From Streptomyces sp. NBC_01571 (GTDB lineage Bacteria > Actinomycetota > Actinomycetes > Streptomycetales > Streptomycetaceae), in assembly GCF_026339875.1 (NCBI RefSeq), contig NZ_JAPEPZ010000005.1, positions 25,635 through 89,634 on the forward strand: a DNA stretch of 64,000 nucleotides, in the 5' to 3' direction. Position 1 is the first letter of the stretch. Each line of letters begins with the position of its first letter. Under the pieces are notes generated by a model, which saw only the letters and a program-made list of their open reading frames with translations, had not been told where the DNA came from and ran no database searches. Of the stretch, positions 1-64,000 are shown piece by piece. The position numbers and the translations under genes were made by a program.

Positions 1-278
1 TCGCGGACCGCCATGTCGGAAAAGAAGTCCGCTGCCGCACTGCCGAGTTGACCCGTGTGGGAGGCCGGGATCCGGAAGCCGCCGCCCTCCGCCAGATGCT
101 CCAGCGGTGCAGGAGCACCCTGGAGAGGAAGGACGACACAGCCGCTGGCCGCGAACTGCTGCGTCCAGCGCTTCTCCAGTTGCCGCCGGTTGGCGTCGAT
201 CTCCCGGGACCAGGCGAAGATCCGCTGCCGCTCGGGAGTCGTCAGCCGCTCCGAGCGGCCTGCCGTCGGGGCGGCCAT
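1..278 (-). CDS. Partial unknown protein coupled to the aminotransferase
   Basis: This reading frame starts at ATG 278 and stays open to the window edge (92 codons), so its C-terminus is missing. The start overlaps the aminotransferase stop by one base (TGATG), which implies translational coupling in one operon. The N-terminus is rich in Arg and Glu (AAPTAGRSERLTTPERQR), followed by a Trp- and Gln-containing helix-like stretch. I do not recognise the family. Its position suggests it works with the aminotransferase, perhaps in secondary metabolism, but that is inference. Confidence 0.55.
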   Translation of the reverse strand, partial: MAAPTAGRSERLTTPERQRIFAWSREIDANRRQLEKRWTQQFAASGCVVLPLQGAPAPLEHLAEGGGFRIPASHTGQLGSAAADFFSDMAVR

Positions 279-1486
279 CAGGCGGCGTCCCGTACGGCCA
301 GGTCCCGGGAGACGTCGGCGAAGGCGGCGGCGTACGCGTCGATCGTCTGCGGACTGTCGTGAGGGGTGACGGTCACACTGATCCGGCCCGAGTCGAAGGC
401 GGCCGCTCCGGGAAACGGACCGCAGAGCCGGGGACACCAGGTCCCGGCGGCGGCCCGCATCGGGACCGGGTCGGTGAACATGGGCATGTCCTGAAGCGAG
501 CCGATCGACGGGTAGTGCGCCGGGACACCGGCCGCCTGCAACCTGCGCAGATACCCGTCCGTATCCGCCCCGCGCTTCAGCTGCAGGGTCTGGATCTGGG
601 GCCGGTAGCTGAACCATCCGCCCATGCCCGCGCCCGGGCGCACCACCGGCGGCCGGACACCCGGCACCGACTCCAGGAGGCGGCTGAACCTCTCCAACAG
701 CGCAGTGCGGGCCGCGACCCGTTCCACCAGCCGCTCAGCGTTGGCCAGCGCGACGACGGCGGCCAGCGGGTGCATGCGCATCTTCAGGCCAAGCCCGGTC
801 TCGCCGAACACCCGCAGCGCCTCGTCCTCCAAGGCCAGGGCGCGGCCGCGGTAGTGCCCGGCCAGCACAGCCCGTTCGTACAGTGACCGCAGCCGGGTGC
901 CGAGGATGCCGCCCTCACCGGCGACCAGGGTCTTGCGCGCCTGGAGACTGCCGACGGCGATATCCCCGAACATGCCGACCGGCCGCCCCTGCCACGTGGA
1001 CAGAACTGCGTGGCTGAAGTCCTCGATCAGGCGCAGATCCCGTGCACGGCAGATCTCGGCGATCTTGTCCATCTCGGCGGGGTGCCCCAGGTAGTGGGTG
1101 ACGGTCACACACCGGGTCATCGGTCCGATAGCCGCCTCCAGCGCGGCGGGCGACATGGTCCCGGTGTCCGGCTCGACGTCGACCAGCACCGCGTTCAGCC
1201 GGCAGTGCGCGGCCGGAGTCAGCGACGCATGGAAGGTGTTGACGGCGCCGATCACCTCCGAGCCGGGCGGCAGGTCCAGGGCCAAATAGGCCGCGTGCAG
1301 AGCTGCCGTGCCCGACGCGAACGTGAGCGTGTTCGACAAGCCCAGAACATCGCTGAGCTGTGCTTCCAGGCGTCCGATCACCCCGGAGCCGTCGGCGATC
1401 GACAGCTGGCCGCCGCCGCGCACGTACTGCGCCAGGGCCTCCGCGACGTGGTCAAGTTCCAAATCCGCAGGAGCGGTCTGCGACAT
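278..1486 (-). CDS. DegT/DnrJ/EryC1/StrS-family PLP aminotransferase
   Basis: A 402-residue protein, the usual length for this fold-type I family, which typically transfers an amino group to keto-sugars or related small molecules. Visible landmarks are FASGTAALHAAYLAL (phosphate-binding region), LIEDFSHA (Asp that pairs with the PLP ring nitrogen) and QARKTLVAGEGG (Schiff-base Lys followed by the family's GEGG). The frame extends further upstream, but ATG 1486 begins just before family-like sequence, so the longer start was rejected. The substrate cannot be told. It is the upstream gene of a minus-strand unit continuing off the window edge and diverges from the regulator at 1702, leaving a 215-bp shared upstream region with GGTGAGA direct repeats near 1650-1680 that could be an operator. 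Confidence 0.85.
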   Translation of the reverse strand: MSQTAPADLELDHVAEALAQYVRGGGQLSIADGSGVIGRLEAQLSDVLGLSNTLTFASGTAALHAAYLALDLPPGSEVIGAVNTFHASLTPAAHCRLNAVLVDVEPDTGTMSPAALEAAIGPMTRCVTVTHYLGHPAEMDKIAEICRARDLRLIEDFSHAVLSTWQGRPVGMFGDIAVGSLQARKTLVAGEGGILGTRLRSLYERAVLAGHYRGRALALEDEALRVFGETGLGLKMRMHPLAAVVALANAERLVERVAARTALLERFSRLLESVPGVRPPVVRPGAGMGGWFSYRPQIQTLQLKRGADTDGYLRRLQAAGVPAHYPSIGSLQDMPMFTDPVPMRAAAGTWCPRLCGPFPGAAAFDSGRISVTVTPHDSPQTIDAYAAAFADVSRDLAVRDAA

Positions 1487-1701
1487 GCCGTTCTCCAGGT
1501 CCTGCGCACACCGGTCGGTGCCCGGTGCACGCCCTAGGCGGGAATCCCGGACGGCGGCCCCTGCGGGGCGGCCGTCCGCGCCGCGGGCACGGTCTGCGCC
1601 GGCGGGGTGCACCAGCAGACAGCGACGCCGCAGGCTGCGGCAGAGGGGACGGGTGAGAACGGTGAGAACGTCAGGGTGAGACTGAGAAAAGCCGAGAATT
1701 C

Positions 1702-3177
1702 GTGCCCAACCCGCGCAGACTGACCTACCGTTTGCTTGTGATATCTCTCCGCAGCGCAGCGCTGGACCGGTTACCGGCGCCCGGCGGACGCATACAGAAC
1801 CAGCACCTCGCCGACGCCTTGGAGTGCACCGGCTGGTCACCGCGCGAACTTGTGCGCACCCTCAACCCGCGCCTGGACGCCATCGGCGAACCCGCCCTGC
1901 ACCTCACTGCCGGCCGCAGCTGGCTGAACGGCGCTCAGCCACGTTCCGAGACCGTCCGCCGCCTCGTCGCCACCGTGATCACCGAGGCCACCGGCGATAC
2001 CTACACCACAGCCGACCTGTGGGGACACGAACAACGCCCCAGCCACCGGGAGAAGACGGCCACCGACGACCTCCTCGGCCGACGCTCCCTGACCGAGATC
2101 CTGGCCACCGCCACCGCATGGACCGCCACCGAACCGCGGGAACAAGCCGTCCTCCACCCGGCCACCGACACCACCCTGTTCAGCGCCGTCTGGGATGCCA
2201 CCCGCCAAGCACCGCTCCACACCTTCCCGGGATCAGGCCCCGACGAGGTCATCCCCCCGTTCATGGACGCCCTCGAAGGCCACCTGCGCCAGCTACGCCG
2301 CCTCGACGACACCGCCGGCGGCGGCGCCCTGCCCCAGCGCTACGTACGCAGCGAGCTCGCGGGCGTCCTGGAACTCGTACGCAACAGCCGCTACAGCACC
2401 GACATCGGCACCCGTCTGCTGATCACAGCCAGCGGAATGGCCCAACTCGCAGGCTGGATGGCCTTCGACGCCGACCTCAACGCCGCCGCCCAGCGCTACC
2501 AGCTCCTCGCCATCCGTCTCGCCCGCTCCGCCGGCGACACCCACGCCGTCGCCAACGTCCTGGGCATGCTCTCCTACCAGCACGCCGCCTGCGCCAAGCC
2601 CGCGGCCGCCCTGCGCTTCGCCGAAGCCGCCGTCGACCACACCGCGCGCAGCCTGCCCATCGTCCGCGCCCGGGCATGGGGACGGCTGGCCACCGCGTAC
2701 GCCGTAGCCGGCGACACAGACGCCTTCCGCAACGCCACCGAACGCTGCCACCTGCTGCTGCAGCACCGCCGCGACGACGACCCCCCAGCCCTGTACTACT
2801 TCACCCCCGAACAGGTCGCCGCCGAGACCGGCCACGCCCTCGTCGAACTCGCCGCAGCCAACCCCGGCCACGCACGACGACTCCTCGCCGAAGCCACCGA
2901 ACACCTGTCCCCACTCGCCGACAACGGTCCGACCAGCGGCTTCCAGCGCTCCGCTCTCCTGCACGGCATCCACCTCGCGCGCGCCCACCTCCTCGCGCAC
3001 GACACCGAAACCACCCTGCACACGCTGCTGCGACTGGCCGACCACGTGCCGCACGTTCAGTCGATCCGCTGCCGCAGCCTCCTGCGCCGCATCCGCCGCC
3101 AGGCAGGCACCCACATCCACTCCCCGGACGGCGCTGATGCGCTCGCTATGGTCGACCGGGCACTATCGGTGTCATGA
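1702..3177 (+). CDS. Helix-turn-helix regulator with TPR-like C-terminal region
   Basis: A 491-residue protein of a type common in Streptomyces. Residues about 35-95 resemble an atypical XRE-like DNA-binding segment (NQHLADALECTGWSPRELV, then SWLNGAQPRSETVRRLV). The remainder is Ala/Leu-rich helical repeats resembling TPR units. It begins at GTG 1702 with only a weak upstream purine stretch. Its stop overlaps the start of the GNAT gene by four bases (ATGA), so the two are probably co-translated. It is divergent from the aminotransferase, which makes local regulation plausible. The ligand is unknown. Confidence 0.7.
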   Translation: MPNPRRLTYRLLVISLRSAALDRLPAPGGRIQNQHLADALECTGWSPRELVRTLNPRLDAIGEPALHLTAGRSWLNGAQPRSETVRRLVATVITEATGDTYTTADLWGHEQRPSHREKTATDDLLGRRSLTEILATATAWTATEPREQAVLHPATDTTLFSAVWDATRQAPLHTFPGSGPDEVIPPFMDALEGHLRQLRRLDDTAGGGALPQRYVRSELAGVLELVRNSRYSTDIGTRLLITASGMAQLAGWMAFDADLNAAAQRYQLLAIRLARSAGDTHAVANVLGMLSYQHAACAKPAAALRFAEAAVDHTARSLPIVRARAWGRLATAYAVAGDTDAFRNATERCHLLLQHRRDDDPPALYYFTPEQVAAETGHALVELAAANPGHARRLLAEATEHLSPLADNGPTSGFQRSALLHGIHLARAHLLAHDTETTLHTLLRLADHVPHVQSIRCRSLLRRIRRQAGTHIHSPDGADALAMVDRALSVS

Positions 3178-3671
3178 CCACCTTCAGCGTTGCCCAGCCC
3201 AGCGAATCCGCCCGGCTGCTGAGGGAGGTGCCCTACGACCATCCCGACGCACGCCGCCTCACCCAGGCCCTGTACCGGGAACAGGTCGCCACCTACGGGT
3301 TCGCCGACGACCCCGCCGACACCCCCGCCGCGCACTTCGACCCACCGCACGGGCTGTTCCTCATCGCTGACCGGGACGGTGTGGCCGTGGGCTGCGGCGG
3401 CATCCGCCTCCTCGACGCGAACACCGCAGAGATCAAACGGATGTACGTGACGGCTACCGCGCGCGGCCAAGGCCTGGGCAGGCACATTCTTCGGAGCCTG
3501 GAGGACCAAGCAGCCTCCCGGGGTGCCATGCAGATCGTCCTGGAGACCGGTGTCAGCAATCACGGTGCCCTGGCGCTCTACCAGAGCAGTGGATACGGGC
3601 CTCGCCCCTCATACGTATCTGGTCGAGACCCCTTCGTGAACCGCGCTCTGACGAAGCAACTCGGAGAGTGA
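3174..3671 (+). CDS. GNAT-family N-acetyltransferase
   Basis: A 165-residue single-domain acetyltransferase. The acetyl-CoA-binding core is clear: beta strand IKRMYVT followed by ARGQGLGRHILRSLE, the Q/RxxGxG/A loop and helix, then a late ALALYQSSGY strand-helix pair typical of the family. The ATG lies inside the stop of the upstream regulator (ATGA). The acceptor substrate cannot be predicted. GNAT genes beside regulators often act in resistance or small-molecule modification, but nothing here decides that. Confidence 0.85.
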   Translation: MTTFSVAQPSESARLLREVPYDHPDARRLTQALYREQVATYGFADDPADTPAAHFDPPHGLFLIADRDGVAVGCGGIRLLDANTAEIKRMYVTATARGQGLGRHILRSLEDQAASRGAMQIVLETGVSNHGALALYQSSGYGPRPSYVSGRDPFVNRALTKQLGE

Positions 3672-3724
3672 CCTTCGCTGCCAACGAGCTCGCGAGCCGC
3701 ACGCACCCCGACAGCGGCCCCCGG

Positions 3725-3909
3725 CTAGGGCGCCGGTTCGTACTCCACCGGCTGTTGCCCGCACCCTTCGGCCAAGCCGGTCAGAGCGGCGCGTTCCCGG
3801 TCGTCGACCAAGTGCCAGCGGAGCTTCGTTGCCACCCAGTCCGCGGTGTAGGTGCAGCGGGCGTCCGCAAGGGGTGGCAACCAGTCGGCTGGGTCCTGGT
3901 CGGCTTTAG
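3725..3909 (-). pseudogene. C-terminal remnant of HNH-family (GmrSD/DUF1524-like) secreted nuclease
   Basis: The minus strand encodes DQDPADWLPPLADARC followed by TYTADWVATKLRWHLVDD and a TAG stop at 3727-3725. This is the usual C-terminal tail of short secreted Streptomyces HNH proteins. No start codon or catalytic HNH segment is present. The matching N-terminal half, in the same orientation, lies at 7433-7648. Together they look like the two ends of one gene whose middle was lost when the IS5-type element, racP-type genes and the HEAT gene arrived. The upstream boundary is approximate. Confidence 0.65.
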
Positions 3910-4108
3910 TGCCTGTCTGAGATCTCTGGAAAAGGGGATCCCGTCGGTTACTAGATCATGACCAACCCAGAAACCTTCAGTAGTGTGAGGCACAGGCCGC
4001 ACTTCTGTCCTATAGCGTCCCCATGCCGAGATCATCCGGCTCGATGCCGGTTGGCCGATGGAGTGAGACGGCCCGTGTGCCGGGCCACCTCACGAACTGG
4101 AGAACGCC

Positions 4109-4417
4109 TTGCCCAGATGGGCCATCCTGCAAGCTGCGGGCCAGTCGGAAGCCTTCACCTACGGCGTCTACCGTGAAGTCGAAGGAACCGAAGCTGAAGC
4201 TCTTGCCGTGATGCGGGGCCTCATCGACACCTTCGATGAGGCTAGAACCGAGAGAAAGCGGAAGCGGCAGACGCGACAAGTCTTCCGGCTCTCCGAGCGC
4301 ACCTACTTCGTCCGCGTCCAGTATCCGTGGGCCTCCGACGAGAGTGCCCAGTTCACGCTCGCCGAACTCATAGCGGACACCAGTTCCGACGATCTCCCGG
4401 ATATTGTTGGAGGCTAG
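4109..4417 (+). CDS. Small hypothetical protein, 102 aa
   Basis: It begins at TTG 4109 with GGAG about 8 bases upstream. The protein has a charged middle segment (TERKRKRQTRQVFRLSERTY) and a conserved-looking C-terminus FTLAELIADTSSDDLPDIVG. That tail recurs, as I remember, in small Streptomyces proteins of accessory regions; no function is known to me. Codon use (G/C in third position) supports a real gene over most of its length. The start could also lie at an upstream GTG. Confidence 0.5.
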   Translation: MPRWAILQAAGQSEAFTYGVYREVEGTEAEALAVMRGLIDTFDEARTERKRKRQTRQVFRLSERTYFVRVQYPWASDESAQFTLAELIADTSSDDLPDIVGG

Positions 4418-4501
4418 ACCTCCTACCAGTCTGCCTCCTTAGCGTCTGGCTGAGATCCCGGCTCGTTGATGGTCCGTGGGCGCGTGCGGGCATGCCTTTG
4501 C

Positions 4502-4532
4502 GCTGTGGAGCCGCCTTCGGCGGCTCCACAGC
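4502..4532. terminator. Perfect 14-bp hairpin, probable terminator
   Basis: A perfect inverted repeat with arms GCTGTGGAGCCGCC and GGCGGCTCCACAGC around a TTC loop. It lies between the convergent ends of the 102-aa gene and the IS5-type transposase, where a bidirectional terminator would serve both. Confidence 0.65.
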
Positions 4533-4546
4533 GCCGGGGATGAAGC

Positions 4547-5443
4547 TCAGGGTGAGGACTGCCAAGGGGGCCCAAGGTGGGGCGAGGGTCGGCCGGTCAA
4601 GCTTCTCGACCAGCTGGCGTGAGGGCCTTTGCGCGTGAGCCGGCGGGTCATCAGAGTGATGAGTGCCCAGGTCAGGTGGGCTTCTGAGTGCTGCGGAAGA
4701 CGTTCGTAGTCGCGGACGTTGCGGCGGGCTTTCATGATCCAGCCCAGGGTCCGTTCGACTTTCCAGCGCCTGGGCAGGACGACGAAGCCTTTCGCGCCGC
4801 GGGGGCGGGAGACCGTTTTGAGGGTCATGTTGAGGAAGCTGCCCGACCAGTTGATGAGCTGGCCGCCGTAGGCGGAGTCGGCCCAGACCTGCGTGATCTG
4901 CGGTTGCATGACCCGTAGCCGCCAGAGGAGTTCGCGGGCCGCGTCACGGTCGGTGGTGTCGGCAGGCGTCACCGTGATCATCACCGGAAGCCCGAGGGTG
5001 TCGACGGCGATGTGTCTCTTGCGGCCGTTGATCTTCTTCCCGGCGTCGAACCCGCGGGTGGCCTTGGAGACTGTCTCGGCGCCTTTGACCGACTGCGAGT
5101 CGAGGATCAGCGTCACCGGCCAGGGGCATCGCCCCTGGCCCGTGCGGATCTGTCGACGGAGTTGATCACGGAGATAGCCGATGACGCCGCGGCGGTGCCA
5201 GGCGGCGAAGTGGTAGTAGACGGTCTGCCAGGGCGGATAATCCGCAGGCAAAGCCCGCCACTTGACTCCGTTGTCGACGAGATAGCGGATCGCGTCGACG
5301 ATGTCGCGCCGTGGCCACTTCTCCGGTCGGCCGCCCATCTTGGTCTGGCAGGCCGGCAGGGGAAGCAGCGGTTCGATCAGCGCCCACTCCGCGACCGTGG
5401 TGTCGGAGGGATAGCGGCGACGGCGGGTCGTTGAAGCTCGCAT
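4547..5443 (-). CDS. IS5-family transposase
   Basis: A 298-residue DDE transposase of the IS5 group. The catalytic triad is visible: D115 in LILDSQSVKG, D189 in QVWADSAYGG and E230 in RRWKVERTLGWIMK. The N-terminal MGGRPEKWPRRDIVDAI and KWRALPADYPPWQ segments are typical. The C-terminus runs about 18 residues past the usual family end (after HASWSRS), suggesting readthrough past the element end into flanking DNA. Only 16 bp separate its ATG from the stop of the RacP-like gene. I could not define convincing terminal inverted repeats or a target duplication. Confidence 0.85.
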   Translation of the reverse strand: MRASTTRRRRYPSDTTVAEWALIEPLLPLPACQTKMGGRPEKWPRRDIVDAIRYLVDNGVKWRALPADYPPWQTVYYHFAAWHRRGVIGYLRDQLRRQIRTGQGRCPWPVTLILDSQSVKGAETVSKATRGFDAGKKINGRKRHIAVDTLGLPVMITVTPADTTDRDAARELLWRLRVMQPQITQVWADSAYGGQLINWSGSFLNMTLKTVSRPRGAKGFVVLPRRWKVERTLGWIMKARRNVRDYERLPQHSEAHLTWALITLMTRRLTRKGPHASWSRSLTGRPSPHLGPPWQSSP

Positions 5444-5459
5444 GAGGAGAGGTCCGGGG

Positions 5460-5894
5460 TCATTTGGAGAGCTGGGCGAGGGTGGCGCGGACGCCGGTGA
5501 GCTGGGCGGATGCGAGCTGGGCCCACTCGTCGTCGGGGTGGCGCATGAGGTGCGGGTCGAGCGTCCCCGTGATCAACCGGGTGAGGCGGCCAAGGACGAG
5601 ACGGAACTGCTTCTTCTCGTATTCGATCCAGTCGGCCGGTTCCTCGGAGAAGAGATAGCCGTCCTTGCGGCGCCAGATGATCGGGGTCAGGTGCTCCGAG
5701 GCCCCGACGTCCCGCAGATGACGGACTCCCCGGGCGACCTGCGACGGAGAGAGACGGGTGGCGGCGACCAGCTGCTTGGTCTGGAGTCCTGATGGTCGGG
5801 CTTCCATGAGCGAGACGCGGACCAGGTCGCCGTAGTGCTCGGACAAGGGCCGGGCCTGACCGGCGCCTCGGGGAGGGCGGGACACTGCTGTCAC
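5460..5894 (-). CDS. RacP-like plasmid protein with winged-helix features
   Basis: A 144-residue protein starting at GTG 5894, which overlaps the stop of the gene upstream (GTGA). The core GLQTKQLVAATRLSPSQVAR followed by GVRHLRDVGASEHLTPIIW reads as a helix-turn-helix with a wing. A C-terminal helical part ends TGVRATLAQLSK. The pattern matches the RacP family that accompanies DUF6192 genes in Streptomyces plasmids and integrative elements, as I recall it. Its role there is unknown to me but is probably DNA binding. The longer open frame upstream is read-through of the broken partner gene, so the 144-residue version is preferred. Confidence 0.6.
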   Translation of the reverse strand: MTAVSRPPRGAGQARPLSEHYGDLVRVSLMEARPSGLQTKQLVAATRLSPSQVARGVRHLRDVGASEHLTPIIWRRKDGYLFSEEPADWIEYEKKQFRLVLGRLTRLITGTLDPHLMRHPDDEWAQLASAQLTGVRATLAQLSK

Positions 5895-6248
5895 TCGCCC
5901 TTGAGGAGCTGGGCGAGCTGCTCGTCCAGGGGAACGTGCCCGTCTCCAGCGCGGCCTCCAGCCAGTCGGCAGCTCCCCGGACCTTGGCGATCGAACGACG
6001 GACGGTCTCACGTTCGTCGTCGCTGAACTCCTGGTCCCGCAGCCGCGGAACGAGTCGTCCCAGTCGACCGTGAACAGGTCGTCCGCCCCCTTGGCCACTG
6101 ACCCTCCCACCGGTCGCATCGGTTCGATGAGCAGAGCCTTGTCACCCAGTGCGAACTGGGCCTTCGTGACCTGAGCGATCAGCTCGCGCGCTTCCGCGAC
6201 GAGCTCTTCGTAACGCGTCCGTGAGACGTTCCCGACCCGATCCGACAT
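5891..6248 (-). pseudogene. DUF6192-type gene with internal deletion
   Basis: The N-terminus (MSDRVGNVSRTRYEELV, then AQFALGDKALLIEPMRPVGG) matches the start of the roughly 300-residue DUF6192 family. It breaks off after DDLFTVD. The C-terminus resumes in another frame as LRDQEFSDDERETVRRSIAK, and with one further frame shift ends HVPLDEQLAQLLKGE before a TGA at 5893. About 200 central residues are missing. The start has a purine-rich site (GAGGGCGGTG) and the stop overlaps the RacP-like start, so the intact ancestor was a coupled pair. Confidence 0.6.
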
Positions 6249-6482
6249 GACGTCACCGCCCTCGTGCCCCCGGGCCGGGCCGAACACCGGCGGTGTTCGA
6301 CCTCGCCCTACGAAAGGCCATACGCGCGGTGCCTTGAGAATCCGATCCATCGTGGACGTGGTGGCCCTGTCAAGGGGCCCACCTGGGCTTCATCAACGAA
6401 AGCTGGTTCTGGCTCAGCTTCTGCTTCTGTGGTGCGTGCACCTTGAGTGACCGTGCAATGCGGGACCGCTGCGGGGCATGAG

Positions 6483-7268
6483 TCAGAATGGCGGGTCTTC
6501 TGAGCAGCCGCCCGTCCAGCGTTCGGCGATCCGCCGGGCTCGGAGTTCACGGACTGCCACATCGTCTGCGTTTTCCAGGCCGCTGATGTCGTGGCCCCAC
6601 GCCGTCAGCGCTTCCAGGACACGGTCGCGTTTGTAGCGGTCGGTGCTGGTGTTCAGCAGACGTCGGGCGTGGTCAACCAGTTCGGTTCGGTGTTGAGCGA
6701 GTACGGGATGCTCTGCCAGGGGGAGGGCAGCGACGAGAGCCGCCGCGCGTACGTCCGCGTCGTCGTGCTCGAGGAGCGGGTGAACGGCGGAGTAGAAGCT
6801 GGGACGCAGGTCTCGAAAAGCACGCATGTCCGGACACTCGTCGAGAAACGCGCTGCCCGAACTGCGCTCGCCGATGGCAACGCATTCGTCGTCTGCGTCG
6901 TAGGCAGTGCTGCTGAGCCAATCCAGTAGCACCACGCGGGTGAGGTAGTGCGGTGTCTGATCGGCATCCTGCTCGAAGCCGCCTGCAACAGTGGCCGGGT
7001 GGTTGAGGACCGTCGCGACGTACAGCGCTACAGGCACGGTGGCTTCGTAGATGGTGTTCTGGTGGGTCACTGCCCCCAGCGCATCCACGACGGCGGTGGC
7101 CCTGACACGCGGGTCCGCGTGAAGAAGTCGTACCAGGGCAGTCGGCAGGAGTTCACCCGTGCCTGATGGGGTCTCGAGCGAAGCCCAGTCCGTGTTGTCC
7201 AGAATCTCTTGGTAGTGGGGTAGTTCGGCGCGCGCAGGTTCGTTGCTCTGGACACGATGGTTGGTCAC
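6483..7268 (-). CDS. HEAT-repeat-like protein
   Basis: A 261-residue helical protein beginning at GTG 7268. The repeat-like segments LLPTALVRLLHADPRVRATA and HPLLEHDDADVRAAALVAAL are spaced as in HEAT repeats. It is a soluble, acidic protein without signal or membrane segments. Proteins of this size and shape occur in Streptomyces as orphan genes and as immunity-like proteins; no toxin gene is visible beside it. Function unknown. Confidence 0.65.
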   Translation of the reverse strand: MTNHRVQSNEPARAELPHYQEILDNTDWASLETPSGTGELLPTALVRLLHADPRVRATAVVDALGAVTHQNTIYEATVPVALYVATVLNHPATVAGGFEQDADQTPHYLTRVVLLDWLSSTAYDADDECVAIGERSSGSAFLDECPDMRAFRDLRPSFYSAVHPLLEHDDADVRAAALVAALPLAEHPVLAQHRTELVDHARRLLNTSTDRYKRDRVLEALTAWGHDISGLENADDVAVRELRARRIAERWTGGCSEDPPF

Positions 7269-7432
7269 GGGCGGAGGCTATAGCGTCCTGGGCTCAGTCC
7301 TGAACTCAGAGGAATGATGCGAGCGACTCGCTTCCGCTCTCTGTGCCTCACGTGCCTCAAGACCACCACCGCGCTAAGATCCATATGTACCAAAGGCATT
7401 GCGCTCCATCCCGATTTGAGTGTGCAGATAAC

Positions 7433-7648
7433 GCGGGTGTTGCACGAGTCGCGGTCGGCGTCGACCCAGTGCTTGAACGCGGTGCGCTGGTAGCCGTCGC
7501 GGGACTCGGCGGCAGCCGGCAGCAGGTCGACGGCGGAGGCCAGCGGCAGCAGTGCGACGTGCCGGGCCGAGTCCGCGGCGGCCGGGGTGGTGAGGGGCAC
7601 GGTGAGGAGAGCGGCGGCGGTCAGGCCCCGCAACACGATCTTGAACAT
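7433..7648 (-). pseudogene. N-terminal remnant of secreted HNH-family nuclease
   Basis: From ATG 7648 the minus strand encodes a Sec signal peptide (FKIVLRGLTAAALLTVPLTT) with an AAADS cleavage region, then LPAAAESRDGYQRTAFKHWV and DADRDSCNTR. This is the expected mature N-terminus of small secreted DUF1524/HNH proteins of Streptomyces. Family similarity stops at residue 72. The frame continues to about 7265 with unrelated residues and lacks the HNH motif. Its partner C-terminal fragment lies at 3725-3909. Confidence 0.6.
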
Positions 7649-8110
7649 GCTGCGTTGATACGGGCAGCGCGGCGGGTCCCGCCCGCAAATCGCGCAAACG
7701 CCACCCGGGTGGAACGGAAGGCATACGAGCGCCAGGGCAGCCGTATGGCCTCCCGTGGGGAGCCGGGAGGTGCGGCGGGCCCCGCCGGTCGCAGCGACCA
7801 GCAGGGCCCGGCAAGGGGGCCTCACCCGGGGGATTAGCGCGGCGCCCGCATGCACACCATGCACCACAAACCGGCCACACGGATAGACGTTGGCCGAAAC
7901 CTGCCCACCCTCCGTGTCGCCAGCACCGATGCCGCGTCGGAGACGAGGTGGGACGGGACGTAGAAACGCCTCCAGATGTGCACCCCCAGAGGTGTTCTCC
8001 CCATGCTCCGCACCATTCCAACGAGCGCGGCGGGACTTGGTTACGCCTGCGCTCGAACACTTCGAGGCACAGACCTATCGGCGTACCGCCGCCTCGGCGG
8101 CCATGGTGGC
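7649..8110. other. Intergenic stretch without recognisable gene
   Basis: About 460 bp between the HNH remnant and the 136-aa hypothetical gene. Several frames are open but none has Streptomyces-like codon bias or recognisable sequence. I see no RNA gene or strong hairpin. Confidence 0.4.
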
Positions 8111-8521
8111 TTATGCCGCGAGCGCGTGGTCGCGGTGGTGCTTGAGCTGGCTGCGCGCGGTGGACCGTTCGGCCGGCTCGACCGTCTCCCAGAACGAATG
8201 GCAGACGATCAACGCGGCCAGTTCGGTTTCCCTTACCCGGAGTTGGCCGTGCGTCGCCTGGTCGTCAGAGTTCCAGCCAGGCGAATCAGGGCGCGACGCC
8301 GGCCGCCACGAGTTCTCGTGCGAGTCCCACGCGGGCAGCGGTTCGACAGACCAGGGCTGCCGCTTCAGCAGGCGCTGCAGGTCGCCGCGTACCTGATCAA
8401 GTTCGTCCTGGGCCGTACGAAGGTCCTCGGGAAAGTTGTATGTCTGTGCCACCCCGCCACGGTACTGCTGTTCGAACGACCGGGCGGCCCGCCGGGCCGC
8501 CTCCACGTGAGACGGCGCCAT
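8111..8521 (-). CDS. Hypothetical protein, 136 aa
   Basis: It begins at ATG 8521. The N-terminal half is a helical, possibly coiled-coil region (VEAARRAARSFEQQYRGG, then LRTAQDELDQVRGDLQRLL). A Pro/Trp/Ser-rich linker follows, then a helix ending FWETVEPAERSTARSQLKHH. It is divergent from the HU gene with about 130 bp between them. No family recognised; soluble and probably cytoplasmic. Confidence 0.55.
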   Translation of the reverse strand: MAPSHVEAARRAARSFEQQYRGGVAQTYNFPEDLRTAQDELDQVRGDLQRLLKRQPWSVEPLPAWDSHENSWRPASRPDSPGWNSDDQATHGQLRVRETELAALIVCHSFWETVEPAERSTARSQLKHHRDHALAA

Positions 8522-8654
8522 ATGTCCCTTATGGGCGATATTGGTACTGCTGCTTTGCCCCGCGGGTCGCGTTGTCAGTGGCCGATGGCAGCATGTCGGC
8601 TTGTCCCGCCTGCACGCCGCAGACCGGGCTGATCCAGGAATATGGAGCAAAGCA

Positions 8655-8936
8655 ATGAACCGGAGCGAACTGGTGGCTGCGCTGGCGGAGCGCGCCGAGG
8701 TGACCCGTAAGGACGCCGATGCGGTGCTGACCGCCCTCGCCGAGAGCGTCGGCGACGTCGTCGCCAAGGGCGACGAGAAGGTGACGATCCCGGGCTTCCT
8801 CAGCTTCGAGCGCACGCACCGCGCCGCGCGCACGGCGCGCAACCCGCAGACCGGCGAGCCGCTGGAGATCCCGGCCGGATACAGCGTCAAGGTGTCCGCG
8901 GGCTCCAAGCTCAAGGAAGCCGCCAAGGGCAAGTGA
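8655..8936 (+). CDS. HU-family nucleoid protein (HupA type)
   Basis: A 93-residue DNA-bending protein, the length of the short Streptomyces HU without the Lys-rich tail. MNRSELVAALAERA and VTRKDADAVLTALAE form the helical dimer body; VTIPGFLSFER, ARTARNPQTGEPLEIPA and the final VKVSAGSKLKEAAKGK form the beta arms with the conserved Asn-Pro intercalating tip. The ATG at 8655 is chosen over the longer open frame because it gives the exact family N-terminus. HU copies on linear replicons help organise DNA. Confidence 0.92.
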   Translation: MNRSELVAALAERAEVTRKDADAVLTALAESVGDVVAKGDEKVTIPGFLSFERTHRAARTARNPQTGEPLEIPAGYSVKVSAGSKLKEAAKGK

Positions 8937-9136
8937 CCCCGGCTTCCGTTGCCCTGCTGGGCACCGGGAGCACGGATCGGCACAGGTATCAGGCTGGGAC
9001 GCGGCACGCTACGCCGCACACAAAGCCGCGTACTTGAGCCGCCACGGGGTAGAACGGATGCCGGGCACCGTCCGCTCGCGGACGGGCCTGCACCCAGACG
9101 GGCCGGGAATTCCGGCAGGATTTGAAGGACATCAGT

Positions 9137-9340
9137 ATGGCCAGCGGCACCGTGAAGTGGTTCAACGCCGAGAAGGGCTTCGGCTTCATCGAGCAGAACG
9201 GCGGCGGACCGGACGTCTTCGCCCACTACTCCAACATCTCCGGCAACGGCTTTCGCGAACTCGTAGAGGGCGAGACGGTCACGTTCACCTTGGGCCAGGG
9301 CCAGAAGGGTCCCCAGGCCGAGAACATCGTCCGCGGCTGA
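9137..9340 (+). CDS. Cold-shock domain protein (CspA-like)
   Basis: A 67-residue single cold-shock domain that binds single-stranded nucleic acid. RNP-1 (KGFGFI) and RNP-2 (VFAHYS) are present, with the start [14 protein letters not shown] and C-terminus [10 protein letters not shown]. The ATG is preceded by GAAGGAC. It lies about 200 bp downstream of the HU gene in the same direction, and a hairpin at 9406-9432 probably ends its transcript. Confidence 0.92.
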
Positions 9341-9405
9341 CACGACCATCGCGGAGCGGATGTCCCAGGCCTTCGAGAGCCTCGGGTTGAATCCCACCGT
9401 GTGAA

Positions 9406-9432
9406 GAGGGGTCCGGCGCAGTCGGGCCCCTC
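9406..9432 (+). terminator. Probable terminator of the cold-shock gene
   Basis: Arms GAGGGGTCCG and CGGGCCCCTC pair with a single G-T wobble around GCGCAGT, 65 bp after the cold-shock stop codon. There is no long T tract, as usual in Streptomyces. Confidence 0.5.
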
Positions 9433-9700
9433 CTCCGTTCCCCCGCTCTCCTGCGGGCCTGGCCAGCTCCGGCAGCGCCGAGAAGTGGTCAGCCCGGCCT
9501 CGCCAGAGCGTTACGAGACCGGGCTGAAACTGTGGGCCAGCAGCCAGTTGGCGCCGGGACCCCAGCCTTCGCGCATCCTAGAACGCACTTCATGCCGCCG
9601 GTGCCCGTTGCCAATCATCAAACTGCGCCGGGAAGCACACGGTCGGGTGATGCTCCCCTGATCGGAGAACTGCCGGCCACGCCAACGCGTCGTGCCGGGC

Positions 9701-9946
9701 ATGAGAGCAATCCTTGACGCACATGTGGCAGAGCCGGGCCTGGCGGTGGTGGAGATCGCGGCCGCCGACGACGAGACAGCCTTCGCCATCCAGGACCTGC
9801 TCACCCAACGATGCGCTGCGGCACCAGCCGACCGCACGACCAGAGATCCAGGCGAACCGGGCGTCCGGCTGCGGTTCTTCGTCGACCTACGCGAGCGGCC
9901 AACGTATAGCCCGATCCGTTCAGCGGGCATGGCCGGCGAGCAGTAG
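9701..9946 (+). CDS. DUF6207-family small protein
   Basis: An 81-residue protein whose core AHVAEPGLAVVEIAAADDET and then DRTTRDPGEPGVRLRFFVDL matches the short DUF6207 family, known to me only from Streptomyces and relatives. Members have an alpha-beta appearance and no assigned function. ATG 9701 is chosen because family members start a few residues before the AHV motif; GTG 9692 would add three residues. The Arg/Pro-containing tail after the core may have drifted. Confidence 0.65.
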   Translation: MRAILDAHVAEPGLAVVEIAAADDETAFAIQDLLTQRCAAAPADRTTRDPGEPGVRLRFFVDLRERPTYSPIRSAGMAGEQ

Positions 9947-9981
9947 ATCGGCACGCTTGCCGTTGGCGCGTCGGTGCGGCA

Positions 9982-11175
9982 TCAGGGCATCCAGGTGTTC
10001 GGCAGGGCCAGCCCAGGCGGCAGGGACTCGCCTGCTCCAGGTACCAGCCCGGACGGGGCATCGCCCAGCGCACCGGCGAAGTTCACGTCGCCGCCTGAGA
10101 AGGTGGCGCGATCGAAGTGCACGGTGTTGCTGGAGAAGGTGGCGCCGCCGAAGCCCACGTCGCTGCCAGAGAAGGTGGCACTGCCGAAGCTCACATTGCC
10201 GCCGGAGAAGCGGGTGTCGGTGAAGCGCAGGTCACCGCCCGAGAAGGTGGCGCGGTCGAAGCGCACGGTGCTGCCGGAGAAGGTCGCGCCATCGAAGTAC
10301 ATGGTGCTGCCGGAGAAGGTGGAGTTGCCGAAGTACACATTTTTGCCGGAGAAGGTCGCATTGATGAAGACCATGTGGTTGCCGGAGAAGGTGGCGTCGT
10401 CGAAGCGCACGGTGCTGCCGGAGAAGGTAGCCCCGGCGAAGCCCACGGCGCCGCTGGAGAAGGTGGCGCGATGGAAGTTCACGAGGCCCTCGCTGAAGGT
10501 GGCGCCGCTGAAATCGATGGTGGCGTCGATGGTGATGCCGGCGAGGTCGAGGTTGCAGCCCTGCCAGGAGCCGTGTGTGCCGGCGGGGAGTCGGTAGTGG
10601 TCGCCGATGAGGCGTAGGACGGTGTGGCGGACGGTGCGCAGGGCGAGGTAGCGGTGGTGCTCTTCCTGGACAGCTGGATTGTCGGTGCCGGGGTCGGGGG
10701 TGTGGGGGAGTTGGAGGTAGGCGCACAGGACGTCGATGCATGTCTGGCGCAGGGCCCGGGTGGGGGCGTCGTCGGCGAGTCCGGCCAGGGCGTGGACGCC
10801 GCCGAGCTGTACGGCGGGGGCGTTGTCGCCGAGTTGGGAGACGGCGGTGGTGAAGCGTTCGGTGTGCAGGCGGGTGGCGTCGCGTAGGGCGCCGTCCTCG
10901 TCGACGCGTTGGCGCCGGTAGGCGACGATCAGCGCGACCAGGGCCCCGGCGCCGGCGACGACGCCGAAGGACAGTTTCACCAGATCGAACAGGGTCGAGG
11001 AGTCGAGGCGGTGCTCCGGTTTCAGGCCGCGGGCTCCCAGGAGCTCCCACGCGGTGTAGAAGACACCGCCCGCGACGAGCAGGGCGACAGCGAAGGCCAG
11101 AGCGAGGACGGGGCCGACCGGCCAGAGATTCAGGCCGCGCCGTTCGACCGGGCGCCGTTGCAGACGTGGGCTCAC
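9982..11175 (-). CDS. Membrane-anchored pentapeptide-repeat protein
   Basis: Two N-terminal membrane segments (VLALAFAVALLVAGGVFYTA, then LVKLSFGVVAGAGALVALIV) are followed by a conserved helical linker (FTTAVSQLGDNAPAVQLGGV). A C-terminal right-handed beta-helix follows, of about twelve units of twelve residues with the pattern ATFSGxxVxFxx. At DNA level this is a 36-bp degenerate tandem repeat spanning roughly 10080-10510. The frame can be extended to a TTG at 11235, but GTG 11175 leaves a more typical short cytoplasmic N-terminus. This architecture is common in Streptomyces; the role is unknown, perhaps membrane-associated scaffolding. Confidence 0.8.
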   Translation of the reverse strand: MSPRLQRRPVERRGLNLWPVGPVLALAFAVALLVAGGVFYTAWELLGARGLKPEHRLDSSTLFDLVKLSFGVVAGAGALVALIVAYRRQRVDEDGALRDATRLHTERFTTAVSQLGDNAPAVQLGGVHALAGLADDAPTRALRQTCIDVLCAYLQLPHTPDPGTDNPAVQEEHHRYLALRTVRHTVLRLIGDHYRLPAGTHGSWQGCNLDLAGITIDATIDFSGATFSEGLVNFHRATFSSGAVGFAGATFSGSTVRFDDATFSGNHMVFINATFSGKNVYFGNSTFSGSTMYFDGATFSGSTVRFDRATFSGGDLRFTDTRFSGGNVSFGSATFSGSDVGFGGATFSSNTVHFDRATFSGGDVNFAGALGDAPSGLVPGAGESLPPGLALPNTWMP

Positions 11176-11425
11176 CCCACAGGAGACTCCGCGGACGCGC
11201 CACCGGTTGCACGCCGAGCCGGGACGCGGTCGCAATCACCGCGGTCGCGCTCCGGTTGTCGGTGGCACCCCGTACGGTAGATCCCGTAGAGAGCGGCATG
11301 CCGCGAACCGCCGTTTCCGCTGCTGCCCCTCGCGCCCACGCCGCACCGGGGCGGCGCCGCCGGACAAGGACCGCACCAGGGTCCCGCGCCGCACCACCTG
11401 AACACCCGTCTGTCCGGCTGCGCCC

Positions 11426-12037
11426 TTGCACGCGACGTCCGGCGGGAGCGTGGGGTCCCGCTGTGGAGACGACCGTGACCAAGCAGGAACCGACCACCTC
11501 AAGCGCCACGCCCGGGAGCTCGCCCGCACCAGCGGCCGGCGCTTCCCCGACGTCCTCGCCGAACTGCGCCGCGCACCGCGTCCAACGACCGCGCGCCCGC
11601 CCTCGAAGGAACTCGTCGCGTTGTGTCCTCGCCCAGCCCATCCCCTCGAGGGCGGCCGGTGCGCCCGCCCGGCCGGCCACGAACGGCTCGACGGCTACGG
11701 CACCTGGTGGTGCTCCCCGGAACCCCACATGCCCGCACACGTCTGGCGGGGCTACCACGACGCAGCCGACGCGGACCGCCGGGAGCAGGACGCGGCGTGG
11801 CTGGCATCGCTGACGCCGGCCGAACGCGACGCGTGGGAGGCGGAGCAGGAGGCGGCGTACTGGGCGGACATGGCCGACGCGGCCCGCGAGCCGTACGACC
11901 CGTACGACGACAAGTACCAGGAACTGGTCCTGGACGCCTTGGACGAGGAGCGCCAGGACACCGAACCCAACGACCTCGATGACGACGGCCTTGACGCTCT
12001 TGCCGAAGAGGAGACGTGGGACGGGGCCTACCGGTGA
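11426..12037 (+). CDS. Hypothetical acidic protein, about 200 aa
   Basis: The recognisable part begins with HLKRHARELARTSGRRFPDV, then a Cys- and Trp-containing middle (CARPAGHERLDGYGTWWCS) and a strongly acidic C-terminus (DEERQDTEPNDLDDDGLDAL). The N-terminal helix resembles a short DNA- or partner-binding segment seen in plasmid proteins. TTG 11426 is the first possible start; a GTG at about 11450 is equally possible. The next gene begins about 75 bp downstream, so it may head a plus-strand operon running to 15110. Confidence 0.6.
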   Translation: MHATSGGSVGSRCGDDRDQAGTDHLKRHARELARTSGRRFPDVLAELRRAPRPTTARPPSKELVALCPRPAHPLEGGRCARPAGHERLDGYGTWWCSPEPHMPAHVWRGYHDAADADRREQDAAWLASLTPAERDAWEAEQEAAYWADMADAAREPYDPYDDKYQELVLDALDEERQDTEPNDLDDDGLDALAEEETWDGAYR

Positions 12038-12111
12038 CGCCCAACTGCCTTTCCGGCACATCCAGCGCGACCCCGGTGCGCAGCCGCAGCACCTCGGACG
12101 GAGTTCCCCAC

Positions 12112-12786
12112 ATGACCACCACCGCCGGCATGCTCGCGACGTACGGCCCGCTGCAGTTTCCCGGCTACGCCGGTCTGGCACTGTGGCAGTTCAGCCGCGC
12201 CCGGCGCCTCGGGCTCATCCCCGGCCCCGATGCCGCGGGCGGCCGCTGGTCCGCCGCCGTCTTCGACGATGCGCTCGCCCGCATCGACGCCATCCGGCAG
12301 GCGGTGGGCACGATGCCGGACGTCGGCGCCGCCCGCGCCGAGGAGCAGCTCGCCGAACGCTTCGGCATGACCGTGCACTCCGGAACCGCCGCCGAACTCG
12401 CACGCCGTGGCCACCTGCCCGTGGTCGGAGACCATAAGGGCCACGCTCTGTACTGCGGGCTCGCCCTGGGAAACCTCACCGACCGCCGGAAGGTCGAACG
12501 TGCCTCGGCCGCCGGGAAGCTCCACTTGCGCGACGCCGCCGCTCAGGTCCTCGGCATCCGGGAGACGGACCTCGACCACCTTCTGCGCGCCGGGCTTCTC
12601 ACCCCTGCTGCGAGCGCCCGCTCCTGGTGGAACAAGCGCGACGTGGTCCTGCTCTACCGTCAGGCCGACCTGGACCGCCTCGCTCCAAGCCGCCGCGTCG
12701 ACTGGGCAGCCGTCCGCGCAACCCCCAAGGGGCACCGGTCCCCGCTCGCGGCGCTCCCCACCCAGAAGCAGACAGCCGGACGGTGA
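12112..12786 (+). CDS. Plasmid-type conserved protein with HTH-like segments
   Basis: A 224-residue protein starting at ATG 12112 (GTTCCCCAC precedes it, no strong SD). MLATYGPLQFPGYAGLALWQ is a signature I recall in many Streptomyces plasmid and integrative-element proteins. The middle and C-terminal parts contain excisionase/MerR-like helix pairs, for example HLRDAAAQVLGIRETDLDHL followed by LRAGLLTPA. DNA binding is likely. Neighbours are other plasmid-type unknowns in the same direction. Confidence 0.65.
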   Translation: MTTTAGMLATYGPLQFPGYAGLALWQFSRARRLGLIPGPDAAGGRWSAAVFDDALARIDAIRQAVGTMPDVGAARAEEQLAERFGMTVHSGTAAELARRGHLPVVGDHKGHALYCGLALGNLTDRRKVERASAAGKLHLRDAAAQVLGIRETDLDHLLRAGLLTPAASARSWWNKRDVVLLYRQADLDRLAPSRRVDWAAVRATPKGHRSPLAALPTQKQTAGR

Positions 12787-12892
12787 GGGCGCAGACCCTG
12801 GCACTGTCGCGGCCGCGCAGGGCGACCGTGCGCCGCGTCGGCCCACGCGCCGTCGATCGTTCCCCTGGCACACTTTCCACTGGAATCCTGCA

Positions 12893-13474
12893 ATGACCGA
12901 GATCACCATCCGGCCCGAACCGCGCACCACGGCGTTGACGCTGATCAGGGCGACCGCGCTCGACCACGTCGCTCCGGGCAGCCGCGACGACGAACCTCCG
13001 CTGCCCAACCGGCAGATGTACGACGACCTGACGTCCGCACTGCAGAGCTGGCGCGCGGCCGGCACCCTGCGCGAGGACTCCCTACTACTGGTCGAATGGC
13101 TGGCGGTCGAGCTGTGCGGCTACCTCCACGAAAGCCTCGACCAGGACAACAGCCGCTTCGACCGGTGGCTGCGCGACTTCGGCGACGAGGTGTGCCAGAG
13201 CCAGACACACCCGCACCCCGCTGGCCCCACCGCGGTAGAGATCATGTCGGTCGTCGCGGACAGGCTGGGCCCGCCCTCCGACAGCCGCACCGCGACGGAG
13301 CAGCTGGTCCGGATCGGAGTGCCGTACCTGCACTACGTCCGGCACGACCACGACATCGAGGACGCCCGGGAGATCGCCCTCACGTTCGCGCTGTGGGCCG
13401 GCCAGCAGCTGGCGGAACTGATGCACCATGACCCCGACCGGGTCCACGGCTACGTGGACTCCCGTCTCCGCTGA
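12893..13474 (+). CDS. Hypothetical protein, 193 aa
   Basis: It starts at ATG 12893; the long open frame upstream is antisense-like and rejected. The protein is mostly helical with WLAVELCGYLHESLDQDNSR and LTFALWAGQQLAELMHHDPD, and carries several acidic patches. It has no membrane segment or signal. It follows the HTH-like gene by 106 bp. No family recognised. Confidence 0.6.
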   Translation: MTEITIRPEPRTTALTLIRATALDHVAPGSRDDEPPLPNRQMYDDLTSALQSWRAAGTLREDSLLLVEWLAVELCGYLHESLDQDNSRFDRWLRDFGDEVCQSQTHPHPAGPTAVEIMSVVADRLGPPSDSRTATEQLVRIGVPYLHYVRHDHDIEDAREIALTFALWAGQQLAELMHHDPDRVHGYVDSRLR

Positions 13475-13781
13475 CCCGCACTGCGCCGAGCCGGGACGCG
13501 AAGGCTCCGTGCCGCTTGGACCATCGGCCCGCGGGCCGGGTTGGGGACCGGTAGAGTGCGGGCAGGCCGACGCATCGGCCCAAGCCCGCACCCTGGCCCA
13601 TGACCCGGGTGCACCACGGCGAAGGTGCCCGCGGACCCCGCGCAAGGGGGTCTGGTCTGTGAGCATCAGTGCGAGGTGTACGTGTACTTCCGGCGGCCAC
13701 AGGGCCGTTGAGCCTTCCGCATGCTGCTCTTCGCCACGCGCATCGGGTCATGGGGCCGGGCGCGGGAAATGCGAGAGCCGT

Positions 13782-15110
13782 ATGACCAAGAGCCACGGCC
13801 GAAAGAGCCGGGCGAGAAACAGGAGCCGCCGTTCCGGTGCCGCCTACGCGGCGGCCAACGCGGGGACCCTCCACGTGCATGCCAGCGGCCCGTCGGCCGA
13901 GGACCTCCAACCGGCGGACCCCAGCCGGTGGGGCGTGACGGCCGTGCCGGACCTGGGGATCGCGGCCGCGTTGATCGGCGCCAGCATCGAACGGTGCGCG
14001 CCGTGCCGGCAGTCCCTCACGGCGAAACTCCTCGAGGGGGACCCGATCGTGCTCGCGGTGACCGCGGACGCCGCCTACCGCCTGCACACGCCCCGCGTAC
14101 CCGACGAAGACGGCCCTGGCACCGGGCCTGCCCAGGTGTTCTTCTTCCTCGCCCGGCATGCCCGCGCTCCCGGTGGCGATGCCCGACTGCTGCTCGCGGG
14201 AGTCGAGCAGCTGCCCGCAGCCGACCGCAGGCAGCTCCTGAACGCCGTGCTGGACCTCTTCCTCGCCCCCGTCTCCACGCCCCTGGGCCAGGGCCAGACG
14301 ACCATCGCCAGCCCGCCGGATGAGAGCGGCGCCATCCGTACAGGACCGCACCCACTTCACCAGGCGCACGAGCCTCTTCAGCCCAGCAAGGAGAACCGGA
14401 TCCGTATGAGCGAGACCACCGAAGACGTCATCCAGCACGCGGAAAACGCGGCCCGGTCCCTTGCCGAGTTCATCACCGAGCTCCAGTACCGGGGGAGGGA
14501 GATCGAATACCCGGCGGAGGCCTCCTTCATCGACCGTCATCTCGCCCGCGCCGCAGGCGAGATGACGACAGCCCTCACCGCGCTCAGGACCTTCGTCGAA
14601 GGCCTCCAGGAGCGGGACCGTCTGATGACCGACTACCGGGGCGTGGCGCTCGACCAGGTGCTCCAGCGCTACAGGGAGGCATCCCTCGCGGCGGAGCTTC
14701 GAGCCGGCCTGCTGCGTGGGTCCTTCCCTGCGGTCGATCGCCCGGTCTCGCAGGGCGCCTCCGGGGAGTACAGGCCGGTCGCCGCGGCCCGCTCCCTCGC
14801 CGAGCTGGTCACCGGCCTCACGTACCGGGGACTTGAGTACCCGCAGGACGCCTACCGGATCTACAGCTATCTCACGCGCGTGGCAGGGGAGATGAGGACA
14901 GCGCTGACCCTGCTCAAGACCTCCGCTGAGAGCCTTCGGGACAAGGAGCCGCGCGAGCACGAGACGCTCGGCACCTCGGCTCAGCAGTACGCAGGCGCAT
15001 CCGTCACGGCAGGGCAACTCGCCTCCGCGCTGAACGAGGCGTACTCCGCCATCGGGCACCTCGCCTACAAGGAGACACAGGCAGACCAGGAGCCGGCACC
15101 GCGCAACTGA
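13782..15110 (+). CDS. Plasmid-type protein with duplicated C-terminal helical module
   Basis: The N-terminal 200 residues begin TKSHGRKSRARNRSRRSGAA, a basic lead typical of a Streptomyces plasmid family, with ASIERCAPCRQSLTAKLLEG carrying a CxxC. After a low-complexity bridge the frame continues into a second unit that could start independently at ATG 14406, behind an AGGAG site. This second unit contains a clear internal duplication: RSLAEFITELQYRG with LARAAGEMTTALTALRTF, then RSLAELVTGLTYRG with LTRVAGEMRTALTLLKTS. The two units may be a fusion caused by loss of a stop codon. A hairpin at 15160-15191 follows. Confidence 0.6.
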   Translation: MTKSHGRKSRARNRSRRSGAAYAAANAGTLHVHASGPSAEDLQPADPSRWGVTAVPDLGIAAALIGASIERCAPCRQSLTAKLLEGDPIVLAVTADAAYRLHTPRVPDEDGPGTGPAQVFFFLARHARAPGGDARLLLAGVEQLPAADRRQLLNAVLDLFLAPVSTPLGQGQTTIASPPDESGAIRTGPHPLHQAHEPLQPSKENRIRMSETTEDVIQHAENAARSLAEFITELQYRGREIEYPAEASFIDRHLARAAGEMTTALTALRTFVEGLQERDRLMTDYRGVALDQVLQRYREASLAAELRAGLLRGSFPAVDRPVSQGASGEYRPVAAARSLAELVTGLTYRGLEYPQDAYRIYSYLTRVAGEMRTALTLLKTSAESLRDKEPREHETLGTSAQQYAGASVTAGQLASALNEAYSAIGHLAYKETQADQEPAPRN

Positions 15111-15159
15111 CCTGACCCTGCCCGGCAGAGGTGCGTTCGTCCGGGGACGCGGTGAACCG

Positions 15160-15191
15160 AGGCCGGGGCCGCCCATGGGCGACCCCGGCCT
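15160..15191 (+). terminator. Strong hairpin after the 13.8-15.1 kb gene
   Basis: AGGCCGGGG-C-CGCCC pairs with GGGCG-A-CCCCGGCCT around an AT loop, leaving one mismatch. It sits 50 bp after the stop codon and is a likely intrinsic terminator. Confidence 0.6.
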
Positions 15192-15444
15192 TCGTCATAC
15201 CGGCCCGACGTGCAAGGCTGCCTGGCTCTGTGCGCGAGAACAGGTCGGTGCGCCCGTCTCCGGCCGCACCGCGCAGGACATGTCGACGTCGCCGTCGGCG
15301 GCGTACCCCATCTCACCGGTCTCGCCGCCTGGACCGCGGCGAGCCACGGGCGTTGCGCGGTCTCCGGCGTCACCGGCCCGGGGCAGCGCCGGCCGGCGTC
15401 GGGGCTCGGTGGCCGGTGAGACCGCCGCAGACCACTCGCTGCTG

Positions 15445-15705
15445 TCAGCAACTGCCGGGCGGGGACGGACAGGACGGCGCTGGAGCAACGATCGGCGTTG
15501 GCACGGCCTGCGGCGGCTGGGAGGCCAGACCGATCCCCATCAGGACGGTCGCGACAGCGGCACCTGCCGTGATCGCCATGTACAGATCCCCGCGGGGCGG
15601 GGCCTCGGTGCTGCGCCTCTTGGTGTCGAGGTAGACGGCGGCGGCCGCGGCCACCGCGAACATGAGGGTGAGCAACAGGCCTGGCGTGATGGCGAACTCG
15701 GTCAT
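15445..15705 (-). CDS. Small two-helix membrane protein
   Basis: An 86-residue protein from ATG 15705. Two hydrophobic segments (PGLLLTLMFAVAAAAAVYL and MAITAGAAVATVLMGIGLAS) flank a charged loop DTKRRSTEAPPRGD; the C-terminus is Pro-rich. It resembles in size and layout the small membrane spread proteins of Streptomyces conjugative plasmids, but I see no specific motif, so that is only a suggestion. Confidence 0.6.
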   Translation of the reverse strand: MTEFAITPGLLLTLMFAVAAAAAVYLDTKRRSTEAPPRGDLYMAITAGAAVATVLMGIGLASQPPQAVPTPIVAPAPSCPSPPGSC

Positions 15706-16196
15706 CGGACGGCAGTCCCCTTTACCCGGCCGACAGTGCGAAATCCGTGGCCCGTCGTCCTGCCGCCGTCTGTTCCCGGTGCCCGTTTGTGCTGGTCGGA
15801 GTGCTTGTCGGTGCCGTGCTGTAGCGTCATAAGTGTCGGTCAAGGAACCTCCTGGTGCCCGTACGAGAGGCCGGGGGACCTGGACGCCGGAAGCTCCTGG
15901 GACATGGCCGGCCGCCAAGCGAAGACCGTGTCTCCAGGGCGCTCCCGAGTGCGCGGGCCCTTCGACACCAAGAACGCTACGGACGGGACCGACAAACGGA
16001 GCGTCCGTGGAGCAGCCCCTGGGCGGGGGACTGCTGTCAGCGCCAGGAGCGACACGCCCCCACCGGCGTCCCAGCGCCACCCCGCACCGGGATAACGACC
16101 CCGAACCGCATCTGTCCGGAGAGAGTCCGCAACGCGACTCGGGCTCCCCCCTCGCGCCCGATCTCACCCGAAGTCCTGCCCACCCTGGAGGTTGTC
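15706..16196. other. Divergent intergenic region
   Basis: About 490 bp between the divergent 86-aa and 72-aa genes. Open frames here lack natural composition. It presumably holds the promoters of both genes; I cannot place them with confidence. Confidence 0.35.
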
Positions 16197-16415
16197 ATGG
16201 AGTACCGGTACGTCCGAGTGCAGGTGTTCGGTGCGAGCCACGCTGATCTGCGTACCGAGACCGCCCTTTCCGAAGAGCACGTCCGCGGCGCCTACGAGGA
16301 GCAGCCGGTGTACATCAACCAGGACCCCACGAGCATCACCGTGAGGTTCGACGACGCGGGGCCGGTCATTACGTACCTTGCCCAGCGTCCCGCCGATTGG
16401 GACGAGCGGGCCTGA
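16197..16415 (+). CDS. Small hypothetical protein, 72 aa
   Basis: ATG 16197 follows an excellent GGAGG five bases upstream. The sequence YRYVRVQVFGASHADLRTET, then NQDPTSITVRFDDAGPVITY, looks like an alternating beta protein. It is soluble and acidic. No family recognised. It stands about 225 bp before the Tap-like gene. Confidence 0.6.
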   Translation: MEYRYVRVQVFGASHADLRTETALSEEHVRGAYEEQPVYINQDPTSITVRFDDAGPVITYLAQRPADWDERA

Positions 16416-16641
16416 CGTTTCGCGAGCTGCCGCAGCGCCCTGACCGCCAGCGTGGTGACGGGCGCCCGCGGTGCCGTACATGACGAGGGCGTAGAACCGC
16501 GTCCGGAGGTCGGGTGCCGGCTTCCGTGTGTGACCCAAGCCCTCACCTATGCGTGGAACTCGATCTGTAGAAGTGTGGCTTTGGTCATCCTGTTGCGTGA
16601 CTCTTGGTATCATGAAGGGGAGTTAAGCATCGGGAGGGCGT

Positions 16642-19194
16642 GTGAGTCAGTCACCACAAGCAGAGTCTGCGATGAACGCGAGTGACGCCCGCAGGGACCT
16701 GTACGCCTTGGTCAAACGCGCTAACGACGACGGGGTCACCACTCTGATCCACCGCGGCTCGAAGCAGGAAGACCGGGTTCTCCTCGCCCCGCTCGACCGG
16801 TTCCCGGCCGCGCGGAAGGTCGGCGCGTTCCCCTCCTGGGTGCTGAGCGCGGCACAGAAGGAGTTCGGCACCCTCGTGAGTCGGGCGGCCAGCGGCCAGC
16901 CCCAGGTGCTCCGCCGCAGCAGCACACCCGTCGCGGTGCTGCTGCCCGCCGACGGCCCGATCCACAGCAGCCCATCCGACCCGGCCGCGCCTGCTGCGGC
17001 AACCGCAGGAGGCGCGGTGACCAGCCAGCCCACTCCCAGCCGCGATGCCGGACGCCGGCTCGCGACACTTGGCGATGCCCTCGGTGACGTCATCACCTCC
17101 GGATCAGTGCCCGGTCTCTCCTTCGGCCTGGCGGGCCTGGACGCGGCCACCGGCGGTCTGCACCCCGGACGCCTGGTCCTGGTCGCCGCCCCTCCACAGG
17201 TCGGCGGAAGCCTGATCGGCCTCGGGGCGGCCCGGCACACGGCGCTCGCCCTCAACAGCCGTGTCCTGTACGCGGCTTCGGGCCCCAACCGCGCGGACAT
17301 CACCCGCCGCATCATCGCCGCGGAAGCAGGCGGCGACTACGCCCGTCTCAAGACCGGCACCCTCACCCCGCACGAGCAGGAGGTCGTCCAGCAGCTGAGG
17401 AACGCGCCGCTGCTCATCGATGACGGCAGCGACCTGACCGCCGAGGCCATCGCCGAGACCGTCCCCGTGGCCGGGGAGTTGGCGCTCGTCGTCGTCGACC
17501 GCCTGCAGCGGGCTCGCAACCCGCGCCTGCCGCTGTCGGGGGAACACCTCCCGGCCGCCAGCCAGGTCCTGCGGGAACTGGCCCGCACCCAGCACGTCCC
17601 GGTTCTCGCGGTCGTGGACACCGATGACCCGGCCATCGTGAACCTGCTGGACGCCGACGTCATCCTCACCCTCACCGCGCTCCCCGACACGGGGGAGACG
17701 GACGTGACGGTCGCCGAGCGGGATCTGGGCGTCATCGGCCATGCCCGCCTGCGCCCCGACCTCGCGCACGCCCGATTCCTCGACACCCCCACAACCGCCG
17801 GCACCACCGCGGCCGCCGGTGTGCGTGCGGGTGGCGACATGGTCTCGGCCACGGTGGGCAGCGACACCGACCGTGAACTGGCGGCGGCCGCCCTTCCCTT
17901 CACCTCTGGCGCCTTCCAAGGCTTGCCCGCCGAGGCAACGCATCTGCTGGCCGCGCTGCGTACCGCGCTCGCCGCCGGCAACATCAAGGACCTTGACGAA
18001 CTCCGCGTACCGCTGCGGGCCCTAGCTGCCGCCGGGCTCCAACTGCCCGGCAACGCCGAGGGGCGCAGCCTCGCCGCCGCGCTGCACGCCTACAACGCGC
18101 CCGCACCCGCCAGCACCCCCGCGCCGACTCCGGCGGCTGCCCCCGCTCCTGCAAGCGCGGTCGCGCCGGTTGCGGAGGACAGCGACGAGGCTGAGCGGGA
18201 TGACGATGACGGCCTGGTGGAGGGCGATGAGGAAGACGAGCCGGAGGGAGCAGTCTTCCCAGCTCTGCGGATCCTCAAGGACTCGGTGGAACGGTCGAAG
18301 ATGCACCCCGTCCCGGTCATCCGCAAGGACGACCGGGACGGCGGACCGTGGCCCCTGATCAGTGAAGACATGGACGGCGAGCCCCGCTGGGTCCACCCCG
18401 ACGTGACCAGCACCCGCGTCGCACACGAACGCAACGGCAAGCGCGTGCGGCGCGACCAGCTCGACGTCCCCGCCTCGTTCGGTGACGGTCTGATGTGCCT
18501 GATCGACCGCAACGGTTCCTTCCCCTCCGCCTGCTCCGCGGTGCCGCTCGCTCCGAACAGGCTGCTGCACACCGGTCCGCTGGAGGCGTTCGACAAGTCC
18601 AAGGCCGGGATCTACCTCATCGAGATCCCCGCCTGGATGCGCACGGACATGCCGCATCCGTTGGGGCGTCTCATCGACCGGCCCGACGAGCAGGGACGGG
18701 TGTGGGTGACCACCCCGCACCTCAAGCAGCTCGAACGCCTCTACCGCGACGGCCACTTCGCCGAACCGGTCGTCATCCACGACTCGTGGACGGGCAAGAT
18801 CAACGAGTCGCTGTTCAAGCCGTTCTACGAAGCAGCCAGGGCCGCCCGCACCGACCTGATCAAAGTCGGCGGCGAGCCGTACAAGAACTACAAGACCCGC
18901 CTGTCGATCGCGCTGCGTCTGCTGTGGCCCAAGCGGCCCGACTCGCGCTCCCCGTTCTGGCGGCCGGACTGGCGCATGAGCATGGTCGCCGAAGCCTCGG
19001 TCCGCCACTGGACCGTCGCCTTCAAGGCCGTTCAGGCAGGCCACACCCTCATCGCCCTGCGCAACGTGGATGCCGCGATCTTCTGGACCCCCGACGAAAC
19101 CCCGCCCGACACGTACCGGATTGGCACCGGGTTCGGCGAGGTGAAGGCCAAGTTCATCCAGCCCGGCACGTTCATCCCGGAAGGTGACGACTGA
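16642..19194 (+). CDS. Tap-like telomere-associated protein with degenerate DnaB domain
   Basis: An 850-residue protein from GTG 16642 with GGGAGGG upstream. Residues about 14-55 and 70-103 each resemble a Phd/YefM antitoxin-type DNA-binding unit (DARRDLYALVKRANDDG; FGTLVSRAASGQPQVLRRSS). Residues 150-360 follow the DnaB helicase C-domain (GLAGLDAATGGLHPGRLVLV, LLIDDGSDLT, ALVVVDRLQ), but the Walker A is degenerate: APPQVGGSL instead of GxxGxGKS/T, so ATPase activity is unlikely. An Ala/Pro and acidic linker (470-525) follows. The last 300 residues align by eye with the C-terminus of Streptomyces Tap, including CLIDRNGSFPSACSAV and ALRNVDAAIFWTPDE. Tap recruits the terminal protein to telomeric 3' overhangs. 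Its stop overlaps the next gene by one base. Confidence 0.65.
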   Translation: MSQSPQAESAMNASDARRDLYALVKRANDDGVTTLIHRGSKQEDRVLLAPLDRFPAARKVGAFPSWVLSAAQKEFGTLVSRAASGQPQVLRRSSTPVAVLLPADGPIHSSPSDPAAPAAATAGGAVTSQPTPSRDAGRRLATLGDALGDVITSGSVPGLSFGLAGLDAATGGLHPGRLVLVAAPPQVGGSLIGLGAARHTALALNSRVLYAASGPNRADITRRIIAAEAGGDYARLKTGTLTPHEQEVVQQLRNAPLLIDDGSDLTAEAIAETVPVAGELALVVVDRLQRARNPRLPLSGEHLPAASQVLRELARTQHVPVLAVVDTDDPAIVNLLDADVILTLTALPDTGETDVTVAERDLGVIGHARLRPDLAHARFLDTPTTAGTTAAAGVRAGGDMVSATVGSDTDRELAAAALPFTSGAFQGLPAEATHLLAALRTALAAGNIKDLDELRVPLRALAAAGLQLPGNAEGRSLAAALHAYNAPAPASTPAPTPAAAPAPASAVAPVAEDSDEAERDDDDGLVEGDEEDEPEGAVFPALRILKDSVERSKMHPVPVIRKDDRDGGPWPLISEDMDGEPRWVHPDVTSTRVAHERNGKRVRRDQLDVPASFGDGLMCLIDRNGSFPSACSAVPLAPNRLLHTGPLEAFDKSKAGIYLIEIPAWMRTDMPHPLGRLIDRPDEQGRVWVTTPHLKQLERLYRDGHFAEPVVIHDSWTGKINESLFKPFYEAARAARTDLIKVGGEPYKNYKTRLSIALRLLWPKRPDSRSPFWRPDWRMSMVAEASVRHWTVAFKAVQAGHTLIALRNVDAAIFWTPDETPPDTYRIGTGFGEVKAKFIQPGTFIPEGDD

Positions 19195-19766
19195 TGGCCG
19201 GCCCCACCGGACACGGCACTTCCCTCGGCGCCGCGCTGAACGATCTCCTGCGCGCCCAGGTCACCCCTCGCCACCGCCTGGCCTCCTACAGCGCCAAGCA
19301 CTGGCACGCCCAGCTCAGCCAGCTCACCGGCACCCGCCGCGGCTACGAAGCCTTGGACACCGCCGGCCTCGACGTCCGCCCCGACACCCTGATCAAGTGG
19401 CTGTCGGATTCCGAGTACAACGTCCGCCGCAGCTACCGCGATCTCATCCACACCGCGTACGAGAACGTCGCCTTCGTCCCCGCGGAACCGCTCCCCGATA
19501 CCGTCAAGGACGGCCAGTTCGAGATCAGCGGGCTCGTCAAAACCGGCGCCGACGAACGTGAGCGTGGCACCCGCCGCGCCGCCCCCCTGCGCATCGACGC
19601 GAGCCGCGGGGACTGGAGCGACATCGAGGCGCTGTGGCTCGCCGGGGACCTGCGCGACGACGGCTTCGAGGACCGCTTCATCGACGACATCATCATCGCC
19701 GACATCGGCGAAGGCACCGACGGCTGGGAATTCAGCGGAAGCTCATACGCAGTCGAGCTCAGGTGA
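19194..19766 (+). CDS. Candidate divergent telomere terminal protein (Tpg-like)
   Basis: A 190-residue protein, close to the 184 residues of Streptomyces Tpg, translationally coupled to the Tap-like gene (TGATG). It has an N-terminal basic helical part (LASYSAKHWHAQLSQLTGTR), an HTH-like segment (VRPDTLIKWLSDSEYNVRRS) and an acidic C-terminus (FIDDIIIADIGEG). The size, HTH and acidic C-terminal DI motif match the general plan of Tpg, which is bound covalently to telomere 5' ends and primes end-patching. Sequence similarity to archetypal Tpg is weak, so the call rests mainly on the partner gene and layout. Confidence 0.5.
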   Translation: MAGPTGHGTSLGAALNDLLRAQVTPRHRLASYSAKHWHAQLSQLTGTRRGYEALDTAGLDVRPDTLIKWLSDSEYNVRRSYRDLIHTAYENVAFVPAEPLPDTVKDGQFEISGLVKTGADERERGTRRAAPLRIDASRGDWSDIEALWLAGDLRDDGFEDRFIDDIIIADIGEGTDGWEFSGSSYAVELR

Positions 19767-20081
19767 CAGACGGTCCGCAAGAACTCGCGCGGTCATGGCA
19801 AGGAGCTCCGCACCGTGGTGCGACACGCTGCGGCTGCATGATCGCTGATCGTCTCCGGACAAACCTGGCGCCCGGTCCTGTGTCGGCTGCCACGCTCCGT
19901 CGCACGTCTGCTGGAGGAGGTCGCCGCCCGCACCTCCACACCGGCCTCGACGGCCCGATGCCTCCGGCCGGGCGGCCGTGGGCTGGGCAGCTGTGGATCT
20001 GTGGCACGCACGCCGGTTCAAAACGATCAGCCCCAGGGAGTTGAGGGAAAGCCTTCCCGGTCAAACGCCAAGTTGCGGACA

Positions 20082-21557
20082 ATGCTGCGGAACGAGTTCG
20101 GCGTGAGAACGGAAGGCACCGTGGGAATGGTCGGGGGAAGGAACTGGAAGCCGCAGGAAGGCGCCAGGCTGGGGAAGTGGACGCTCGTCGGCCGCGGTTA
20201 CCTCGGTAGGGGCGGCAACGGTGAAGTCTGGGAAGCGCGCCGCGAGGGTGATGACGGCCGGTACGCGATCAAGATGTTCGGCCTCGGGAGGTCGCTGAAG
20301 AACCGCCGCCAGAGGTTCGCCGACGAGATCACGTTCCTGCGCGGCTACACCGGCGAGGGAGTGGTGCCGCTCGTCGACTCTCACGTGCCCGAAGACCCGA
20401 GGGAGATCTGCTGGTACGTCATGCCATTGGCCGTCCCGCTGGACGAGGCCCTCGGTGACACCCCGGCTGAGGAGACGATGCTGGAGGCCATTGCCGGCTA
20501 TGCCGAGACGCTGGCCACCCTGGCGGAGCAGGGTGTCCACCACCGCGACATCAAGCCGTCGAACCTGTTCGCGCGTGACGGCCAGTGGGAGATCGGCGAC
20601 TTCGGACTGGTCACCTTCCCGGGCAAGAGCGATGTCACCAGCTCGGCGGTGAAGCTCGGCCCGGCGAACTTCCACGCGCCCGAAATGCTGGAGCCCGGTG
20701 AGAAGGCCGATGGCGGGCCGGCGGACGTCTGGTCCCTGGCGAAGACGATGTGGGTGCTGCTACGTCGGACCCGCTGGCCGCTGCCGGGGGAGTACCGGGC
20801 CGGCGGTGAATACAGCCTCCAGGGGCACATCGCGTTGCCGTGGGCGGGCGAGCTGGACCGGCTGATGCAGCGCTGCACCGCGCTCACCCCGGAGGCCCGG
20901 CCGACGATGGCCGACTTCGCGAAGGAGGTCCGCGCCTGCCTGGCCGAGCCGCCCGAGCTGCGCGACGCGGCGTCGATCGCCGAGATGCAGGACCGTCTCG
21001 CCGCCCTGACCGCTGCGTCGCATGCGGCCGCGGAGCTCGCACTGGAGCGCCGGGACTCTCTTGAACGGATCGCTGTGGAGCTCAACGATCTCTGCATGGA
21101 CCTCTGGGGCGTGGTCGACGGGATGCTCCGCAGCAGGTTCCTCTTCTACGAGTCCCAGCCCGAGCCCAGTGACGCGACGCGTCTGCTGCCGATGGTGATG
21201 CGACCGTGGGCACATCCGCGCGGCGCGCTGTTCACCTCGCCGGATCAGAACGGCAAGGCGGCAGTGAAATTCTCGTTCGTGGTCCGCGTGGTCGACGAAC
21301 CCAGCGACGAGGCGGAGATCGCCTTCGACCTGCGGGTGGTCCACCGACACCAAGGATTGGAGGACTATCCCTTCAATCGGCAGCGCACCTGGAACGTGCC
21401 CCTCGGTTCCGTCCAGTTCGCCCGGGTGCTGGGCGAGATCCGTTCCATCGCCTCCGACGCAGTGCCGGACATGCTTCCACTGATCCTCCGCATCGTGGCC
21501 CTGGCCGACGACCACGTCCCGGACTGGTACGTCAACGCCCGCCCGGGCGACGTCTGA
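20082..21557 (+). CDS. Hanks-type serine/threonine protein kinase
   Basis: About 491 residues. The Gly-rich loop GYLGRGGNGEVWEA, VAIK-type lysine in YAIKMFG, catalytic HRDIKPSN at residue 154 and DFG at residue 173 are all present, followed by FHAPEMLEPG as the APE motif, so the kinase looks active. The C-terminal 200 residues hold a helical, possibly coiled-coil part (LAALTAASHAAAELALERRD) and a beta-rich domain of unknown ligand. There is no membrane segment, unlike PknB. The start is uncertain: GTG 20001, ATG 20082 and ATG 20127 (with GGAAGG upstream) are possible. It lies 315 bp downstream of the Tpg-like gene. Confidence 0.85.
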   Translation: MLRNEFGVRTEGTVGMVGGRNWKPQEGARLGKWTLVGRGYLGRGGNGEVWEARREGDDGRYAIKMFGLGRSLKNRRQRFADEITFLRGYTGEGVVPLVDSHVPEDPREICWYVMPLAVPLDEALGDTPAEETMLEAIAGYAETLATLAEQGVHHRDIKPSNLFARDGQWEIGDFGLVTFPGKSDVTSSAVKLGPANFHAPEMLEPGEKADGGPADVWSLAKTMWVLLRRTRWPLPGEYRAGGEYSLQGHIALPWAGELDRLMQRCTALTPEARPTMADFAKEVRACLAEPPELRDAASIAEMQDRLAALTAASHAAAELALERRDSLERIAVELNDLCMDLWGVVDGMLRSRFLFYESQPEPSDATRLLPMVMRPWAHPRGALFTSPDQNGKAAVKFSFVVRVVDEPSDEAEIAFDLRVVHRHQGLEDYPFNRQRTWNVPLGSVQFARVLGEIRSIASDAVPDMLPLILRIVALADDHVPDWYVNARPGDV

Positions 21558-22176
21558 CCAGCGAGACGACGAGGGCGACCTTGCAGAGAACCGCTACCGG
21601 GCCGCCCGGGTGCAACACGTTCGAGCCCGTGGCGGTGCGATGGCCGATGTCGCGCGACCATCGCACCGTTGGGGCCGGGGTGGAGCTGCGGTGCGCCCAC
21701 GCAGAATCACTCGCGCCGGGGTTGCGGATGGCGGGCGGCCATCCCGCTCCGGCGGACCGAAGGCACTCCTCGACGCCCGCCTCGATCCGCCTGCCGCCAC
21801 CCTGCGCCTGGAAACTGAAGCGCGGTAGGAGGGTGGCTGTGACGCTGCTGTTGTCGCCCCAGGATGAGTAACGCGGGCGGTCACCGAGGTGGCTCGCCGC
21901 GGCGAGTGTCACAGCGGCGCCGCAGCGTACGTCGCGCTGCGCCGGGCTTGCTCAGTAGGTTGCGGTCTGGGGTTGGTCCTGGGCTTCGGCGCGTTCTTTC
22001 GGACCGTGAGGACCACGGTGATGCTGTGAAGGCCTGCTTGCCACCGGGGCACTGCCGGCTGTGCACGTCGAGCAAGGGGAACACTCAGTCAGGGCGGTCT
22101 GGTGGGTGCGAAGAGCCCACCACGTCGTCCTGGACAGCCTGCTGCGCGGGCAACAGCGCCTGGCAAGCTAGGCGGC
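21558..22176. other. Long intergenic region without recognisable gene
   Basis: About 620 bp between the kinase and the DUF4145 gene. Open frames exist on both strands but none has convincing codon bias, motif or ribosome site. A short fragment near 21760-21830 has coding-like composition and could be gene debris. Confidence 0.4.
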
Positions 22177-22968
22177 ATGGCAAACCACTTCGTCCAAGAC
22201 CTTCGTGCGATAGCGCGGGGCCTGTCTGATGACCCAGCAGAATGGCCCTACATCCCTTGTCCGACATGCAAGCGCTCTGGGCTGACCGTTGTCGCTGATT
22301 CTCTTGTCATGGAAGAGGCGAGTCAGAGTAAAGCCTGGCATGGCCGCGAAGACTGGGATCCAGAGTTTATTTACGGAGCGTTTCGATGCGTGATGCGCTG
22401 CTACAAAGAAACTTGCGATCTCGTCTGGGTGACGGGCCGGACGAGCGTCTACCAACAGAATATGCGCGACGGCTATCAAGATCTTCTTCATCCCTTGTTT
22501 TTCATGCCCGAACTGCCGCTGATACAGAGCTACGGTGACTGCCCAGAAAAAATCCAGTGGGCGATCGAGGCCGCATCGCCGATCCTTTGGGTAGATCCGA
22601 GTTCGGCCGCGAATCGAATCCGGGCCGCAGTCGAAGTATTGATGGACCACGAAAAAATTCCCAAGAATGATGCGAGGGGCCGTGTAATCCCGCTGCATCA
22701 AAGGATCGAACAGTTCAAGAGGGACAAGCCTGAGTTCTCGAACGTCTCCGACCTTCTGATGGCGGTGAAGTGGACAGGGAACGCCGGAAGCCACGGGGAT
22801 GTCATTCGCGTCCCCGACGTCCTGGATGTGGTCGAGATTATTGACCGCACTATTCAGGAACTCTACGACACGTCAGCAGTGAAAATTGAACAAAAGGCCG
22901 AAGAGATCGTCGCGCGAAAGGGGCTGCCTGCCAGCCAGATTGCGCAGCTACGCGTGCCGCCTGCGTGA
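22177..22968 (+). CDS. DUF4145-domain protein
   Basis: A 263-residue protein from ATG 22177. Residues 15-30 carry a CPTCKRSG zinc-ribbon-like pair that is not obviously completed downstream. The C-terminal half has the DUF4145 signature: ANRIRAAVEVLMDHEKIP, IPLHQRIEQFKRDKPEF, then LMAVKWTGNAGSHGD. DUF4145 belongs to the HEPN-like helical superfamily and is often attached to restriction or other defence modules. The gene has noticeably lower GC and more A-rich codons than its neighbours, which suggests recent acquisition. No partner gene is adjacent. Confidence 0.7.
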   Translation: MANHFVQDLRAIARGLSDDPAEWPYIPCPTCKRSGLTVVADSLVMEEASQSKAWHGREDWDPEFIYGAFRCVMRCYKETCDLVWVTGRTSVYQQNMRDGYQDLLHPLFFMPELPLIQSYGDCPEKIQWAIEAASPILWVDPSSAANRIRAAVEVLMDHEKIPKNDARGRVIPLHQRIEQFKRDKPEFSNVSDLLMAVKWTGNAGSHGDVIRVPDVLDVVEIIDRTIQELYDTSAVKIEQKAEEIVARKGLPASQIAQLRVPPA

Positions 22969-23237
22969 TCGGGGGCCTGCCGGAATCCTCGACTGGTGGA
23001 CCAGTCGGGTGAACTACCCTGGCGCCGCAGCAACGTCACCGACCGGAAGATTGACGAGTGTGGCATCGTCCTCGCTGGTCCTCAAGGGGCCTTGTCCTGG
23101 TGCTCTCCCGACTGTCTGACGGGCATCCTGTGATGGGACAGAAGTGGGCTGCGCCCCACCCTCGTGCGACAAGAGGCGGCCACGACCACCCTGCCGTGCA
23201 ATGACGTCGGGACGTAGCACGGCCATGGGGAGTCACC

Positions 23238-23390
23238 ATGGCAAAGTCTTCGCTGACCCGAGACGCCCAACTGCTCGCTCTGTACACCGGGATGCCCTAT
23301 CAGCGGGCTTTTCAGATCGCCGGAGCCACGCGGCGCCGCTACCCGCTGATGAGCCGGCCTACGTACGCCCAGGAACTCCTGGAGCGGTGA
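23238..23390 (+). CDS. Short protein, 50 aa, possibly truncated
   Basis: ATG 23238 opens MAKSSLTRDAQLLALYTGMP followed by YQRAFQIAGATRRRYPLM and stops at 23390, immediately before the IS5-type pseudogene. The sequence looks natural and resembles the N-terminus of longer actinobacterial proteins, so the IS insertion may have truncated it. Function unknown. Confidence 0.4.
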   Translation: MAKSSLTRDAQLLALYTGMPYQRAFQIAGATRRRYPLMSRPTYAQELLER

Positions 23391-24201
23391 GTGCTGCGCA
23401 CCATCGCCTGGCCGTCCCACGATCCCGTCTACCCGTGGGGCACCGTCTGGGCCCAGCCCGAGCGCGAGCAGCTGACGCTGCGCATCGACGGAGACCTGCG
23501 CCGGATCATGGACGCGATCCTCTACGTCGACCGCACCGGGATTCCCTGGCGCTACCTCCCACACGACTTCGCACCATGGGAAACCGTCTACGGATACTTC
23601 GCCGCCTGGCAGAAGGGCAGCGTCTTCGATCAGCTCAAGGGCCTCCGGCGACAACTGGTCCGGGAAGCCGAAGGCCGCGACGCCGAGCCGAGCGCCTGCA
23701 TCCTCGACGCCCAGAGCATCAAGACCTCAGCCAACGTGCCCGCCGCCGGGCAGGGCATCGACGCGGGCAAGAAGATCGCAGGCGCAAACGTCACATCGGC
23801 GTCGACACACTCGGCCTTCTCCTGGCCGTGCTGGTCACCGCCGCCAACGTCTCCGACAACGTCGGCGGCATACATGTGCTCTCGAATATCGCTGCCGACC
23901 ACCCGGCAATCCCAAGGTATGGGCCGACACCGGCTACCGCACCAAGGTCATCGACCACGGCGCCCGCCTGGGCATCGACGTCGAAGTCACCCGCCGCGAC
24001 CCCACCCAGAAGGGCTTCAAGGTGATTCCGCGGCGCTGGGTCGTCGAGCGAACCTTCGGATGGCTCATGCACCACCGCCGCCTCGCCCGCGACTACGAGA
24101 CCCACCCGCACCGCTCCGAAGCCATGATCCGCCTCGCAATGATCGACCTGATGAGCGGCAGGCTCACCCGAGAGTCGACTCCGAACTGGAAGGACTCATA
24201 G
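23391..24201 (+). pseudogene. Frameshifted IS5-family transposase
   Basis: The frame from GTG 23391 gives PVYPWGTVWAQPEREQLTLR and the first catalytic Asp in CILDAQSIKTS. It then loses frame near 23775, within the GRKRHIGVDTLG motif. A second frame carries GLLLAVLVTAANVSDNVGG to about 23915. A third frame carries VWADTGYRTKVIDHG (second Asp) and RRWVVERTFGWLMHHRR (Glu), ending at a TAG at 24199-24201. All three catalytic residues survive, but two frameshifts make the gene inactive unless they are sequencing errors. Confidence 0.8.
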
Positions 24202-24660
24202 CCCCCGGGCCACACTGACCCGCGCGTCCTCATCTCTCATCGCCTGCGGCCAGCGGTCATCGATGACACGCGCCGCTTCCCGACAGGCACCACAGGCATC
24301 CTCCCGTTCCGGCAGCCACCAGTGGTCGGACGGCGACATGCCAGTTTCCTGGATCCCGCACAGCGTCTTGTCGAAAATCCCGAAGGCGTGGGAGACACCG
24401 GCGGGAAGGCCATCCGCGACAGCCCTCTCCCAGCGCATCCCCATGGGCAGGTACGGCGGTCGCGAGATCTCGAACCACTCGCCGCCCACATGGGTGGCGG
24501 CATGGCACCAGGAACAGGACCAGATCTCCTCTTCCCAGGCCGTCGGCGACACCGGCCACCGCCACGTCGGCCGTCCACACACATCACACTCCACAGGCGG
24601 ATCCTCACACGCCGGCACGGGCCGCCCCAAGCGGCTGACATCGCGCCAGTTACCAAACAC
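24196..24660 (-). CDS. Cys-rich small protein, 154 aa
   Basis: It starts at ATG 24660. Two CxxC pairs (CDVCGRP and CSWCHAA) near the N-terminus suggest a zinc ribbon, and a later CGACREAA gives further cysteines. The C-terminal WWLPEREDACGACREAAR is a pattern I recall from short Streptomyces hypothetical proteins. Its stop overlaps the end of the IS5-type pseudogene by six bases on the opposite strand. Function unknown. Confidence 0.55.
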   Translation of the reverse strand: MFGNWRDVSRLGRPVPACEDPPVECDVCGRPTWRWPVSPTAWEEEIWSCSWCHAATHVGGEWFEISRPPYLPMGMRWERAVADGLPAGVSHAFGIFDKTLCGIQETGMSPSDHWWLPEREDACGACREAARVIDDRWPQAMRDEDARVSVARGL

Positions 24661-24756
24661 CCCCGCCAGGGCAAAACGCTCTTTTAGGGAGTAGGGCGCC
24701 TCGCGCTTCCGGCTGCGCCGACGCCCTCAGTAGCGCCAGCCCAGGGCTGCCCTCGT

Positions 24757-25788
24757 TTACGAGATGTGCGCCAGCCCTTGCGGCGCCTGGCCTGGGCCGC
24801 TGTCTGCGCAGTCGCCGGTCCCGAGTGCGTTGGCGATGCTGTAGGCGGTCTTCATGTCGGCGTTGAGTTCGTCAATGGCCTTGTTCGTCGTGGTGATCGC
24901 CGTTGTGAGGTGGGCCTCGGCCGTGGTGATGGCTGTGCTGCCACCGGGAAGCACAGGTAGTCCGTCGGCGGTGAGTTCCGCCTGTGCGTCCTTGAGGTCG
25001 GTGATCCTGGAGCGGAGTTGCTTGATGCCCTGCTGCTCCTGGTCGACGTCGTAACTGGCCGAGCTCGTGACGTCGTAGCCGACGACGTTCTCCGCGTCGT
25101 AGCCGACGACGTTCTCCACGTTGTAGCAGTCCTCGCCGTTGCCGCCCTTGGCGTCTTTGCGCAACTGGGCAAGGTCTTTGTCGGCCGTCGTGAGATCGTC
25201 GCGCACCGACTTCGCGTTGTTGAAGGCGCTGTTGGAGTCCTGGAGGGCGGCGAGCGCGTCGTTGGCGGTGCTCTGGTGCGCCGCCCGCGCGGTGGCCTGG
25301 GCGCTGGCATGTACCGCCTGCTGGTCCTGCTGCTGCGCGGTCTGCTCTGCCGCCGAGTCCTCCGCCCAGCCGTCCTGCAGCAGGCTGCTGCACACGCTTT
25401 GCCCAAATATCTGGCTGCTGGTGTCTCGGACGACGACTATGACGCCGTGCCTCTGCACGGCGCAGACCTCGGGCACGAGTCCGCGCACGGCGACGGCTTG
25501 CGTGGTCCAGAAGCTACCGCCGCCGGACAGGGAAGAGGCCAGGCTGCGGCATTCACCTGCCGGACTGGAGCCCGCGCTGTACACCTCGGCACGCGCAGCA
25601 TGCCCGTACAGGTAGATCGTGCACGTACCCGCACCCTTACCCGCCAACGGCGCCGCGCTGCGCACGGCTGATGCCGTCGAGGATGCCGAGCGAACGACGG
25701 GCGCGCCAGCAGGTGTCTGTGGCGCCGTGCAAGCGACAAGCAGCGCGCCGGAACCGAGCATGACGACCACGGCAGCGCTTGTTCTCAT
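24757..25788 (-). CDS. Secreted lipoprotein with coiled coil
   Basis: A 343-residue protein. The N-terminus MRTSAAVVVMLGSGALLVAC ends in a lipobox (LVAC), so it is predicted to be lipid-anchored outside the membrane. A globular Cys-containing domain follows (residues 45-135), then a long Ala/Gln-rich helical region (AAEQTAQQQDQQAVHASAQA) and a second coiled coil (LRSRITDLKDAQAELTADG). Between them lies the short direct repeat NVVGYDAENVVGYD. The role is unknown, possibly cell-envelope binding. Confidence 0.75.
   Translation of the reverse strand: MRTSAAVVVMLGSGALLVACTAPQTPAGAPVVRSASSTASAVRSAAPLAGKGAGTCTIYLYGHAARAEVYSAGSSPAGECRSLASSLSGGGSFWTTQAVAVRGLVPEVCAVQRHGVIVVVRDTSSQIFGQSVCSSLLQDGWAEDSAAEQTAQQQDQQAVHASAQATARAAHQSTANDALAALQDSNSAFNNAKSVRDDLTTADKDLAQLRKDAKGGNGEDCYNVENVVGYDAENVVGYDVTSSASYDVDQEQQGIKQLRSRITDLKDAQAELTADGLPVLPGGSTAITTAEAHLTTAITTTNKAIDELNADMKTAYSIANALGTGDCADSGPGQAPQGLAHIS
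25072..25117. repeat. Two-copy 24-bp in-frame tandem repeat
   Basis: GTCGTAGCCGACGACGTTCT recurs with a period of 24 bp inside the lipoprotein gene and encodes the duplicated ENVVGYD segment. It probably arose by slippage and keeps the reading frame. Confidence 0.6.
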
Positions 25789-26074
25789 CGACTGTTCTCC
25801 TTGCGAAGGCCCTGTGGATCAGATGTGTTGGAGCTGTACTCTCCCAAATCCTCACCGCTGCCGCGGCCGAAGTGCTGCGTTGCTGTTCCGAATAGTCTTG
25901 CTCGGCTCGGGCGCGGTGCCTGTACGTCAGGCCGGGTGGCGTGAGGCTGCGGGAAGTCCTGTTCGTCTCGAGGCGGTCCGCGAGGTGCTCGGCGATGGCC
26001 GGCCCTCAAGTTGGGCGCTGGCCAAGGTGCGCGGCCCGGCCCGAAGCCCCGGGATCCGCTCCCGAGGCCCGGGC

Positions 26075-27259
26075 TCAGGCGGACCGTGTTTGCCCTCCTG
26101 ACTTGTCCCCCACCCGGCTCTTGTAGGCGTGAGCCTCAGCGCAGAGTTCGCCAAGATAGTGCAGCAACGCCCTCGGGTCGGGGTTCACCAGTGCGATACG
26201 GGCGACCGTGCCCACGACCGTCGCATCATCCAGGGACGACGCCCATGCTTCGATCGTTTCTCGGTCAGCGCTCACTGGCGGCATGGAGAGAATTCCGGGA
26301 AGATCACGGCGAGCCAGTGTGGCTTGAATGCTCAAGGTGCCCCGTTCTGCTGCGGGCATGGCACCTGCTGACAGGAGCGCGCGCCGGAGATCGCTGTGTC
26401 CGGTCGTGATGTCGAGCTGGGGCGGGATCGGGGTGCTCTGGCGGGACCCTGTGATGAGGATCGGGATGGCTGTGGTTCGGATCCAGTCTTCGAGGTAGCC
26501 GAGTTCCTTAATCGCGATGGTCCACACTCCGGTATGTGGACGCTGCAGGCAGACGGGCGGGACGATCGAGAGTTCGGTTCTGGTGTTGCGCGGACTGCTG
26601 GCCAGAATGTCTCCGGGCTGGAGGCGAAGGCTATGGCCAGGCTGGGGGTTGCGCTTCAAAGGGAGAGCGACGGTGAGATCGGGGTGTTGGCGGTCGGGAT
26701 AGACGGCGCCGAGGCGGGTGGCGGCGACGGCTGGGGTGCGGTGCTTGGCCAGGTTGGTGTGCTCGGCCAGGAGCCGGAGTGGGTGGTCGTCGACGTCGCG
26801 GCGCTGAAAGGGCTGCAACGCTCGGATCCGCTCCGCGAGCACAGCGCCGGCGGCAAGTGGGGCCAGTCGGCTCCGGCGTCCGTGTGCGAGCCAGGTATCG
26901 AAGCGGGCTGACTCGGTGCAGGCGGGCATTTCAATGCTTCGCGCCTCCTGGTCAGTCAGCCGGCGCTGCAGGAGGTGCTCGACCTCGGCGTACAAGGTGT
27001 GTTCCAGGGCGGCGCGGAGCTGGGTGAGGGCGTCCGCGACAAGGCGGGGCATCAACTCAGGTATCGGCGCGATAGCGGTCACCTTGATGTGAACCCGATC
27101 GCCGTCCACGACCTCCGCGAGGGTCAGCGGGTCCTGGTAGGAGTAGTCATGGACGGTCCGCGTGACGTGGTCGATCAGCTGGTCCACATGGGCCAAGGTG
27201 TACACCACATGCAGTTGGTGGTCCGGTAGCCAGCCGTAGTCTGCGGCGGAAGTCGTCAT
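26075..27259 (-). CDS. HEPN-like protein, 394 aa
   Basis: It starts at ATG 27259. Residues 65-175 show a pattern common in helical proteins with an R-x4-H motif: ALTQLRAALEHTLYAEVEHL (R82, H87), then IRALQPFQRRDVDDHPLRLL and TNLAKHR. This is HEPN-like, a fold used by many toxin and defence RNases, though other helical proteins share the pattern. The C-terminal half is beta-containing and unrecognised. The gene lies 80 bp downstream of the PD-(D/E)XK-like gene in the same direction, so the two may form an operon. Confidence 0.5.
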   Translation of the reverse strand: MTTSAADYGWLPDHQLHVVYTLAHVDQLIDHVTRTVHDYSYQDPLTLAEVVDGDRVHIKVTAIAPIPELMPRLVADALTQLRAALEHTLYAEVEHLLQRRLTDQEARSIEMPACTESARFDTWLAHGRRSRLAPLAAGAVLAERIRALQPFQRRDVDDHPLRLLAEHTNLAKHRTPAVAATRLGAVYPDRQHPDLTVALPLKRNPQPGHSLRLQPGDILASSPRNTRTELSIVPPVCLQRPHTGVWTIAIKELGYLEDWIRTTAIPILITGSRQSTPIPPQLDITTGHSDLRRALLSAGAMPAAERGTLSIQATLARRDLPGILSMPPVSADRETIEAWASSLDDATVVGTVARIALVNPDPRALLHYLGELCAEAHAYKSRVGDKSGGQTRSA

Positions 27260-27339
27260 GACCGGGAGCGTAGCCCCAGCGCACACCTGCTGGCCTGGCA
27301 GTTTTCCTCACGAGCAGTCGCTTGGCGCAGCAATCCAGG

Positions 27340-28674
27340 TCAGTCCCATATCAGGTGCTCGTTGAGGAAGTGCGGCCATGGCTGCCAGCCAGCCGGGCCT
27401 CGGCGGAGAAGCCGTTTGATCCCTTCTGCCCAGGTCGGCAGGTCGGTCAGCTCTAGTAGCAACCGTTCGATCTCCCATCTCGTCATCGTGACGCGGTGCC
27501 CGTAACCCTCCACTTCCACGACAGCTTCGTTCGCGCCCATCTCACTGCCTTCCGGCACGACCCAGCGCGCGTCGATTCCAGCCTTGCGTACCTCTTCGAC
27601 GAAGCCGTCGGAGGATGTCGTGACGGTAAAGACCAGGACATCGGCGATGAGGCCGGCGCACTCTGCTGGTTGGAGCGGATAGATGCCCCATGGCGGCAGC
27701 AACGTGTTGCGGGCAGCTTGGTCCCCGCTGCCGAAGCAGACACGCTGCCCAGTCAGCCTGGTACGGCGGAGCAACGCCGTGTAGGCCGATTCGAACTGCC
27801 GGGTTGCTTCGGGCATCCCCCACCTGTTGCCCGCCACGGAGATATCCATTGCGACCAGGCCGCGCTGCCCGGGCACCCGCATCGTCTTCAGGCCGTCCTG
27901 GTGGGCGAATGCGAAGGCATCGCGGAGGGTGTCCAGGTGAGCCTTGTAGGGAACTCCGGTGGCAAAGAAGTGGGCCTTCTCGTGCCCCGACAGAGGCCCA
28001 TTCGTATGGAGGGCATCAGCCGCCATCCGCGTGCGGACGAGCTGCGCGCTCTCCCGCCGCCGCGGGTTCGTCTTGAGTTCGTACAGCAAGATCTCCTGCT
28101 CGCCGTCTTCCCGGGGGTTGTCGAACACGGTCACGTCGCCGATGCGCAGGCAGTTGGTGAGGTCGTGGAGCATCGCGAAACGGCGGTGCTCGCTCCACTG
28201 CTCCTGCGCGAACTGAATCTCGTGGACCGTTCCCTCCTTGCTGAGGGTCATCGGGCCGGGCGACTCGTTGCGGCGCAGCGCGAGAATGTAGCGGCGGTCG
28301 TAGCCAAACGCGCGCCAGGCCATGGCGTCGCCGATGGACCGCAGCTGCCGGCCGACGCGCTCAAGGACATCTGACTCCAGGCGCCAATCCTCGATGTCGT
28401 ACCGATCACCGGCAACGAGCTCGGGAGCATCGGCGGGAAGACGGGCGCCCTTCCTCAGCCGCTTGATGACCCGAGACCGCTGTGCCCGTGCCTCGTTGGC
28501 TGCGAGAGTGGCAACGAGGAGTCGCTCCTGGAAGGCCACGAAGTCCTCGGGGCTGTGGCACTGACGCAAGTCGCTGATAAAACTGACCAGCCGTTCACCA
28601 GTCTCCCGGTGAAACGGATGCTTCACCAGTGCGTCCAGCCGGTCGGGCGGCATGTCGGTCAACATCACAGGCAT
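27340..28674 (-). CDS. Putative PD-(D/E)XK nuclease-like protein
   Basis: A 444-residue protein from ATG 28674; the longer frame upstream lacks natural sequence. The first half is helical. Residues 176-205 read CLRIGDVTVFDN, then EQEILLYELKTNPRR, which fits the PD-(D/E)XK nuclease core: Asp180, then Glu199-x-Lys201 on a hydrophobic strand. The C-terminal part has a second alpha-beta region (AGLIADVLVFTVTTSSDGFV). No characterised family is recognised. It is followed by the HEPN-like gene, so a two-gene defence or toxin-type module is possible. Confidence 0.5.
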   Translation of the reverse strand: MPVMLTDMPPDRLDALVKHPFHRETGERLVSFISDLRQCHSPEDFVAFQERLLVATLAANEARAQRSRVIKRLRKGARLPADAPELVAGDRYDIEDWRLESDVLERVGRQLRSIGDAMAWRAFGYDRRYILALRRNESPGPMTLSKEGTVHEIQFAQEQWSEHRRFAMLHDLTNCLRIGDVTVFDNPREDGEQEILLYELKTNPRRRESAQLVRTRMAADALHTNGPLSGHEKAHFFATGVPYKAHLDTLRDAFAFAHQDGLKTMRVPGQRGLVAMDISVAGNRWGMPEATRQFESAYTALLRRTRLTGQRVCFGSGDQAARNTLLPPWGIYPLQPAECAGLIADVLVFTVTTSSDGFVEEVRKAGIDARWVVPEGSEMGANEAVVEVEGYGHRVTMTRWEIERLLLELTDLPTWAEGIKRLLRRGPAGWQPWPHFLNEHLIWD

Positions 28675-28844
28675 GGTCCTATTTTGCAGATCGGATTCTG
28701 CCACGGTTCCAGGATCAACGAGGCCCTCGACGGCGCTCGCCAGTGGCGGACGAATGCGCAGGTCGGGGGCAGGATGAGCGCCCTGCAGCGACTTCGTCGG
28801 CACCGCACGGGAATGAGAGGCCGCAGTGACCTTTGCTCAGGTGC

Positions 28845-29246
28845 TCAGGCTGCGGTCTCGTAGGACCACGGGCGAACGCAGGTGTAGCCAGGAGGAAGGT
28901 CGCAGCCCCTCAGCTCCCTATACCTCGCGTTGGCCTCCCCGCTGGCTTGCTGACCATCGGGGAGCCTCCGCAGGAAGGGATCACGGTCAGGGTCAAAGAA
29001 GGAGCGACGAGGCTCGTCCGTGGCGTCACGGTCGAAGACCGGCTCGCAATCCCCGGTGCCCTCGGCGTCGTACCTCCCGCCGACCTGCCTCTCATGGCGG
29101 TGAGCGACCACAATCAGGCCCAGGCCCACGGCTAGAGTCAAGCCGAGGGCGACGCGGACCTTCGGCTTGTGCTTCGCATACCAGGTCTTCGTCTTCTCGG
29201 CGAAGGAGGTGGGCTCGCCGTCCTCGGGCGGAGTGGAGTCATTCAC
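28845..29246 (-). CDS. Single-pass membrane protein, 133 aa
   Basis: It starts at GTG 29246, ahead of NDSTPPEDGEPTSFAEKTKT. One membrane helix (VALGLTLAVGLGLIVVA) is preceded by a basic KHKPKVR, so the N-terminus is predicted to be inside. The extracytoplasmic part is acidic and Arg-rich with three cysteines (CEPVF, CDLPPGYTC) that could form disulfides. Function unknown. An upstream start at 29276 would add ten residues. Confidence 0.55.
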   Translation of the reverse strand: MNDSTPPEDGEPTSFAEKTKTWYAKHKPKVRVALGLTLAVGLGLIVVAHRHERQVGGRYDAEGTGDCEPVFDRDATDEPRRSFFDPDRDPFLRRLPDGQQASGEANARYRELRGCDLPPGYTCVRPWSYETAA

Positions 29247-29310
29247 CTGCACAGACTTACCGGACCCACTCCTCAACTGTCAGGTAATCGGCCGACATCG
29301 CCCAACAATT

Positions 29311-30194
29311 TCAGTGGCGCTCACCATTTCCGTGACCAGACCGGCCCAGGACGGTGCGGCAAGGCTCGCTGAAAGGGACCTCGGCCGCCGACACCAGCAC
29401 GTACCGCGGAACAAAAGACACCCACTGATACCACTGCCCGACAGGTCGGGAGGCTTCCGTCTGTTGAACGACCCCGAACGACGTCAGGCCCGCCACCGCA
29501 CACTGGCGGTCTGACGCGCCGTCTACCTGAGTCTGGAGGATCTGGTAGACCGCGCCGTTCGTGTCCCTGCTGCATCGCCGCACGCCACAAGGCCTGGCCG
29601 TAGCCGCGGCCGTGGTGTTGCGGGAGCACGCCGAAGTACTGCGGCAGGAGGCGGACCATCCCGGTGGCGTCGGGCATGATCTCCATCGGGCCGATGGCGC
29701 CGGCCACCCGGCCGTCGTGCAGCACGCTGAGGACCGGTCCGACGTTCCCGGCACGCATCTGCTCGTACAGGAACGCGAACCCGTCTGCGCCATCGCGTCG
29801 GCGAACTCCCCGAACCCGCGGGGAGCAGGTGGTGCTCCTGGACCGGGAGCCCGGGTGCCGGGCCAGCCCCGGACGTGAAGTCCTTGAGCTGTACGCGGGT
29901 TCCGCTCTTTGCGAGTGCTTCGGGGCGGTCGGGCGCGACGAAGGAGACGACCCGGGCCCGTACTGCGGCGTGGGCGTGGACGAGCTGCCGGGCGAGGTTT
30001 GCGGCGTCGGCCAGGCTGTCCGGGTCGGTCGCGTATGCATGGACGTGGACCGTGCGAGCTCCCCGGCCCAGGAGCGTCGGCACGAGAGCCCGCCGGCGGT
30101 CGTGCTCGATCGCGTCGACCAGGACGCACTCCGTCTTCCGGTCGGACCACCTGCGGTCTTTGTCGTGGGGGAGGAACCGGTCTGTCCTGGCCAT
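29311..30194 (-). pseudogene. Frameshifted GNAT-type acetyltransferase
   Basis: Three frames together encode one protein. The first starts at ATG 30194 with ARTDRFLPHDKDRRWSDRK and VHVHAYATDPDSLADAANLA up to QLKDFTS. The second has FAFLYEQMRAGNVGPVLSVL, FGVLPQHHGRGYGQALWRAA (acetyl-CoA loop) and breaks after QQGHERR. The third has GAVYQILQTQVDGASDRQCA and GLTSFGVVQQTEA. At least two frameshifts are needed, so the gene is broken unless the sequence is faulty. The ancestor had an N-terminal extension before its GNAT domain. Confidence 0.65.
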
Positions 30195-30372
30195 CTCCAC
30201 CACCGCTTCCCCCGTTCCAGCCGCCGGGACCAAGAGAGGACGGCCAGCGTTCGGCCCTGGGCTGGTGGCTGCGCAGCGTCCGACGCCGCCGTAACTGACG
30301 TCGTGGCAGCCTGGTGTGTAGGGATCCTATTCTTCCCTGGAGTGGTTGGCCTGGCTGAGCGAGGAGTGAGCG

Positions 30373-31011
30373 GTGAGCAGGGGGGCTTCCTCGATTGGCT
30401 CAGGTGGGGGCGGCACGATCTATGAGTACCGGGTTGCGGCACTGGATCTGGTTGGCCTGCTGTGTGGTGTGCAGGTTCCCGGTCTCGATGTGGTGCCGGA
30501 CTCGGTCTGCCTGCAGAAGGCCAACGACTTCCCGTTGGACGACGTCGTCGTCCTCAACCGCCAGGGCTCCTACGAGCTGGCCGTACAGCGCCAGGTCAAG
30601 CGCACGCTTGAGATGGTGTCCAGTAGTGGCCCGTGGCGCAAGACGATGGGCCAGTGCTTGGCAAGTCTGGAGTCCTTCGGCGACGAGATCGACGCTGACC
30701 GGCACCGTCTCGGCTTGACTGCCTCCGGACCTACAACTGGCCTGGAAGCATTGCGAGATCTGGCTGCATCCGCTGCTGCACAAAAAAGTGTGGCTGACTT
30801 CCTGCAAGAGATGCCCCGCCTGGGCCAGGCCTATCACCGTGTGTGGAAGCACCTGACGCAAACTGTCAGTGATCTCCTCGCAGAGTCCGACGACAACGCT
30901 CCGGAACAGGAGTTGGTGCATCGCAGCGCCTACCGGATTGCTCGCCGTCTCGTCGTCCAGATCGAGCCCACCGAGCAGATCAGTCCTCGCTACCCTCTCT
31001 GTCAGCCTTGG
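30373..31011 (+). pseudogene. 5' part of STAND NTPase gene with N-terminal nuclease-like domain
   Basis: It opens at GTG 30373 behind GCGAGGAG. GGGGTIYEYRVAALDLVGLL, then FPLDDVVVLNRQGSYELAVQ and RQVKRTLE, resembles the PD-(D/E)XK-type effector domain (Cap4/DUF4297-like) at the N-terminus of some antiviral STAND proteins: Asp in LDDVVV and a QxK-type ending in QVK. A helical region follows. Coding breaks off at the IS3 element (start 31012), whose TGG target duplication is 31009-31011. The remainder of the gene resumes at 32498. Confidence 0.6.
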
Positions 31012-31071
31012 GTGAGACGTCCCGCTTCGTCGGGTTAGCCTGAGAGGGCACGACAGGAGAACCACCCCTTC

Positions 31072-31455
31072 ATGACCAGCACCAACCCTGCCGGACTCGA
31101 CCCGGCCGCGCGGCCGAAGCGTCGCACCTTCAGCCCCGAGTACAAGCTGCGGATCGTGGCCGAGTACGACGCCGCACCCCACAACGAGAAGGGTGCGGTC
31201 CTGCGCCGCGAACGCCTGTACCACTCGCACGTCAAGGAATGGCGGGGCGCGCGGGACGCCGGGGCCCTGGAGAGCCTGGTTGACAAGCGCACCAGCCCGG
31301 CGAGGCCGAAGAGGTCCGCAGCCGAGGCGGAGAACGAGAGGCTGCGCCGCCGGGTGGAACGGCTGGAGAAGGAACTGGCCCGGAACAAGGCTGCGCTGGA
31401 GGTCATGGGAAAAGCTTCTGCGCTCTTGGAAATGATCTCCGAGGGCGCGGACTGA
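31072..31455 (+). CDS. IS3-family transposase OrfA
   Basis: 127 residues. KRRTFSPEYKLRIVAEYDAA begins the helix-turn-helix that recognises the IS ends, and the C-terminus is a leucine-zipper-like coiled coil (ENERLRRRVERLEKELARNK). It precedes orfB by 17 bp rather than overlapping it. Confidence 0.85.
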   Translation: MTSTNPAGLDPAARPKRRTFSPEYKLRIVAEYDAAPHNEKGAVLRRERLYHSHVKEWRGARDAGALESLVDKRTSPARPKRSAAEAENERLRRRVERLEKELARNKAALEVMGKASALLEMISEGAD

Positions 31456-31472
31456 ACGCTGCCGCCGAACCG

Positions 31473-32480
31473 GTGGTCGACGACGCGTTCACCGGCGTCG
31501 AGTACGAGCTCGGTGTCACGGCGGCCTGCCGGCTGACCGGCCGTTCTCGGGCCACCCACTACCGCCGCCTGCGGCCCCCGTCCGAGCGAAAGCCCAGGAA
31601 ACCGCAGGTCCAGCCCTCGTCCCTCACACCGGAGGAACGGGCGGCGGTCCTGGAGCTGATGAACTCGGGCGAGTACGCCGAGCTGCCGCCCGCGCAGATC
31701 TGGGCCCGCGAGCTGGATGCCGGGCGCTACCACTGTTCGGTCTCCACGATGTACCGGATCCTGCGCGAGAAGGGGCAGTCCGGCGACCGCCGCCGCCAGG
31801 CCACCCACCCGGCGAAGACGGTGCCCGAGCTGGTCGCCACCGGGCCCTCGCAGGTGTTCACCTGGGACATCACCAAGGCGGCCGGGCCCGCCAAGGGCGT
31901 CTGGTATCACGCCTACGTCATCATCGACATCTTCAGCCGCTACATCGTCGGCCATACCGTCGAGGCCGCCGAATCAGCGGTGCGGGCCGAGGAGTTGATC
32001 CGGGAGACCATCGCCGGCAACGGCATCGTGCCCGAGACCGTGCACGCCGACCGCGGCACGTCGATGACCTCCAAGAAGGTCTCTCAACTGCTGATCGACC
32101 TCGGGGTGACGAGGTCGCACTCAAGGCCGAAGGTCTCCAACGACAACCCCTACAGCGAGGCCCACTTCAAGACCGTGAAGTACATGTCCGACTACCCCGA
32201 GCGGTTCGATTCGCTGGCCCATGCCCGCGAGTGGTTCGATGCGTTCATCGCGTACTACAACCACGAACACCGACATTCGGGCATCGGCTGGCATACACCC
32301 GCCAGCGTGCACTTCGGCACCGCCGAGGAGGTCCGAGACCAGCGGGCCGTCACCCTCGCCGACGCATACGCCCGCCATCCCGAACGCTTCGGCAGACGCC
32401 CCCGACCACCACGGATACCCCAGCAGGCGTGGATCAACGACCCGGCCAAGCGCCGCGACCCCGCACCACAAACCTCATAG
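31473..32480 (+). CDS. IS3-family transposase OrfB (rve integrase core)
   Basis: 335 residues with an HTH_21-type N-terminus (LPPAQIWARELDAGRYHCSV) and the retroviral-integrase core. The catalytic Asp is in FTWDITKAAG, the second Asp in VHADRGTSMTSK and the Glu in NPYSEAHFKTVKY, with the usual FIAYYNHEHRHSGIGWHTPA tail. It appears intact. Whether it is made alone or as an OrfAB frameshift fusion cannot be settled. Confidence 0.88.
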   Translation: MVDDAFTGVEYELGVTAACRLTGRSRATHYRRLRPPSERKPRKPQVQPSSLTPEERAAVLELMNSGEYAELPPAQIWARELDAGRYHCSVSTMYRILREKGQSGDRRRQATHPAKTVPELVATGPSQVFTWDITKAAGPAKGVWYHAYVIIDIFSRYIVGHTVEAAESAVRAEELIRETIAGNGIVPETVHADRGTSMTSKKVSQLLIDLGVTRSHSRPKVSNDNPYSEAHFKTVKYMSDYPERFDSLAHAREWFDAFIAYYNHEHRHSGIGWHTPASVHFGTAEEVRDQRAVTLADAYARHPERFGRRPRPPRIPQQAWINDPAKRRDPAPQTS

Positions 32481-32497
32481 CGTCACGACCGTCTCAC

Positions 32498-34799
32498 TGG
32501 ACTTGAAATCTTCCGCTACCCCGCTCTGTGCGCCGCGCTGCAGGAACGGGTGCTACACGCGGACACTGGGGTAGACGCCGCTGGAGTGTTCCGGATGGTC
32601 GAGGAGCTTGCCCAGGAGTGGGGTCCACGGGGCGGTGCGATCGACGCTGCCATGCTGCGTAACCGGCTGCGTGCAAGGGGCGTCGCGCTTCGTGGCGATC
32701 CGCCGGCCCGGTCTGCCGTGGTGGTCCGCCAACGCGATGAACAGCCTGGGGCGGAAAAGCTCAGCCAGGCAGCACAGGTGCAGACCCTAACCAGCCGCCC
32801 CGGCCGTCCCGCGCGGTCGGATGTGATCGGAGAACTGCAGCCCTCCGATGCGCTGCGCTTGGAAGTACACCCTGCTGTGGATGCGGATGTCGGATCCGGT
32901 GCGCTCGCTGCGCTTCCTCCCTACATTGCACGCCCTGATGGCCTGGACGGCCGGCTGCGGCGCATGGTGGCTCAGTCGGCCAACGGGAGCCGCCTGGTAA
33001 TGGTGGTGGGCGGGTCCTCCACCGGGAAAACACGAGCCTGCTGGGAAGCGGTGCGGGCCGAACTCGCCTCTTGGCGCATTGTGCATCCGCTGGCTCCGGA
33101 CCGGCCCGCAGCTCTCCTGCGCGCCTTGCAGGATGACGTGCTGGAGCCGCACACGGTGCTGTGGCTGAACGAAGCCCAGTTGTATCTCATGGTGAAGGAC
33201 TACACGACCCAGGTTGCATCAGCACTTCAGGCCCTTTTGACGGACAGCCAGCGCGGCCCCGTTCTAGTCCTGGGCACCATGTGGCCGACGTACTGGAACC
33301 ACCTGGCGGACGAACCGGCGGAGGAGGACGAACTGCACGACGGAATGGGCGCCGTGCATCAGCTTTCCGATCTTGCCCTGACCATCACGATGCCTCCCGC
33401 GTTCAATGCGCGAGAACTGGCTGCTGCTGCAGCGCTAGTCGCCTCTGACCCGCGCCTGAGACTGGCTCGAAGTCGTGCCGCCAGCGGACGCATCACTCAG
33501 TTCCTGGCCGGCGCCCCGCACCTGGTGCGCCGATACGAACAGTCCGATGGGGCCGCTCGCGCCATCCTTCATGCCGCCATGGACGCGCGCCGATGCGGAC
33601 ACGGACCACTGCTGACCGAAGAATTCCTACGGACCGCAGCCGAGGGCTATATCGATGAGGCCACATGGCACACGCTGGACGAGGGCTGGTTCACCGCCAG
33701 CCTGGCCGAGGTCCTCAAGCCGCGCCGTAAGCTGCCAGGGCCGCTGACACGGTACCGGCCCCGTCCAGGTGAGCCATCCCCGGATAGCCCGTTGTACCAG
33801 CTGGCTGACATCCTTCACGAGAAGAGCCGGACAACCAGGAAAAGGAAGCCTCCTGCCTCCTCTCTGTGGGTCGCGGCAGCGACACACTCCCGCACGGACG
33901 CTGATATGCGGGAACTCGCTGAGGCTGCGCGCACTCACCAGGCGGACTGTGAGGCGCTATATCTGAGGGCAGCCTCGGGTAGTGACGCCTCCTTGCTCAC
34001 GTGGTTCATCCGCCGCCTCATCGCCCTCAAGCAGTTCCGACGTGCGGAAGAACTCATCGAAGAGCGTTGTCTCTCCGGATTACTTCTCGGCGAGCTCTCC
34101 TCAGCTGTTGGCCTTTCTGGACAGTACGGGGACAGTGAACGCCTGGCCCGCCGGGCGTTCGCCGTCAGCGGTGACCGATACGGTCACCGTCGCCTGACCC
34201 ACCACCTGCTGAGTCTGGGCATGCGCCGCGATGCGACACGCCTCTACTCCTGGGCCGCCGACCACGGCGACCCGTCGGCTGCTCGTTGGCTCGTCGGGCA
34301 CTACGAGGCCCAAGGCGACCGGATCACCGCAGAACAGCTGGCGTGCGCCGCTCTCACACAGCACAGTAGCCCCGCCGCCCTTCTCGCCCTGGCTCGGTCC
34401 CGTGTTGCTGCCGGAGAAGTCACCGACGCGGCGAGACTGTGCCAGATCATTGCTGACCGTGGCCATGCCGACGTCCTCGTCGCGCGCGCACGCGAGAGTT
34501 CAGACCACCGGGATCACGCCGCCGCGCTGTGCTTCTACCGTGCTGCTGCCGCGGTCGAGCACCCCAAGGCCCTGGAGTGGATGTCATGGCGCTGTGATGG
34601 GCAAGGCGACCGCCAGGGCGCTGAAGACCTGGCACACGCCGCAGCCGGACGCGGCAACAGCCACGCCCTGCACGGCCTCGCCCACCTCAGATTTGCCAAG
34701 GGCCATCTCCAGGACGCCGAACGCCTGAACCGCGCTGCCGCACAAGCAGGATCACTGTCCGCCCGTGAATGGCTCGCCCGTAGAAGCCTGTTCGCATAA
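32498..34799 (+). pseudogene. 3' part of STAND NTPase gene (P-loop plus TPR repeats)
   Basis: Translation resumes as LEIFRYPALCAALQERVLHA and runs uninterrupted to the TAA at 34799. The NTPase has Walker A GGSSTGKTRACWEAV and a Walker B-like VLWLNEAQLYL. After a helical middle, the C-terminus is a series of TPR/Sel1-like repeats (for example AALCFYRAAAAVEHPKALEW and LAHAAAGRGNSHALHGLAHL). Nuclease-like domain, STAND ATPase and TPR sensor is the plan of Avs antiphage proteins. A TTG- or GTG-initiated fragment could still be made, but without the effector domain. The two halves are offset by one frame at the IS junction, so a second lesion probably exists near 30960-31008. Confidence 0.65.
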
Positions 34800-35017
34800 A
34801 GCCCGCGCCGACGCGATCTCACGCCGCCAGGCCGGGTGCCGGCCCCTCACCCGTTATCCGGCGTGTCGTGCCCTTGAACTGTCGACGGTCGCGTAATACG
34901 TGACCGCTCACATGAACTTCGTCCTCACCTGGGCAGTCCTCCGCACCATGGGCATCCGGCCGGCCTGGATCACTGCTCTGCTCGGCACCGGCATCGGCTG
35001 GTATCTGGTCCAGAGCA

Positions 35018-36388
35018 TCAACGTGGCCCAGTTGCTCCACGGGGGCGCATTGGTGCTGTCCGTTGTACGGGGGGCGGATATGCGCGGCGAAGGTCGGCAA
35101 GTAGCTCCTCGATTAGTGCCTCCTCGTAGGCGGGTCGGCCGGATACGCGCATGGCGGCGGCGAGCGCGGGGTCCCACGGGGTCTCGCCGAGACAGTGGGC
35201 GTCCAGGACGCCTGGTTCGAAGGGTGCTGGGTGCAGGCTGGCGGTGTAGTCGTCGGCTGTCATGCGCCACACCACGGCTTGGGGAACGGTGGCGAGGACA
35301 GCGCGTACGAGAGCGAGACCCGCGCAGTCGAAGTCGGCCCGCACGGCGATGCGCCACCCCGCCGCCGCCAGGCGTGCGACGGCGTCCAGTTCCGTACGCG
35401 ATGGCGTCCCCACCGTGCACAGCAGCCGTACGGTGCCCGGGGCGCCGTTCAGGGCCGCTGCGGCGACCGAGGGGTTCTCGGTGAGGAAGACCCACCGGTC
35501 TTCGCTGTGCCGGGGGGCGGGCCAGACGGCGCGGTGCAGCACCCACGGGATGAGGAAGTTGGGCTGACCGGGGGGGATGTGCCAGCCGGTGGGATGGACG
35601 CCCAGGGTGAGCAGTCCGCCGGTGAAGGTGTCGAGGTCGACGCCGAGCCGGTCCCAGGCCTCCCGGACCGATGTGCTGGCCCCGGCGTCGGCTCGGGCCG
35701 CGGCGGCTTCGGCGAGGACGAGCGCCGCCAGTTCGGTGCCGGCATCCAGGGCGTGGGGGTTGCCAGCGGCCGCGTGCGCCAGGAGGCGTCGGTCCGCGCG
35801 TGCCGAGGCGGGCAACTGGTGCAGGACGGCGAAGGCGGTTGTCAACAGCCGTTCGGGGTTTGGGTGCTGCAGGAGGCGGGCGAGGCTGCCGCGGCGGCGC
35901 AGGATGTCCCAGCCGGTGTCCTCCGGCCGCAACGGCGCGGCGGGGGGCAGGGCGCGCGCCAGACGGCTGCGCAGGTGCTGCAGGGTGGTGAGGCGGGCGG
36001 TGAGCCGGGCCTTGTCGGCGACGCGGTCGGCCAGGGGTCTGCCGAGCGCGTGGGCGGCTACCGCGCCTGGCGTCAGGTGCGGTCCCCGGCGCCGCAGAGC
36101 CTGAGTGAAGCGTTGCAGGTCGATGCGGTGGGTGCGGCCGGCGGCCAGCGGACGCGGGGCCAGCAGGCCGATGACGGCGGCGCGCTGGGCGGAGGCATCC
36201 GGCGGGATGATCGTGATCGTGCGGCTGTCCATGGCCGCGTCCCCGCGCTGGTCGGCTCGCAGGGCGATCTGCTCCCACAGCCAGCGCACGTCGGGGGAGA
36301 GCAGAGTGGCCAGATCAGCATTCCGGCATGCCCCGTTGTGGCAGAGCTGCGCGGGGCAGTCGGCCCGGTCGCTGGCAGTGGGGCTCAT
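35018..36388 (-). CDS. jetD: Wadjet JetD, Toprim-type nuclease subunit (DUF3323-DUF2399)
   Basis: A 456-residue protein of the TIGR02679 type. The C-terminal DUF2399 region is a Toprim fold: VFLTENPSVAAAAL supplies the Glu and AVRADFDCAGLALVRAVL the DxD. In characterised Wadjet, JetD is the endonuclease that cuts DNA once the JetABC motor has extruded a circular molecule. The N-terminal part (DUF3323-like) includes RRGPHLTPGAVAAHALGR. The ATG lies within the stop of jetC (ATGA). It is the last gene of the operon, and all expected catalytic residues are present. Confidence 0.85.
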   Translation of the reverse strand: MSPTASDRADCPAQLCHNGACRNADLATLLSPDVRWLWEQIALRADQRGDAAMDSRTITIIPPDASAQRAAVIGLLAPRPLAAGRTHRIDLQRFTQALRRRGPHLTPGAVAAHALGRPLADRVADKARLTARLTTLQHLRSRLARALPPAAPLRPEDTGWDILRRRGSLARLLQHPNPERLLTTAFAVLHQLPASARADRRLLAHAAAGNPHALDAGTELAALVLAEAAAARADAGASTSVREAWDRLGVDLDTFTGGLLTLGVHPTGWHIPPGQPNFLIPWVLHRAVWPAPRHSEDRWVFLTENPSVAAAALNGAPGTVRLLCTVGTPSRTELDAVARLAAAGWRIAVRADFDCAGLALVRAVLATVPQAVVWRMTADDYTASLHPAPFEPGVLDAHCLGETPWDPALAAAMRVSGRPAYEEALIEELLADLRRAYPPPVQRTAPMRPRGATGPR

Positions 36389-39300
36389 GACGTGCCGGCC
36401 GGGGACGTCGCGGGGTGGCCGGTAGCCTGCTGGAGCAGGGGACTGTAGGCGCGGACGGGGAAGGCGATAACGGTGTCGTTCGGGGCTTTCTCAAGTTCGA
36501 AGATGTCGATGCCGTCCCAGGCGCCTGGGGAGCCGTCCCAGTTGTGGCTGGTGCTCATCAGGTCCAGGTCGAGGCTTTCGAGGTAGGCGGCGATGCCGTC
36601 TCTGCCCTGGTCGTCGACGTCGCCGGGGACTTCGTCCAGAGCGCACAGGCGTGCCGCGTGCGGGGGCAGGTCGCGGTACTCGGCGGCCAGTGCGGCGAGC
36701 ATGGGTGCGAGGACGATCAGGCGGCTCTCGCCCTTGGAGACGGTCACGCCGCGCGCGCCCCACGTTTCCTGCTTGGTCGTGCCGCTCCGGGTGATCTTGT
36801 ACTGGACCTTGATCCAGTTGCGGATGTCGATGGCTTCGGCCAGCCGGTCAGCCTGGCTGCGGGGTTCGGTTGTGTCCGCCCCGGTCTCGCCAAGTCGCAT
36901 CACCGCCAGGAGTTCCTGCCCGATGCGGCGTTGTTCCTCCGGGGTGCGTTCGGCATCTCCCTTTTCGCACGTCAGGTGGTGGATGGTGGCGAGGGAGGGC
37001 GGCAGGTCCTTGCGCAGGACAAGGCTGATCTGGACGCCGACTCCGGAGGAAGCTGCGGCCAGCTTCATCTGCTCGTTAATTTCACCGACCCAGTCCTGCA
37101 GGTCGACCCAGGCGGTGCCGACGGCCGCGGGGATCTGGCCGAGGATGAAGTTCTCCAGGGCGTTCTCGTCGGCCTGGCTGTAGGCCCGTTCTGCTTCCGC
37201 CCGGCGTTCTGCAGCCATCCCCGCGGCGGCGTGCGGGGACATGCGCCGTCCAGCCAGGGACAACCGGTGGCTCGGCATGCGCTCGAGGGCCAGCCCGTGT
37301 CCGAGGTGCCAGTCCTCGTCCGGAGCGGCGGCCAGGTGAAGGCGCAGAGCGTCGCCGCACGCCTCGATGCCCGCGGGCGGCTGCGGGACGGACAGCAGGC
37401 GGGCGCGCAGCTCCTTGAGCCAGGACGCGACACCGCCGTGGTCCGCCGCGTCGTCCCCTCCCGTAGCCGAGAGGGCTTCAGCAAGGCCGTCGAGTGTCAG
37501 GCAATGGCGCACTGCCGCAACGGACGCCTCCGCTCGGGGCCGGCTCTCCTGCAGACGGCGTGCGGCCTCCTTCTGCGCCTGGCCCGCCGCGGCTGTTTCG
37601 GAGGCCGCCTCCTCCAGTTCCTTGCGAACCCTCCTCAGTCGCTCCCTCACATCCGTGTGTGCCTGCCGGGCCGCCACCGCCTCCTGAACCAGCGTGAGTT
37701 CGTCCATACCGCTGCGCTGCCGGCAGGCCTCCAGCGCGGCGCGTGCATCGCAGAGTTGTCCGAAGCTGTCCAGGGCCGCGCGTCCGGTGAGCTGGGCTTG
37801 GTCGTGTGTGTCAGCCGCGTGTTGCGCCGCGTCCCGCACGTCGTCGAGGAGGTTGCTGGCGCCGCGCATCTGCTGCGCGGCCCGGTCGAAGAGGTCGGCG
37901 CGGCGGCCGGACGCCTCGCACTCTTCGCGCACCAAAGGGAGGCTGTCGGGCAGCCCGTAGCCGGCGGCCTGCTGACGCCACTGCATCAGCGCCTTTCGGG
38001 CCTGTGCTTCCTTCTCCTGGGCCAGTCTGTCCTCTGCGCACGCGTGGTTTCGGGCTTCCTGCTCGGACACGGCGCACTCGGCACGGATGGTCTCTGCCTG
38101 CATCGCGTCGCGGGATTGCTCGTTGGGGAAGCGGTCGGCAAGCTGCTTCAGCAGCTCCGCGTAGTCGGCGAAACGAGCCGCGGTCCGCGACAGGCGCGCT
38201 GCCCGCAGTTCGAGACGCTCGCTCTCGCGCCGCAGCTCTGCAACACGCCGCAGAGCTGCGGCGTGCCGGGCTTCGCTTCCGATGTGCTGGGCAACTGGTG
38301 CGCCGTGTACTGCGTGCGGCGGCCGGGCGAGAAGAGGCCCGCAGCGGTAGGTGCCGTCGGCGCCGATGAGCAGTTCCGGCCGAGTGCCCGTCTCGTTCCC
38401 GTCGGCGGTCGGTGCGTACGCGATGTGCTTCAGAACGGCCTCGGCGACGTTGCTCAGCCGGTGGCCAGGGACAGGCGTCAGGATGGAGGCGAGACTGTCC
38501 TCCACGGGTAGTTCTGGTCCCCGCGGCTCGACCTGCCAGCCTTCGCCGCCCCTGAGGCCTCGCGGTGACAGCTGTGCGGAGAGCAGGCCCGCGCCAGCCA
38601 TGGCGGCTTCCGCAGCGTTCCGGGCCGGCCCGGCCGGGAGGGCACCAGGGCGCCAGTCGACAGCGAGGGCGAAGCAGTCGCTCTCGTCTGCGGTCTCAAG
38701 CCATGCCGGACCGGGCAGTGACGGCAGTTTCCCGCTGGCCCACAGCCGGGCCTGCTCTGCGGCTAGAGCCGCGTCCTTCCGGGTGACCGCGGCGAGTTGC
38801 CGGTAGTGCTCGCCTCGCTGCCGCCCGCGAGAGATGGCGCCGGCTGCACCGGCGCTCACGCGTTTGCCCAGGGCGGCAGCCTCATGCACCGCGGCGGTGA
38901 ACTCCGCGTCCTCCCTCCATGCCCGGGCCTGGGCCCCGATGGCTGCCAAGTCGAAGAGGGGAATGCGCACCGCGCTCTGTGCCGAAACAGTCCAGGCTTG
39001 CACGGCCTCCGACAGAGCGGCCACCTTAGCGAGTGCGTCATCGTGAGCTGCGCGGTGCCGGGTGATGGCCCGGTCCGCGCTCCCGGCGACGGAGTCCGCT
39101 CTTACGCGTGCCTCCTTGCCGTCCTGCTGCAACTCCTCGACGGCCTCGTGAGCCAGCATGAGCACCGAGGCGTTCTTACCCCGCTGGCGCAGGCGGCGTT
39201 CCGCATCCGCGAGAGCCGCCACCGACTCCTCCACCGAGCTCGGATCGGTTTCGGCAGTGATCTCGGTGAGCGGACCGAAGCTGCGCGTACCGATCGTCAC

Positions 39301-40545
39301 CGGGGCCTGCTCGACGCGCCGCATCCTGACCGGTGAGGCCACCACGCCGGGCGCGCCCGCTTCCGCGCAGGCGTGCGCCACGCTCTCCACCACCTCGCGC
39401 ACACCGTCCACCGCCACCTCCAGACGGGTGGCGGCTGCCCCCGCTGCCGAGCAGTGAGCGTCCAGCAATGCCTCGCTCTGCTGGTGCCGCGCTTCGCTTG
39501 CCTCGGCCTTCTCGCGGGCACGGGCCACATCGCTGGAAGCCGCATCCCGTTCCAGGGCCTGTGCGCGCGAGGCCGTCTCCCGCTCCGCCACGTCGAGTTG
39601 GTCGACGAGCGCCGCCAGTTCGGTACGCGTGCGCCCCGAAGCCTCGGCGTGCGCGTTCGCGTCCTTGATCTCACCCTCGGCCTGCAGAAGGACCGCTGTG
39701 TGGGCCAGGGCGTCCTCCGTCTCGCTCAGTACCGTGCGTGCGCAGGCGTACAGCCAGGCCGAAGAGAGGTCTTGGAGGAGGGCAGAGGTCTTCCCAGCCC
39801 GCACGTACCGTGCGCGGGTGGCCTCGGCGGCGGCCAGCGCCTGCCGGGTCACACGCAGGACCTCGGGGCTGACGCGCGGCAGGACCTCGTGCAGTTCCTG
39901 CTCGGCCTGAAGCGGCGTCAGGTCGGCGAGCAGACCAGGGTTGCGCACCTTCTTGATACGCCGGGCGATCTGCTGGAGCCGGGCGGGAGCACAGCCGAAG
40001 ACACGGTCGGCGAGATCGGCCACGTAGCCGTCCAGGCTGTCGAAGACCGTGCCGCCGTGCCCGGTGACGTACTGCGTGAACGCCTCGATGCTGAGCGTGC
40101 TCAGATCGTCGACGTCCGAACCCGGTACGAGGGGCATCCGGAAACCAGCCCGCGTCACAGACGGGCTGGTGCCCTGCGCGTAGTCCAGACGCAGGCCGTA
40201 GTGCACGATGCCGGTGCCGGTATCCGGACCTGCCTGGGGCGGGCGAAAACTCAGCCACACATAGCCGACCCGGCGCCGTCCCGAACTGCCGTATCTCATC
40301 AGGGACTCCAGCGTGGTGCTCCGGTTCTTCCCCGAGCTGAGGTGCTGCACCGTGGTGGGGTCCAGCAGGTGAGGGCACAGTTTTTCCAGCAGGGTGGTCT
40401 TGCCCGTGCCGTTCGGACCGGTCACCAGGATCCGGCCCGAGGGACAGTCGAGGACCTCCCGGGGGAACTGCCCGACGTTCTCCACCCCCGCGCCGGCCAG
40501 ACACCACCGGTCGGACCACCGGGCAGGGATACTCAACCGGCTCAT
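36385..40545 (-). CDS. jetC: Wadjet JetC, SMC/SbcC-like ATPase
   Basis: A 1386-residue ABC ATPase of the TIGR02680 type. Walker A is LVTGPNGTGKTTLLEKL (residues 41-57). About 900 residues of Ala/Glu/Arg-rich coiled coil follow with a hinge-like middle. Near the C-terminus come GVTVSKGESRLIVLAPMLAA (signature region), Walker B ARLCALDEVPGDVDDQG and the switch His in STSHNWDG. It is the motor that extrudes DNA loops. The start overlaps the jetB stop by four bases (ATGA). Length and motifs indicate an intact protein. Confidence 0.9.
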   Translation of the reverse strand: MSRLSIPARWSDRWCLAGAGVENVGQFPREVLDCPSGRILVTGPNGTGKTTLLEKLCPHLLDPTTVQHLSSGKNRSTTLESLMRYGSSGRRRVGYVWLSFRPPQAGPDTGTGIVHYGLRLDYAQGTSPSVTRAGFRMPLVPGSDVDDLSTLSIEAFTQYVTGHGGTVFDSLDGYVADLADRVFGCAPARLQQIARRIKKVRNPGLLADLTPLQAEQELHEVLPRVSPEVLRVTRQALAAAEATRARYVRAGKTSALLQDLSSAWLYACARTVLSETEDALAHTAVLLQAEGEIKDANAHAEASGRTRTELAALVDQLDVAERETASRAQALERDAASSDVARAREKAEASEARHQQSEALLDAHCSAAGAAATRLEVAVDGVREVVESVAHACAEAGAPGVVASPVRMRRVEQAPVTIGTRSFGPLTEITAETDPSSVEESVAALADAERRLRQRGKNASVLMLAHEAVEELQQDGKEARVRADSVAGSADRAITRHRAAHDDALAKVAALSEAVQAWTVSAQSAVRIPLFDLAAIGAQARAWREDAEFTAAVHEAAALGKRVSAGAAGAISRGRQRGEHYRQLAAVTRKDAALAAEQARLWASGKLPSLPGPAWLETADESDCFALAVDWRPGALPAGPARNAAEAAMAGAGLLSAQLSPRGLRGGEGWQVEPRGPELPVEDSLASILTPVPGHRLSNVAEAVLKHIAYAPTADGNETGTRPELLIGADGTYRCGPLLARPPHAVHGAPVAQHIGSEARHAAALRRVAELRRESERLELRAARLSRTAARFADYAELLKQLADRFPNEQSRDAMQAETIRAECAVSEQEARNHACAEDRLAQEKEAQARKALMQWRQQAAGYGLPDSLPLVREECEASGRRADLFDRAAQQMRGASNLLDDVRDAAQHAADTHDQAQLTGRAALDSFGQLCDARAALEACRQRSGMDELTLVQEAVAARQAHTDVRERLRRVRKELEEAASETAAAGQAQKEAARRLQESRPRAEASVAAVRHCLTLDGLAEALSATGGDDAADHGGVASWLKELRARLLSVPQPPAGIEACGDALRLHLAAAPDEDWHLGHGLALERMPSHRLSLAGRRMSPHAAAGMAAERRAEAERAYSQADENALENFILGQIPAAVGTAWVDLQDWVGEINEQMKLAAASSGVGVQISLVLRKDLPPSLATIHHLTCEKGDAERTPEEQRRIGQELLAVMRLGETGADTTEPRSQADRLAEAIDIRNWIKVQYKITRSGTTKQETWGARGVTVSKGESRLIVLAPMLAALAAEYRDLPPHAARLCALDEVPGDVDDQGRDGIAAYLESLDLDLMSTSHNWDGSPGAWDGIDIFELEKAPNDTVIAFPVRAYSPLLQQATGHPATSPAGTS

Positions 40546-41789
40546 GGCGTCTCCGTTCCTGATACGGCACTGTTCAGGGAGTTAGCGGGCTGCGTGTCGT
40601 GAGCGATGACCGTCCAGCGCGCCGCCGCGGGGGACAGCCACCACCAGTCCTCATAGCTCGTGGCCACACGCAGCAGGTCGGCCTCTTCGAGCAGCGTCCG
40701 GATCTGACCGGCCAGTTGCTCGGGTCGCTGCCGGTACTCTCCCCGCCACCTCGTGTGCCGTACCGCCAGCTCACCCAGGCGGCGCACCACCGAGGAAGCG
40801 GCGGCGCCGTACCAGCCCTCGCCCGGTGCGTCCGCCCCGCCCCGCTCGCCCTCACCGGTCAGATAGTCGATGAGGAGCAGGGTGGCGTGCCGGACGGTGC
40901 CGCAGCCGCCCTGCTGGCGGTGAGGGAAACGGAACGATCCCAGCCCCCGGGCATCGCAGATCTCCTCGGGCATCACCAGCGCCGCGCCTTCCAGCCGGTG
41001 CTCCAGATGCAGTCCCAACGCCTGCGCCACCCCGGACCCTTCGCGGGCCAGAGCGGTGCTGAACCACTGCCGCTCCGCGTCGTCCAGGTCGCAGACGTGA
41101 ACGACGGCCCGGTCGGCGAGCATGCCGCACACCCGAACCGCCTCGTCGTCGGGACGCACCAGCGAATTCAGCCAACCCTGTGGATCCTGGCCAGGGTCAC
41201 AGGCCCACTGCCCCTCATCGTCCACCGGCACGTTGCGCGGCAACAGGTGCAGCAGACGGGCATGGTGGATCTGCAGCAGCACAGGCGGATCCTGCGCGCC
41301 GTCCATCAGCTCGTCGACGCGGCCCTCGAGTTCGCTCAGCACTCCGCGCTCACAGAGCATGCGCAGACCGGCCACCAGCGCACGCAACTCGGGCAGCGAC
41401 TGCGTCACCGGGATCTCCGCCTCCGCCGCGGCCGCGCGCACGGCGCCCACCAGTTGCCCCAGTGGGACTTTGGGATGCAGGCCTTCCAGCACGGCGACCG
41501 TCAGCCAGAACCACACTCCCTGCGGGGCATCGCCGCCGGACATCAGCGCGACGGGTTCCACGGGGACGTGCACGCGCACCAGGTCGGGCTCGACGGTCAG
41601 CGCACAGCCCACTGCCTCCAGCAATGCCCGCACCGCCGCGGCATGTCGGTGCACCGCTTCGATGAGCTCGTCGTCGCGCCCACCCACCAGCCAGGTCTGC
41701 GCCCGAAGCCGTCGCACCAGCGCTGCGACAGCGTCCTGCTCGTCTTCGACCAACGGCCGGCCCGGCATCCCACCGAGGACACCCCTCAC
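40542..41789 (-). CDS. jetB: Wadjet JetB, KITE-like subunit (DUF2398)
   Basis: A 415-residue protein of the TIGR02678 type. RRLRAQTWLVGGRDDELIEA begins the domain, which continues with winged-helix-like segments (LRMLCERGVLSELEGRVDEL) and ends ATSYEDWWWLSPAAARWTVI. JetB proteins dimerise on the kleisin JetA in the MukBEF-like complex. GTG 41789 is chosen over the longer frame because it overlaps the jetA stop by four bases (GTGA), like the other junctions in this operon. Confidence 0.85.
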   Translation of the reverse strand: MRGVLGGMPGRPLVEDEQDAVAALVRRLRAQTWLVGGRDDELIEAVHRHAAAVRALLEAVGCALTVEPDLVRVHVPVEPVALMSGGDAPQGVWFWLTVAVLEGLHPKVPLGQLVGAVRAAAAEAEIPVTQSLPELRALVAGLRMLCERGVLSELEGRVDELMDGAQDPPVLLQIHHARLLHLLPRNVPVDDEGQWACDPGQDPQGWLNSLVRPDDEAVRVCGMLADRAVVHVCDLDDAERQWFSTALAREGSGVAQALGLHLEHRLEGAALVMPEEICDARGLGSFRFPHRQQGGCGTVRHATLLLIDYLTGEGERGGADAPGEGWYGAAASSVVRRLGELAVRHTRWRGEYRQRPEQLAGQIRTLLEEADLLRVATSYEDWWWLSPAAARWTVIAHDTQPANSLNSAVSGTETP

Positions 41790-43345
41790 CGGGATGCCTC
41801 GACCAGGACATCCACAGGTGCCGGCGCGGCCCTGCGGCCCGCAGGGACTCTCCCTGCCATGACAGCAGCCGGGGAATGGAACAGCACCTTCCGTCCTCGC
41901 ACCAGTACCGACCACCGCACTCCGTCCACGCGCCCCACCACTCCGGGAGCGGCCACGAGCGTGCACCCGACTCCCTGTGCCTGTCCGACGCGCCCCACCG
42001 TCACTTCCGGCGCCCGCACGGCGGCCATGACCGCCCTGAGCGCCAGCCGGCAGGCGTCTTCTGACAACGGGACCGCTCCTGCCAGCACTTCCGCTACCGC
42101 GGCACTGTGCCGGGCCTCGCGCTCCGCCCGCCGCAGGACCGCCTCGCTCTCGTCACGCGGCTTGCGCCCGGTCACAGCCCCTCGGGCAGAGCTCTGCCCC
42201 GTGGCACGCAGCATCGCCAGCGCCGCGACCCGGGGGCCCTCGTGCCAGGACACGACCTCGCCCATGTCGGACTCCGCGATCGTGTGCAGCTTCGTCCACG
42301 GCCGGTCAGCCAGTGCCTGGCGCAGCACCGCCCGGCCGTGGTGCGGATCCTGACAGGCCACGGCAAGCGACAGGGCCCGCGCCCGCAGCGTCGCAGGCCC
42401 GCCCACGCTCTGGTGCCGCAGGAGATTGGCGTGGAGCATCGGGATCGCCCGCACCAACTGGAGCCCGAAGCGCGCTGCCTTCCCTGTGCTGGGTGAGAAC
42501 CACCCGAGGAGATGGTCCCAGTCCTCCGCCCGCAGCCCCCGTGCCGGCGCCAGCACCCCGCGAGCCACCAGCGCCCCGGCCGGAGACTGCGCGCGTCGCG
42601 CCGCCGCGAGCTCGCCGAACCGCGGGCGCAGCCGGCGAAGCTCCGCGTGGATCCGGATGACGGCCGTATTCAGGTGGACCACCACATGCGTGGCGTACTC
42701 CAGGATCATCTGCTTCAGCTCACCCGTCGCCTCCAGGTCCAGATCGAACCGGTCGGCCAACTGCGCCAGCATGTCCGCCTGGCCCACCAGCGCCCCGTCG
42801 AGATGGTCGTGCTCGACGAACACCTGCCCCGCCAGCTCCGACAGGGCGGCGTCCGACGCGTGATCGTCGTGCATGGCGGCCAGCGCCTGGTGAATCCTGG
42901 ACAGCCCGTCCATCGGGATCTCCCGAGGCACGAGACCGTCGCCGGCCAGCTGCGTCCACAGTCGCTGCATCTGCCGTCCCCGCGGTGTGGCGCTGTAACG
43001 CCAGCGCGCCCCGTTCAGCTCGTGCCAGCGCTCGACTTCCGAGTCCGGCCGGCCCGAAGCGGCCAGAAACGTATCGCTCAGCGCGCGCAGCCGTGCGGTC
43101 ACCGTCGCGAGCGGAAGTTCCGCCCCCTGCTCGGCGAGCGCCGCGCGCACCTCCGCGGGGGTCAGATGGTCGACCGACTGCTCCAGTACATCCATGATCG
43201 CCAGGTACTGCCCGCGCAGGGGGCTGAGCACGTACCCAACCACCCGTGCGGGATCGCCAGCGGCCATTCCCGCGTTGGCCCAGCCCTCCACCACCCAGTC
43301 CGGCGCGCTGCCACCTGCCAGATCTTCTACCGCCGCGATGCTCAC
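41786..43345 (-). CDS. jetA: Wadjet JetA, kleisin-like subunit (DUF2397)
   Basis: A 519-residue protein of the TIGR02677 type, the first gene of the operon. GTG 43345 is preceded by GGGAGGTC. The N-terminus includes VVGYVLSPLRGQYLAIMDVL and a winged helix (VRAALAEQGAELPLATVTAR). The middle helical part has QMILEYATHVVVHLNTAVIR, and the C-terminus DVLVEASR. JetA bridges JetC heads and binds JetB. Four overlapping junctions make a single translationally coupled unit, as needed for a fixed-stoichiometry complex. Confidence 0.85.
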   Translation of the reverse strand: MSIAAVEDLAGGSAPDWVVEGWANAGMAAGDPARVVGYVLSPLRGQYLAIMDVLEQSVDHLTPAEVRAALAEQGAELPLATVTARLRALSDTFLAASGRPDSEVERWHELNGARWRYSATPRGRQMQRLWTQLAGDGLVPREIPMDGLSRIHQALAAMHDDHASDAALSELAGQVFVEHDHLDGALVGQADMLAQLADRFDLDLEATGELKQMILEYATHVVVHLNTAVIRIHAELRRLRPRFGELAAARRAQSPAGALVARGVLAPARGLRAEDWDHLLGWFSPSTGKAARFGLQLVRAIPMLHANLLRHQSVGGPATLRARALSLAVACQDPHHGRAVLRQALADRPWTKLHTIAESDMGEVVSWHEGPRVAALAMLRATGQSSARGAVTGRKPRDESEAVLRRAEREARHSAAVAEVLAGAVPLSEDACRLALRAVMAAVRAPEVTVGRVGQAQGVGCTLVAAPGVVGRVDGVRWSVLVRGRKVLFHSPAAVMAGRVPAGRRAAPAPVDVLVEASR

Positions 43346-43364
43346 AAGACCTCCCGACCGGTGA

Positions 43365-43381
43365 CCTATATGTCGGATAGG
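43365..43381 (-). promoter_or_regulatory. Short inverted repeat upstream of jetA
   Basis: CCTAT and ATAGG arms (43365-43369, 43377-43381) flank ATGTCGG about 20 bp before the jetA start. The local AT-richness around 43370-43400 is unusual here and fits a promoter or operator, but I cannot assign -10/-35 boxes securely. Confidence 0.3.
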
Positions 43382-44367
43382 AGAGTAAATGCGAGCACTG
43401 ACAATGAGGCAAGATGCCCTCATGTACCCCTTGGCGTCCGGCACGCGCTAACCAGGGGAGGCGCGCCGGGGCCAGGACTCCCCGGCGGCACGTCGTTCGT
43501 GAAGTCGCCGACCGCGCGCCGAGGCCAGGCCGGGGGACGGGTCAGCCGCGGGGCGCAGCATCGTCGCCCGGCGGCCGTCAGCGAGAGGAGCGCCGAAAGC
43601 CGCAGAGAGATCCTCCCGAATTGCCGAGACGTCACGAGTAGAACGCCGGCTCCGCCGTCCGGCGGTTCGCCGAGCGGATAGGCCGCGAGCCAACGAGGGG
43701 GTCGTGTCCCCATCACGGTCTGGCGCCTCCGCTTCGGAGGTCTCCGGTGCGTGCTGATGCGGGCCGACTGGCGATCACCGCTGGTCCTGGCTCGGTGAAG
43801 TCCAACGGGGCTTTCGTCGAGGGCGATTCGCACCGCGACCTGGGAATTCCGCCAGCTTGATCGGCTAGACCACGACGGGGGACACAACCGGTCAGCGCTT
43901 CCTCATCTTCCGCGCGAACCGCGGGGTCGAGCCTGTCGAGGAAGTCACTGCTGCCGTCGCAAAGCCGTCGAACATGCTCAGCATGGCGCCATCCGTCGTG
44001 TTGGGCTGCCTGGTACGGCCCGTGTGGGCGGAACGGGTTGAGTCTCCTCATCGGCCGTTCCTCGTGGCTCGACCGGGCAGGCTGGCAGGCCTGCATGGCG
44101 GCCGCGAATGCCCACATCGTTCAGCACAAAGAAGGCAGGCGGGTATGAACCGCGGCGATCGGCTTGCCGTGGTCCTGGACGTCTTCGTCGCGGACGACGC
44201 ATACCGCGCCGTGATGGGGGGCGTGTATCGGCCTGGCCTGGCCGAGCGCGCGCGTACCGAAGGGCCGATGGGTGCTCCACTGGCGAGGTCACGGCTGGAT
44301 CAACTTCGACACGGCGGGGAGCTGCTCGCGGCATCCTGCGATCTCATACACGACAAGGGGGGACGCG
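43382..44367. other. Mostly non-coding stretch, possible small ORFs
   Basis: About 985 bp between jetA and the 82-aa membrane protein gene. The best candidates are a minus-strand frame from ATG 44051 (starts MRRLNPFRPHGPYQAAQHDG, GAGGAA upstream), which loses natural composition near its end at 43713, and a plus-strand frame from ATG 44144 (NRGDRLAVVLDVFVADDAYR). Neither is convincing. Both could be gene debris. Confidence 0.35.
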
Positions 44368-44616
44368 ATGAGCTACGGCGACATACAGAAGGCCGTGCGC
44401 GTAGAGAAGTTCCGGATTTGGTTCGCATGGGCGTGCGGCGGGTTCGTTGGCCTGGGGGTAGCGAACGCGACGAAGGACGTGCACATCGTCAGCGTGATCA
44501 CTCAGGTGCTGTTCGTGGGGCTTGGCATTCTCTCCACCATCGCCGCCGTACGGATGACCAACGCCCTCAACCGCAAAGCCGAGGCTGCCCGCAAAGAAGT
44601 CCTCGGCGACCTGTAG
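44368..44616 (+). CDS. Small two-helix membrane protein, 82 aa
   Basis: ATG 44368 follows AAGGGGGGA. A short basic N-terminus (SYGDIQKAVRVEKFR) precedes two membrane helices (IWFAWACGGFVGLGVANA and VITQVLFVGLGILSTIAAV) and a charged tail. Small membrane proteins of this kind are common on Streptomyces plasmids; no function can be assigned. Confidence 0.65.
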   Translation: MSYGDIQKAVRVEKFRIWFAWACGGFVGLGVANATKDVHIVSVITQVLFVGLGILSTIAAVRMTNALNRKAEAARKEVLGDL

Positions 44617-44753
44617 CACGCAAGGCCGACCGCCGCGGCGCCTGCCCGCGCTGCCAAGGCGAACGCTGGCAGCTGCGCCGCGGGCGCCGACTCCACAACG
44701 CCTGGTGCCGCGCCCACGAAGCCGGCACTCGGCCGTCCCGGTTCGACAGCTGA
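44617..44753 (+). other. Zinc-ribbon-like coding fragment
   Basis: In a frame different from the 82-aa gene, ADRRGACPRCQGERWQLRRG and LHNAWCRAHEAGTRPSRF run to a TGA at 44753. The CPRC and later WC/H residues resemble a small zinc-binding peptide. No start codon lies between the preceding stop and the fragment, so it is either debris or part of a longer frame beginning further upstream. Confidence 0.3.
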
Positions 44754-44943
44754 CCGTCTACGTGAAGCCGCCTCCACAACGCCTTGGTGCAGTTCGAGTT
44801 GGGAGCCGTAAGCAATGATTGCGCAGGCCTTCCGTCCGGAACCCACGCAGGAGTAGCCCTGCGCTCGTACGCTGAAAGCCGTATGGCGCACCGCCCGGCA
44901 GATCACCGAGCAGCCCCAATCACCGTCGGACAGGGGGACCGCC

Positions 44944-45234
44944 GTGACATCGAGACGACGCAAACAGTTCATGCACGAGGCCTACCAGCGGCAGATCCAA
45001 CGCGAGCGCGGCAACCGTGAGGCCGAGGACCAGACAGCGCGGCCGGGTGAAGACCACTTGGCATTCCTGCGCAGGATGGATGATCTGAAGTACAAACGAC
45101 CGGACCCGATGCCGCCAGCTTCCATGTCAAAGAACGCCAACCGATTGCCCCTGTTCTGGCTGGCGTACTTCGCCATCCCGATCATCGGGACGTGGCTGCT
45201 GATCCACATTCTCGACTGGTGGGAACGCTTCTGA
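44944..45234 (+). CDS. Small membrane protein, 96 aa
   Basis: GTG 44944 is preceded by CAGGGGGACC. A basic N-terminal helix (TSRRRKQFMHEAYQRQIQRE) and a polar middle precede a single C-terminal membrane segment (LFWLAYFAIPIIGTWLLIHI), ending in DWWERF. It is probably a tail-anchored cytoplasmic protein. No family recognised. Confidence 0.6.
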   Translation: MTSRRRKQFMHEAYQRQIQRERGNREAEDQTARPGEDHLAFLRRMDDLKYKRPDPMPPASMSKNANRLPLFWLAYFAIPIIGTWLLIHILDWWERF

Positions 45235-45352
45235 CCGCATGACACCCACGTGCGAAACCGAGCACTTCCAGGCCGAGGCCCTGACGTGGTCGGCCGGCAC
45301 GGCCGGTCGCCGGCAGTGCCGCCCGCTGGGCGGCGCGAGTCCGCTGTCGGTG

Positions 45353-45577
45353 TTCGAGGCGGTGGAGGCCAAAGCCCTGCTGCCGTTGCCGGACAAGCCG
45401 TTCGTGCTGGCCTGCTGGTCCACCGCCGCGGTCAGACCGGACATCCACATCAAGGTCGGCCGCACCCTCTACTCAGTGCCGTGGAAGCTGATCGGCCGCA
45501 AGGTCGACGTTCGCTCCACCGCCACCATGGTCCAGGTCTTCCACGGGGGCGATCTGGTCAAGACCCACGCCGCCCTC
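45353..45577 (+). pseudogene. IS21-family transposase (IstA) fragment
   Basis: The plus strand encodes FEAVEAKALLPLPDKPFVLA, then VGRTLYSVPWKLIGRKVDVR and VQVFHGGDLVKTHAAL, the beta-barrel C-terminal region of IstA. The integrase core and both ends are missing. A matching fragment of the partner gene istB lies in the same orientation at about 49690-49880. Confidence 0.7.
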
Positions 45578-46077
45578 CCTTGCGGCAGCAGCTTCCCGCT
45601 TCTGGGATGGGTGCCAAGAGCGGCGAGGACCCCGACGTCGAGGAAGTCCACTCCTGATACATACGAGCTGCCCTCAGCCAAGGCTGGGGGCAGCTCTTCG
45701 TCCGTTGTCTGGGACTGCATGGGAAGCTCAACGTCCCGGACTCCTACGCGACGCATTACCGCAGCTCATGCGAAACATGCCTTGGAGTCCGACAACGGCC
45801 GATGAAAATCGAGTCGTGAGTTTCGTACTTCGGCTGCCGGTCGACGCGAGAGGTATTCAGCGGTGTCACGGCTGGCGGGCAGAGTGTCGTGCAGGGCGGG
45901 TTCACGCGTGGCGGTAACCGCGTTCGGGGTCACGGGCGCGCTCAGGGTCAAGGGCGTAAATCAGTCGAGCGGGGCAAGGTTGGCGCACCGTGCACACGAC
46001 GACGGCCCGGAGGTGAGCAGGGATGGCACCTTCATCAGCGCACTATGGTTGAACGGTCACGGGGGAGAGGCGAAGTC
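45578..46077. other. Intergenic region before the WhiB gene
   Basis: About 500 bp with no recognisable gene. It follows the IstA fragment and must hold the WhiB promoter; I cannot place boxes with confidence. Confidence 0.35.
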
Positions 46078-46368
46078 ATGACGAGTACGAAGGCCGACTG
46101 GCGAGAGAACTCCGCCTGTGGCAGTTCCGACGCGGACGACCTGTTCGCGGACAGTCCACGCCAGAAGCAGGCCAAGGCGGTATGCGCAAGGTGTCCGGTG
46201 CGCACCGAGTGCCTGGCCGAGGCCCTGGATGAACGTATCGAGTTCGGTGTGTGGGGCGGCATGACCGAGCGCGAGCGCAGAGCTCTCCTGCGGCGCAAGC
46301 CGAACGTCACCTCCTGGCTCTCTGTACTGGAAGCGGCCCAGAGCAGCATGGTGTCCCGCGCCAGCTGA
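46078..46368 (+). CDS. WhiB-like iron-sulfur regulatory protein
   Basis: A 96-residue Wbl protein from ATG 46078 with GGGGGAGAG upstream. Four cysteines (C14, C36, C39, C45) have the C-xn-C-x2-C-x5-C spacing that binds a 4Fe-4S cluster. The turn FGVWGGMTERERRAL is the G[VI]WGG motif used to bind the primary sigma factor, followed by a basic RRKP. Plasmid and phage Wbl proteins modulate host transcription. It lies among IS remnants and has no obvious operon partner. Confidence 0.92.
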   Translation: MTSTKADWRENSACGSSDADDLFADSPRQKQAKAVCARCPVRTECLAEALDERIEFGVWGGMTERERRALLRRKPNVTSWLSVLEAAQSSMVSRAS

Positions 46369-46524
46369 GCACGTGACTCTGTTCACTGGTAAGGACCGGG
46401 CTGGCCTTCCCGAATCGCATCTGCCCGTGCGGGAACGCGAACCCGTCCGCGGTTATCGCGTCGGTGGACTCTCCGAACGGGGCTGCGGGAACCTGGTTGC
46501 GGCTCCGGACCGGGCCATGAGTCG

Positions 46525-47443
46525 TCAGCGGTTCACCTTGAAGCGGCGGAACATCTCTGGAAGGAACTGTTGCAGAAGTGCTTTCGCATCCTCCGGTCGT
46601 GCGAGTTCGTCGTGGCCGAAGCGGAACACTTCGTAGTCTCTGAGCTTGAGGTCGCGGTCTGCGGCGACCATCTCTGCGTACTTGCCGGTGTCAGGTGTCC
46701 GGCCACGATCACGGGTGTAGTGCTGTGAGCCGTCGACTTCTATGACTACTCGCTGCCCGTGTGGCAGCAGTAGGAGGAAATCCATCCGTGAGCGCAGCAA
46801 TGCTTCTGGTCCGCGCTCGCGGACGGTTTTGTGGTCCCAGTGGAGCCACACCTCGGGCAGGAGGGCCGGATCGTCGGGAGAGGGACCGAGGAGGTGGTGG
46901 TATGCGGAGAAGAAGTTCCTCTGGCCTGGAGAGTTCTCGGGCAGGCTCTTGAGGAGTCGCTTGTAGAGGTCTCCCCTGAAGTCGGTGTCGCTGCTCGTCG
47001 GGTGGGTGTCCTGCCACCAGGCGTGCAGGTGATGCCATCGCAGGCCCTCGGCGGGGACGTACCGGTCGTAGACGAGGGTGTCGTCCGCGTGTCCCCCGAC
47101 GATCTCGATGTCGTTGTCTACGGATGATCGAAAGCGGATGTCTGGTTTGACGCGAGAAGCGAAGATGATGTTCTTCGGACGCCGGGTACCGTGCCACCGT
47201 GTCGACACCATGGTGAAGAGGGGATAGCCGCCATCGCTGCCGGTCTGCCGCAACTCGATCCCCGCGGGGCGAAGATGCGTATTGATCAGGGTGGCTGTTG
47301 CCTCTTGTGCGTGCTCATCCAGGAGGACGTCTGCTGACACCAGGCCCTCCAGGAAGCGGGCGAATCTGGCGTCCCCTGCCTCGAACACCCGGAGATTCGC
47401 GAAGAGCTCCTCTGTCGTCCAGTCCCCACGGTTGCGGAAAACA
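46525..47443 (-). pseudogene. 3' part of AbiJ/DUF559-like gene
   Basis: From the ISL3 junction the minus strand encodes RNRGDWTTEELFANLRVFEA and LINTHLRPAGIELRQTGSDG, resembling the AbiJ N-terminal domain 3. It ends with a Vsr/DUF559-like nuclease core (HGQRVVIEVDGSQHY, then YEVFRFGHDEL) before a stop at 46525. Joined to the 48925-49459 segment after removing the IS and one target copy, the frame is restored (RHVF followed by RNRGDW). The open frame now starts inside the IS (TTG or ATG codons there), so an N-terminally altered protein might still be made. Confidence 0.65.
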
Positions 47444-48924
47444 GGGTCTTCGAAGTTAGGCGGGGTTGAGGTGTCCGCGGGCTCGGCGGGTGGTGACGCA
47501 GCGTGTGCGTAGGCGCTGGCTGTCGGCATTGCGGAAGCCGAATGCGTTGCGGGCGACGAGCTTGATGACGCGGTTGATGCCTTCGCTCTTGGCGTTGCTG
47601 TGGCCGGTGTCGATGAACCCGGCGATCTCGGGCCACCAGCGGTCGACGGTGGTGGCGAGGGTGCAGGCTTCGGGGATGTCTGAGTCCGCGCACCAGGTGA
47701 GGAACTTCCATCGGGCGTGGCCTACTTCTTCGCGGTCGGCGCCGGTTCGGGCCAGGGCGAGGAGGGTGCGCAGGCTCTCCTTGGCGATCCAGGCGGTCAG
47801 CAGCGTCTGCCCGATCGGCCCCTCGTCCAGCAGCGCGTTCCACATCGTGGCGAACTGCTGGTCGGTGAGGTCCTCACGGTTGCGCAGCAGCCGTCGACGG
47901 GCCTTCCATTCCGGGTCGGTGGCGCGTCCACGCCGGCCCCGGATCTCGGCGGTGGTGCGACGCCGTACAGCAGAGAGCATCTTGTTCGCGAGCTGGACGA
48001 TGTGGAAGTGGTCAACGACCACGATGGCATCGGGCAGGCCGGTGCGGATCGCGGCCCGGTAGGTGGCTGACATGTCGATGGCGACGTAGCGGATGTTCTT
48101 TCTCCACTCCAAAGGGGTGGTGGACAGCCAGGCCAGGACGTCGGCGGCGGCACGGCCCTCGACCTGCCCGAGCAGGCCACCGGCCCCGAGCGCGTCGACG
48201 AACCCGGTGTGCCACCTCTCGCGCACCAGGTGCCACTTGCCGGTGTCCGCATCCTGTTCCCAGCGCGGCCGTCCGCGCCGGGTCTCGTCGACGCCCAGCA
48301 CCTCCACTTCCGGCAGCGGCGCCTCGGTGACCTCGCGGGCGGCCGCGCGGAAGGCGTCCATCACCGTCGGCCAGGACACGTGCAGGTCACGGGCGGCCTG
48401 GACCACGGTGGAAGCAGCATCCCGCACCCGCAGGGCGGCAGCCCGGCGCAGCCGGCCGGTGATCCGGGCCCCGGCCGGTATCTGCCGAACCTGCTCGGTG
48501 AACGACTTCCGCTCGCATCCGGACTCCCGGCAATACCAACGCCGCTTGCACCACACGAACTCCAATCCCCGTTCTCCGTAAGGAAGATCACGTGGACGGG
48601 TGTACACGAGGCCCTTCACATGTGACGCGAACACGCCGCAGGAGGGACAGGCCCGGGCGGCTTCGTCCGCTGTGGTCAGATGCACCCGCCGGGTGCCGTC
48701 CATCAGCCGCTCAACGCTCTCGACGGCAAGGCCGTCCAAGTCGAGCAGCACCGCCGTATCGTTGTCCAAGCCCGTGGTTTCTGGTGATCAAACTGCCGGA
48801 GAACAGTCATGATCGCCGATGACCACGGACGCCCTGCACCCACGAGCCGACCACCCCCACGCTTACCCTCCGTGAGAACCCCGGAGGACGAAGGCTCACC
48901 CACCCCGCCTAACTTCGAAGACCC
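47444..48924 (-). mobile_element. ISL3-family element, copy 1 (1481 bp)
   Basis: Terminal inverted repeats begin GGGTCTTCGAAGTTAGGCGG on both ends. The 8-bp target duplication GGAAAACA is at 47436-47443 and 48925-48932, the length expected for ISL3. One transposase gene fills it. Its encoded protein is identical to that of copy 2 at 57413-58893, and the copies point in opposite directions. Confidence 0.88.
47456..48769 (-). CDS. ISL3-family transposase, copy 1
   Basis: 437 residues from a TTG at 48769. The N-terminal zinc finger (CPSCGVFASHVK, then CKRRWYCRESGCERKSF) and HTH (ASTVVQAARDLHVSWPTVMD) are followed by the DDE core: Asp in VEVLGVDETRRGRPRW, Asp in RYVAIDMSATYRAAI and Glu in GHSNAKSEGINRVIK. 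It appears complete and active-looking. An upstream ATG in another frame (at 48811 on this copy) does not reach it without a frameshift. Confidence 0.88.
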   Translation of the reverse strand: MDNDTAVLLDLDGLAVESVERLMDGTRRVHLTTADEAARACPSCGVFASHVKGLVYTRPRDLPYGERGLEFVWCKRRWYCRESGCERKSFTEQVRQIPAGARITGRLRRAAALRVRDAASTVVQAARDLHVSWPTVMDAFRAAAREVTEAPLPEVEVLGVDETRRGRPRWEQDADTGKWHLVRERWHTGFVDALGAGGLLGQVEGRAAADVLAWLSTTPLEWRKNIRYVAIDMSATYRAAIRTGLPDAIVVVDHFHIVQLANKMLSAVRRRTTAEIRGRRGRATDPEWKARRRLLRNREDLTDQQFATMWNALLDEGPIGQTLLTAWIAKESLRTLLALARTGADREEVGHARWKFLTWCADSDIPEACTLATTVDRWWPEIAGFIDTGHSNAKSEGINRVIKLVARNAFGFRNADSQRLRTRCVTTRRARGHLNPA

Positions 48925-49459
48925 GGAAAACATGGCGCTCGACCCTGTCCCTCAGCGTCACCGCCGGCCGAAATCCGTTCACCAGCGAACTGAAATCGAT
49001 GCCCGGCTCCTCAGCGAGCCAGAGACGGTCGAGCAATTCCATGAAGGGGTCCTGGTGCTGCGCCAGCTCCGAGAGGGTGAGGGCGCGCGCCAGTTCGCGG
49101 CGGATCTTCTTGGGTATCTCGGGTGGGTCGTTCTCTTCCCACAGCAGGTCCTCGAGGTGGAAGCGGACCGAGGGACTCAAGTGGAGACTTCTGCGGTCCA
49201 TGGCACGTTGTGCGAGCTGAGGTAGCTCACTATCGGGAACCTGGCGGAAGCTCTCTTCGATCCGCTCACGCTTGTTCCCAGCACTATCAGGCACCTGAGG
49301 CATGGCCAGCTGTCCGAAGGCCGCTGTGAGTTCCTTGTGGGTCAGCGAGGCCAGGTGGGCAACGGCTTCACCGACTGACGAGCGCAGCGCCGAACGATCT
49401 CTGTCGACCATTGGCAGATCGTCGCAGAGGTCCTGCAAAGTCGACAGGGGGCGAAGCAC
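48925..49459 (-). pseudogene. 5' part of AbiJ/DUF559-like gene
   Basis: It starts at GTG 49459 or ATG 49411. VGEAVAHLASLTHKELTAAF and LPQLAQRAMDRRSLHLSPSV are helical, and FHLEDLLWEENDPPEIPKKI leads to the junction LRDRVERHVF. The ISL3 element interrupts the gene here after the GGAAAACA target (48925-48932). Together with 46525-47443 the intact gene would encode about 470 residues with a DUF559-type nuclease end. Confidence 0.65.
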
Positions 49460-49588
49460 AGTGCGTGGAAGCCATTCGCTGTTCGACTACCGCCGCCTGG
49501 CACGCCGATGCTCTCGCCGGTGGCCAGGAGAAGGACGCCGTGGCGTACCTGCAGACTCTGGTTTCCCGACCCCCGGCACCGTTGACAC

Positions 49589-49625
49589 GGTGCGGCCCGG
49601 GGGGTCGTACCCCCCGGGCCGCACC
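49589..49625. terminator. Perfect 17-bp hairpin
   Basis: Arms GGTGCGGCCCGGGGGGT and ACCCCCCGGGCCGCACC flank a CGT loop. It lies upstream of the disrupted AbiJ-like gene and before the IstB fragment; a terminator is likely, and it would also be a strong block to transcription entering from the right. Confidence 0.55.
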
Positions 49626-49689
49626 AGCCCACGTCATCGGGAAGGGCGGTCCTCAGCCCTCGCGGCGGCGCAGAGCCCGGAGCGCAACG

Positions 49690-49878
49690 TCGGCTGAACG
49701 GCTATTCCAGGTTCTGACGGAGCGTGAGGAGAAGAACAGCGTCGCCATCGCCTCGAACGAGAGTTTCAGCGGCTGGACCAAGACCTTCACCGACCCCCGC
49801 CTCTGCGCGGCCATCGTCGACTGGCCCCGGGCTCGGCTGCGCCGGCCGAGGGTCTGCACGACGCTGTCGGCCGGGTAA
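49690..49878 (+). pseudogene. IS21-family IstB C-terminal fragment
   Basis: RLFQVLTEREEKNSVAIASN followed by ESFSGWTKTFTDPRLCAAIV matches the C-terminal end of IstB, the ATPase helper of IS21 transposition. The Walker A/B half is absent and the sequence drifts after AAIVDWP. With the IstA piece at 45353-45577 it marks the outline of one destroyed IS21 element. Confidence 0.7.
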
Positions 49879-50018
49879 GTGCCTTTCACATTTCGTGGGC
49901 CTCGCGGGGTATCGCCAACGCTGGGCGGAAGGGACTGTTGAGCGGTGTTGAAGCCGGGCAGGCGGTGGCGGGTCGGTCAAAAACGGCAGTTCGCCGATGA
50001 TTTGGGAAGGGGGCGTTC

Positions 50019-51143
50019 GTGAAGTGCGGATGCGTGAAGCGGCCTAACCGTGTGGCTGTCATCGGAGTGGGCATCATCGGCGCCAGCGTGGGCTGGAACC
50101 TGACCCGGCACGGGGCCAAGGTGGTCTTCATTGATGCTGGCCAGCCAGGCGAAGGCGTCACGAACTGGTCTTTCTCGTGGGTCAACGCCAGCAACAAGAC
50201 CGTGCGCAAGTCGTACTTCGACCTGAACGTGGCGGGCATGGCGACTTATCGTGAGCTTGCGGCGAAAATCGGGCCAGACTCGTGGTGGCATCCCAGCGGC
50301 CACCTGCGCTGGGCAGACGATCCCGTAGCCGAGGCGAAGGTCCTGAAAACCTCTGAACTGCTGACCGACTGGGACTACCGGGTCGAGGTGTGCACGGGAG
50401 CCGAGGTGCGCCGTCGCTTCGAACCCGCTCTCACGATGCGCGGCGAGGTTCCCGTCTGGTACTACCCAGACGAAGCCTGGGTGCACGGACGTCATCTCGT
50501 CGGCCGCCTGGTCGGACAGGCCGTTGCGTCCGGCGCCGAGCTCTACTCCGGCGTCGCGGTCTGTGCCGTCGGCACCGGTGCCGACGGGTGCATCCGGACC
50601 GTTGCTCTGTCCGACGGGAGCCGTCTCGACGTCGACACCGTCGTGAACGCAGCAGGTCCCAGTGCCTCCCAGGTCGCCGGGCTCATCGCGCGGCACTTGC
50701 CGATGCGTCGGGAACCCGGCGTCGTCACCCGGCTCGACTGCGCTCAGGTCCCGGTCCACCGGGCCATGCACGCCCCTCACATCGAGATCCGTCCTGACGG
50801 AGACGCGTCGGTGGTCCTCCACAGTCGCGAGATCGACGCGCTCATCAGCACGGGCCGAGATCCAGCGGAACTCGGACGGCTGCTCCAGGAATCGGCGCGG
50901 CACGTCGTGCCCGAACTCGGCAGCGCCCGCGTCACACAGACACGGGTGAGCAACCGCCCCATCCCTGCCGACGGATTTCCCTCGGTGGGAGCGCTGCCGT
51001 CTGTGCCGGGCTACTACGAGGCCGTTTCTCACAGCGGCATCACGCTCGGGCCGGTTATCGGCCGGCTGCTTGCTGCAGAGATTCTCAGCGGGAAGAAAGA
51101 TGAGTTGCTCGCGGACTTCCGTCCGGAGCGGTTCTCCCCGTGA
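50019..51143 (+). CDS. FAD-dependent oxidoreductase (DAO family)
   Basis: 374 residues from GTG 50019 with GGAAGGGGG upstream. The N-terminal dinucleotide-binding fold is RVAVIGVGIIGASVGWNL (GxGxxG) ending in the acidic VVFIDAG. VNAAGPSASQVAGL and the C-terminal VPGYYEAVSHSGITLGPVIG are the second FAD-contact motifs of amine/amino-acid oxidases such as glycine or sarcosine oxidase and D-amino-acid dehydrogenase. The substrate is unknown. It stands alone between the AbiJ-like remnant and the ATPase/nuclease operon. Confidence 0.82.
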   Translation: MKCGCVKRPNRVAVIGVGIIGASVGWNLTRHGAKVVFIDAGQPGEGVTNWSFSWVNASNKTVRKSYFDLNVAGMATYRELAAKIGPDSWWHPSGHLRWADDPVAEAKVLKTSELLTDWDYRVEVCTGAEVRRRFEPALTMRGEVPVWYYPDEAWVHGRHLVGRLVGQAVASGAELYSGVAVCAVGTGADGCIRTVALSDGSRLDVDTVVNAAGPSASQVAGLIARHLPMRREPGVVTRLDCAQVPVHRAMHAPHIEIRPDGDASVVLHSREIDALISTGRDPAELGRLLQESARHVVPELGSARVTQTRVSNRPIPADGFPSVGALPSVPGYYEAVSHSGITLGPVIGRLLAAEILSGKKDELLADFRPERFSP

Positions 51144-51182
51144 CAGCCTGAGTCTCGGGTGTCACTACGCAAGGCGATGTGC

Positions 51183-51389
51183 TCAGCAGGGCATCCGCCG
51201 TACCCGCAGGCAGGACTCCACGACCTCGGCCGGCCGCTCAAGGAAGCTGCCGACCAGGATCCGGCGCGCATCCCCCAGCAGCGCCAACGCCCGTACGCCC
51301 GGCTCGCCCTGAGCAGTCAGGGTCGCGGCCAGAACCTCGTCGACCTGGGGCACTACGTCTCTACCAGCCAACGGGGTCTCATTGCTCAC
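51183..51389 (-). CDS. Small hypothetical protein, 68 aa
   Basis: It starts at GTG 51389 (SNETPLAGRDVVPQVDEVLA) and ends at 51183. The helix GVRALALLGDARRILVGSFL followed by ERPAEVVESC looks natural and could be a short regulator or the N-terminal part of a longer protein. It is divergent from the three-gene operon that begins 180 bp away. Function unknown. Confidence 0.45.
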   Translation of the reverse strand: MSNETPLAGRDVVPQVDEVLAATLTAQGEPGVRALALLGDARRILVGSFLERPAEVVESCLRVRRMPC

Positions 51390-51568
51390 CGGTGCGCCGT
51401 AGTGTCGTTGCCTCCGCGCTGCGCGCCCAACCGGAGGGAGCACAGCACCTCTTCGAACTGGCGGATGACCGCCAGGTCGACCAGGCCATCCGAAGCGCTG
51501 TCTACAGGACCTGAGCGGTCAGTGCAGGGGCATTGATCAATCACACCACGAGTCATTACGGTGTGTGA

Positions 51569-52258
51569 GTGGATGATGACGAGGGGGATCGCTTCTCCGA
51601 CGCGATTCGGCTGCTGCTGCTCATCGCAGCGGTGTCCGATCCGTTGAACGAAGCAGAGCAGCAGGCCGCGCCGAAGGATGCGGTGGCTGTGCTGCGCGCT
51701 GAGGGCCGGCTGCAGAAGCTGGACTTTTGGCTGCGCAACCCGGATTACATGGCCGATGAGCTTCTCAACGACTACGAACGTGAGCGCGAGAAGGAAGCCA
51801 TCAACCTGGAACTGGCCGGCCGCATCCTGGATTCGGACGAGCCGGAGATCTGCGCCATCCCAATGCTGCGCTATCTGTTCGGGGCGTTCGAGTACATCGA
51901 CCAGGCGATGAGCGTCCTGGCCGCCCCGCGGCTGGTCCTCGTTGTGCCGCGACGCGCCACCGGCCGGGTCCTCCAGGACAACTACTACCTCACGGCAAAG
52001 GGCCGCGATCTCGCCGAGCAGGCTACGGAGCAGTTCTCTGTCCTGGCCTGGTACACCGAGCGCGCTCGCCTTGTCCGGGCGTTGGCCGAAGCCACCGGGC
52101 ACTCCGCTCTGGCACTGCGCAAACGGCAGTACCTGCAGCGCGACTATGCCCAGACCCCGCTGAACGAGGTCATCCCGTCGATTGCCGACCGGGCCCGCGC
52201 GCGCCTCGCCCGGTTGCGTGCCGAAGTAGAGCAGGCAGAACAGGGGGATGCCGCGTGA
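51569..52258 (+). CDS. Small component of ABC-ATPase/nuclease operon
   Basis: 229 residues from GTG 51569. The helical N-terminus AIRLLLLIAAVSDPLNEAEQ, then LRAEGRLQKLDFWLRNPDYM and a winged-helix-like middle (MLRYLFGAFEYIDQAMSVLA, with a YYLTAKGRDLAEQA hairpin) resemble the small middle component of ABC-three-component systems. The C-terminus is a basic coiled coil. The stop overlaps the ATPase start by four bases (GTGA), so the two proteins are probably made in fixed ratio. Confidence 0.6.
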   Translation: MDDDEGDRFSDAIRLLLLIAAVSDPLNEAEQQAAPKDAVAVLRAEGRLQKLDFWLRNPDYMADELLNDYEREREKEAINLELAGRILDSDEPEICAIPMLRYLFGAFEYIDQAMSVLAAPRLVLVVPRRATGRVLQDNYYLTAKGRDLAEQATEQFSVLAWYTERARLVRALAEATGHSALALRKRQYLQRDYAQTPLNEVIPSIADRARARLARLRAEVEQAEQGDAA

Positions 52259-54342
52259 CCACAGAGCCTTTGCCGGTCCCGTCCGACGGCGAGCTGTACG
52301 AGCAGATCGCCGCCCGAGTGCCGTCCGCTGACGTGAAGAGAGTCCGCGAGGTCCTGTCGGCCCACGGCATCCAGCTGACCAGCCCGTTGCCCGCGCGTCG
52401 GCAACTGGTCGTGCACCGGCTGTACTGCGAAGGCACCAAAACCGATACGGACGACAACGACGGCGCCTTCACCAGCGACATGACGCTGGGGCCAGGACCG
52501 TGGGCGATCGCCAGCACCCTGAACAACGCCGGCAAGTCGAGCCTTCTGTGGGCGCTGAGCTATGCCCTGCGCGGAGACGGGTTCGGCGCCTTCAAGCGAC
52601 CAGAGACGGTGGGCTGGTTCTCCTATGTGCGCGCGGATGTTGAGGTCGCCGGCGTCGCTGCCTCCATCCGCCTGACCTTCGACAAACCTGACCGTCCCAG
52701 CTGCCGGCTACTGAGCGCCGACGCCCTCGAGCACCTCACGGCGCTTATCGGTTCCCAGGAGACCGGTCCTGGGGTACGCGTGGTAGCCAGCGCTGAACCC
52801 GACGGCGTCAAGGCGCTCATCGACCGATTCATGCTCGACCGTCTGGGGCTGCGGCCGCTGCCGCTCTGGACGGCCGAGGCGGGCGCTCCAAAGGATGCGG
52901 ACGGCAACCGCGACAGCAGGGAGGACATTCACGGCTGGGCGAGCTATTTCTATGCCATTGCATTGAACGCAGGCAATTCCAGCATCTTGCTGGGCCCGAC
53001 AGGCCACAACCAGCTGCCAGTAAAGCTGATGCAGCTCTTCCTCGACGTGCCCTACGCGTCCGAATTGACCCAGGTCACCACAGCTCGCAAGAAGGACACC
53101 CAGGAGGGCAACCGGGTCCAGCGCCGGGCTCGCGAGGACGCGCAGGCCCGCGAGCAGCAGACTGAGCCGCTGCGCCATGCACTCAGGGCCGCCGAGGACA
53201 AGGTGACGGCGCTGGAAACGGACCAGCCCGACCTGACCGGCCTGCTCGCCGACGTCGATGCCGCTGCTCGCCAGGTCGCCCGCGACCAGGCTGGGCTCCA
53301 GGCGGCTGAAGAAGGCCACGCCGCGGCGCGTAAGGCCCGCCTGAAGGACGAGAAGGCTTTCCGCCGGGCCGAGCAAAGCAGCGCAGCGCGGCTCCTGCTT
53401 GGGGCGCTTGAGCCGGAGTCCTGCCCGCGTTGCGATCACGAGATCGACGATGCCCGCCGTACCGCAGAAGAGAGCGACCACCGGTGCTCGGTGTGCGCAA
53501 GCCCCCTGCCGGAGGTTCAGGACGACCCGGAGACGCGCGCGGCGCTGCGCCTTCGGCTGGAGGAGCGTGTAAACGCCTCCCGCGCAGCCGAGGACACTGC
53601 CCGGCAGAGCGTGGCGAGGAACACGGCGGCCTGCGAGAGCAGCCGCGCCGCCTATGACCTGGTGAATGCCCGCCTTTCCGCGGCACGCTCCGGCAGCTGG
53701 TACACCCGTCTCGAATCCGCACGGGAGTCCGTCTACCAACTGCGTGGAGCCCTGGCCGTCGCCACCGGCAACGGGACGGGCCTGCCGGAGGTGGTAGGCG
53801 ACTACGTCACTGCGACAACGAGCTCCTCGGATACCGAGGACGGCTCTGCCGACAGCGACACAATTCTGGAGGCGGCCGCCTCTGCGTTGACACAGGTCGT
53901 CGCCGACCACAGCAAGGCCCTGTTCACGGAACTGAACGGTGAGATCGTCCGCATCGCCCACGACCTCGGTGTGGCCAACCTGACCAGCGTCGACCTCAAC
54001 CTCGCGGGACACCTCAACGCCCGCAAGACCGGCAAAAAGCACCCGTTCAGCGCGTTCAGCCCAACCGACCGACTACGCATGCGGATCGCGGCCATCATCG
54101 GAATGATCAAAGTGGGTCGCAAGCGCGGCATCATGTCCCACCCCGGTCTGCTGCTCATCGACGCGCCCACAGCCGAAGAGCTCTCCCACGACAACGCCCG
54201 CCAATGCATCAAGACGCTCTACGAGACCGCGGCAGACGACCCCGGCATCCAGATCGTGATCACGTCGATCGACGACGCCGTTTGGGAGTTCTACCCCGAG
54301 GACCGTACCGTGACCGGCCTCGGCAAGCGCCAGCTCTTCTAG
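52255..54342 (+). CDS. SMC/Rad50-like ABC ATPase
   Basis: 695 residues. The P-loop is STLNNAGKSSLLWAL (residues 87-101); its first Gly is replaced by Ser but GKSS is kept. A coiled coil (residues about 275-500) is broken by a four-Cys zinc site: C390-x2-C393 and C411-x2-C414, resembling a hinge zinc ribbon rather than a CxxC hook. The C-terminus has PFSAFSPTDRLRMRIAAIIG as signature region, then GLLLIDAPTAEELSHDNARQ (Walker B with Ala in place of the usual Glu neighbour) and IQIVITSIDD. The pattern fits the ATPase of ABC-three-component conflict systems. It is followed by the nuclease-like gene after 34 bp. Confidence 0.75.
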   Translation: MTTEPLPVPSDGELYEQIAARVPSADVKRVREVLSAHGIQLTSPLPARRQLVVHRLYCEGTKTDTDDNDGAFTSDMTLGPGPWAIASTLNNAGKSSLLWALSYALRGDGFGAFKRPETVGWFSYVRADVEVAGVAASIRLTFDKPDRPSCRLLSADALEHLTALIGSQETGPGVRVVASAEPDGVKALIDRFMLDRLGLRPLPLWTAEAGAPKDADGNRDSREDIHGWASYFYAIALNAGNSSILLGPTGHNQLPVKLMQLFLDVPYASELTQVTTARKKDTQEGNRVQRRAREDAQAREQQTEPLRHALRAAEDKVTALETDQPDLTGLLADVDAAARQVARDQAGLQAAEEGHAAARKARLKDEKAFRRAEQSSAARLLLGALEPESCPRCDHEIDDARRTAEESDHRCSVCASPLPEVQDDPETRAALRLRLEERVNASRAAEDTARQSVARNTAACESSRAAYDLVNARLSAARSGSWYTRLESARESVYQLRGALAVATGNGTGLPEVVGDYVTATTSSSDTEDGSADSDTILEAAASALTQVVADHSKALFTELNGEIVRIAHDLGVANLTSVDLNLAGHLNARKTGKKHPFSAFSPTDRLRMRIAAIIGMIKVGRKRGIMSHPGLLLIDAPTAEELSHDNARQCIKTLYETAADDPGIQIVITSIDDAVWEFYPEDRTVTGLGKRQLF

Positions 54343-54376
54343 ACCAGGCCATCAGGAGTATCCAGCGACGGGAGAG

Positions 54377-56440
54377 GTGGAGGGCATCGTGCAGTTCATC
54401 GATGAGCGCCTCACCCAGTGGGCCGCCCAGGCTTCAGGCCCTCAGTTGCGTGCCGGGCCGACGGTGGAGGACCTCGGAAGCCTCGACGTTGTCCTCGCCG
54501 CCGCGGACCACCTCAGCGAAGGACCCTTTCTTCATCACCTCATCCAGGCGACCGCGCACCACCTCGAGGCTTTCGGTACCGAAGCGTGCAAGCCGCTCTA
54601 CGACGCCGTCCTGGCAGGCCTCAGGACCAACAGCAACCATGCTGCCTTCGCCAGTGCCACCGACGTCCTCGCCAGCCGCCCTGCCCTGGCACGTGAACTT
54701 GGCCTGCCGCTGACCCGCGTGCTACTCGGCCGCCTCCAAGAAGCCCAGGATGCCGGTGACGACCTGGCCGTGGCACTCATAGGAGTGGAAGCCGCCGACT
54801 GTCTTGTCCAGCTCACCCTGGCCGGCGTCACCAAGGCCGCGCGTCTCCTGGGCGCCATGGACGAAGCAACCGAGGACCCGGCCACCCTTCCCGAGGCCAT
54901 GGCCACCCGCCTCCCCCGCCTTCTTGGCGTCCTCGACGCACACCATCCCGGCGCCGGCCTGCGTGACGCCCTCGAACGCTGCCTGATGCTCGACCACACA
55001 TGCCGGGACGCCACCTTCGAACTCGCTCTCGGCGACCTGCGCCAGGCCCTGGAACAGGACCAGTACGACCCCATGGCCGAGCAACTCCGCAAGACTCAGG
55101 ACCGGCTGGCCGAGCTGATCACTCTCGACCCCGACCGCCTGGACGCCCAGCTCTACCACTGCGCAATCGAAGCTGTCCTTGGCCTGTCGGCCCCCGATGC
55201 ACCCACGCGCGTCCACGCAGCCGCAGCCACCCTGCGCGAGACCCTGCACCGTTACCGGGACTACCGCTACCGCGCACGCACACCAGCCTGGGCACGCCCT
55301 CGCCAGAACGACGTGTTCGCCTGGTCGGAACTCACCGTCCTCCTGGACGGCGCGGCTGCGCACCTTGCACCCGACGACCCCTGGTACGGCGAGGGGCACG
55401 ACATTCTCACGGCGCTGCTCCGCGTATACACCGCGCACAACACGGTCGCCGTACTCACGGACGCCCCTGCGGCCGCCGCCGTGGAGACCCTGGTGGTGCC
55501 CGTCATCGAAGACACCTTCCTCCAGCACGAGCACCGGCAGCGATTTCTCCAGCACGCTGTGGCCCACGACGAGGAGCTCCGCGACGACCCCGCGGCCCAG
55601 CGGCTCCAAGCCGCCCTCCTCCACCGCACGAAGAGCACCGAGAACGCCACCAGTCAGCGGGCGGGTGATCCGGGAAAAGCACGACGCTGGCAGCGGCTGG
55701 CACATCAACTCTCCGAGGACTTCACTGCGTTCGTTGAGCAGACGCCCGAGCATGTCCTTGACCGCTTGGAGCTTGGGCTGCGCACACACGAAGACGTCCG
55801 CGAGGCCATCGCCGACCCCAAGTACGGTCGTCTCAAAGCCCGGCTCCTGCGCCAGCTGAAGAATTCCCCCGACTGGCTTCCCGGCGTCTCAGACGAGTTC
55901 ACAACGCTCCTTGAGACCACGATCCGCTACGCCTACCTGTGCTACGACATCGGCCGGAAGATGGGAGGCTCCTACACCGAGTACCTTCGAACGCGCGACA
56001 AGGACGGCAAGAAGCAAAAAGTAGACGAAGCTCTGTTCCACCAGCACTACCGAGAAGTGCTGCAGTTCTCGGCCCTCTTCGGAGTCGTCAACTCGGAGGT
56101 CATCGACAAGGCGGGCGGAAGAACAGACATCCTCGTATCCTTCGGCGCTGTTCAATTCAACGTCGAATGCAAGATCGAAGAAGACGATGCCAGCGAAACC
56201 GCCCTGCGTGAATACGTCGCGCAGGCCACCGAATACCAGAACACCAATGCCGGATTCGCCATCCTGCTCGCCCTCGACAAAACGGTCGGAGCTGAGGGCG
56301 CGGCCAACCTCTTCTCCAGCATCTGGATCGAACCCGTCCAGCGCGCCGGCGAATCCGATCCATGTCTCGTCGTCATCATCCGCGTCCCAGGAGGCCGCGA
56401 GAACCCCAACCTCTTGCGCCCGGCCCGGCGCCCTACCTAG
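54377..56440 (+). CDS. Large protein with C-terminal PD-(D/E)XK nuclease core
   Basis: 687 residues from GTG 54377 (a second GTG at 54389 is possible). About 500 residues of alpha-helical scaffold carry no family I recognise. The last 130 hold GGRTDILVSFGAVQFNVECK, with Asp584 and Glu597-x-Lys599 in the PD-(D/E)XK arrangement. A helix with Gln follows (LREYVAQATEYQNTNAGFAI) and a strand AILLALDKT, as in restriction-like nucleases. It is the likely effector of the operon, cutting DNA under control of the ATPase. Confidence 0.65.
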   Translation: MEGIVQFIDERLTQWAAQASGPQLRAGPTVEDLGSLDVVLAAADHLSEGPFLHHLIQATAHHLEAFGTEACKPLYDAVLAGLRTNSNHAAFASATDVLASRPALARELGLPLTRVLLGRLQEAQDAGDDLAVALIGVEAADCLVQLTLAGVTKAARLLGAMDEATEDPATLPEAMATRLPRLLGVLDAHHPGAGLRDALERCLMLDHTCRDATFELALGDLRQALEQDQYDPMAEQLRKTQDRLAELITLDPDRLDAQLYHCAIEAVLGLSAPDAPTRVHAAAATLRETLHRYRDYRYRARTPAWARPRQNDVFAWSELTVLLDGAAAHLAPDDPWYGEGHDILTALLRVYTAHNTVAVLTDAPAAAAVETLVVPVIEDTFLQHEHRQRFLQHAVAHDEELRDDPAAQRLQAALLHRTKSTENATSQRAGDPGKARRWQRLAHQLSEDFTAFVEQTPEHVLDRLELGLRTHEDVREAIADPKYGRLKARLLRQLKNSPDWLPGVSDEFTTLLETTIRYAYLCYDIGRKMGGSYTEYLRTRDKDGKKQKVDEALFHQHYREVLQFSALFGVVNSEVIDKAGGRTDILVSFGAVQFNVECKIEEDDASETALREYVAQATEYQNTNAGFAILLALDKTVGAEGAANLFSSIWIEPVQRAGESDPCLVVIIRVPGGRENPNLLRPARRPT

Positions 56441-56668
56441 CGGCCAGCCAGTGTCGCGGCCGGCGCGGGGATCGTGGCGGTTGGACGTGCGATGACGTCC
56501 GACCCGACAGTTGGAGGTGAAGACGAGTACTTCGGCATTCCGCACATGTACGCGGTAATTCCCCCTTCTCTAAGGCGGCAACTCCCAACCTGAGCCGTGC
56601 TGCAGCCAACTTCCCGGGCGTGAGTGTTCGAAGCGTCGCTTTCACCAAGCTAACCCAGTCCTCAGCCC

Positions 56669-56959
56669 TCAGACCAACAGTATATTTGCAGTCGGGGAGC
56701 AAAATAACACCATGTACTGGGAAGAGCTTCCTTTCCATAATGCGTAGCATTCGACCGTGCAGCTGATGTGCGTTATGGAGCGCAGGCCGGCCACGTACGC
56801 GTTGACCGAAGACGGGATAACGTTCGTCCGCTGGTCAGCGATGGCCTTTCCGATTCCCAGCAGATCCACTTCATCTCGGGGAGCACCGGGCCGAGTTGTA
56901 GGTCCTTGAAGAGATCAGCGTAGATCTTGCTGCTGTCGACGATCTTCGCCACTGCCGCC
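56669..56959 (-). pseudogene. 3' part of gene disrupted by ISAs1
   Basis: After the ISAs1 junction the minus strand gives VAKIVDSSKIYADLFKDLQL then GPVLPEMKW. A one-base shift is needed to continue as LLGIGKAIADQRTNVIPSSV and NAYVAGLRSITHIS. Its N-terminal half lies at 60407-60516, and joining across the IS and its 9-bp target restores the frame. The family is not recognised. Confidence 0.55.
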
Positions 56960-57412
56960 CAGGGCGGCTGCAAGTTCCGGGGTGGTGAGGGTTGGCCGGG
57001 CTGTCGTCGGTTGGGGTGGATAGCAGGGCAGGCACGGGTTTCGTGATCATTGTGGTTCCTACGCCCGATGATCACGAGGTGGCCCGTGCCTGCTGCCATA
57101 TCTTCTCCGGTCCCTGCCGTGCTGATGAGGCTGGGTCCGCTGGACGCCGGTCAGGTCGCCGATCTGCGTTCCTACCTCGATGCGGTGCCCGATCCGCGCT
57201 CGCGGCGGGGCCGTTGGTACTCACTGACCGCGATCTTGCTGGTGTGCGCCTGTGCGGCCGTGTCGGGAGCGAGGAGCATCGAGGAACTCGCCGAGTGGGG
57301 CCAGCGCGCCTCGAACGCACTCCTGGTAGTGATCGGGATCCGGCGTCACCTGCTCGGCTGGCGACGCACTCCGTCACCGGCCACGATCGGCCGGGTGCTG
57401 GGGACCGTTGAC

Positions 57413-58893
57413 GGGTCTTCGAAGTTAGGCGGGGTGGGTGAGCCTTCGTCCTCCGGGGTTCTCACGGAGGGTAAGCGTGGGGGTGGTCGGCTCGTGGGTG
57501 CAGGGCGTCCGTGGTCATCGGCGATCATGACTGTTCTCCGGCAGTTTGATCACCAGAAACCACGGGCTTGGACAACGATACGGCGGTGCTGCTCGACTTG
57601 GACGGCCTTGCCGTCGAGAGCGTTGAGCGGCTGATGGACGGCACCCGGCGGGTGCATCTGACCACAGCGGACGAAGCCGCCCGGGCCTGTCCCTCCTGCG
57701 GCGTGTTCGCGTCACATGTGAAGGGCCTCGTGTACACCCGTCCACGTGATCTTCCTTACGGAGAACGGGGATTGGAGTTCGTGTGGTGCAAGCGGCGTTG
57801 GTATTGCCGGGAGTCCGGATGCGAGCGGAAGTCGTTCACCGAGCAGGTTCGGCAGATACCGGCCGGGGCCCGGATCACCGGCCGGCTGCGCCGGGCTGCC
57901 GCCCTGCGGGTGCGGGATGCTGCTTCCACCGTGGTCCAGGCCGCCCGTGACCTGCACGTGTCCTGGCCGACGGTGATGGACGCCTTCCGCGCGGCCGCCC
58001 GCGAGGTCACCGAGGCGCCGCTGCCGGAAGTGGAGGTGCTGGGCGTCGACGAGACCCGGCGCGGACGGCCGCGCTGGGAACAGGATGCGGACACCGGCAA
58101 GTGGCACCTGGTGCGCGAGAGGTGGCACACCGGGTTCGTCGACGCGCTCGGGGCCGGTGGCCTGCTCGGGCAGGTCGAGGGCCGTGCCGCCGCCGACGTC
58201 CTGGCCTGGCTGTCCACCACCCCTTTGGAGTGGAGAAAGAACATCCGCTACGTCGCCATCGACATGTCAGCCACCTACCGGGCCGCGATCCGCACCGGCC
58301 TGCCCGATGCCATCGTGGTCGTTGACCACTTCCACATCGTCCAGCTCGCGAACAAGATGCTCTCTGCTGTACGGCGTCGCACCACCGCCGAGATCCGGGG
58401 CCGGCGTGGACGCGCCACCGACCCGGAATGGAAGGCCCGTCGACGGCTGCTGCGCAACCGTGAGGACCTCACCGACCAGCAGTTCGCCACGATGTGGAAC
58501 GCGCTGCTGGACGAGGGGCCGATCGGGCAGACGCTGCTGACCGCCTGGATCGCCAAGGAGAGCCTGCGCACCCTCCTCGCCCTGGCCCGAACCGGCGCCG
58601 ACCGCGAAGAAGTAGGCCACGCCCGATGGAAGTTCCTCACCTGGTGCGCGGACTCAGACATCCCCGAAGCCTGCACCCTCGCCACCACCGTCGACCGCTG
58701 GTGGCCCGAGATCGCCGGGTTCATCGACACCGGCCACAGCAACGCCAAGAGCGAAGGCATCAACCGCGTCATCAAGCTCGTCGCCCGCAACGCATTCGGC
58801 TTCCGCAATGCCGACAGCCAGCGCCTACGCACACGCTGCGTCACCACCCGCCGAGCCCGCGGACACCTCAACCCCGCCTAACTTCGAAGACCC
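57413..58893 (+). mobile_element. ISL3-family element, copy 2 (1481 bp)
   Basis: Same length and ends as copy 1, in opposite orientation. The 8-bp target duplication CCGTTGAC is at 57405-57412 and 58894-58901, inside the partial ISAs1 copy. Each copy therefore has its own target duplication, so they transposed independently. Confidence 0.88.
57568..58881 (+). CDS. ISL3-family transposase, copy 2
   Basis: Identical in protein sequence to the transposase at 47456-48769, with the same zinc finger, HTH and DDE residues. Antisense open frames are also identical in length and content between the copies, which implies identical or nearly identical DNA and recent movement. Confidence 0.88.
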   Translation: MDNDTAVLLDLDGLAVESVERLMDGTRRVHLTTADEAARACPSCGVFASHVKGLVYTRPRDLPYGERGLEFVWCKRRWYCRESGCERKSFTEQVRQIPAGARITGRLRRAAALRVRDAASTVVQAARDLHVSWPTVMDAFRAAAREVTEAPLPEVEVLGVDETRRGRPRWEQDADTGKWHLVRERWHTGFVDALGAGGLLGQVEGRAAADVLAWLSTTPLEWRKNIRYVAIDMSATYRAAIRTGLPDAIVVVDHFHIVQLANKMLSAVRRRTTAEIRGRRGRATDPEWKARRRLLRNREDLTDQQFATMWNALLDEGPIGQTLLTAWIAKESLRTLLALARTGADREEVGHARWKFLTWCADSDIPEACTLATTVDRWWPEIAGFIDTGHSNAKSEGINRVIKLVARNAFGFRNADSQRLRTRCVTTRRARGHLNPA

Positions 58894-59028
58894 CCGTTGA
58901 CGGTGACGCCCTGGACCGGGCGGTGGGCGCCTACCTCGCCGACCGGCACCGCGTCGCCACCGAGCCGGCCCACAGGCCATCGCCCTCGGCGTCCGGGCGG
59001 CCGTGTGTGATCGCTGTCGACGGCAAGG

Positions 59029-60406
59029 CAGGGCGGCTGCAAGTTCCGGGGTGGTGAGGGTTGGCCGGGCTGTCGTCGGTTGGGGTGGATAGCAGGGCAG
59101 GCACGGGTTTCGTGATCATTGTGGTTCCTACGCCCGATGATCACGAGGTGGCCCGTGCCTGCTGCCATATCTTCTCCGGTCCCTGCCGTGCTGATGAGGC
59201 TGGGTCCGCTGGACGCCGGTCAGGTCGCCGATCTGCGTTCCTACCTCGATGCGGTGCCCGATCCGCGCTCGCGGCGGGGCCGTTGGTACTCACTGACCGC
59301 GATCTTGCTGGTGTGCGCCTGTGCGGCCGTGTCGGGAGCGAGGAGCATCGAGGAACTCGCCGAGTGGGGCCAGCGCGCCTCGAACGCACTCCTGGTAGTG
59401 ATCGGGATCCGGCGTCACCTGCTCGGCTGGCGACGCACTCCGTCACCGGCCACGATCGGCCGGGTGCTGGGGACCGTTGACGGTGACGCCCTGGACCGGG
59501 CGGTGGGCGCCTACCTCGCCGACCGGCACCGCGTCGCCACCGAGCCGGCCCACAGGCCATCGCCCTCGGCGTCCGGGCGGCCGTGTGTGATCGCTGTCGA
59601 CGGCAAGACACTCAAGGGATCAGCCCGTCTGACCGCGAAGCGCCGGCATCTGCTCTCCGCGGTCACCCACGCCCCGGTCGTCACCCTCGCGCAGGTGGAA
59701 GTGGGCGCGAAGAAGAACGAAACCACACATTTCCAACCGCTCCTGGCACCGCTGGACCTGGCTGGCACCGTCGTCACCTTCGACGCGCTGCACTCGGTCA
59801 AGGCGAACGTCTCCTGGCTGGTCGAGACGAAGAAGGCCCACTACATCGCCGTGATCAAGACCAACCAGCCGACCGCCCACAGCCAGCTCGCGGACCTGCC
59901 GTGGCGCGATATTCCCGTCCAGCACACCGCCTCCACCACCGGGCACGGCAGGCGCGAGTCCCGCTCGATCAAGACCTGCGCCGTCCCGGACGAACTCGGC
60001 GGGATCTCCTTCCCCCACGGCCGCCTGGCCATCCGTGTCCACCGCCGCCGCAAGCAAACCGGCCAGCGCGAGACCCGGGAGAGCCTCTACGCCGTCACCA
60101 GCCTCGACGCCCACCAGACCGGCCCCGCCGGCCTTGCCACCGCGATCCGCGGGCACTGGGGGATCGAGAACTCCTCACACCACATCAGGGACGTCACCTT
60201 CGCCGAAGACGCCTCCACCGTCCACACCGGCACCGCACCCCGCGCCATGGCAACCCTCCGCAACCTCGCCATCGGCGTCCTGAAGACCCTCGGATCCGAC
60301 AACATCGCCAAAACCACCCGAGCGATTCGAAACGAACCCGAACGAGCACTTCACATCCTGGGCATCACAACCGAACCAGACACCTACGGAACTTGATCAA
60401 GCCCTG
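59029..60406 (+). mobile_element. ISAs1-family element, complete unit (1378 bp)
   Basis: Left end CAGGGCGGCTGCAAGTTCC and right end GGAACTTGATCAAGCCCTG form imperfect inverted repeats. One complete transposase gene lies inside. The right flank ACTGCCGCC (60407-60415) matches the flank before the partial copy at 56951-56959, a 9-bp target duplication that spans the whole tandem structure. Confidence 0.8.
59155..60396 (+). CDS. ISAs1-family transposase
   Basis: 413 residues from GTG 59155 (GAGGTG upstream); a TTG at 59119 would add 12 residues. The N-terminal DDE_Tnp_1-associated domain includes PDPRSRRGRWYSLTAILLVC. The catalytic Asp residues are in VIAVDGKTLKGSAR and TVVTFDALHSVKANVSW, and the Glu is in IRGHWGIENSSHHIRD. 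It ends NEPERALHILGITTEPDTYG. It appears complete. Confidence 0.88.
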   Translation: MPAAISSPVPAVLMRLGPLDAGQVADLRSYLDAVPDPRSRRGRWYSLTAILLVCACAAVSGARSIEELAEWGQRASNALLVVIGIRRHLLGWRRTPSPATIGRVLGTVDGDALDRAVGAYLADRHRVATEPAHRPSPSASGRPCVIAVDGKTLKGSARLTAKRRHLLSAVTHAPVVTLAQVEVGAKKNETTHFQPLLAPLDLAGTVVTFDALHSVKANVSWLVETKKAHYIAVIKTNQPTAHSQLADLPWRDIPVQHTASTTGHGRRESRSIKTCAVPDELGGISFPHGRLAIRVHRRRKQTGQRETRESLYAVTSLDAHQTGPAGLATAIRGHWGIENSSHHIRDVTFAEDASTVHTGTAPRAMATLRNLAIGVLKTLGSDNIAKTTRAIRNEPERALHILGITTEPDTYGT

Positions 60407-60516
60407 ACTGCCGCCGCTGCGGCGTCGGACGGCGCGCGCTTCTGCCCGGCGTCCTCTCCGGTCTCCGGCGTCTCGTCTTCTTCACCGTCGTCCGCTCCGG
60501 CGGCGTACTCGGCCAT
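60407..60516 (-). pseudogene. 5' part of acidic protein gene disrupted by ISAs1
   Basis: ATG 60516 follows a strong GGGAGGGG site. AEYAAGADDGEEDETPETGE and an Ala-rich stretch (SDAAAAAV) run to the ISAs1 junction. The rest of the gene is at 56669-56959 (AKIVDSSKIYADLF). Function unknown. Confidence 0.55.
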
Positions 60517-60641
60517 TGATGTCCCCTCCCGATCACACAGGGCGATCCCTGGAGGATACGCACCTCTACCCGGACCGTTCAGGGCATTGCCAGACCAACC
60601 GGGACTGACGCAGAGGGGGTCGGCCCCGGCCGGGAAGAGAT

Positions 60642-61553
60642 TCAGCCCGGCTTCACCAACTCGATAACCTTGAGCATCCGCGTCCAGCCGTGCCCGAAGA
60701 GCGCGATCGAGGACAGTACGGCAACGCCCATGATGACGCTCACGGCGGCGATATCGGGCACCTTGAAGACGACCACGCCGCCGACGGCGGCCAGGGTCAG
60801 GAGAACGACGGCGGCAATCCGCAAGAGTTCGGTGTCGCGGACGTGGTCGTCCTTGTGGGGTTCGGTGAGGCTGTCCGGGAGGAGCTTGCCGGTATGGCCG
60901 GCCGCGCTGCTGGCGGCGATCCGCAGGAGCAGCCCGGAGAGGTGTTCCAGGGCGGCGGTGGGCCTGTCTCCGTCCAGTTGGTTCTCGGCGGCCCGTAGTG
61001 TGGCCACGACGCGTTCAGCGTGCCGCCGCAGGACGGCATGGCGAGATCGTCGGCTTCGTGCAACGGTGCGGTGCGAGCGGCGGGCCCGGAAGACGGCCCG
61101 CTCTACGGACCGCATGCTGATGGAGACCTTCCACATTGCCGCAGCCCGGTCGTTGCCGCCCGCGTTCGCTGCTGCGGCAGCGGCGTAGATCGCCTCAGCA
61201 CACTCCGCCACCAGCTGATGTTGACGCATTTGAGCTGGGGCCCAGAAAGTGACTATTCCGCCGAACGCGGCTAGCAAAAAATACGCCCCCAGAACGCGAG
61301 AGTGGGGCTCATGGGACAGCCGCGTCACGGTCAAGATGGTCCCCATGAATACGACCATGAGGCGACACAGCCTATGGAGGGCAGCCCATCTGACCCAGAG
61401 GGCATAAGAGTGAAGAGCGGAGCGAATATGGAGGGGCAATACAACCCATTCGAAACCGACTCTGTGCAGCGCTCGTTGTGCATCCTCGACGTAATTGTCG
61501 GCCTGTCTGGAAGTCCATCTACGCCAGGCCGCTATGGGGCTTGATATGGGCAT
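60642..61553 (-). CDS. Multi-pass membrane protein, 303 aa
   Basis: It starts at ATG 61553. Two N-terminal membrane helices (LMVVFMGTILTVTRLS and VLGAYFLLAAFGGIVTFWA) and two C-terminal ones (IAAVVLLTLAAVGGVVVFKV and VSVIMGVAVLSSIALFG) flank a cytoplasmic helical domain rich in Arg (FRARRSHRTVARSRRSRHAV). The layout recalls SLATT-type membrane proteins of conflict systems, but without a decisive motif. It lies between the disrupted acidic gene and the RepL-like pair. Confidence 0.6.
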   Translation of the reverse strand: MPISSPIAAWRRWTSRQADNYVEDAQRALHRVGFEWVVLPLHIRSALHSYALWVRWAALHRLCRLMVVFMGTILTVTRLSHEPHSRVLGAYFLLAAFGGIVTFWAPAQMRQHQLVAECAEAIYAAAAAANAGGNDRAAAMWKVSISMRSVERAVFRARRSHRTVARSRRSRHAVLRRHAERVVATLRAAENQLDGDRPTAALEHLSGLLLRIAASSAAGHTGKLLPDSLTEPHKDDHVRDTELLRIAAVVLLTLAAVGGVVVFKVPDIAAVSVIMGVAVLSSIALFGHGWTRMLKVIELVKPG

Positions 61554-61804
61554 GGGAGGCAGTCTCGATCTCTCTTGAGCATTCTGACGGCGGCGCGCTC
61601 CAGCGAGGGCAGTTGGAGCCCTGGAGCGAACCCCGCTGGCCGCAGATGCCCGTGCTGTTCAGCCGAAGACCCATCCTGATGACGGCCTAGCAGGTGCAGC
61701 AGTTCGGGCCAACCCGTCGGCAGGACGCGCGAAGACGAGGGCGTTTTGGCCGTCCCCACCTACTCAGGGGTGCCCGGCCCCACGACGATCGTCACGGCCC
61801 ATCC

Positions 61805-62272
61805 CTATCCGACCGCGTGCAGAGCTCCGCGGCGTACCGCGACGGCCTTCTTCTGCTGCTCGCGTGCCTGGCGTTTCTGGGCGAGTTGGTCTTGGTACAT
61901 CTTGACGGCCTCGTGGTACCGCTCGACGAAGTCGGGGGCGTTGAGGCGTTCGGCAGGGTCCATATCGGCGAGGGCGGCTGCGCAGTCGGCCGGGGTGAGG
62001 TAGCCGGCGAGCATAGCGTTGAGTTGGTAGACGCCGTTCCGAGTCTTCTTGACGAGCTGGGCGAGGTCGAGGTGGCGGAGGGCCGCGGTGACGGCGGGGC
62101 GGCTGATGTCGAGGCGCTGGGCGAGGTCGGCCTGGTCGATCTCGATGCGGCCGCCGGCTTCGCTGAGGGCACGCAGCTTGAGCAGCGCCCGGTATGAGGT
62201 CGCCGGCAGGTCCAGGTCTGCGACGACGCCCTCGGCGTTGACTGTCGCGAAACGCATGGAACTAGCAGTCAC
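61805..62272 (-). CDS. RepL-like winged-helix protein, short partner
   Basis: 155 residues from GTG 62272, which overlaps the upstream gene's stop by four bases (GTGA). The winged helix reads IDQADLAQRLDISRPAVTAA, LRHLDLAQLVKKTRNGVYQL, then N (the NGVYQLN hairpin typical of RepL-like replication proteins). A basic coiled-coil C-terminus follows (KMYQDQLAQKRQAREQQKKA). Together with its upstream neighbour it forms a two-protein replication or copy-control unit. Confidence 0.6.
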   Translation of the reverse strand: MTASSMRFATVNAEGVVADLDLPATSYRALLKLRALSEAGGRIEIDQADLAQRLDISRPAVTAALRHLDLAQLVKKTRNGVYQLNAMLAGYLTPADCAAALADMDPAERLNAPDFVERYHEAVKMYQDQLAQKRQAREQQKKAVAVRRGALHAVG

Positions 62273-63009
62273 TGCGCCATCCCCTCCTCGGCTGCGCCAG
62301 GCAGCTCCCACAGGCCGTCGACGGGCTCTTCGGCAGCTCGTCGGGCTTTCTTCCGCTCGGTCCGTCGTTCGGCCCGCTCGGCACGCATCTCGTCGACGGC
62401 GCGCCGCAGGTGATCCAGTGACGGGAAGCGCACCAGGTCTGGCAGCGTGGTGTCGCGGCGGACTTCGTTAAGGACTTCGTCTTGTTCTACCCGCACGTAC
62501 TTCTTGCCACCGTCCATCGTGCGGACGAGCTCGCCGATCCGGTACGAGTATGGCGGGTTGAACTGGTAGACGCCTCGCGACCTCTTGAAGATGATCCCGT
62601 GCGTCATGATCTCCTGGAGCGCCTCGTTGACCGCCTGGCGGCTGACGTCCAGGACCTTGGACATTTCCTCCTGCGTCAGCTCGATGCGGCCGCCAGCGCG
62701 CTGACAGGCGATCAGTAGGAAGATGAGCCGCAGGGGCAGTGCCTCGCGGAAGTACTGGCTGATGACAAGGAAGAACTCCAGGCTGTCCAGGGCGAACGCG
62801 TTGGGGTTGTCCTCGCTGCTGTACATCTCCAGCGGTGCGCGCTTGCGGCTGAGCGCCAGGTCCCGGTCGGGGAACTGGCGGGCCAGGTCATCCAGACTGC
62901 GCACCGGGGCGAGCGTGGCGTCGAAGGCAGCCAGTGGATCAGAGGGATCGAGTTCCGCCGGCTTCGGTCGCGGAGCGGCTTGACGGCGCCTCGGCTGAGC
63001 GGATGACAC
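62269..63009 (-). CDS. RepL-like replication initiator or regulator
   Basis: 246 residues. GTG 63009 is preferred (GGGAGAG eight bases upstream); a longer frame reaches ATG 63072 inside the palindrome array. The winged helix is GGRIELTQEEMSKVLDVSRQ, AVNEALQEIMTHGIIFKRSR, then GVYQFNPPYSYRIGE. FFLVISQYFREALPLRLIFL forms the dimer-type helix before it. It is similar in plan to Gram-positive RepL plasmid proteins and paired with a shorter wHTH protein downstream. Palindromes directly upstream (63050-63226) are probable binding sites. Confidence 0.6.
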   Translation of the reverse strand: MSSAQPRRRQAAPRPKPAELDPSDPLAAFDATLAPVRSLDDLARQFPDRDLALSRKRAPLEMYSSEDNPNAFALDSLEFFLVISQYFREALPLRLIFLLIACQRAGGRIELTQEEMSKVLDVSRQAVNEALQEIMTHGIIFKRSRGVYQFNPPYSYRIGELVRTMDGGKKYVRVEQDEVLNEVRRDTTLPDLVRFPSLDHLRRAVDEMRAERAERRTERKKARRAAEEPVDGLWELPGAAEEGMAQ

Positions 63010-63049
63010 GTGGCTGCTCTCCCACTTTCGGATTTTCGACAGCGGCAGT

Positions 63050-63226
63050 ATGTCAGCTCTGCTGACTTGCATGTCGGCACCCCTGACATTCGGCGCGTCG
63101 TATGTCGCCCCCGGGGTGACACATCTTCACGAAGCGGGCTCGAACACCGACACGGGACTCAGGGAGCCCTCGAAATGTCAGCTCTGCTGACATTTCGAGG
63201 GCAAGTCATGTCAGCAGAGCTGACAT
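63050..63226. repeat. Array of palindromes upstream of the RepL-like genes
   Basis: Copies of ATGTCAGC-NNN-GCTGACAT occur at 63050-63068 (TCT loop, right flank imperfect), 63166-63202 (17-bp perfect arms, TCT loop) and 63208-63226 (AGA loop, perfect). Degenerate versions are at 63071-63089 (ATGTC...GACAT) and about 63102-63123. The even, symmetrical design fits operators or iterons bound by a dimeric winged-helix protein, hence autoregulation or replication origin. Confidence 0.7.
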
Positions 63227-63574
63227 TCTGGGTAGGTTCCGTCTCGCCACGGACGACGTTTCCAAGTGGATCTGTCGTCTCTGACCCTGCAGATCCCGCG
63301 TCACAACATCGCTCTGACCTGCGATTATCCGTCTTCTTCTCTATCTGAGGTTTGAGTCCTACCGTTCACGAGGTCACATCGCCTCAGCAGCTCGTACTCC
63401 AGGCCCCAGGCCGACCACATCTCCTCGGCGAGTTATGTCGCCGACGACCTTCTTCGGACGACCGCGCGGGGCAACGGGTGGAGTCACTTTCGAACGAAGG
63501 GCGCTGAGGCTTGTTGGCCGACATACGCGTGGGGATACGTCAGGCTCTCTTGGGGTGCTCGTCCGGGTGGGGGT
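63227..63574. other. Non-coding leader between palindromes and hairpin cluster
   Basis: No gene is recognisable. Open frames on both strands lack natural composition. It separates the palindrome array from the GGA hairpins. Confidence 0.4.
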
Positions 63575-63968
63575 GTGTGGGTGCCCGGAGGGTGCCACAC
63601 CCTCGCAGCCGTTCTCTCACGTCTCGTCACTCTCTTTGCCCTCCGGCCGAGTTGGGCCCGGAGGGGCCAACTCTCCCCGGAATTGCGTGATTTACTGGTC
63701 CCACGAAATTCCGGAGTTCTCTACTCATTTTCGGGTCAGGGAATTCGGAGAATCCCTGACACTCCTTGGAATGGACCGGAGGGACATTCCAGCAACCGGC
63801 ACCCAAAAACCTCCCTGACACTCCGTCAAACCTCACTCTTCGAAACATCAACACCCCACATATACAACGCCTTTCGTGCCGGAGGCACAGGTTTATGAAT
63901 TTCGCCCGGAGGGCGAATTCATAAACCACCCGCCGGAGGCGGAGCATTTCGCGCGGGGACGCGCGAAA
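63575..63968. repeat. Cluster of hairpins with GGA triloops
   Basis: At least seven stem-loops carry C-GGA-G at the turn: 63575-63600 (GTGTGG...CCACAC), 63649-63673 (GAGTTGG...CCAACTC), 63735-63760 (GTCAGGG...CCCTGAC), 63768-63790 (GGAATG...CATTCC), 63876-63888 (GTGCC/GGCAC), 63891-63926 (about 16-bp arms) and 63930-63942 (CCGCC/GGCGG). One more, at 63947-63968 (TTTCGCGC/GCGCGAAA), has a GGGGAC turn. Small G-N-A loops are a feature of folded Streptomyces telomere ends. Confidence 0.6.
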
Positions 63969-64000
63969 CGGAGCGTAGCGGAGTATTCGGCTTCCGGAGG

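Follow-up and report, generated by a model that had tools for sequence, protein, structure and literature searches.

A probable Lamassu-family operon near a telomere-like end in Streptomyces, with variant ATPase motifs and a predicted C-terminal nuclease domain

Lamassu systems are described in one review (PMC10586767) as comprising an SMC-like sensor, LmuB, a small protein, LmuC, which some systems lack, and an effector, LmuA; the same text counts the ABC-three-component (ABC-3C) systems within the Lamassu superfamily. It further describes the Walker B glutamate as generally a glutamine in LmuB, a CPxCG-type zinc motif as present in many, though not all, LmuB homologues, and the usual LmuA as having its effector domain at the N terminus and its docking part at the C terminus. 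Wadjet (JetABCD) appears there as an SMC-type defence against extrachromosomal DNA that is made up of four genes, with JetD as the nuclease. According to Georjon et al. 2023 (PMC10482375), 31% of Streptomyces Lamassu lie in the outer 1% of chromosomes, the same trend is seen on linear plasmids, a location of some copies in terminal inverted repeats is held plausible, and Wadjet is also biased towards the ends of Streptomyces replicons. The subtelomeric occurrence of Lamassu in Streptomyces is already published there and is not new.

The stretch of Streptomyces DNA that we analysed (64,000 nucleotides, hereafter the window) contains an operon of three plus-strand genes at 51569-56440, all with open frames (Table 1). 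The first-pass annotation had described three adjacent genes, with a GTGA overlap between the first two and a 34-bp gap before the third, and the list of open reading frames confirms this arrangement. We found that all three products are matched by PADLOC-DB models: LmuC by PDLC03872 (E 8.5e-76, residues 5-221 of 229), LmuB by PDLC03864 (E 1.9e-174, residues 10-695 of 695) and LmuA by PDLC03853 (E 7.8e-159, residues 8-681 of 687). Because these models match nearly end to end, we conclude that the operon is likely to be a member of the Lamassu family of anti-phage or anti-plasmid systems, with the order lmuC-lmuB-lmuA. The same near full-length matches contradict the earlier claim of an undescribed system; they remove a false "new system" and give a previously unassigned 687-aa protein an identity, LmuA. 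The accompanying comparison with ABC-3C, as an SMC-like ATPase with a small middle component and a nuclease effector, holds, ABC-3C being placed within the Lamassu superfamily in PMC10586767.

Table 1. Coordinates, in the window, of the operon and of the features around it
Feature	Position	Strand	Description
JetA, JetB, JetC, JetD	35018-43444	-	Wadjet operon
AbiJ_NTD3 ORF	46525-47529	-	abortive-infection type
ISL3-family IS left of the operon	47444..48925	-	own 8-bp target duplication GGAAAACA; outside the system
Candidate promoter	51533..51568	+	TTGATC and TACGGT spaced by 18 nt; 6 nt between the latter and GTG 51569
lmuC	51569..52258	+	229 aa, middle component with predicted winged helix
lmuB	52255..54342	+	695 aa, SMC/Rad50-like ATPase; four-Cys zinc site, non-canonical P-loop
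lmuA	54377..56440	+	687 aa, or 683 aa from the probable start GTG 54389; effector
ISL3 copy to the right, identical to the left one and inverted	57412..58893	+	own 8-bp target duplication CCGTTGAC
Telomere-like palindromic terminus	63870..64000		end of the 89,634-bp contig

Like Lamassu, a superfamily that takes in ABC-3C and DdmABC, the locus is a three-gene unit: LmuB is SMC/Rad50-like, carries a zinc motif and lacks the normal Walker B glutamate, LmuC is small, and LmuA is the effector. The gene order, C-B-A, sets the locus apart. An SMC-like sensor, a middle protein and a nuclease effector are also combined in DdmABC (Lamassu-Cap4) of Vibrio cholerae, compared here by its description in PMC10586767. 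Translation of lmuA probably begins not at 54377 but at the GTG at 54389, 12 bp downstream, because GGAGGG lies just 5' of that codon and because 19 of the 21 best matches (of at least 54) in the LmuA protein search are 682-683 aa long. Residue numbers below follow this start, so that D584, E597 and K599 in the 687-aa numbering become D580, E593 and K595.

Scored among about 8,000 best candidates in each of three protein searches, database relatives at E up to 0.001 numbered at least 54 for LmuA (one of them the window's own), at least 68 for LmuB and at least 355 for LmuC, well above what chance would give. Pfam holds models for ABC-3C middle components or C-terminal domains; it returned no match for LmuC or LmuA at E up to 1, and Pfam and NCBIfam together gave nothing for LmuA and sub-threshold matches only for LmuB. 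A phage-borne system was rejected, since a tblastn search with LmuA at E 1e-5 found no match in 50,697 phage records.

The three genes occur together elsewhere. They adjoin in the order C-B-A at every locus where LmuB was matched (32 of 32); this set includes the window's own copy twice, the two ends of one genome and two contigs of one strain, and at one locus (L031) LmuA is split over two frames. LmuB was also found in 37 plasmid records, reduced to 27 by leaving out 10 of other genera and to 24 by leaving out two near-duplicates and one match of 16% coverage, and 21 of these 24 hold the full trio, among them L053, whose LmuB is in two frames; L002 and L003 are counted in both sets. A recognisable LmuA is missing from the other three records (L044, L056 and L062), and in L044 a broken helicase lies alongside. 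On the remaining two, both Streptomyces longwoodensis plasmids, LmuB continues for about 730 residues that have no match to the window LmuA (L056:1355-5395 and L062:1935-6146), a possible LmuB-effector fusion. Two further plasmid stretches, L040, where the match ends at the record end, and L042, have an LmuA match without LmuB; the LmuA-like protein of the latter is encoded on the Rhodococcus opacus B4 plasmid pROB02 (L042:6843-8660), with no LmuB match in the 16.7 kb examined.

The operon ends 7.56 kb from the telomere-like terminus. When the end of the window was used as a blastn query, the best place was at the very end of the record in 9 of 9 matching Streptomyces plasmid records; eight of these match only the terminus itself, the last 17-19% of the query, and one matches 77%. 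Because the matches fall at record ends, the window very likely ends in a telomere. At the other end of the contig, no match to it occurs in the first 20 kb. Telomere-like ends were seen on three contigs of this genome, namely at the end of the window, at G000:C4 169317-169798 and at G000:C3 3-125.

We then counted operon positions in the plasmid records, of which 23 are linear after circular NZ_CP013744 is dropped. The operon lies no more than 30 kb from an end in 17 of the 23, against 5.4 expected under uniform placement (18 of 24 against 5.5 in an earlier record set), and is not terminal in the other six. In genome G151, a single contig of 8,106,388 bp, two lmuB copies sit at the same distance, 37,239 bp, from the two ends (C1 37240-39321 and 8067068-8069149), as they should if each terminal inverted repeat carries one, a location that Georjon et al. 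2023 (PMC10482375) thought plausible. Internal copies were found on the single large contigs of G015, G117 and G151 (its third copy); the G253 copy is 160 kb from an end and that of L038 about 1.6 Mb. As a control, we located JetC of Wadjet in the same way: among 23 records with a JetC match, all four with at least 80% query coverage have it within 30 kb of an end, the 19 low-coverage records standing outside the count. Because this control is also terminal, the end bias is not special to Lamassu.

On several linear plasmids the operon sits beside the terminal HA-domain helicase gene (PF03457); terminal helicases of this kind are called TtrA. Of the 23 linear records, 7 have the two within 300 bp of each other, where 2.2 would be expected (P ~0.0006), and 8 have them within 2 kb, where 3.6 would be expected (P ~0.002), the null being one of our own devising in which end distances are permuted among records, and the helicase intervals being fragment matches merged by eye. 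Tail-to-tail, tandem and divergent orientations all occur. Operon and helicase abut at L043:534-8309 and L041:3922-11347 and in L044, L045, L048, L051, L063, L064 and L065; they also adjoin in G151, with a helicase at both ends, and in G162. On a tree of 29 LmuB sequences (W14, W17 and W23 left out; G015, G117, G132, G151, G162, G181, G253 and the window added), which was built quickly and carries long-branch warnings, nine rows have the helicase trait. It requires 8 changes, every one of them enforced by a well-supported branch, and its clustering does not exceed that of shuffled labels (mean 7.8 changes). Because the trait is scattered over the tree, adjacency to the helicase arose or was lost repeatedly. 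The LmuB sequences of W04 and W05 are nearly identical, and the junction in W05 cuts both genes short. On pFRL3 (L059:1-7369) the gene immediately upstream of lmuC is annotated as a DEAD/DEAH-box helicase; the terminal helicase query is unmatched in that record. We did not find repeated adjacency of operon and helicase on linear plasmids in print, in a mainly open-access literature; the word helicase is absent from the main text of PMC10482375, and an open-access search for Lamassu with telomere gave only the review PMC10586767. The repeated juxtaposition makes the question of Lamassu at Streptomyces telomeres testable.

These positions bear on an alternative reading, in which the operon is a replicon-maintenance or telomere-associated DNA-end complex that was domesticated from Lamassu and processes or guards ends instead of fighting phages. 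The excess of terminal plasmid copies, the equidistant G151 copies and the scattered helicase adjacencies would all fit such a role. We nevertheless consider it unlikely. The operon is dispensable, because only 12 of 295 genomes of the genus carry it (the window's own genome, with one LmuB copy, included); many copies are not terminal; Wadjet JetC is terminal as well; and the helicase is a general telomere gene, found at E 1e-60 in 367 plasmid records as against the 37 with LmuB, and absent from beside the window copy. About as doubtful is the idea, prompted by the position next to the telomere and the repeated neighbourhood of the terminal HA-domain helicase, that this Lamassu subfamily cooperates with the DNA-end machinery at the termini of linear Streptomyces replicons, accepting protein-capped ends as self but treating uncapped or remodelled ones as foreign; if it were true, a linear replicon would carry its own end-discriminating guard.

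The probable Lamassu operon lies, as the first-pass annotation had proposed, in a defence island. A Wadjet operon with four open frames and an AbiJ_NTD3 ORF are close by. Wadjet is likewise an SMC-type defence with an end bias on Streptomyces replicons; it differs in its four genes with a JetD nuclease, and the best JetC match of the window LmuB reaches only E 0.49. The AbiJ_NTD3 ORF lacks the first 57 profile positions and runs, on its 5' side, into an ISL3 element, and the right ISL3 copy is embedded in an apparent older IS, with a 300-nt repeat found at both 56960 and 59029. ISL3 elements generate 8-bp target duplications, and because each copy has its own, the two are independent insertions; a composite transposon of two ISL3 copies around the operon was rejected on the same grounds. 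The added claim that the operon is intact while its neighbours are broken stands for the AbiJ ORF and the older IS at about 56960, each of which adjoins an ISL3 copy, but not for Wadjet.

To compare motifs, we aligned 39 LmuB sequences, the window's and 38 of 68 database matches. Relative to the general layout of P-loop and Walker B motifs, all 39 sequences lack the first P-loop glycine; S87, N90, G93, K94 and S95 are invariant. The altered P-loop is a trait of the whole aligned LmuB subfamily as judged from this alignment, not of the window copy alone, and the lack of the first glycine distinguishes the locus from described Lamassu. The Walker B glutamate is also absent throughout: the residue after the aspartate is alanine in 36 sequences, including the window's, and serine in 3, not the glutamine described in PMC10586767. 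The cysteines of the zinc site, C390-P-R-C393 plus C411/C414, a CPxCG-type motif, are invariant in 39 of 39, so that the four-Cys site and altered P-loop singled out in the first-pass annotation are both conserved. With both the Walker B glutamate and the first glycine of the P-loop missing, LmuB may use ATP weakly. Searched as a single sequence, LmuB matched no solved structure; its profile gave three sub-threshold rows against solved structures, two of them Rad50 at E 0.4.

Another reading is that the operon is what remains of a Lamassu system that has degenerated and lost its function, in a subtelomeric island undergoing decay. The non-canonical P-loop, the missing Walker B glutamate and the IS insertions on both sides might point that way. 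We regard this as very improbable, as the three frames are all open and the odd LmuB residues are not decay, because each loss is common to all the aligned LmuB sequences. The operon is real, intact and of a known kind, with variant details. Besides the PADLOC matches, the constant gene order, the invariant motifs, the predicted nuclease topology of LmuA, the winged-helix neighbours of LmuC and the defence island with Wadjet all favour the Lamassu reading, whereas the reversed LmuA layout, the scarcity of Pfam and NCBIfam matches and the plasmid records lacking LmuA speak against it.

The effector was examined through an alignment of 46 of the 54 LmuA database matches, eight shorter or partial ones being left out, and through an AlphaFold model (mean pLDDT 75.6, low at about 291-480). 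We found that D580, E593, K595 and Q612 are invariant in 46 of 46 sequences and Y616 is present in 45, so that the C-terminal D...E-x-K pattern noticed earlier is conserved too. In the model, a helical scaffold extends to about residue 535 and is followed by a PD-(D/E)XK-like domain at 547-667 (of 683), with the predicted order alpha-beta-beta-beta-alpha-beta and middling confidence (pLDDT block means 55-87). This is the core order in the general layout of PD-(D/E)XK folds, and the motif residues fall on the expected strands, D580 on beta2 and E593/K595 on beta3, with Q612 ending the next helix. The model suggests that the C-terminal domain of LmuA is likely a PD-(D/E)XK-like nuclease. Of the two outcomes that the first-pass annotation named as refuting it, a predicted structure lacking the nuclease fold and homologues that do not occur together, neither was seen. 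Foldseek/VIA rows for the model fall mainly on the helical part, and the nuclease domain alone was not confirmed by them; the full LmuA profile matched no solved structure by sequence, and a profile of the C-terminal part (9 sequences) gave no nuclease, its two rows (E 0.85 and E 1.3) being unrelated. A predicted nuclease that is C-terminal, behind the scaffold, and not N-terminal departs from the usual Lamassu arrangement, and likewise from DdmABC, whose effector domain is at the LmuA N terminus by its description in PMC10586767. These results add detail to a little-described actinomycete Lamassu subtype: a C-terminal nuclease-like domain and the subfamily-wide loss of the P-loop glycine and the Walker B glutamate. 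We give hardly any credence to an undescribed defence system that is merely analogous to ABC-3C/Lamassu, for although Pfam yields nothing over threshold and the domains of LmuA stand in the opposite order to that described in PMC10586767, the near full-length PADLOC matches, at 8.5e-76 or better, refute it as far as catalogue membership is concerned.

For the Lamassu reading we can outline a most likely mechanism, which borrows DNA sensing, complex formation, nuclease release and an abortive outcome from what is described for other Lamassu systems. An LmuB dimer, held by its zinc-binding apex and by ATP that is hydrolysed slowly or not at all, would recognise abnormal DNA, such as ends, hairpins or forks in the DNA of an invading plasmid or phage. 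LmuC, with its winged helix, would bridge DNA, LmuB and LmuA, and the helical scaffold of LmuA would keep its C-terminal PD-(D/E)XK nuclease silent inside the complex. Sensing would free or multimerise the LmuA nuclease, leading to DNA cleavage and to the destruction of the invader or the death of the infected cell.

The predicted model of LmuC is winged-helix-like, and its structural neighbours are winged-helix proteins. An autoregulatory operator for LmuC was considered and rejected, as relatives do not conserve the palindrome CACACC...GGTGTG that spans the start of lmuC. A sigma-70 consensus scan gave 0 sites. Leaderless mRNAs occur in Streptomyces, and the position of the promoter-like element suggests that the lmuC mRNA is leaderless. 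The pattern is not present upstream of lmuC in distant relatives; it recurs, with some bases changed, 5' of lmuC in close ones (for example L002, L011, L025, L026, L038 and L043), and the upstream part kept in these resembles the promoter of a leaderless transcript.
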